Virus record (IMG/VR): IMGVR_UViG_3300021368_000124
Span: 1 to 22,055 of that record
From: a virus
Reading direction: 5' to 3' (one strand)
Length of the DNA: 22,055 bases
The stretch's first letter is position 1. Each line of letters opens with the position of its first letter. Under the pieces are notes generated by a model, which saw nothing but the letters and a program-made list of their open reading frames with translations, was not told the DNA's origin and did no database searches. Both the position numbers and the translations under genes were made by a program. Shown piece after piece: positions 1 to 22,055 of this stretch.

Positions 1-3000
1 GGCGGCATTGGCTCAGGCTCAGGCTCAGGCTCAGGTTCTGGTTCGGGTTCTGGCTCAGGTTGTGGCTGAGGTTCTGGCTCAGGTTCTGGCTCAGGTTGTG
101 GCTGAGGTTCTGGCTCAGGTTCTGGTTCGGGTTCTGGCTCTGGTTGAGGTTCAGGCGCTGGCTCGGGCTCTGGCTCTGGTTGAGGTTCAGGCGCTGGCTC
201 GGGCTCTGGCTCTGGTTGAGGTTCAGGCGCTGGTTCTGGTTCTGGTTCTGGTTGAGGTTCAGGCGCTGGGTCAGATTCTTCGCCTTCTTCAGACTCTTCG
301 CTATCTTCAGACTCTTCGCCTTCAGCAGGGTCGCCTTCCTCCGAGTCTTCTTCGGACTCTTCTTCGTCCTCAGTTTCAGTTGGGTCTACATGCTCATCAA
401 GCACCTCAGTAACTGTTTCGTCAGGCTCCTCTGGAGGTTCAAATTCGGCTTCATAATAGCTAGTTGGGTCAGGGTCGTCAGGCTCACCAATAACGTATGG
501 AGTGTCAGGTGTCTCTCCCCAATCCTGAATACCGCCCGGATTGATAATGAGATCTCCATTTTCGTCGTATGCAATGTTGCGAGGCTCGTCGAAATCGACA
601 GCTACTTGGTCTCCAGAACGTAGTACGTAGTACCCCTGCCTATACAAAGCATTTGCAAGCTCTTCAGCAGTTTCAACACCGAACACTTCCATTAACATGG
701 CTTCGGCTGAAGGACTTAAGACTGATATACCGTCAGCGTTAACGCTGGTAAGCCAATCATTACCGCGTACAAAGTCCATAAATGGAGCAATGTCTTGTTC
801 TGCTACAGAAACATCTAAGGCTTCTCGGTACGCATCTTCGTAGTTCTGTCGCCCTATATCATACGTATAGGTCATTATTGCATCGGAAAGAGCTCTTTCA
901 GTAGCTGTCGGCTCTGAACCAATCTCAAACCCTTCTTGACGCCACATCCGGTTTTCTTCATCAAAAAAGAATTGGTCGCCGTTCGATGCAAGTACGCGAG
1001 TGGGGTTGTTGGTCTCGTCAAAAAAGACACTGTGTCCTGATTCGTCAGTAAATACGCTACGTAACTCTACGGGAACATCCGTACCTTGAACTACAATACC
1101 ATTAGGACCGAAAACGACGTTGTTTCTATCGTAGAAATTACCTTCCGCATCCATGTAAAGGTCGGTTTTGCTGTCCGCTTCGAAGGCAAAACCATCAATC
1201 GGCTGTCCAAGCGGTCCTTCAGGAACATCTTCTTCGTCGTCTTCTTCTACTGTTTCCGGTTCGGGCAACTCCCAATCCAGATCAGGGTTTTGTTCGTTTA
1301 ATAGAGCATACCCAGCTTCTAAAGCGTTTCTAATATTTTCTAGGCTTAAAAGTTCTTCTACAGACCCAAACTCGTCGCTTGCATTAACTAACGCCGCAAG
1401 AAATTCTTCGCTAGATCCAAAGTTACCTTGAGCCGCATCAGCGGCCAGATTCATAATTACACCGCCATCGGGAGATCCAAATTCAAACCCTAACGCTTCA
1501 AGTAATTCTACACCGGCGGTAAATACTGGCCCTAATACAGCACCTGCCGCAGTTATTAGGCCGTTTATTCCTGCTCCAGCGACATCAGATACAGCACTCG
1601 TAATATTATTTATGATGTCCATAAAGGACGTTGTGGGATCTGTAGCGAGCGCGTGGTTATCTAGCCACTCTCCCAAACCACTAAGAAAATCATCAACACC
1701 CGCTATGTCAGCAAAAGTTCCAACAGCCTCCATAGCCCCTTCAAAAATAGATCCTAGATTGCTTCTAACAATACCTTCTAAAAACTCTTCAGGATCAAAG
1801 TCGCCTGTTACAACACCTGTAGTTACCGCATTAGCTACCGCCCTACCTAACGTAGCAGAAATAGCGCTAGGTATACCCACCGATGCAAAAACTGGGCCTA
1901 AAAGTTGAGCACCGGCGGCACCCATACCTAATGATATAGCGCCCAACACGACACCTTTAAAAGCTCTTTCAAAAGTAGAGTCTTCGTGCAGTTTGAACTC
2001 GTTGTATCCAAACTCGCCTAAATTACCGCGTCCCTCTTCGTTGATTCTGTATTCCCAATCGTTGGGATTAAAACCTAATTTTTTGAGTAAACCGTCGTAA
2101 GTAGCGTCACCAATGTAAACAAAGTTAAATTTACCAAGGTCTCTAAGTTGAATACTTCGTTTGTCGTTAGGGTTTGCTCTAAAAATAGACGTGCCCCAAT
2201 CAGCCGCATTGTTTAGCATGTGATTGCCGACTAAACGTCTGAAATGCGCTAAGGTATTTGTACTACTTGGTCGTCTACCGCCGGTTGTTTTACTTTCTTC
2301 ATAACCAGCCTCAACTAACTGGTCATACGCTTGGTGAGCAACGTCTATATAGTCACCAAACGTTGGACTGTTCTCAATAAGGTACTGGTTTAAACCACCA
2401 AAGTTTCTGTCAGCCGCCCTTCTTTTTCGACGAGTTGCTCGACCTTGAGCACCTTTAATAGGAGCATCTGGAGATAATCCTAAACGTGCTCGTGTTTCTT
2501 CTGCTGATGTCATGCCGTGATATTCATGACCTTCAGGCCAAAAGTCAGCAGAAGCTCGCCATTGTCTAACTCTGTTGCCTTCTGGGTTTGGGGCTTCCCA
2601 ATCATCAGGCATGGTCGTAAGGGTGCCGGTATCACCACGCAACAAAACATCCCAGATGTCTATATCATCATCACCTTCGTCATCTTCATCCGGTTCTGTC
2701 TCTGGCTCTGGTTCTGGTTCAGGCTCGGGCTCTGGTTCTGGCTCAGGTTCTGGTTCAGGCGCTGGTTCTGGTTCTTGCGGCGCTTGTTTTATAGGCTCAC
2801 ATTGCTTTGTTGCTTCAGAATAAAAATAACCGTCTGGGCACTTGATAGGTGCATCATCAACCGGTGGCTCTGGTTCTGGTTCAGGCGCTGGTTCCGGTTC
2901 TGGTTCTGGTTCTGGTTGAGGTTCTGGAAAAGGATCGCCGGGTTCTCGATCACCGGGAAAATCAGGAGATTCGCCGGGTTCTCGTTTTACGCCATCGTCA

Positions 3001-4622
3001 CCCTGCCGATCATCGGGTAATGTCGGACCTGCTTCTTCTTCAGCACGACGTCTGGCTTCTTCTTCCTCTCTTTGACGACGCTCTTCTTCCTCTGCCGCGC
3101 GTTGTCGAGCCGCTTCAGCTTCCGCTTCTTCGCGACGTCTGGCTTCCTCTTCTGCTACACGTCTAGCCTCTTCTGCACGGCGTTGTGCTTCCTCTGCGGC
3201 GGCACGTTCTGCTTCTTCTGCGGCACGTCTAGCCGCCTCTTCTTCTGCACGGATACGAGCTTCTTCTTCAGCACGTTGCCTAGCGGCTTCTTCTGCCGCA
3301 CGTTGCGCCGCCTCTTCTGCGGCACGGGCTTCTTCTGCGCGTCGAGCGGCCTCTTCTGCCGCACGCTGTGCTTCTTCTTGCTGTCTACGCTCCGCTTCTT
3401 CTGCGGCACGCTGTGCTTCTTCTTCGGCTTGGCGTCGGGCTTCTTCTGCTTGACGTCTAGCGGCTTCTTCCGCCGCGCGTTGTCGAGCTTCTTCTTCGGC
3501 TCTACGTTGCTCTTCTGCTTGGCGTCTGGCTTCTTCTGCGGCACGTTGCCTAGCCGCTTCTTCTGCGGCACGCTGTGCTTCTTCTGCACGGCGAATAGCC
3601 TCTGCCGCTTCTTGCTGACGTCTAAGTTCTTCTGCGCGTTGTCTAGCGGCTTCTTCCTCTGCCGCACGTTGTCGGGCTTCTTCCGCCGCACGTTGTCTTT
3701 CAGCTTCTTCAGCACGTATCCGTGCGGCTTCGCGTTCAGCTTCAAGTCTTGCGGCTTCTTCTGCTCGACGTTGAGCTTCTGCTTCTGCCTCTGCACGTAA
3801 ACGAGCTTCTTCTTGGGCTTGGCGTCTGGCCTCTTCTTCAGCTTCTCTTTGTGCGCGTTCTTCTGCTTGGCGTCGAGCTTCTTCCTGTGCGGCACGAATG
3901 CGAGCGGCTTCACGTTCAGCGGCTACCCTTGCGGCTTCTTCTGCCGCACGTTGACGCGCCTCTTCCTCTGCACGAAGTCTAGCGGCTTCTTCCTCGGCTC
4001 TTCTACGTTCGGCTTCTTCCTCAGCAACGCGCCTAGCTTCCGCCGCACGCTGTGCTTCTAATTCGGCTTGACGTCGCGCTTCAGCTTCAGCGGCTACCCT
4101 TGCGGCTTCTTCAGCGCGTTGTCTAGCTTCTTCCTCGGCCCTAGCAACAGCTTCAGCTTCCTCTGCGGCACGCCTAGCTTCTTCTTGCTGTCTACGCTGT
4201 TCTTCTTCGGCTCTCCTACGAGCGGCTTCTTCGGCGGCTCTACGTCTAGCTTCTTCCTCGGCTCTAGCACGAGCTTCTGCTTCCGCACGAATACGTTCCT
4301 GTAACTCTCTGTCTGCTCTGTCATCTTGAGGTGGCGCAGGAGCCGGAACAGGGGCTGGGGTTGGAGCAGGGGCTGGCGCAGGAGTTGGAACTGGAGCTGG
4401 CCCTCCGGGAAAATTAGGTGTTCTACTAGGATCAAATGTAGTAGGACGTGTAGGCAACGAAGGTGCTGGTGCTGGCGCGGGAGCAGGCTGTTTTGTAGTG
4501 GGTGCAGGCTTTCCGCCTACCGGTTTTGTAGTAATTCCAAGACCGGGCGGTCTATTTGCACGCAGATACCCCAGCGCCGCAGTAATGCTAGGGAATTCTT
4601 TTGTGCCTACGTAATACGCCAT
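1..4622 (-). CDS. Giant virion-like protein with Arg/Glu/Ala coiled coil and Pro-Glu spacers (partial, C-terminus cut off)
   Basis: An open frame of 1540 codons runs from ATG at 4622 past the window edge with no stop; I checked the frame at several points. Visible order: short N-terminal domain (1-29, starts [10 protein letters not shown]), Pro/Ala linker (30-97), a charged helix of Ala, Glu, Arg and Gln with essentially no Lys (about 100-531), a Pro-Glu spacer interrupted by a two-Cys motif (C595, C608), a mixed region (about 656-1390) holding Gly/Ala-rich hydrophobic helices (about 888-1040), then an acidic Ser/Glu stretch and a second Pro-Glu spacer to the edge. It starts 8 bases after the C1q-like gene, with AGGG ahead of the ATG. 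I recognise no family. Its position last after the tail genes, its length and its helix suggest a tape-measure, ejection or long tail protein. That is inference. The Phe/Leu/Cys-rich plus-strand frames here are its shadows. Confidence 0.85.
141..268 (-). repeat. 36-base tandem repeat coding a Pro-Glu/Gln spacer
   Basis: The 20-base plus-strand motif tggttgaggttcaggcgctg recurs at 141, 177, 213 and 249, an exact 36-base period. Each unit encodes the 12-residue [12 protein letters not shown]. Degenerate Pro-Glu coding continues to both sides, from about 12 to 268. It forms the distal spacer of the giant protein and should be prone to slippage. Confidence 0.85.
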
Positions 4623-4630
4623 GCTAATCC

Positions 4631-5248
4631 CTACACATTACTTACAAACGTCACATCAATCGATGCAGACGGTATGCCGGGGTGCGGAGATGAAGCCGCT
4701 TCTGTGTGTAAGTTTACACCTGTATCGTCTGTTGCCCAGTAGATTTCAATATAATCACTGGCCGCTAGAGAGACCATAAACTCCCAGTTTAGTGCATCGT
4801 AGTCGTTCCCTTTAATGTGGAACTCATGCCCTGAATACGCTACTGAACTACCATTCTTCTCTTCGTAAATCGTTATCTGTGCATCACTAGCGTTGTTGTG
4901 TTCTAACTGTAACGTTACGTTGAACTGATACACCCCTGCATCTGTGACGTTTATGCGGCTGTTGTTTGAGAGAGTAACACCACTATTAAGCACCGTGTTG
5001 TTAAACGTAACTGCATAACCTGTGTTTACGACAGCGGCAGTTTGGTCTTGTGTGCTGTAGAACGTACCTACTGGACTATATATAAATTTACCACCGTTAT
5101 CGGTACTGACTAAGTTATCAAACGCATTTATAAGGCGCGTAAAGAACAGTCGCAGAACATTACTGTTCTGGTCCATAAACGGGCGATCGTAAGTTTCGGT
5201 TGCAAGAGGCAACGCAGGAGGAGCAGGGCGCTCTAATTCGTTAGCCAT
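4631..5248 (-). CDS. C1q/TNF-like jelly-roll virion protein
   Basis: A 205-residue protein. The N-terminus (Met-Ala-Asn-Glu-Leu, then a Pro-rich stretch and a short helix through NVLRLFF) resembles the start of many marine phage virion proteins. Residues about 60-205 alternate in beta-strand fashion, with a [13 protein letters not shown] core and a [14 protein letters not shown] strand near the end, as in C1q-like trimeric jelly rolls used at fibre tips or on virion surfaces. The ATG at 5248 shares a base with the upstream TGA (TGATG), so it should be translationally coupled to the tail-protein gene. It lies just ahead of the giant partial gene. A receptor-contacting or decorating role is inferred from the fold type. 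The fold call is by pattern only; an unrelated beta sandwich is possible. Confidence 0.75.
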
Positions 5249-7116
5249 CAGCGCCTCCCGTCAGGGCGCATGTCCACTCGTGGTGAACCTAACTGCCATC
5301 GAACTCCAAGAGAATCTGATTCAACTTTGATAGACATCTGACGGCCACGCACGCGCGTGTTTACCTGTCCTGTAAACTTCTCAATAGGCACTGTAGCCGT
5401 ACGTGTTACCGTACCAGAGTTGGATCCTCCCTCAGATGTAGGACTGTTATAACCCGAACCAGAGTTAGCCAACGGCAACAGACTCATAGTGGCATGAGGA
5501 TCATCTACTGTAGAGCCATCAAACGTCATGTCCGGCATCAAGCGCCAAATAAACGCAAACCGATCACCGTCATCTATATCAAACTGTCCAGACGTGATAG
5601 ACGCTGAAATCGGCACAGGGGTGCCTGTCTCGTTGTCGTCGGTGCCAAACTCGTGGTTGGTCAAGTTGTATGTATATGAAGCCGCTAGTGGGTAGTCACG
5701 CAGTCCAGAGTCAAGCCACGCTGTACGCGCCATTGTGCCGTAGTACCACGTCTTTTCGAGGTAGTTGTAGACGACATATCGGTCGATTGTTTGGCTGTTT
5801 TGTGAGCAGTAGAACCACCATATCTCGTGAAACGCTTCGTTAGTTCCTGCAAATACTTGGTCGTACTGCAACTCGTTGAAATCGTTAAATACAAACCGTC
5901 GAACGTCACAAGGTAATGTTTGCGTGCGTCCATCGTAGGAATAGAACTTGTCTTTGCCCATCCAATAGGCAACACCACCAGAAAATCCAACGGCATTTTG
6001 AGAGGCAATAGAGGTGTTATCGCCCACCAACTGCACGCCCCACACGATCGGCGCACCTTGGTACTGAAGTGAGTAAAGAGAAGAATCAGTCCAAACAAGC
6101 ACCTCTTGGCGTGACTGTTTAGCCGTTACGATCTCTGTGCCCTTGGATAGTCGCAGGTCACCAGCTTGGTTTGTAGTGGCTGGCGTCCAGTTTGCGGGGT
6201 CTTCTTGGTCAGACCACCGAATCAGCATAGGGTCGAACGTTGCAGAACCCAGCGGATTTGCGCCGAAACAAAAGACGAACCGGCTAACGTCGGACACAAG
6301 AATAAAGTTTTGTTTGCTAGGTACGTTCGACGCACCTGATAGCGTGTTTAGGTACACGGCACGAGTCTCTACGCCGTTGGTTGCATCCCAGTAGAAGATG
6401 TCACCACCTCGTGGCCCAAATATTAAGTCTTCACCAAAGTTAGACTGGCTCCAGAGGCGGATAGCTTCGGTCGATGTGCCACCGGTACCCCATACACCAG
6501 CACCCCATGTGCCACCACCCCAACCGGTCAGAGGCACTTCGTAAGGCTCACCTGTACGTATCTGATACGCACCAACCACTGAAGATCCGCCGTTACCTGT
6601 GTCGGACGCGTTGGCCGTAGCTGTGGCTGTTATGGTGTAAGAGTTAGCATCTGGAACTGCTACGATCTGGTATTCCGCATTCAGCACGCTAGCCGTAATG
6701 TTACCGCCTAGTGTTACCGCGCCACTAAACGTAACAAAATCTCCCTCACGTGCACCGTGGCCGGTATCAGTTACCGTCAGTGTGGTTGACCCGTTGGTAG
6801 CCGCAAAGGTCACATCACCAGCGGCGGTGGTCTCTCGAATCGGCGTAATGTCGTTGTATCCGCCACCTTGCTCTAAATAGAACTTGAGGTGCGTGCCTAC
6901 GCCAATGAGGTTAATGCTTCCAAGCGTTATCCAGTTGGATAGCGAACGGCATACGCCCTGAAAGGTAGACACAGAGATACGTTCCCAGCCACCAATCTTT
7001 TCGGGGTACCCTTGCCGAAATCGTACCTTGTCACACTCATACCAACCAGCTTCGTTAGTGTATCGTGTTACCTCACGATTGATTCCCGGCTTGAAAGCTA
7101 ATTTTTTTAACGCCAT
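5248..7116 (-). CDS. Tail nozzle / stabilisation-like protein (P22 gp10 type)
   Basis: A 622-residue protein from ATG at 7116, preceded by AGGTGCGAT. The frame extends upstream to a TTG at 7140, but ATG is better because it sits 7 bases after the preceding stop and begins MALKKLAFKPGINREVTRYT, a start I associate with marine phage tail proteins. Trp/Tyr-rich blade-like motifs recur: RWSDQEDPANWTP, VLVWTDSSLYSLQY, GVAYWMGKDKFYSYDG, and a Trp/Tyr-rich segment ending YLEKTWYYG. Such motifs fit the beta-propeller-like tail proteins related to P22 gp10 (Phage_stabilise) and T7 gp12, which close or extend the short tail. Residues about 95-175 form a separate Thr/Ala/Gly-rich beta domain (see the insertion finding). 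It lies between a zinc-ribbon gene and the C1q-like gene, sharing TGATG with the latter. The family call is moderate; the structural role is likely. Confidence 0.75.
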   Translation of the reverse strand: MALKKLAFKPGINREVTRYTNEAGWYECDKVRFRQGYPEKIGGWERISVSTFQGVCRSLSNWITLGSINLIGVGTHLKFYLEQGGGYNDITPIRETTAAGDVTFAATNGSTTLTVTDTGHGAREGDFVTFSGAVTLGGNITASVLNAEYQIVAVPDANSYTITATATANASDTGNGGSSVVGAYQIRTGEPYEVPLTGWGGGTWGAGVWGTGGTSTEAIRLWSQSNFGEDLIFGPRGGDIFYWDATNGVETRAVYLNTLSGASNVPSKQNFILVSDVSRFVFCFGANPLGSATFDPMLIRWSDQEDPANWTPATTNQAGDLRLSKGTEIVTAKQSRQEVLVWTDSSLYSLQYQGAPIVWGVQLVGDNTSIASQNAVGFSGGVAYWMGKDKFYSYDGRTQTLPCDVRRFVFNDFNELQYDQVFAGTNEAFHEIWWFYCSQNSQTIDRYVVYNYLEKTWYYGTMARTAWLDSGLRDYPLAASYTYNLTNHEFGTDDNETGTPVPISASITSGQFDIDDGDRFAFIWRLMPDMTFDGSTVDDPHATMSLLPLANSGSGYNSPTSEGGSNSGTVTRTATVPIEKFTGQVNTRVRGRQMSIKVESDSLGVRWQLGSPRVDMRPDGRR

Positions 7117-7123
7117 ATCGCAC

Positions 7124-7333
7124 CTATAGAGTGTCACCAAATACCGGCGGCAACGTGGTTACTTGTATAGATACGCTCTCTTTTAAATTAAGAGGTTGAC
7201 CACAATCTGAACAAGTGTCGGCTTCTAGCTCGGCTTCGTCAAGGTCATAGCCACAATGAGCACAAACAACTTCTACTGTGTGCGTTGGCTCAGTGCCACC
7301 ATCGATATCTCTCGCCTGAACAGTATTACGCAT
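7124..7333 (-). CDS. Small zinc-ribbon protein
   Basis: A 69-residue protein with two CxxC knuckles: C24/C27 (CAHCG) and C41/C44 (CSDCG), 13 residues apart, as in zinc ribbons that bind one zinc ion. The stretch between them is acidic. A GGAG with a 6-base spacer precedes the ATG at 7333, which overlaps the end of the lysozyme gene by 8 bases. The tail-protein ATG follows 7 bases after its stop. Zinc binding is inferred from the cysteine spacing. Whether it acts in the virion, in regulation or as an assembly factor cannot be told. Confidence 0.7.
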   Translation of the reverse strand: MRNTVQARDIDGGTEPTHTVEVVCAHCGYDLDEAELEADTCSDCGQPLNLKESVSIQVTTLPPVFGDTL

Positions 7334-7757
7334 ACCCTTCTCCGTATCGACCGGTGCGAATCATTTCGCAGACTTCATCCGCTCGTGATCCTACCTGTTT
7401 GGCCCAACGCGAATCGTAAAATTCGTCGGCGGCTTTGGGGTAATCTCCTGCCTCCATCGCCGCTAAAGCATTCTTAAAACCTAGCAGACGCGTCATACCT
7501 AGATTAAAACATAGGTTAACGATGGCGTCTTGGCGCACAAGGTCAAGGTCCACGAACCACGACAGTGCGATCAATTCTTGCTTGCACCGTTTTATGTCGT
7601 TCTCAAGGAGGTAGTCTATCTCGTCATCAGATAGACCTAAGCCATTGTTTTCGCTGATGTTTCTACCCACACCGATGGTTTCAAAACCAGCCGGACACAG
7701 ATAGCAAAACTTCTTTACACCTTCATGGCGCTTTAATTGTGCAACGAGCTTACTCAT
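7326..7757 (-). CDS. Endolysin, T4-type lysozyme (GH24)
   Basis: A 143-residue muramidase that should cut the glycan strands of host peptidoglycan at lysis. The catalytic pattern is E12 (in RHEG), eight residues, C21, five residues, T27 (in ETIGVGR), which matches the Glu-8-Asp/Cys-5-Thr triad of T4-like phage lysozymes, with Cys in place of T4 Asp20. The C-terminal half has typical helices (QDAIVNLCFNLGM, GFKNALAAMEAGDY, AADEFYDSRWAKQVGSRADE). No signal peptide or N-terminal membrane anchor is seen, so release should depend on the holin encoded immediately upstream. Three bases separate the holin stop from the ATG at 7757, and AGGA lies upstream. The length is usual for compact phage lysozymes. 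Confidence 0.93.
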   Translation of the reverse strand: MSKLVAQLKRHEGVKKFCYLCPAGFETIGVGRNISENNGLGLSDDEIDYLLENDIKRCKQELIALSWFVDLDLVRQDAIVNLCFNLGMTRLLGFKNALAAMEAGDYPKAADEFYDSRWAKQVGSRADEVCEMIRTGRYGEGYA

Positions 7758-7760
7758 AAG

Positions 7761-8234
7761 TCAGTCCTGTTTCTGAGACGCACCAAAATAGAACGATACG
7801 ACTGCGGAAACAAGACCGCCAAGGTAACCCAAGATCAGGTTGATAAGTTCCATAGACGTCGAACCGGGCGGCTCAATGACGATAAACGCACAGAAAGAAC
7901 AGAAAAAGAGGACCATAATTAGTCCGATCGTTCGTGCAGTCCAGTCTGTAGAGAAGTTAGAGCGTGCGTCCTGAATGTCTTTAGTTTCAAGCGCAAACAC
8001 GTCCACTTCGAGTTCCTTCATGCGGACCTCAAAATCTAGTTCAGCTTTTTTGATTTCAGCTAACTGCTCAGGTGTAGCCTGTTGTAGGGCTTTCTCCATC
8101 TTTGCCGGAACTGGATCGCAACCAAGCACATCTGCCAACATGGACGCCGCCGCACCGCCGACAGGACCGCCCAAAGCGGCTCCAATTGTAGGAGCCAGTG
8201 ACCCCACTAACCCTTTTACTTTGTCAAAATTCAT
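7761..8234 (-). CDS. Holin, GTA-type 3TM family
   Basis: A 157-residue protein. A Gly/Ala-rich N-terminal hydrophobic helix (about 8-38, with ALGGPVGGAAASMLADVLG) is followed by a charged helical region (45-93), then two clear membrane segments (about 102-120 and 129-151) and a short polar tail. This layout matches the GTA holin 3TM family (PF11351). A holin opens the inner membrane at the programmed time so that the soluble lysozyme next door can reach the cell wall. The ATG overlaps the previous stop (ATGA), with GGAG 8 bases upstream. The lysozyme gene follows 3 bases later, supporting the lysis role. Family recognition is from memory of the sequence pattern. Confidence 0.85.
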   Translation of the reverse strand: MNFDKVKGLVGSLAPTIGAALGGPVGGAAASMLADVLGCDPVPAKMEKALQQATPEQLAEIKKAELDFEVRMKELEVDVFALETKDIQDARSNFSTDWTARTIGLIMVLFFCSFCAFIVIEPPGSTSMELINLILGYLGGLVSAVVSFYFGASQKQD

Positions 8235-8416
8235 CTGAAATACTCCGCCGCGCCAATAACTGCAATCAGGAAGGGGTAGATTGCGAGGATCATACGCTCT
8301 AGTTTGTTAAACCGCTCGTTACCTTGGTCCAACCGCTTTTCAATGTTTTGTCGTAGCAGTTTGCACTCGGCTTCATGTATTTCAATGCGCTTGAGCGCTT
8401 CTTCTGCTGTGTCCAT
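8231..8416 (-). CDS. Small coiled-coil protein with C-terminal membrane anchor (XhlA-like layout)
   Basis: A 61-residue protein. Residues 1-41 form a charged amphipathic helix (EALKRIEIHEAECKLLRQNI), followed by one hydrophobic segment at about 42-57 (MILAIYPFLIAVIGAA). This order, helix then single C-terminal membrane span, is that of the XhlA haemolysin-like lysis accessory family, though I cannot confirm homology. The ATG at 8416 shares a base with the upstream TAA (TAATG), and its stop overlaps the holin start, so it sits inside the lysis cassette. It may work with the holin or regulate it. This is inferred from topology and neighbours. Confidence 0.75.
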   Translation of the reverse strand: MDTAEEALKRIEIHEAECKLLRQNIEKRLDQGNERFNKLERMILAIYPFLIAVIGAAEYFR

Positions 8417-8949
8417 TAGTTACCGCCTAAAGGATTTGTTGCGTCTATTGCCGTCCAAAGGTCATCCATATCACGCTCAAAACGCTTGAGGCGCTCATCT
8501 ATTGTAGATAGCGCATCTAATTTACCAGAAACACGTAGTTCTGTTTCGGATGATGTTTTCTCTACTGTACTGATACGATCGCGTAAGTCCAGTAGCTCTT
8601 GCTGTGCATCCATAATTTGCACGAGGTTGGCACCCAGTTCAGCCAGCTTGCCTTGCAGATTCTCAACATCTGCCGCTGTCATGGCATGCTCCATGTTCGA
8701 CAGTTTGACGTCCATCGCTTGCAGTCGTGTGGTATTTGATTCTCTAAGGTCATCGAACCGCGTAGCCAAACCTTCTGCTTGCGCTGTTGCGGCTATGACT
8801 GCCTCTGACTGCTCATTCAATTGTGCAAAGAACTGAGATGCCGCCCAGATTCCGCCCCCAATTGTTGAGCCAAAAGTAAGCACGATAGCAATCCAAACGC
8901 CCTTGATGGACGTCCCGCCGACATTAACCTCTAAATCTTCAAGGGCCAC
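8416..8949 (-). CDS. Membrane-anchored coiled-coil protein of the lysis cassette
   Basis: A 177-residue protein with a single membrane span at about 17-37 (VWIAIVLTFGSTIGGGIWAA) followed by a long coiled coil (about 41-165; LGANLVQIMDAQQELLDLRD is typical). No catalytic motif is seen. The start is GTG at 8949, with AGGAG 10 bases upstream, and the gene begins 11 bases inside the end of the exported 280-residue protein. The next gene is coupled to it by TAATG. A membrane-anchored periplasmic coiled coil next to a holin could be spanin-like or a holin partner, but there is no separate lipoprotein partner and the role is unproven. Confidence 0.75.
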   Translation of the reverse strand: MALEDLEVNVGGTSIKGVWIAIVLTFGSTIGGGIWAASQFFAQLNEQSEAVIAATAQAEGLATRFDDLRESNTTRLQAMDVKLSNMEHAMTAADVENLQGKLAELGANLVQIMDAQQELLDLRDRISTVEKTSSETELRVSGKLDALSTIDERLKRFERDMDDLWTAIDATNPLGGN

Positions 8950-9781
8950 CGTTCAAGCACTCCTCTTGGTTTTCAGCGAACCAACACCCTCCCTCGGGGC
9001 TCGTGGTCCAAAATTCTTGTGTTTCAGCACGTGTTAACACATCTTCTGCGGCAACAAAGTAGTTACCTACCTGCAAGCCTTGAATGGTGCTACCGCCGTC
9101 AAACGATACCCAAACGGCTTGTGTGTCTAAGTCAAAGAAAACAGACGCGGCCTCCTCAAAAGTCACGTTGTACTCTCTAGCCATATTATCTGCTTGATTC
9201 AGTAAGTTTTCATCATTAGCGACCGCCATATACGCGGCGGCAACTTGTATTGCTTGTTCGGTGTTAGACAACGCGTCGTTGTAGGCTTCAATCTCTTCAT
9301 CCTGTAACGTTACGTCGTTTGCACCCATGAACTCTTGTAAGGCCATAGCCTCGCGCTCATCTGCCGCTGTCTGTGCGTCCTGCGCCATTTCGTTAACAGT
9401 AGCGACCATAATGATGGTTTGTGCGGCTTCGACGTAGGCATCGATCATTTCTGACACAGTGTCCATTGCTTGATCGGCTTGGTCTTGGAAGTATTGATCC
9501 GCGTTGGGATCATAGGAGTAAGTAGCCGCTTGAACTGCGGCAACGGCGGCATTGTAGGCGTCTTGCTGTTCTTTAGATATGTGACCGTTCTCGGCCATAG
9601 CTGGAGCAATGTAGCCTTCTCCAGCATAGGATTCGCCCCCTGCAATCGTCTTGATGCCATAGGCAAACGTGTCACGAATGCTTTGAGAGGTGTTAACTAA
9701 GTCGTCAATCTCGGTCGCGTTTAGTGGTACGGAAGCGATCGCTAAGGCTACCGCTATTAGACTCTTGCTCGCCGCTGTCAT
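8939..9781 (-). CDS. Exported alanine-rich helical protein, unknown function
   Basis: A 280-residue protein with an N-terminal signal peptide (about 1-22: MTAASKSLIAVALAIASVPL, then NA), probably cut before Thr23. The mature part is Ala/Asp/Glu/Gln-rich and helical, with many Met and few aromatic residues up to about residue 210. A short beta-like C-terminal segment ends with two Cys (C266, C275), which could form a disulfide outside the cytoplasm. The ATG has GGAGG with a 5-base spacer and lies 77 bases inside the previous gene, so the signal peptide is coded over that gene's tail. I do not recognise the family. Its place before the lysis cassette suggests a periplasmic or envelope role, perhaps in lysis or superinfection exclusion. 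Confidence 0.75.
   Translation of the reverse strand: MTAASKSLIAVALAIASVPLNATEIDDLVNTSQSIRDTFAYGIKTIAGGESYAGEGYIAPAMAENGHISKEQQDAYNAAVAAVQAATYSYDPNADQYFQDQADQAMDTVSEMIDAYVEAAQTIIMVATVNEMAQDAQTAADEREAMALQEFMGANDVTLQDEEIEAYNDALSNTEQAIQVAAAYMAVANDENLLNQADNMAREYNVTFEEAASVFFDLDTQAVWVSFDGGSTIQGLQVGNYFVAAEDVLTRAETQEFWTTSPEGGCWFAENQEECLNGGP
8960..8964 (-). promoter_or_regulatory. Ribosome binding site before the GTG start
   Basis: AGGAG, 10 bases before GTG 8949, within the end of the 280-residue exported-protein gene. It supports GTG as the start of the membrane coiled-coil protein. Confidence 0.5.
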
Positions 9782-10415
9782 CGCCCCCTCCGGCTAAAAG
9801 CTCATCGTAAAAAGCCTTGTCCTCTTCATAATCGGGAATCCACATAGCTGGATTCTGTTTAATCGCTAGTACGGCATTCTTACCCACAAGTAATTTGCCA
9901 GACCGAATAATTGGGCATGGAGTTGCGCTCATAAACATAGCTCTCCATACCTGAGCATTTTGGCACATCAAACTGACAGAGGCCACTTTCATACCCATAT
10001 TTGAGAGCGTAATCGCGTTTAATCTACGGTTGCACTCTTCATCTTGCCGATAAAGACCAGAAGACACGCCAAAACCTACTAACTGTACACCACCAGAAAG
10101 TGACTTAAGGCATGATTGCTGACCTGTGCTCATTAAAGAAGGAGAGACAGCAGTATTCGCAGGCATCTGTCTACCAGAGCCAGCACCGTTGTACGTCTTG
10201 TTGACGTTGTTATTGTTTGAGTTTGACGTGTTTAAGTCGCCCTCAATGTTTGTGTCATCCCCATCACCATCAAAGTCTGGCTCGTACTCACCATCGTCTC
10301 TTACTGGCGGTGGATCAACCTCAGGCGTAGGATCTACCTCAGGGGTGTCCTGCCCGAAGGCAGGACTTAAGAGACTAATCAGCAGGATCAGCAGACACTT
10401 CTTCGTAATCCTCAT
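9705..10415 (-). CDS. Exported four-cysteine protein, unknown function
   Basis: A 236-residue protein from ATG at 10415, chosen because GAGGAG lies 7 bases upstream and the ATG starts a clear signal peptide (MRITKKCLLILLISLLSPAF, cut near residue 21). The frame reaches back to a TTG at 10436, but that would add a charged stretch before the signal. The mature N-terminus has a duplicated TPEVDP, an acidic Asp/Gly stretch (DFDGDGDD) and an Asn-rich segment. A compact domain (about 95-200) carries C102, C128, C151 and C167, suggesting two disulfides, with SVSLMCQNAQVWRAM and SATPCPI as memorable motifs. A polar C-terminal tail follows. It overlaps the upstream gene by 41 bases and the downstream one by 77. 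Function unknown; export to the periplasm or outer surface is likely. Confidence 0.78.
   Translation of the reverse strand: MRITKKCLLILLISLLSPAFGQDTPEVDPTPEVDPPPVRDDGEYEPDFDGDGDDTNIEGDLNTSNSNNNNVNKTYNGAGSGRQMPANTAVSPSLMSTGQQSCLKSLSGGVQLVGFGVSSGLYRQDEECNRRLNAITLSNMGMKVASVSLMCQNAQVWRAMFMSATPCPIIRSGKLLVGKNAVLAIKQNPAMWIPDYEEDKAFYDELLAGGGDDSGEQESNSGSLSDRFRTTKRDRD
9787..9791 (-). promoter_or_regulatory. Ribosome binding site inside the upstream coding region
   Basis: GGAGG, 5 bases before ATG 9781, located in the C-terminal coding part of the previous exported-protein gene. It supports independent initiation within the 77-base overlap. Confidence 0.65.
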
Positions 10416-10626
10416 CGGTGATCTCCTCACTTTCAAGATCTTGTGCTAAGTCTTCGATAAACTTTGTGCGGCAAAATGAAAGCTGTTCTAAGTTGAACTG
10501 AGAATTGCCGATCTTTCGATCGAGATCATTGATGTGGTTCAAGAGCGCTCTTTGTCGATCTGTAAAATCTTCAAGGATGTACTCTTGGCCGTTAACGTTG
10601 ATTGGGGTCTTTTCGTCTTTTCCCAT
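10375..10626 (-). CDS. Small acidic helical protein, DUF6447-like
   Basis: An 83-residue protein. After a short INVNGQEYILEDFTDRQRAL segment comes a helical hairpin (HINDLDRKIGNSQFNLEQLS) and an acidic tail (ESEEITDEDYEEV). The start (VNG, short strand, then helices carrying DLDRKI and QFNLEQL) resembles DUF6447 proteins of marine phages; this is recognition by pattern and is uncertain. The ATG at 10626 has GGAG upstream. Its last 41 bases overlap the exported-protein gene. Function unknown. Confidence 0.75.
   Translation of the reverse strand: MGKDEKTPINVNGQEYILEDFTDRQRALLNHINDLDRKIGNSQFNLEQLSFCRTKFIEDLAQDLESEEITDEDYEEVSADPAD
10423..10428 (-). promoter_or_regulatory. Ribosome binding site deciding the signal-peptide start
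   Basis: GAGGAG, 7 bases before ATG 10415. It rules against the longer frame starting at TTG 10436. Confidence 0.65.
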
Positions 10627-10654
10627 TTTCGTTACTCCAAGTTGTGGTTAAGGT

Positions 10655-10906
10655 TTAGGAAGCAGTATAGCCGTTTCCTGCGGTGATTGCGGCATTGGAC
10701 GCAGTCATGTCCTCGCCGTCCCAATCGTCTTTGGCAACCATAAGCTCAAGGTGTTCTACGTTACGGTCAACGCAGTCTTGACGCTCTGCGGCTTCCATAT
10801 CGTCGTCTTGGTTACCAGCAACGATGTCGTTGATTAGATCTACGCTATGTCCCATAGCAGTAAAGTCTTGTGTGCGCTCTTCAGCGGTTCTTGCTTCGTC
10901 AGTCAT
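10655..10906 (-). CDS. Small acidic protein, unknown function
   Basis: An 83-residue, Asp/Glu/Ala-rich protein with one Cys, predicted mostly helical (AEERTQDFTAMGHSVDLIND, then MEAAERQDCVDRNVEHLELM), ending in a short Gly/Ser/Ala tail. AAGGAG lies 7 bases before the ATG at 10906. It sits 11 bases after the preceding gene and 28 bases before the next. No motif gives a function. Similar small acidic proteins follow tail-fibre genes in marine phages, where they might be assembly factors; that is inference. Confidence 0.7.
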   Translation of the reverse strand: MTDEARTAEERTQDFTAMGHSVDLINDIVAGNQDDDMEAAERQDCVDRNVEHLELMVAKDDWDGEDMTASNAAITAGNGYTAS

Positions 10907-10917
10907 GGATAGTCTCC

Positions 10918-11142
10918 TTAGCTAAATACTGCGTTGCAGATAGTCTGCACGTTAGCAGGTTCGGACGACCAGTCGTCACCTGATTGAATTACATGACGGT
11001 GATAGCTTTGTGCAATCACAGCGCCGTCCTTTAGTACCTTAGTAGTCATGCGAACTTGAACAGAGGTGACAGTATTGCCGTCCTCGTCCTGCGTTTCGAC
11101 CACTTCAATTTTGTCTGCAACTTCTTCTTCAGTTAATGCCAT
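10918..11142 (-). CDS. Small protein downstream of the giant fibre, unknown function
   Basis: A 74-residue protein with an acidic N-terminal helix (MALTEEEVADKIEVVETQDE) and a beta-rich middle (TVTSVQVRMTTKVLKDGAVI, AQSYHRHVIQSGDDW). AAAGGAG lies 8 bases before the ATG at 11142, a strong site that fits high late expression. It follows the 1882-residue fibre gene after a 43-base gap holding a small hairpin. A role as fibre assembly chaperone is possible from position only. Confidence 0.7.
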   Translation of the reverse strand: MALTEEEVADKIEVVETQDEDGNTVTSVQVRMTTKVLKDGAVIAQSYHRHVIQSGDDWSSEPANVQTICNAVFS

Positions 11143-11162
11143 TGTCTTTCTCCTTTAGTCCG

Positions 11163-11182
11163 TCTCAAGAGTCCACTTGAGA
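11163..11182 (-). other. Intergenic hairpin after the giant fibre gene
   Basis: A perfect 7-base inverted repeat (tctcaag / cttgaga) with a 6-base loop lies between the fibre stop codon and the next ribosome site. No T-run follows on the minus strand, so a classical terminator is unlikely. It could be an mRNA-end stabiliser or processing site, or chance. Confidence 0.3.
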
Positions 11183-11185
11183 TAA

Positions 11186-14100
11186 TTAGGCTACTTTATA
11201 AACAACCCCTCCACTTAATCTTTGTTGAGTGTTTGTTGGCGTTAAAGTTACGTTGGTGTTTCCAGCGCCTAATTCTTTAAAAAGAATCTCTGTGCTAGTT
11301 ATACCCATATAAAAGTCTTCATCACTCCACGTAAAATCAAAAACCCTTGATAATGAAGTGACAGAAGTCTGTTCTGATAAGTTATTAACAAACGGCAAGC
11401 CCGCAACTTTAGTATAAGCACGGCTTGTAATTGCTGTGCTTGACGAGCTAAAGGTAAACCAAGCTGTCACCTTGTCTCCAACTTTTGTATAGTATCCTGC
11501 CGCAGAGCCAGCCCATGTTGTTGTATTTCCTGAAGCGTCTTGAAGTGAAGGAGTCCACGTCCCTTCTTCGTAGTCGTCTAGTTTATTGGCACCTGTGGTT
11601 CCGCCTAGGTACGCACCGCCTGACAGGTATAGGTCTTTGAAGCGTCCACCTGAAACACCCAAGTCAATAGCGCCGTCTCTGTTAACTAAACCGGTATGGT
11701 CTCTTGGCTGGATGGCATTATTTGCGTCTTGGAAAAGTAAACCTGTATCGCCTTTACCGATTCCTAAGTAGCCGTTATCAGCAGTAATACTACCGACTGT
11801 GGTGCCTCCTTTGTAGAAGTTCAAAAGCGAACCGTCTGTTGTGTTTCTGTTTATAAATTGAACAGTGTTGTTTGTTGCAGATTGATATGATTCACCACTT
11901 GCAAAACGAACATGACCATCAGTATCAACGCCTGACGTAGAAGTTCGACCAACTAAGAAGTTGCCGCTTGCATCAAAAATACCCCGAGGATTACCGTCAC
12001 CATCTGCCAAGACGATGTGGTTGCTTGAGGTGCGGATGTCGAGGCCATTGCTGTTACCAGAGTAACGACCAATGATGGTATTTTTTGCACCAGTGGTAAT
12101 AGACGCCCCTGCCGCCTTACCAAAAAACGTGTTGTCGTTAGGAGTTGTTAGCCCGCCACCTGCTCCTTCACCAACAGCGGTATTCCTTGAGCCAGTAGTA
12201 ACGGCACTTAACGCACCTCTACCAATTGCAGTATTGCTGTCACCAGTAGTAGAAGCCGTAAGCGCTATATAGCCTACAGCAACATTATTATCGGAAGTCG
12301 TAATTGCGTCACCCGCTAGACCCCCGATAAGTGTATTGTTTTTACCCGTGGTTGTTGCATAACCAGATTGGAATCCAATGGCTACGTTGTAGATATCTGC
12401 GGCTGATGTGTTGTTTTGCGTGTTGAGCGCGCGATATCCGAGGGCTGTGGAGCGACTGCCTTGTGTTTCAGTTGTTAAGGCTCTGAAACCTAAAGCGGTG
12501 TTATATTGTCCAACAGTAAGAGCATCAAGTGATTCGCTACCGACAGCCGTGTTTTGTGCGCCCGTGGTAATTTGATCGCCTGAGTTGTAACCAATCGCAA
12601 TGTTATGTTGAGCGGTAGTAGCAAGCCTTAAGGCGTTTCTACCTATAGCAATGTTGTAGCTACCGGTGGTGTTAGTTAGCAGAGCGCTAGTAGAGATACC
12701 GATATTACTATCACCAGTAGTATTAGCGCCCATAGTGTTAACACCCACAGCCACGTTGTTCGTGCCGGAGGTGTTTGCGTCTAACGCAGAAGCGCCAACC
12801 GCTGTGTTGTTAGTGCCTGTATTTGCGCCACCTAAAGCATTAGATCCAAGCGCTGTGTTGTAACTAGCGGTGGTGTTGCCATCTAAAGCATTAACACCGA
12901 CCGCAGTATTGTGTTGACCTGTCGTATTTGCGGCTAAAGTGCCAGCACCTAATGCCGAATTACTGTGGCCTGTTGTACTTGCGCCGAGCGACCCGTAACC
13001 AACAGCCGTGTTACTGCTCGCTGTGGTGCTTGCGTCTAAGGCGGCATAGCCAATGGCTATATTACTGGTTCCAGTAGTGTTATTCAGCAAGGCTTGATGG
13101 CCGACAGCAACATTACCACCAGCCGTCGTGTTTTCTTGCAATGCTTGAGCACCAATAGCGATGTTCTGACCGCCTGTAGTGTTATCGAGCATTGCCGCAT
13201 AACCTACGGCGACGTTGTTAGAAGCTGTGGTGTTGTTATCGAGAGCGTGCATACCTACAGCGGTATTAGAGCCACCCGTGGTATTTGCCTCCAGTGCCAA
13301 ACGACCGAGTGCGGTATTGCTTGAACCTGTGGTATTTCTAAATAATGCCTCGTGGCCCAAAGCTGTGTTGCTTGTGCCGCTTGTATTTCCTGACAGCGCA
13401 CGATAACCAACAGCGGTCAAAGCACCTTGAGTTGTGATTGCATCAAGCGCAAAACGGCCCACAGCCACACACTCACTTGCCGACGTAGCTGACGACATAG
13501 CATTCATGCCAACAGCGGTATTGTGATTACCGCTTGTTAGTTCACCCAGTGAGTCATAGCCCAGCATTGTGTTGTTGGAGCCGTCTTGAACTTTATAGCC
13601 TGCCAATCCGCCAAGAGCCGTGTTATTTGTGCCTGTCTGCGTTGTAGTGCCTTGCAGTGCGCCGTAACCTACGCCTGTGTTGTAGGAGTCAACATTTGAT
13701 GATGGGTTGAAGAAGTACAAAGAGTACATGCCAACCGCAACGTTTCTATCACCCACATCATTGGAGTACATGGAATCCCGGCCAACAGCGACGTTTTCAA
13801 CACCTGTCGTCACACTTCGGCCTGCTCTTGAGCCAAAGGCTGTATTATCTGAACCCGTAGAGGCAGTAAGCGTTTCAAATCCTACGGCAGTAGAGTCTGA
13901 ACCCGTAGTGTTTGCATCAAGCGCCACATAACCAACAGCGGTATTTCCACCGCCCGTAGTATTTAAGTTAAGGGCCGCGTAGCCAACAGCGGTACTTCCT
14001 GTCCCTGTGGTGTTATCTGACAACGACGCATAACCAACAGCAGTGCTTCCGGTTCCTGTAGTGTTGGACGCAAGCGCCTGAGAGCCAACGCCTACCATTT

Positions 14101-16834
14101 GCTGGGCTGTACTTACGGATCCTGCAAGGTATCCTATATAGACACTGCGATCCGTATCGACTATACCTCCGCCAGCCTGAATACCAATTGCCACGTTTAG
14201 CTGGCCCGTAGTCAATGCGCCCAGCGAGTTATAGCCAACTGCGGTATTGTAGTTTCCGGTGGTGGCGGCATCCATTGATAGAGCGCCAACAGCCGTATTC
14301 TGCGTACCAGTCGTTTGAGCGCCAAGCGCCGCATAACCTACCGCCGTGCTGTTTGATGATGTGGTGGTTGCGTCTAAAGCGGTGCTACCAAGCGCCGTAT
14401 TGTATTGGCCTGTTGTGTTAGCGCCCAAGGCCCCATAGCCAGTAGCGACGTTATTACCCCCTGTAGTATTGGCATCAAGAGCCAATGTGCCGATAACAGT
14501 ATTTTGACCACCAGAAGTATTTGCTTGTAAAGCGTTGTAACCGAGCGCTGTGTTGTTGTTGCCTGTAGTATTTTCAGCGGCCTTATAGCCGACTGCCACC
14601 AAACCTGTTCCAGTGGTTATGTCTTTACCAGCCTCATAACCTAAAGCCACATTTCCAGATGCTGTTGTATTACTTGCTAGAGAAGAAAGACCGACGGCGG
14701 TGTTTAACGTACCCGTTGTGTTCGCCGTTAATGCGCTCTTACCCACAGCCGTGTTTGAGCCGCCTGAAGTTATTGCATCACCCGCAAGGCCACCAATAAG
14801 AGTGTTGCCTTGACCTGTAGTTACTGATGCTCCAGCACTAGACCCCACAGCCACGTTATACATATCAGCAGAGCTAGTGTTGTTTTGAGATTTCAGTGCA
14901 AGCCTACCTACCGCAACACTGTGTCTGCCTGTTGTGTCAGTTAACAGCGCTTGATAACCAACAGCCGTGTTGTAGAACGACGCTACGCCTGCGCTAAGAG
15001 CTTGCGCTCCGACAGCCGTGTTATCACTTCCAGTTGTAATTGCATCACCAGCTAGTCCGCCAACAAAGGTGTTATGAACACCTGAAGTGGCGTTGGTTCC
15101 AGCAAAGAATCCTACTGCTACGTTATATGTATCCGTTGCTGTAGTATGGTTCTGTGCGCTTAGCGCGGCGTAACCTATAGCAACGCTACGTGCGCCTTGA
15201 GTGTCGTCGTCGAGCGACAAACCGCCGACAGCGACGTTAAACTTACCTGTAGTAATTGATGCTCCCGCGTTGTGACCAATAGCGATATTGTAAGCGTCTG
15301 TGCTGGACGTAAAGTTTTGCGACCCTAACGCTGAGTTACCAATCGCAATGTTTCTATCGCCTTGAGTATCCGCATCTAGCGCCTCAACACCTATGACAAC
15401 GTTAGAATTACCTGTCGTTAGGCTTTGACCAGACTTACTACCAATAATGGTATTTGAGCTTCCTGTGGTTACTGCCTCGCCTGCGGCAAAGCCGAGATAG
15501 GTGCCGTCGCTTGCAGTGGTGGAGGCGAATCCTGTTTGATAACCAATCCCAGTATTTCTTGTGCCTGTGGTGTTTGCTGTTAGTGTTTGATGACCAACAG
15601 CAGTATTATTACTTGCAGTAGTATTTGCTCCTAAAGCGTTGTTACCAATACCTACGTTATAAGCTCCTGTAGTATTGGCATCTAGCGCGGCGCTTCCGAT
15701 TGCAATGTTGTGATCAGCCGTAGTGTTTGAAAACAGTGCATTCAATCCAATACCAATGTTTCCTGCGCCAGTGCTATTTTGGTACAACGCCCTGTAGCTT
15801 ATGCCAACATTTGATGCACCTGTAGTGTTGGCGCGGAGTGCTTGCATCCCAAGTGCAGTGTTATTAGAAGCCGTTGTGTTACTTCTAAGCGCATCCATAC
15901 CAACGCCGGTATTGTTATCTCCGGTTGTAGTTGAGTACAAAGCCTCGGAGCCAATAGCTACGTTAAAATTACCTGTGCTATTGATTGTGTAAAGCGCATC
16001 GTTTCCAAGTGCTACGTTTTCCGTGCCAAGCGGATAGTTACCATCCAGCTTGATTGTGCCGCCGTCTACTGACAGGTTGCCTGCGATATCAACTGCGGCA
16101 TTTACATCTACAGTTGTAGTTGCAATTTGCACCTCAGTGTCTGCAACAATATCAAGCTGTCCGTCCGCGCTTGAATTTAGATAAATTGCGCTATCACGAA
16201 ACTGTACTTTGTCCGTTGTGGTGAGTTCGATATTTGTCCCGCCGGAGGTGTTGCCGTTAGCCAGAACCTCAGAAAGTTCGTTGTTAGCACCGACTTGAGA
16301 ATCTACATACGCCTTGATGGACTGTTGGGTAGCGAGTGCTGTGGCGCTGTTAGACGCCATATTGTCTTCGTCTTTTATGCTTGAAACGGTAGCGCCGTCG
16401 CCATTAAGTGTAAGGCTGTTGATGTTTGTGATGCCTTCTTCGACGTTTGTGCCGTCACAAAAAACCACCATGTTCTTAGTGTTGGGTACAGCAATACCCG
16501 TGCCAGAAGACGTTTTGACAGTAATTGTCTGGCCTGTGCCGTTCTCGACAATGTAAATTTTAGACGCCGCTGGACAAATAACCGTACCTGCACCGGTCAA
16601 CGCCGTGCCTGTGTCAGTCAGAGTAAGGATCGCCGCACGAGACTCAGAGGTCGTGCCATCGGCAGTGGTTAGTGTGTGGGAGTTAGCGGTCCATGTGTTA
16701 ATGACTGCACGGCCTGCGATAGCTTCTTCGACCATCGAAGTGATGTTGTCGTTTACAACATCGCCCCAAGTACCACTAAGCTCGCCTTGTACGGGAAGCG
16801 CTAGTTTAAGTATGCTGGTGTACTGTGTTGCCAT
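11186..16834 (-). CDS. Giant tail fibre with 77 YadA-head-like repeats
   Basis: An 1882-residue protein. The N-terminus (MATQYTSILKLALPVQGELS, then GTWGDVVNDNITSMVEEAI) is a start I associate with marine phage tail fibres, probably the virion-anchoring end. Residues about 140-272 are a mixed beta/helix region. Residues 273-1596 are 77 tandem repeats of 17 residues with core N-T-A-V-G-x-x-A-L-x-x-N-T-T-G, like the trimeric beta-roll of YadA heads. Residues about 1597-1882 form the tip, with FDASGNFLVGRTS, a Gly-rich connector, and a last domain from DDYEEGTWTPSL to the end that may be the receptor-binding part. No S74-type intramolecular chaperone motif is seen. GAGGA precedes the ATG by 8 bases. 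It probably forms a long trimeric fibre reaching the host surface. Plus-strand Val/Pro-rich frames here are shadows of the repeats. Confidence 0.92.
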   Translation of the reverse strand: MATQYTSILKLALPVQGELSGTWGDVVNDNITSMVEEAIAGRAVINTWTANSHTLTTADGTTSESRAAILTLTDTGTALTGAGTVICPAASKIYIVENGTGQTITVKTSSGTGIAVPNTKNMVVFCDGTNVEEGITNINSLTLNGDGATVSSIKDEDNMASNSATALATQQSIKAYVDSQVGANNELSEVLANGNTSGGTNIELTTTDKVQFRDSAIYLNSSADGQLDIVADTEVQIATTTVDVNAAVDIAGNLSVDGGTIKLDGNYPLGTENVALGNDALYTINSTGNFNVAIGSEALYSTTTGDNNTGVGMDALRSNTTASNNTALGMQALRANTTGASNVGISYRALYQNSTGAGNIGIGLNALFSNTTADHNIAIGSAALDANTTGAYNVGIGNNALGANTTASNNTAVGHQTLTANTTGTRNTGIGYQTGFASTTASDGTYLGFAAGEAVTTGSSNTIIGSKSGQSLTTGNSNVVIGVEALDADTQGDRNIAIGNSALGSQNFTSSTDAYNIAIGHNAGASITTGKFNVAVGGLSLDDDTQGARSVAIGYAALSAQNHTTATDTYNVAVGFFAGTNATSGVHNTFVGGLAGDAITTGSDNTAVGAQALSAGVASFYNTAVGYQALLTDTTGRHSVAVGRLALKSQNNTSSADMYNVAVGSSAGASVTTGQGNTLIGGLAGDAITSGGSNTAVGKSALTANTTGTLNTAVGLSSLASNTTASGNVALGYEAGKDITTGTGLVAVGYKAAENTTGNNNTALGYNALQANTSGGQNTVIGTLALDANTTGGNNVATGYGALGANTTGQYNTALGSTALDATTTSSNSTAVGYAALGAQTTGTQNTAVGALSMDAATTGNYNTAVGYNSLGALTTGQLNVAIGIQAGGGIVDTDRSVYIGYLAGSVSTAQQMVGVGSQALASNTTGTGSTAVGYASLSDNTTGTGSTAVGYAALNLNTTGGGNTAVGYVALDANTTGSDSTAVGFETLTASTGSDNTAFGSRAGRSVTTGVENVAVGRDSMYSNDVGDRNVAVGMYSLYFFNPSSNVDSYNTGVGYGALQGTTTQTGTNNTALGGLAGYKVQDGSNNTMLGYDSLGELTSGNHNTAVGMNAMSSATSASECVAVGRFALDAITTQGALTAVGYRALSGNTSGTSNTALGHEALFRNTTGSSNTALGRLALEANTTGGSNTAVGMHALDNNTTASNNVAVGYAAMLDNTTGGQNIAIGAQALQENTTAGGNVAVGHQALLNNTTGTSNIAIGYAALDASTTASSNTAVGYGSLGASTTGHSNSALGAGTLAANTTGQHNTAVGVNALDGNTTASYNTALGSNALGGANTGTNNTAVGASALDANTSGTNNVAVGVNTMGANTTGDSNIGISTSALLTNTTGSYNIAIGRNALRLATTAQHNIAIGYNSGDQITTGAQNTAVGSESLDALTVGQYNTALGFRALTTETQGSRSTALGYRALNTQNNTSAADIYNVAIGFQSGYATTTGKNNTLIGGLAGDAITTSDNNVAVGYIALTASTTGDSNTAIGRGALSAVTTGSRNTAVGEGAGGGLTTPNDNTFFGKAAGASITTGAKNTIIGRYSGNSNGLDIRTSSNHIVLADGDGNPRGIFDASGNFLVGRTSTSGVDTDGHVRFASGESYQSATNNTVQFINRNTTDGSLLNFYKGGTTVGSITADNGYLGIGKGDTGLLFQDANNAIQPRDHTGLVNRDGAIDLGVSGGRFKDLYLSGGAYLGGTTGANKLDDYEEGTWTPSLQDASGNTTTWAGSAAGYYTKVGDKVTAWFTFSSSSTAITSRAYTKVAGLPFVNNLSEQTSVTSLSRVFDFTWSDEDFYMGITSTEILFKELGAGNTNVTLTPTNTQQRLSGGVVYKVA
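12047..16018 (-). repeat. 77 tandem 51-base coding repeats in the fibre
   Basis: Counting each N-x-A-x-G start from residue 273 gives 76 full units and a partial 77th. Most are 17 residues (51 bases). Exceptions are five 21-residue units (numbers 14, 17, 22, 45, 70), one each of 18 and 19, and three of 16. These lengths sum exactly to the distance from residue 273 to 1568, where unit 76 starts. The repeats differ in DNA sequence, so they are old or kept by protein selection. Confidence 0.92.
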
Positions 16835-16844
16835 TCTCTTGTCC

Positions 16845-18017
16845 TCAAGCGGCTATATCGTCCCAATTTGGCGTCTGGCCTGTATCCAGATTACCCCAAG
16901 AAGGACTCTGCGTATCTGTAATGTTCTGCCAATTTGGGGCCTGTCCTGATGATATATTACCCCAAGTTGGCGTTTGTCCGTCAGAAATCGCTTGCCAGTC
17001 TGGTGTCTGATCTGTAGGTATTTCGCCCCAGATGAACACATTTCCGACTGCACCTGAGGCTTCTACGCCTGTTGGAAGTGCAGTTGCTCCAGCAGTAACA
17101 GTTACTGTACCTAAACTTACGGTACTTTCAACTCCTGTAACTATAACATCAACAACGACCGCAACGTGTACAGTTCCGATTGCGCCGGTCGCTTCGAGAC
17201 CTGACGGGGTTGCAATGGCGTCACCCGTTACAGCGACAGTGCCAAGAGACGTAGTAGCTTCTTCTCCTGTAACGCTTACATTAGCGTCAGCAACAACAGA
17301 AACCGTTCCAAGAGCGCTAGTAGCTTCAAGCCCCGCTGGGGATACATTTGCTGTGCCGGTAACAGTGACAGAACCAAGGCCAGTAGTGGCTTCAAGTCCT
17401 GATGGAGAGACAATAGCGTCACCTGTGGCAACAACCGTGCCAAGCGCCGTCGTACCAGCAACGCCGGTAACTGTGAGGTTTGCATCGCCTGAAACGCTGA
17501 CAGTGCCTATCGCACCTGTAGACTCAACGCCGGTTGGGAATACGTTCGCATCACCTGTAACAGTGACAGAACCAAGAGCTGTGGTAGCTTCTTCTCCTGT
17601 GACACTGACATTTGCGTCAGCGGCGACAACGACCGTACCAAGTGCGGATGTAGCAGAAAGGCCCGTAACACTGACATTTGCATCAGCAGTGACGGTGACG
17701 GAGCCTAAAGCGGAAGTACCGGCGACACCGGTAACGCCGACGTTAGCGTCGGCAACAACAAGAACGTTTCCTATACCACCAGTGGCTTCAAGCCCTGATG
17801 GTTGAACTGTAGCCGCACCAGTAACAGTAACATTACCAAGTGCGCTAGTAGCTTCTAATCCAGTAACACTAACATCGGCATCAGCGGCGACAACAACAGT
17901 GCCAACTGCGCCGGTAGCTCCTACTCCATCGACGCTTACAATGGTGAGATCTGTACCCCAAGAGCCTTGGCCCCAAGCGGTAGAACCCCACCCTGTATAC
18001 GTGACAGAGGAGGGCAT
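16845..18017 (-). CDS. Repeat-rich fibre or appendage protein with Trp-rich tail
   Basis: A 390-residue protein. An N-terminal Gly/Trp segment (TGWGSTAWGQGSWGTD) is followed by fourteen 22-residue repeats (32-339) of the type LEATSALGTVTVTGDANVSV plus TG, predicted beta and likely a regular beta-solenoid or stalk. The end (about 336-389) has five 11-residue repeats with Gln-Thr/Ala/Ser-Pro-x-Trp, such as QTPTWGNISSG. The ATG at 18017 shares a base with the upstream stop (TAATG). The giant fibre gene begins 10 bases after its stop. No enzyme motif is seen. A stalk, hinge or adaptor for the giant fibre is suggested by the order and repeat form; the Trp tail may bind another virion protein. The long Val/Pro-rich frame on the plus strand is its shadow. 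Confidence 0.85.
   Translation of the reverse strand: MPSSVTYTGWGSTAWGQGSWGTDLTIVSVDGVGATGAVGTVVVAADADVSVTGLEATSALGNVTVTGAATVQPSGLEATGGIGNVLVVADANVGVTGVAGTSALGSVTVTADANVSVTGLSATSALGTVVVAADANVSVTGEEATTALGSVTVTGDANVFPTGVESTGAIGTVSVSGDANLTVTGVAGTTALGTVVATGDAIVSPSGLEATTGLGSVTVTGTANVSPAGLEATSALGTVSVVADANVSVTGEEATTSLGTVAVTGDAIATPSGLEATGAIGTVHVAVVVDVIVTGVESTVSLGTVTVTAGATALPTGVEASGAVGNVFIWGEIPTDQTPDWQAISDGQTPTWGNISSGQAPNWQNITDTQSPSWGNLDTGQTPNWDDIAA
16848..17012 (-). repeat. 11-residue Trp repeats at the C-terminus
   Basis: Five units with a Q-T/A/S-P-x-W core, spaced 11 residues apart (33 bases) in most steps, close the 390-residue protein. The Trp and Pro positions are kept while the residues between vary. 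Confidence 0.8.
17001..17924 (-). repeat. Fourteen 66-base coding repeats
   Basis: Units of exactly 22 residues run from residue 32 to 339 with no length change. The pattern is x-E/A-A/S-T-x-A/G-L/I/V-G-x-V-x-V-x-x-x-A-x-V-x-x-x-G, with P or V three residues from the end. Constant length points to a regular solenoid or filament. Confidence 0.88.
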
Positions 18018-18445
18018 TACGCGATCCGAATAATGGCGTTACTCGCGTCGGCTGTAGGGAACTGGATCTGAAAATCGCCAGCAGTAGACGTTTTATCGGC
18101 ACCAAAATCAAGCACGGCAACAGCAGGATTGCCGCCGCCAGACTTATAGATCAACGCTCCCCGTGCGGTGATTGTTGCGGTAGACCACGTTGTATCTGCA
18201 AAGTCTAGGAACGCAGTGGTCCCAGACGTCGTGGGAGCCACAACAGTTAACGTGTTACCACCTGCTGTATACCCAGTCCCTGAAACTTCGTTTGTTGTTG
18301 CATACGCCGTTGTAGACGCTCCAAGTGTTGCAGACGAAGTGAACAACGCTATTTTGAACGTTGCTGACGTGTCTGAACTAAAATCCATTTCGCCATCAAG
18401 AAGCGCTTTCTTGAATGACGTGCACATTGCTTGAGTAATTGCCAT
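18017..18445 (-). CDS. Small virion-like beta protein, unknown function
   Basis: A 142-residue protein starting MAITQAMCTSFKKALLDGEM, then Thr/Ser/Ala-rich beta strands (FKIALFTSSATLGASTTAYA; NEVSGTGYTAGGNTLTVVAP; WSTATITARGALIYKSG; VAVLDFGADKTS) and a final FQIQFPTADASNAIIRIA. I have the impression that this type is very common in marine phages beside tail genes and is usually labelled hypothetical or structural. AGGGGA lies upstream of the ATG at 18445, and its stop shares a base with the next gene (TAATG). A tail or capsid decoration role is inferred from context. Confidence 0.75.
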   Translation of the reverse strand: MAITQAMCTSFKKALLDGEMDFSSDTSATFKIALFTSSATLGASTTAYATTNEVSGTGYTAGGNTLTVVAPTTSGTTAFLDFADTTWSTATITARGALIYKSGGGNPAVAVLDFGADKTSTAGDFQIQFPTADASNAIIRIA

Positions 18446-18455
18446 CTTTTATCCC

Positions 18456-19085
18456 CTAAGTTACAGGTATCTGAGGTTGTCCTGAACGATAAGTATCGCC
18501 GCGAAGTTTACCATCGCCAAGGTTTTTGAGTAACTTCAGCGACTGTACGTACATGCGCTCGTACATCTGTACGAGGTCTGGCTCACCTTTCATAAAACGC
18601 AAGGCTTCCACCAACGCTCCGTTTAAGAGCGCAGAATCAAACTCTTCGCCTAACCATGTAGTACCCGCCGTTACTATCGACTCAGGGTAATACCCGTAGT
18701 GAAGCTCCATTGTATACCCGCTATCAGGAGTTGGTCCCACAATAAAGCTATCATCATCAAAGTTAGCGTAGTGTTTAGGTAATCCTGTAGTAGTCTGTAC
18801 TGGATACGCTTCACGAATAAAATTCACATCCTTGTTTAACAAGAAATGGTAATTACCGCTACCGTCTACAACCGCTAAACTATAGGTATACAGATAATCA
18901 GCAGGTGTGGCTAGGTATTTATTACTCGCAGTTAGTGTGCCCGTAACGTTCTTACGGAGCGCGGGGATCTGAACAGTGTTATAAATTTTCTGTTCAGCCT
19001 GTTCTGTAAACATAGCGAGCTGTGCATCAGTGAACGTATTTTCAGTGATGTCCTCAATGTTAGTTTTCAGCTCGGTATAGTTCAT
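18456..19085 (-). CDS. Phage adaptor-like (head-tail connector) protein, second copy
   Basis: A 209-residue protein. An N-terminal helix (NYTELKTNIEDITENTFTDA) and AMFTEQAEQKIYNTVQIPAL are followed by a beta middle (YLATPADYLYTYSLAVVDG, SFIVGPTPDSGYTMELHYGY) and C-terminal helices (EEFDSALLNGALVEALRFMK). This layout, helices around a beta insert with a GPTP turn and an L-HYGYYP strand, fits the adaptor/tail-tubular proteins of SU10-like and T7-like phages, which sit under the portal. The ATG at 19085 is 3 bases after the 38-residue gene. The gene is 9 bases ahead of the virion-like protein. The family is recognised by pattern only; a tail-tube protein is the main alternative. Confidence 0.7.
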   Translation of the reverse strand: MNYTELKTNIEDITENTFTDAQLAMFTEQAEQKIYNTVQIPALRKNVTGTLTASNKYLATPADYLYTYSLAVVDGSGNYHFLLNKDVNFIREAYPVQTTTGLPKHYANFDDDSFIVGPTPDSGYTMELHYGYYPESIVTAGTTWLGEEFDSALLNGALVEALRFMKGEPDLVQMYERMYVQSLKLLKNLGDGKLRGDTYRSGQPQIPVT

Positions 19086-19088
19086 GCT

Positions 19089-19205
19089 TTACCCCATAGG
19101 ACCGCGAGCATAGAGTCCTTTTGTAGCCGCACCAGTACCACGAACCTTGACTTGCTTGTTCTTGGACTTTGGCTTCTTAGTAGCTTTTGGTGTTTGCTTA
19201 CGCAT
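19089..19205 (-). CDS. 38-residue basic protein with VRGTGAATKG motif
   Basis: A 38-residue frame with GTAGGAG 8 bases before the ATG at 19205 and a TAA 3 bases before the next gene. It starts with a Lys-rich stretch (MRKQTPKATKKPKSKNKQ) and ends VKVRGTGAATKGLYARGPMG. I associate the RGTGAATKG motif with small marine phage proteins beside adaptor genes. It fills the otherwise empty space between its neighbours. Role unknown; a basic virion or neck component is possible. Confidence 0.72.
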   Translation of the reverse strand: MRKQTPKATKKPKSKNKQVKVRGTGAATKGLYARGPMG

Positions 19206-19216
19206 CGTATTCACTC

Positions 19217-19528
19217 CTACGAAATCTGAACTACAGCTTGCCCTATAAATCCAGTACCGACAACCGGCTTGACTGGCTCTATTAACGCTCTGCTAGCCGC
19301 ATACTGATTGGAATCAGGACGTGGATCACGTAGCGCTTGTGGGTCATTAACAGGAAACTCCCCCAGCTTTAACTGCGGATGGTCTCCATCCCAACACTCA
19401 GGGCACGATTTAATGTTTGTATCGCGTCCCTTCTTGTAAACATTACGTAGCTCACGCAGTTTGTACGTAAAGCCACATACATCGCATACGCCGAGCGCTT
19501 TCTGACTTGACGCAAATCGATTGCCCAT
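19217..19528 (-). CDS. Zinc-ribbon protein between the two adaptor-like genes
   Basis: A 103-residue protein with C15/C18 (CDVCG) and C42/C45 (CPECW), plus H50, a likely zinc-binding ribbon, with a basic stretch between (YKLRELRNVYKKGRD). After residue 55 come a Pro/Asp-rich linker and a Gly/Val/Ile-rich end (VVGTGFIGQAVVQIS). The ATG at 19528 starts 1 base after the adaptor-like stop (TGAGATG). Its place between two connector-like genes suggests a neck or assembly component. Zinc binding is inferred; function is not known. Confidence 0.78.
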   Translation of the reverse strand: MGNRFASSQKALGVCDVCGFTYKLRELRNVYKKGRDTNIKSCPECWDGDHPQLKLGEFPVNDPQALRDPRPDSNQYAASRALIEPVKPVVGTGFIGQAVVQIS

Positions 19529-19529
19529 C

Positions 19530-20216
19530 TCAGATCCTCATAGCGCGAGGAACAAAACGAGCTGGTGTTTTTTCTCTATCTTCCCCCGCCGCTAAAGCAA
19601 ATTGCTCTTCGTATGCTTGTTTGAGCATAGGCAAGCGTTCAGCAAGCTCCGGCACTTTCATAGCGATGTGGTATGCAAGACCTGCGACAAGACATGGGAA
19701 AAAGCGGAAGTTCATGTCTGAAGTCTCAGCACCGGCACCGGCGTCTTGAATGCGGCGGAGCCTCCAATAACGGAAGGTATAGTCGTTTGTGTCTGGCACA
19801 GGCCAAACGTTGATTTTAGGGTTATCTCGTAAGCGTTCTATCCACACTTGAATAGGTCTACCACGCGATAACTTGTTTGGGATAGATGCGTAGGTACTTA
19901 CGCTAATACGACTTATCGTAAGGTCAGATTGTGTCGATTGGTTACCTGCACCTGTACGAATTACCTGCTCAAGAAGGTCAATGGTGTCTGCTGGCAGATC
20001 GTACTCAGACGTACCAGCAACGAGGCTTACGGTGCCTTCATCGATGGTCCACAGGTTGATCCCACGGTTCTGCCACTCAATGGTCATCAGGTTCATGGAC
20101 CGACGTGCAGTACGCAAATCGTATCCAGAGCGCATTTCACGGCCAGCACGCTCCCACGCTTCTTCAGCGATCTCCGTGAAGTCCATGTTAAATGCGGTAG
20201 TACCTGACGTTGCCAT
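19530..20216 (-). CDS. Phage adaptor-like (head-tail connector) protein, first copy
   Basis: A 228-residue protein. It has N-terminal helices (FTEIAEEAWERAGREMRSGY; ARRSMNLMTIEWQNRGINLW), a beta segment (DEGTVSLVAGTSEYDLPADT), a basic Trp-containing middle (RGRPIQVWIERLRDNPKINV, then WPVPDTN) and a helical end (LVAGLAYHIAMKVPELAERL). The WPVPD turn and the final helix pair fit the SU10-like adaptor family that docks below the portal. The ATG at 20216 shares a base with the upstream TAA. Together with the gene at 18456 it makes two related-looking connector proteins in one operon; one may be the adaptor and the other a tail-tube-like ring. Confidence 0.72.
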   Translation of the reverse strand: MATSGTTAFNMDFTEIAEEAWERAGREMRSGYDLRTARRSMNLMTIEWQNRGINLWTIDEGTVSLVAGTSEYDLPADTIDLLEQVIRTGAGNQSTQSDLTISRISVSTYASIPNKLSRGRPIQVWIERLRDNPKINVWPVPDTNDYTFRYWRLRRIQDAGAGAETSDMNFRFFPCLVAGLAYHIAMKVPELAERLPMLKQAYEEQFALAAGEDREKTPARFVPRAMRI

Positions 20217-20437
20217 TACTTTTTACTCGCAGATTTCTTCTTGGCTGGAGCTTTTTTCTTAGCTACAGGCTTCTTTTCAACGGGTTTTTTAACGCCCATT
20301 GCTTCTAGTTTAGCCTCTGCTTGCTCTTTAGTCATCAAGTCAAATACAACTGTGACATACGTACCGTCTGCGTTTTTAGTGCCTATCTGATAGACCGGCT
20401 CTCCCGTAGAAAACTTTCCGTTTTGAAACACTTCCAT
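20216..20437 (-). CDS. Small protein with histone-H1-like Lys/Ala tail
   Basis: A 73-residue protein. Residues 1-47 form a small folded part (MEVFQNGKFSTGEPVYQIGT, then a strand and helix), and residues 48-73 are a Lys/Ala/Pro tail (KKPVEKKPVAKKKAPAKKKS), as in histone H1-like or other nucleic-acid-binding tails. AAGGAGA lies 8 bases before the ATG at 20437. It ends on a TAATG with the first adaptor-like gene. DNA binding is suggested by composition only. Confidence 0.75.
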   Translation of the reverse strand: MEVFQNGKFSTGEPVYQIGTKNADGTYVTVVFDLMTKEQAEAKLEAMGVKKPVEKKPVAKKKAPAKKKSASKK

Positions 20438-20448
20438 TGTTTCTCTCC

Positions 20449-20778
20449 TTACGTATACAACGTCTTTTTACGTCTGTTATTCATAACAGCACCGCAACCA
20501 CGAGCTATGGAACGCTTACCACGAGCAAGTCCACCCTCGCGAAACTTTACTTCCGCTTGTTTGGTGTTCTTGACCACAGTCTTACCTTTCTTGCCTTCCC
20601 GCTTCTTCTTTTTAGCTGTCGAAGAACGTTCAGACTTAGATAGGCTTTGGGCCTTACTTCTAGGCAAACATCGATCAGGGTTCTTTTTGTCTTTAGAAGT
20701 GCCGCACTCGCCTTTGATTTCGCCATCGGTACCGATGCGAACCCACTCTTGATCTCGCCACTTCTTTAACTCACCCAT
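20449..20778 (-). CDS. Basic protein with C25/C37/C95 and GCGAVMNNRRKKT end
   Basis: A 109-residue protein. The N-terminal domain (MGELKKWRDQEWVRIGTDGE) has C25 and C37 in a GECGTSKDKKNPDRCLPRSK setting, then a Lys-rich linker (AKKKKREGKKGKTVVK) and a conserved-looking end (RGKRSIARGCGAVMNNRRKK). The ATG at 20778 shares a base with the previous TAA. Similar endings occur on small marine phage proteins as I recall them. Role unknown; the charge points to nucleic acid or capsid interior. Confidence 0.78.
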   Translation of the reverse strand: MGELKKWRDQEWVRIGTDGEIKGECGTSKDKKNPDRCLPRSKAQSLSKSERSSTAKKKKREGKKGKTVVKNTKQAEVKFREGGLARGKRSIARGCGAVMNNRRKKTLYT

Positions 20779-20945
20779 TACTTCTTCGCCTTTTTGCCTT
20801 TGGCACCCTTAGCATAGTTAGGGTCTTTGCAGTATTTAGACGCCGCCATATTTGCATAAGCACACGGGTACGTATCAAAGGTGCGCTTTGCCCACGCCTT
20901 ACCCTTGGCACATATTTTCCCGCCTGACTTATAGTAACGACGCAT
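20778..20945 (-). CDS. 55-residue basic protein with GGKICAKGKAWAKRTF motif
   Basis: The frame is longer upstream (to 21041), but the likely start is ATG at 20945, one base after the stop of the 77-residue gene, giving MRRYYKSGGKICAKGKAWAK, then RTFDTYPCAYANMAASKYCK and a Lys/Gly tail. Three Cys (C12, C28, C39) and several aromatics suggest a small fold. I recall similar short proteins in marine phages. The extra upstream stretch would overlap the preceding gene by 95 bases and lacks a good ribosome site. Function unknown. Confidence 0.75.
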   Translation of the reverse strand: MRRYYKSGGKICAKGKAWAKRTFDTYPCAYANMAASKYCKDPNYAKGAKGKKAKK

Positions 20946-20946
20946 G

Positions 20947-21180
20947 CTACCGCATCTTGCAGGGGCGTACGCCTTGACGCGCAATACCTGCACCGCGAAC
21001 CTTACCGCCCTTAGCGTAGCCTTTTTTGACCATTTTCCCACCTTTCATTTTCTTGGCGGGTTTCTTGCCTTTCTTGTTAAGCACGCCCCGCCCAATCAGG
21101 ACATCTTCCTGAGTGACTTCGCCATCGCCGCTTAGGTCCGGCATTTTGCCGCCTGCCTTATAACCTTTCTTCTTCATCAT
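20947..21180 (-). CDS. 77-residue basic protein with dockerin/EF-hand-like loop
   Basis: The start is taken at ATG 21180, with GGAGG 9 bases upstream; ATG 21177 and 21186 are alternatives. The protein has a Lys/Gly N-terminus (MMKKKGYKAGGK), then DLSGDGEVTQED at 15-26 with D15, S17, D19, E21 and D26 at positions 1, 3, 5, 7 and 12 of a calcium-binding loop, as in dockerins. It ends in a Lys/Gly-rich tail that repeats the KKGYxxGGK motif (52-60). It overlaps the previous gene by 23 bases. Calcium binding is inferred from the loop; role unknown. Confidence 0.72.
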   Translation of the reverse strand: MMKKKGYKAGGKMPDLSGDGEVTQEDVLIGRGVLNKKGKKPAKKMKGGKMVKKGYAKGGKVRGAGIARQGVRPCKMR

Positions 21181-21859
21181 CGTCATCTCCCTCCGCATAG
21201 AGATTGTCAAAAACTTGGTTTACATCCAACGTGTAGTCTAGGTCAGACTTACTGTAATGGATATGTTGTGAGGGTAAGAAATCAGGAGCACCTTCTCCCA
21301 TCTCAAACCACGCAGGATGCGACACTCGCACCCTGTTATTAGGTAAGGCTACGATGTTTCCGGTCCACTTTCCTGCGTCTAACAACTCAAGCACGTGCGC
21401 TTGCTTATGTTGCGCTGGGTCATCAGCGATCTCAGAATCAGTGTAGTCCACCGTAAAGTAATACTTGGCTGGGTAGAACTTACCGTCAATCTTTGCCAGC
21501 CACGGGCAGGGAGTGCATCTGTCTAGCACGTACACGCTATGCGTACGAGACGCGCAATCCCAAGGTTGAGCCGCCCACACAGGCATAGGGTCGGGCCATT
21601 CTTCTAAGGGTGTGTCCCCTACAAGTGCCGTAATTGGCATACGGGCCCACATAGCCCCGCCGTGAACGTTAGGCTCATCAGTGTCATCTGTCTCACAGCC
21701 AGTAAAGATAATCTGAAACGATAGGCACCGGTTAGGTATGGTGGTCACGGCGACCACCATAGCGTGTAAAAACTCACCATGATACGCCGTGTGGTTGTGC
21801 GTATATTCCCTACGAACCCAACATTTAAAGTGCGGTATGTTTGACTGTAAGAACGCCAT
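21158..21859 (-). CDS. 233-residue protein of unknown function
   Basis: ATG at 21859 is preferred because it shares a base with the upstream TGA (TGATG). A GTG at 21871 would add four residues but has no ribosome site. The protein starts MAFLQSNIPHFKCWVRREYT and has six Cys (13, 45, 55, 102, 115, 118; the last two as CTPC), many Trp and His, HGGAMWARMPITALVGD, SVYVLDRCTPCPWLAKIDGK and a very acidic end (about 224-231, EGDDDDEE). I do not recognise an enzyme motif. Its place among small virion-like genes upstream of the adaptors suggests a late-gene role. No signal peptide. Confidence 0.8.
   Translation of the reverse strand: MAFLQSNIPHFKCWVRREYTHNHTAYHGEFLHAMVVAVTTIPNRCLSFQIIFTGCETDDTDEPNVHGGAMWARMPITALVGDTPLEEWPDPMPVWAAQPWDCASRTHSVYVLDRCTPCPWLAKIDGKFYPAKYYFTVDYTDSEIADDPAQHKQAHVLELLDAGKWTGNIVALPNNRVRVSHPAWFEMGEGAPDFLPSQHIHYSKSDLDYTLDVNQVFDNLYAEGDDDDEEERL
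21190..21194 (-). promoter_or_regulatory. Ribosome binding site deciding the 77-residue start
   Basis: GGAGG on the minus strand, 9 bases before ATG 21180. It lies inside the end of the 233-residue gene, and three ATGs follow it (21186, 21180, 21177). Confidence 0.6.
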
Positions 21860-22055
21860 CAGCAGTTCCACTTCCGCAAACTTTTGTTAATGCGGCTGTT
21901 AGGGTCATTCGCTGTCTTTGCGCTAGTGTTGCGCTTCTTCATACCCTTCATGCGGGCACAGAAAGACTTACGCCGTTTAGCGGCCTTAGAACCTTTCTTT
22001 AGCTTGCTAGGCTTAGTCGTTACAGCAGTCTTCAGCTTACTGCCGGGGTTCTCCC
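21859..22055 (-). CDS. DUF6321-like small basic protein (partial, N-terminus cut off)
   Basis: The last 64 residues are visible from the window edge to a TGA at 21861-21859. The end is Lys/Arg-rich with GSKAAKRRKSFCARMKGMKK and SAKTANDPNSRINKSLRKWN before a final Cys. This C-terminal signature matches, as I recall it, the DUF6321 family of marine phages and cyanophages. Its stop overlaps the next ATG. Function unknown; the charge and conserved Cys suggest nucleic-acid or virion binding. Confidence 0.85.
   Translation of the reverse strand, partial: ENPGSKLKTAVTTKPSKLKKGSKAAKRRKSFCARMKGMKKRNTSAKTANDPNSRINKSLRKWNC

Follow-up and report, generated by a model that had tools for sequence, protein, structure and literature searches.

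At one end of the 22,055-base stretch of viral DNA analysed here (the window), an open reading frame of at least 1540 codons runs off the sequence without a stop, which raises the question whether it is a gene at all and, if so, what its product does. The first-pass annotation had described a single minus-strand frame of at least 1540 residues without a stop, which was found again at 4622-3, and had portrayed the product as a Lys-free helix combined with Pro-Glu spacers, hydrophobic helices and a disulfide-like motif, a composition that was reproduced as described. The layout of the protein is as follows.

3..4622, minus strand: giant open reading frame, ATG start, at least 1540 aa, no stop, 3' end lost at the contig end
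4509..4622, minus strand: conserved N-terminal tip, residues 1-38 ([29 protein letters not shown]...), recognised from 17 related loci
4323..4508, minus strand: Pro/Ala spacer, residues 39-100, by composition
3030..4322, minus strand: Lys-free Ala/Glu/Arg segment of single-alpha-helix type, residues 101-531, by charge pattern and purifying selection
2658..3029, minus strand: acidic Pro-Glu spacer, residues 532-655, by composition
2799..2840, minus strand: two-Cys motif ([14 protein letters not shown]), residues 595-608, recurring in 8 related loci
1383..2657, minus strand: module A, a conserved passenger, residues 656-1080 (alignment A1)
1728..1973, minus strand: hydrophobic Gly/Ala helices in module A, residues ~884-965, with the invariant AFKG...TGDF
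423..1223, minus strand: module B, beta strands and helices, residues 1134-1400 (alignment A2)
3..422, minus strand: acidic Pro-Glu tail at the contig end, residues 1401-1540, 85% DNA identity to the sister contig L093

Since the window comprises the entire IMG/VR record, the missing stop results from the contig end, which falls inside a Pro-Glu repeat of the gene (Pro-Glu spacers lie at about residues 555-655 and 1440-1540). Most contigs of relatives also end in low-complexity sequence of this gene, and the open end is therefore an assembly break. A 60-kb relative (G001) is cut at both ends within the Pro-Glu repeat, with 1448 aa of the giant at one end and 651 aa including a stop at the other. 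In L093, the gene is complete (1945-8310, 2121 aa, stop present), and its Pro-Glu tail runs on into a C-terminal signature. The extension to a stop was thus reached via this homologue, and the window's own C-terminus lies outside the window. A chance reading frame or a repeat accident is ruled out by the helix, for which dN/dS amounted to 0.007/0.134 against L093, 0.024/0.282 against L012 and 0.068/0.576 against L017, values that indicate purifying selection. Since these ratios are low and module A is conserved in ~18 other contigs (~44-63% identity), the product is a real protein and the truncated giant gene is real. The N-terminal tip showed a dN of 0 against the same three relatives.

The view that the protein belongs to no named family holds in Pfam and PHROGs, where neither the window protein nor its L093 homologue matched any family beyond low-complexity matches, and no known family with a different role was found. 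The sole matches were weak or of low complexity: Pfam Trypan_PARP was set aside, its match coinciding with the Pro-Glu repeats, as were weak PHROG matches to tail-fibre and tape-measure families in L026 and L099. To call the protein the largest unexplained item of the window was judged fair.

Residues 101-531 comprise 33% Ala, 31% Glu, 24% Arg and 8% Gln, no Lys, and lie within a Pro/Gly-free run of 433 residues. Opposite charges are enriched at i/i+4 (z = 9.9 and 12.5), like-charge pairs are depleted (z = -9.9), and a Leu/Ile/Val/Met heptad is absent, the LIVM power at 3.5 being 0.05 compared to a maximum of 0.18 in shuffles. A coiled coil was rejected on this periodicity. The first-pass annotation had left the choice between a single helix and a trimeric coil at 100-531; judged by its charge pattern and the absence of a heptad, Pro and Gly, the segment is of the single-alpha-helix (ER/K) type. 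ER/K single-alpha-helix domains share with it the Ala/Glu/Arg make-up, the i/i+4 salt bridges and the lack of a hydrophobic seam (PMC5347031, PMC4183817), whereas the giant's helix stands apart by its 431 residues, the lack of Lys and its occurrence in a phage protein; it offers a very long natural ER-type single helix for study. If fully helical, it would measure ~65 nm (0.15 nm per residue), probably more than the width of the capsid, so that bending or unfolding would be needed to fit it in, which counts against an ejected protein.

The two Cys of the motif, Cys 595 and Cys 608, are the only ones among the 1540 residues; the position of the motif varies among the 8 related loci, and L072 contains it twice. 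For module A, no relatives were found in GTDB genomes, and both module A and the C-terminal signature are absent from the searched cultured phages (50,697 records), a point against the ejection reading, and from the Pfam and PHROGs models. AlphaFold2 gave an unusable model of module A from 13 sequences (pLDDT 47) and a better one of module B (pLDDT 77), for which Foldseek against PDB and BFVD returned no match at E <= 0.001 and VIA-align a best Z of 4.5 (polo-box and others), under the level where Z is informative. A profile search against the PDB yielded only a 33-residue tendon-repeat match, taken as spurious. The hydrophobic helices at ~884-965 are possibly a membrane-active segment. Profile comparisons of this part were not significant, either with another passenger type or with cultured ejection proteins, and the latter result counts against ejection. 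So does the occurrence of module A in a second phage group (L006-L008, L010, L098, L099), where it precedes a tail-adaptor gene and is joined to a different C-terminus.

What unites the relatives is the ~60-residue C-terminal signature YDFxSIFAxPxQ...GGxVEDxTDKLLRLLG, seen for the window lineage via L093. At least 148 IMG/VR viral contigs encode it, 80 of which were examined in detail. In all 80 loci, the signature lies within 95 aa of the C-terminus of an acidic open reading frame, usually of 850-2300 aa. The passengers upstream fall into five unrelated groups, and modules are swapped between otherwise near-identical phages. A cell-wall-hydrolase motif occurs in 12 of the 80 members, and both tested members, L113 and L166, matched Pfam Hydrolase_2 above the curated cut-off (8e-18 and 5e-18). 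In the window protein, the motif is absent and no hydrolase or membrane domain was recognised, a further point against ejection. The median net charge was -11.9 per 100 aa; the L093 giant reaches -440 in total, while its neighbouring proteins show -6 to 0 per 100 aa. Acidity this extreme and unlike that of the neighbours would be awkward for a protein packed beside DNA and also counts against ejection. Altogether, the giant belongs to a family of very large, acidic and modular proteins that is widespread in marine short-tailed viruses and had not been named before. Thus, common marine viruses carry a large late gene that had escaped naming, in part because its repeats interrupt assemblies. If the giant is an ejection component, the compact signature would provide a handle for finding such proteins and for testing their loading into virions.

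Concerning the role, the neighbouring genes are the most informative. In the window, these include:

4631..5248, minus strand: needle-like protein, 205 aa, with a C1q/BclA-like C-terminal knob, immediately upstream of the giant
5248..7140, minus strand: P22 gp10-like stabilisation/nozzle protein, 630 aa (phrog_3287, 5e-68)
18456..19085, minus strand: SU10-type adaptor, a short-tail component (Pfam SU10_adaptor, 1.6e-22)
19530..20216, minus strand: second SU10-type adaptor (Pfam SU10_adaptor, 4.9e-14)

The knob of the needle-like protein matches Pfam BclA_C at 8.5e-5, under the curated cut-off, and is swapped relative to L093; the counterpart of the gp10-like protein in phage DSL-LC04 is annotated 'stabilization protein'. 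Relatives show the order gp10-like, needle-like, giant, GEFV, phrog_4287 'DNA ejection protein', a protein of ~600 aa and a DarB-like large protein of >2200 aa, and L093 provides this ejection-block context for the window lineage. The GEFV gene directly follows the giant in 80 of 80 loci, starting from ~22 nt before to 9 nt after its stop, and the DNA-ejection-like (phrog_4287-like) gene comes after GEFV in 78, the remaining two contigs ending first. Homologues of the GEFV and ejection genes also lie downstream of the gp10-like gene in phages DSL-LC04, whose GEFV-type protein has 759 aa and carries the annotation tail tape measure, and HTVC027P, where it is gp82 (339 aa); neither the modules nor the signature of the giant were found in these two phages. 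A short [FYM]xxGG[IVLQP] motif recurs in the C-terminal part of the giant and in two further, non-homologous products of the block, and head and tail genes almost entirely lack it, which also speaks for a role in ejection.

Based on these data, we give a probability of roughly two in three that the giant is a modular protein of the ejection apparatus of an SU10/P22-like marine podovirus, carried in the virion and docked by its C-terminus. Among the three guesses of the first-pass annotation, that of an ejection protein is the best supported, owing to the synteny with the DNA-ejection-like gene in every relative long enough, the co-located DarB-like giant and the hydrolase domains in some members. 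We infer that it is part of the virion, that it is ejected, what it docks to, and that it spans the periplasm and acts on a membrane. Its gene stands first in the block whose products presumably enter the bacterial envelope before the viral DNA does. Its ~60-residue signature may dock it to other ejection proteins, most likely to the GEFV product, to the ejection core on its portal side, or to both, and upstream of this anchor exchangeable passenger modules would be strung on acidic Pro-Glu/Asp-Gly spacers and the long single helix. At infection, it would pass the narrow tail in a largely unfolded state, which would account for the abundance of Pro-Glu, Asp-Gly and single-helix stretches. The low-complexity spacers and the helix could then bridge the periplasm, with the hydrophobic helices working on a membrane and a hydrolase domain, in those relatives that have one, opening the peptidoglycan. 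Such a component would show a short-tailed phage reaching across the envelope with a single helix and Pro-Glu spacers. TonB and TolA, which span the periplasm, use Pro-Glu repeats and a long Ala/charged helix as spacers; the giant's resemblance to them is compositional only, and Pfam scans of the window protein and of full-length L093, L026, L059 and L099 revealed no domain of either kind.

Known podovirus ejection proteins (P22 gp7/gp20/gp16, T7 gp14/gp15/gp16, N4 vRNAP) resemble the giant in their late block beside gp10-like and needle-like genes, their modularity, their hydrophobic helices and, in some members, a peptidoglycan hydrolase. The N4 vRNAP, also a giant with low-complexity linkage, is an ejected multidomain protein of ~3,500 aa with a 100-aa low-complexity linker and is thought to thread unfolded (PMC12633501), and ejection proteins are mosaic, with peptidoglycan-hydrolase domains that can be swapped (PMC8954989). 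In contrast to them, the giant matches no named ejection family in sequence, is far more acidic and combines a long single helix and Pro-Glu/Asp-Gly tracts with a constant C-terminal signature and freely exchanged upstream modules.

An unlikely alternative is an external filament on the virion, attached to the tail or needle through its C-terminus and holding host-contact modules outward on the helix and a Pro-Glu stalk. The very long extended segments, the strong acidity, the module swapping between near-identical phages and the adjoining needle-like gene, whose knob is swapped too, would fit such a filament. However, in phage spikes and fibres it is the N-terminal anchor that stays constant, and since the constant part of the giant is C-terminal, the earlier guess of an extended tail spike is weakened as well. 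Furthermore, GEFV and an ejection-like gene always follow, a separate fibre-like protein of 1882 aa is already encoded at 11186-16834, and the helix has no heptad pattern.

Quite improbable is an injected effector, polyanionic and possibly DNA-mimicking, that would enter the cytoplasm and act against host defences, a role attributed to polyvalent proteins. Negative charge across unrelated passenger types, modular exchange and the DarB-like protein in the same block argue for it, and like polyvalent or DarB-like injected proteins (PMC5512222) the giant is large, modular, beside a DarB-like large protein and presumably delivered with the DNA. Nevertheless, Pfam and PHROGs recognised no defence-related domain in the members scanned, the Pro-Glu and Asp-Gly acidity resembles a linker rather than a folded DNA mimic, and no enzymatic or LPD domain, by which polyvalent proteins are recognised, scored above the Pfam cut-off in the window protein or L093, relatives showing only the cell-wall hydrolase in some cases.

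A scaffold or chaperone acting in assembly only, which would gather ejection proteins at the portal via the C-terminal peptide without being delivered itself, is very improbable. The overlap or abutment of the GEFV start with the giant's stop suggests coupled expression, and low-complexity acidic tethers would suit a scaffold, but the hydrolase domains in 12 of 80 members would serve no evident purpose in the cell while particles are being assembled. A tape-measure protein of a long-tailed phage, the remaining earlier guess, has next to no chance: its length, its helical and hydrophobic content, one weak PHROG match in L099 (8.9e-4) and the annotation of the DSL-LC04 GEFV homologue stand against two SU10-type adaptors, gp10-like and needle-like genes, no tail tube or tape-measure gene recognised among the scanned late genes of the 60-kb relative, and a length that varies from ~850 to 2300 aa among relatives.

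Within the preferred reading as an ejection-apparatus protein, it is conceivable, if rather doubtful, that the C-terminal peptide serves as a portable tag for loading, which would bring any passenger upstream of it to the ejection core for delivery into the envelope. If so, marine podoviruses would own a general, interchangeable protein-delivery slot for cell-wall hydrolases, membrane modules, coiled coils and single-helix springs, with polyanionic spacers keeping the cargo extended and threadable.

The window is an IMG/VR record in its full length. Its minus-strand frame at 3..4622 is open from an ATG over 1540 codons and leaves the contig within a Pro-Glu repeat. Residues 101-531 of this giant protein lack Lys and comprise 33% Ala, 31% Glu and 24% Arg, and the helix region contains a Pro/Gly-free run of 433 residues. 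Pro-Glu spacers lie on either side of a mixed region that includes hydrophobic Gly/Ala helices, and Cys occurs at positions 595 and 608 only. The features that the first-pass annotation had described are present, which confirms its observation, and its statement that no named family applies agrees with the searches against Pfam and PHROGs, which gave low-complexity matches only. The ORF encodes a real protein; codon comparison of the helix resulted in a dN/dS of 0.007/0.134 against the related contig L093, 0.024/0.282 against L012 and 0.068/0.576 against L017.

L093, a very close relative, came up when the conserved middle module was used to scan viral contigs. Its gp10-like stabilisation/nozzle protein is 99.8% identical to that of the window across the shared part, and its giant gene is intact, running from 1945 to 8310 and encoding 2121 aa up to a stop. 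In G001 (60 kb) the gene is divided over both contig ends (1448 aa, and 651 aa with a stop), each cut in the Pro-Glu repeat. Since the gene is complete in L093 and split at this repeat in G001, the open end in the window is an assembly break; the contigs of most other relatives likewise end in such low-complexity sequence. The stop suspected beyond the contig is present in L093 and G001, from which we infer the C-terminus of the window protein itself. In L072, a stop at 6557 lies inside the Pro-Glu repeat, which then continues in frame, representing either a sequencing error or a real truncation.

Whether residues 100-531 form a single helix or a trimeric coil had been raised before. At a spacing of i/i+4, oppositely charged residues are over-represented in both directions (z 9.9 and 12.5) and pairs of like charge are avoided (z -9.9), and no 3.5- or 7-residue period of Leu, Ile, Val and Met was found. 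This pattern is the same signature as that of ER/K single alpha-helices (PMC5347031), and the sequence therefore points to the single-helix type, with a length of about 65 nm if fully extended. A second phage group carries helices with Lys of up to about 760 residues, showing the i/i+4 pattern in one direction only. Because the helix is missing in some relatives (L025, L026), it is an optional spacer. The L026 giant includes an uninterrupted run of over 80 Asp close to its C-terminal end (approximately 8500-8873, plus strand).

DNA identity between the window and L093 amounts to 96-97% for residues 1-540 including the N-terminus and helix, 65-76% for module A (residues 656-1080) and 85% for the Pro-Glu tail, while at the position of module B (about 1119-1400) the two are unrelated, L093 carrying another module there. 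As identity drops or vanishes in the middle and is high on both sides, middle modules are swapped among otherwise near-identical phages. In the needle-like gene directly upstream, the C-terminal C1q/BclA-like knob (4631-4973, minus strand) is exchanged compared to L093, and the adjoining gp10-like gene is 97.5% DNA-identical. Module B, comprising strands plus helices, was predicted at pLDDT 77, and fold comparison of this model gave no confident relative; for module A no confident predicted fold was obtained. Module A is about 44-63% conserved in about 18 other contigs. It is found in a second context as well:

L006, L007, L008, L010, L098, L099: module A giants with a different C-terminus ...QVDYVASLxxTLGPxGITSSLFKEYIG

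These giants precede a tail-adaptor and nozzle-like gene pair, with a holin gene ahead wherever the contig covers that part. Since module A occurs in giants with different C-termini and neighbours, it has moved between phage backbones, always beside tail/ejection genes save in L009. There, a major capsid gene follows the module A giant (2-4597) in place of tail/ejection genes, which may reflect a relocation or a chimera.

Whatever lies upstream, the complete giants of this locus have their last 60-95 residues in common (QVxVKxxDPxxLxYxYDFxSIFAxPxQxxxFxSPY...GGxVEDxTDKLLRLLG). Scanning viral contigs with this signature yielded 148 relatives, 80 of which were read. Each of these 80 has it within 95 residues of the C-terminal end of an acidic ORF, the net charge having a median of -11.9 per 100 aa. 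In each of them the next gene belongs to the GEFV family, named from its C-terminal motif, and starts about 22 nt before to 9 nt after the stop. The gene after GEFV is related to phrog_4287 (DNA ejection protein) wherever the contig is long enough. Complete members mostly comprise 846 to 2269 aa, and when 42 of them were clustered by what lies upstream of the signature, five groups without detectable mutual similarity emerged. Among 50,697 cultured-phage records the signature had no significant match; the complete relatives DSL-LC04 and HTVC027P possess GEFV and ejection homologues and lack the giant. In contigs of another passenger type (L039:12579-14471, L046:5898-7784 and similar), the needle gene is separated from the giant by three genes, of which, by eye, one of about 100 aa resembles acyl carrier proteins and one of 370 aa ketoacyl synthases.

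Hydrolase_2 (cell-wall hydrolase) was matched in two members tested with 65 and 66 bits, well above the curated Pfam cut-off of 27 bits, and its motifs occur in 12 of the 80. In G001 and G005 the ejection block closes with a protein of more than 2200 aa matching DarB-like PHROGs, which in G001 contains an HEVGH motif. Coordinates of such proteins at the end of the block are:

L101:11350-18078, minus strand, DarB-like large protein, 2242 aa, zinc-peptidase-like HEVGH motif
L103:4716-11411, plus strand, DarB-like large protein, 2231 aa

Comparing the blocks of L093, L026, L046, L059 and G001, the motif [FYM]xxGG[IVLQP] recurs in the giant C-terminus, GEFV and a protein of about 600 aa, which are mutually non-homologous, and is rare in head/tail genes of the same contigs; it may mark a site of docking or cleavage.

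On the simplest reading, the giant is a modular protein of the ejection apparatus, docked via its C-terminus. It belongs to an undescribed, common marine family that most likely works like podovirus ejection proteins; we infer its presence in the virion, its ejection and its docking partner. By sequence (Pfam, PHROGs), the family falls into no named ejection family. Mosaicism and exchanged peptidoglycan hydrolases are known for ejection proteins (PMC8954989), and the giant family likewise shows swapped modules, with Hydrolase_2 in some members. Docked to the ejection apparatus, the giant would go through the narrow tail unfolded, as proposed for N4 vRNAP (PMC12633501). The Pro-Glu, Asp-Gly and single-helix stretches would need little or no refolding after passage and, outside the virion, could serve as spacers over the periplasm, while other modules would act on membrane or wall. 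The main difficulties for this ejection reading are the strong acidity and the helix length; less probably, the protein may be a filament on the outside of the virion, a scaffold for assembly or an injected polyanion. The earlier interpretation is partly right: of its suggestions (tape-measure or ejection protein, or tail spike), ejection is favoured by the ejection-like neighbours and Hydrolase_2 in relatives, while against a tape measure stands that no tail tube was recognised among the late genes scanned in the 60-kb relative. Judged by gene content (SU10-type adaptors, gp10-like and needle-like proteins), the phage is short-tailed.

Further frames of the window are as follows:

8939-10436, minus strand, a pair of overlapping genes whose products, of 243 and 280 aa, are apparently secreted
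11186-16834, minus strand, fibre-like protein of 1882 aa containing dozens of 'xAIGxxALxxNTTGxxN' repeats, which by eye resemble the YadA head
16845-18017, minus strand, 390-aa protein of 'VSVTGLEATSALGTVVVAADAN' repeats
17032-17805, plus strand, 257-aa stop-free frame antisense to the 390-aa repeat protein

The fibre-like protein had no Pfam match, and its counterpart in L017 comprises 1405 aa, so the repeat number varies. The secreted-type pair, one member of which matches phrog_20531 (unknown function), is conserved in relatives, where it sits between the fibre gene and the lysis genes. The antisense frame is probably a by-product of the repeat.
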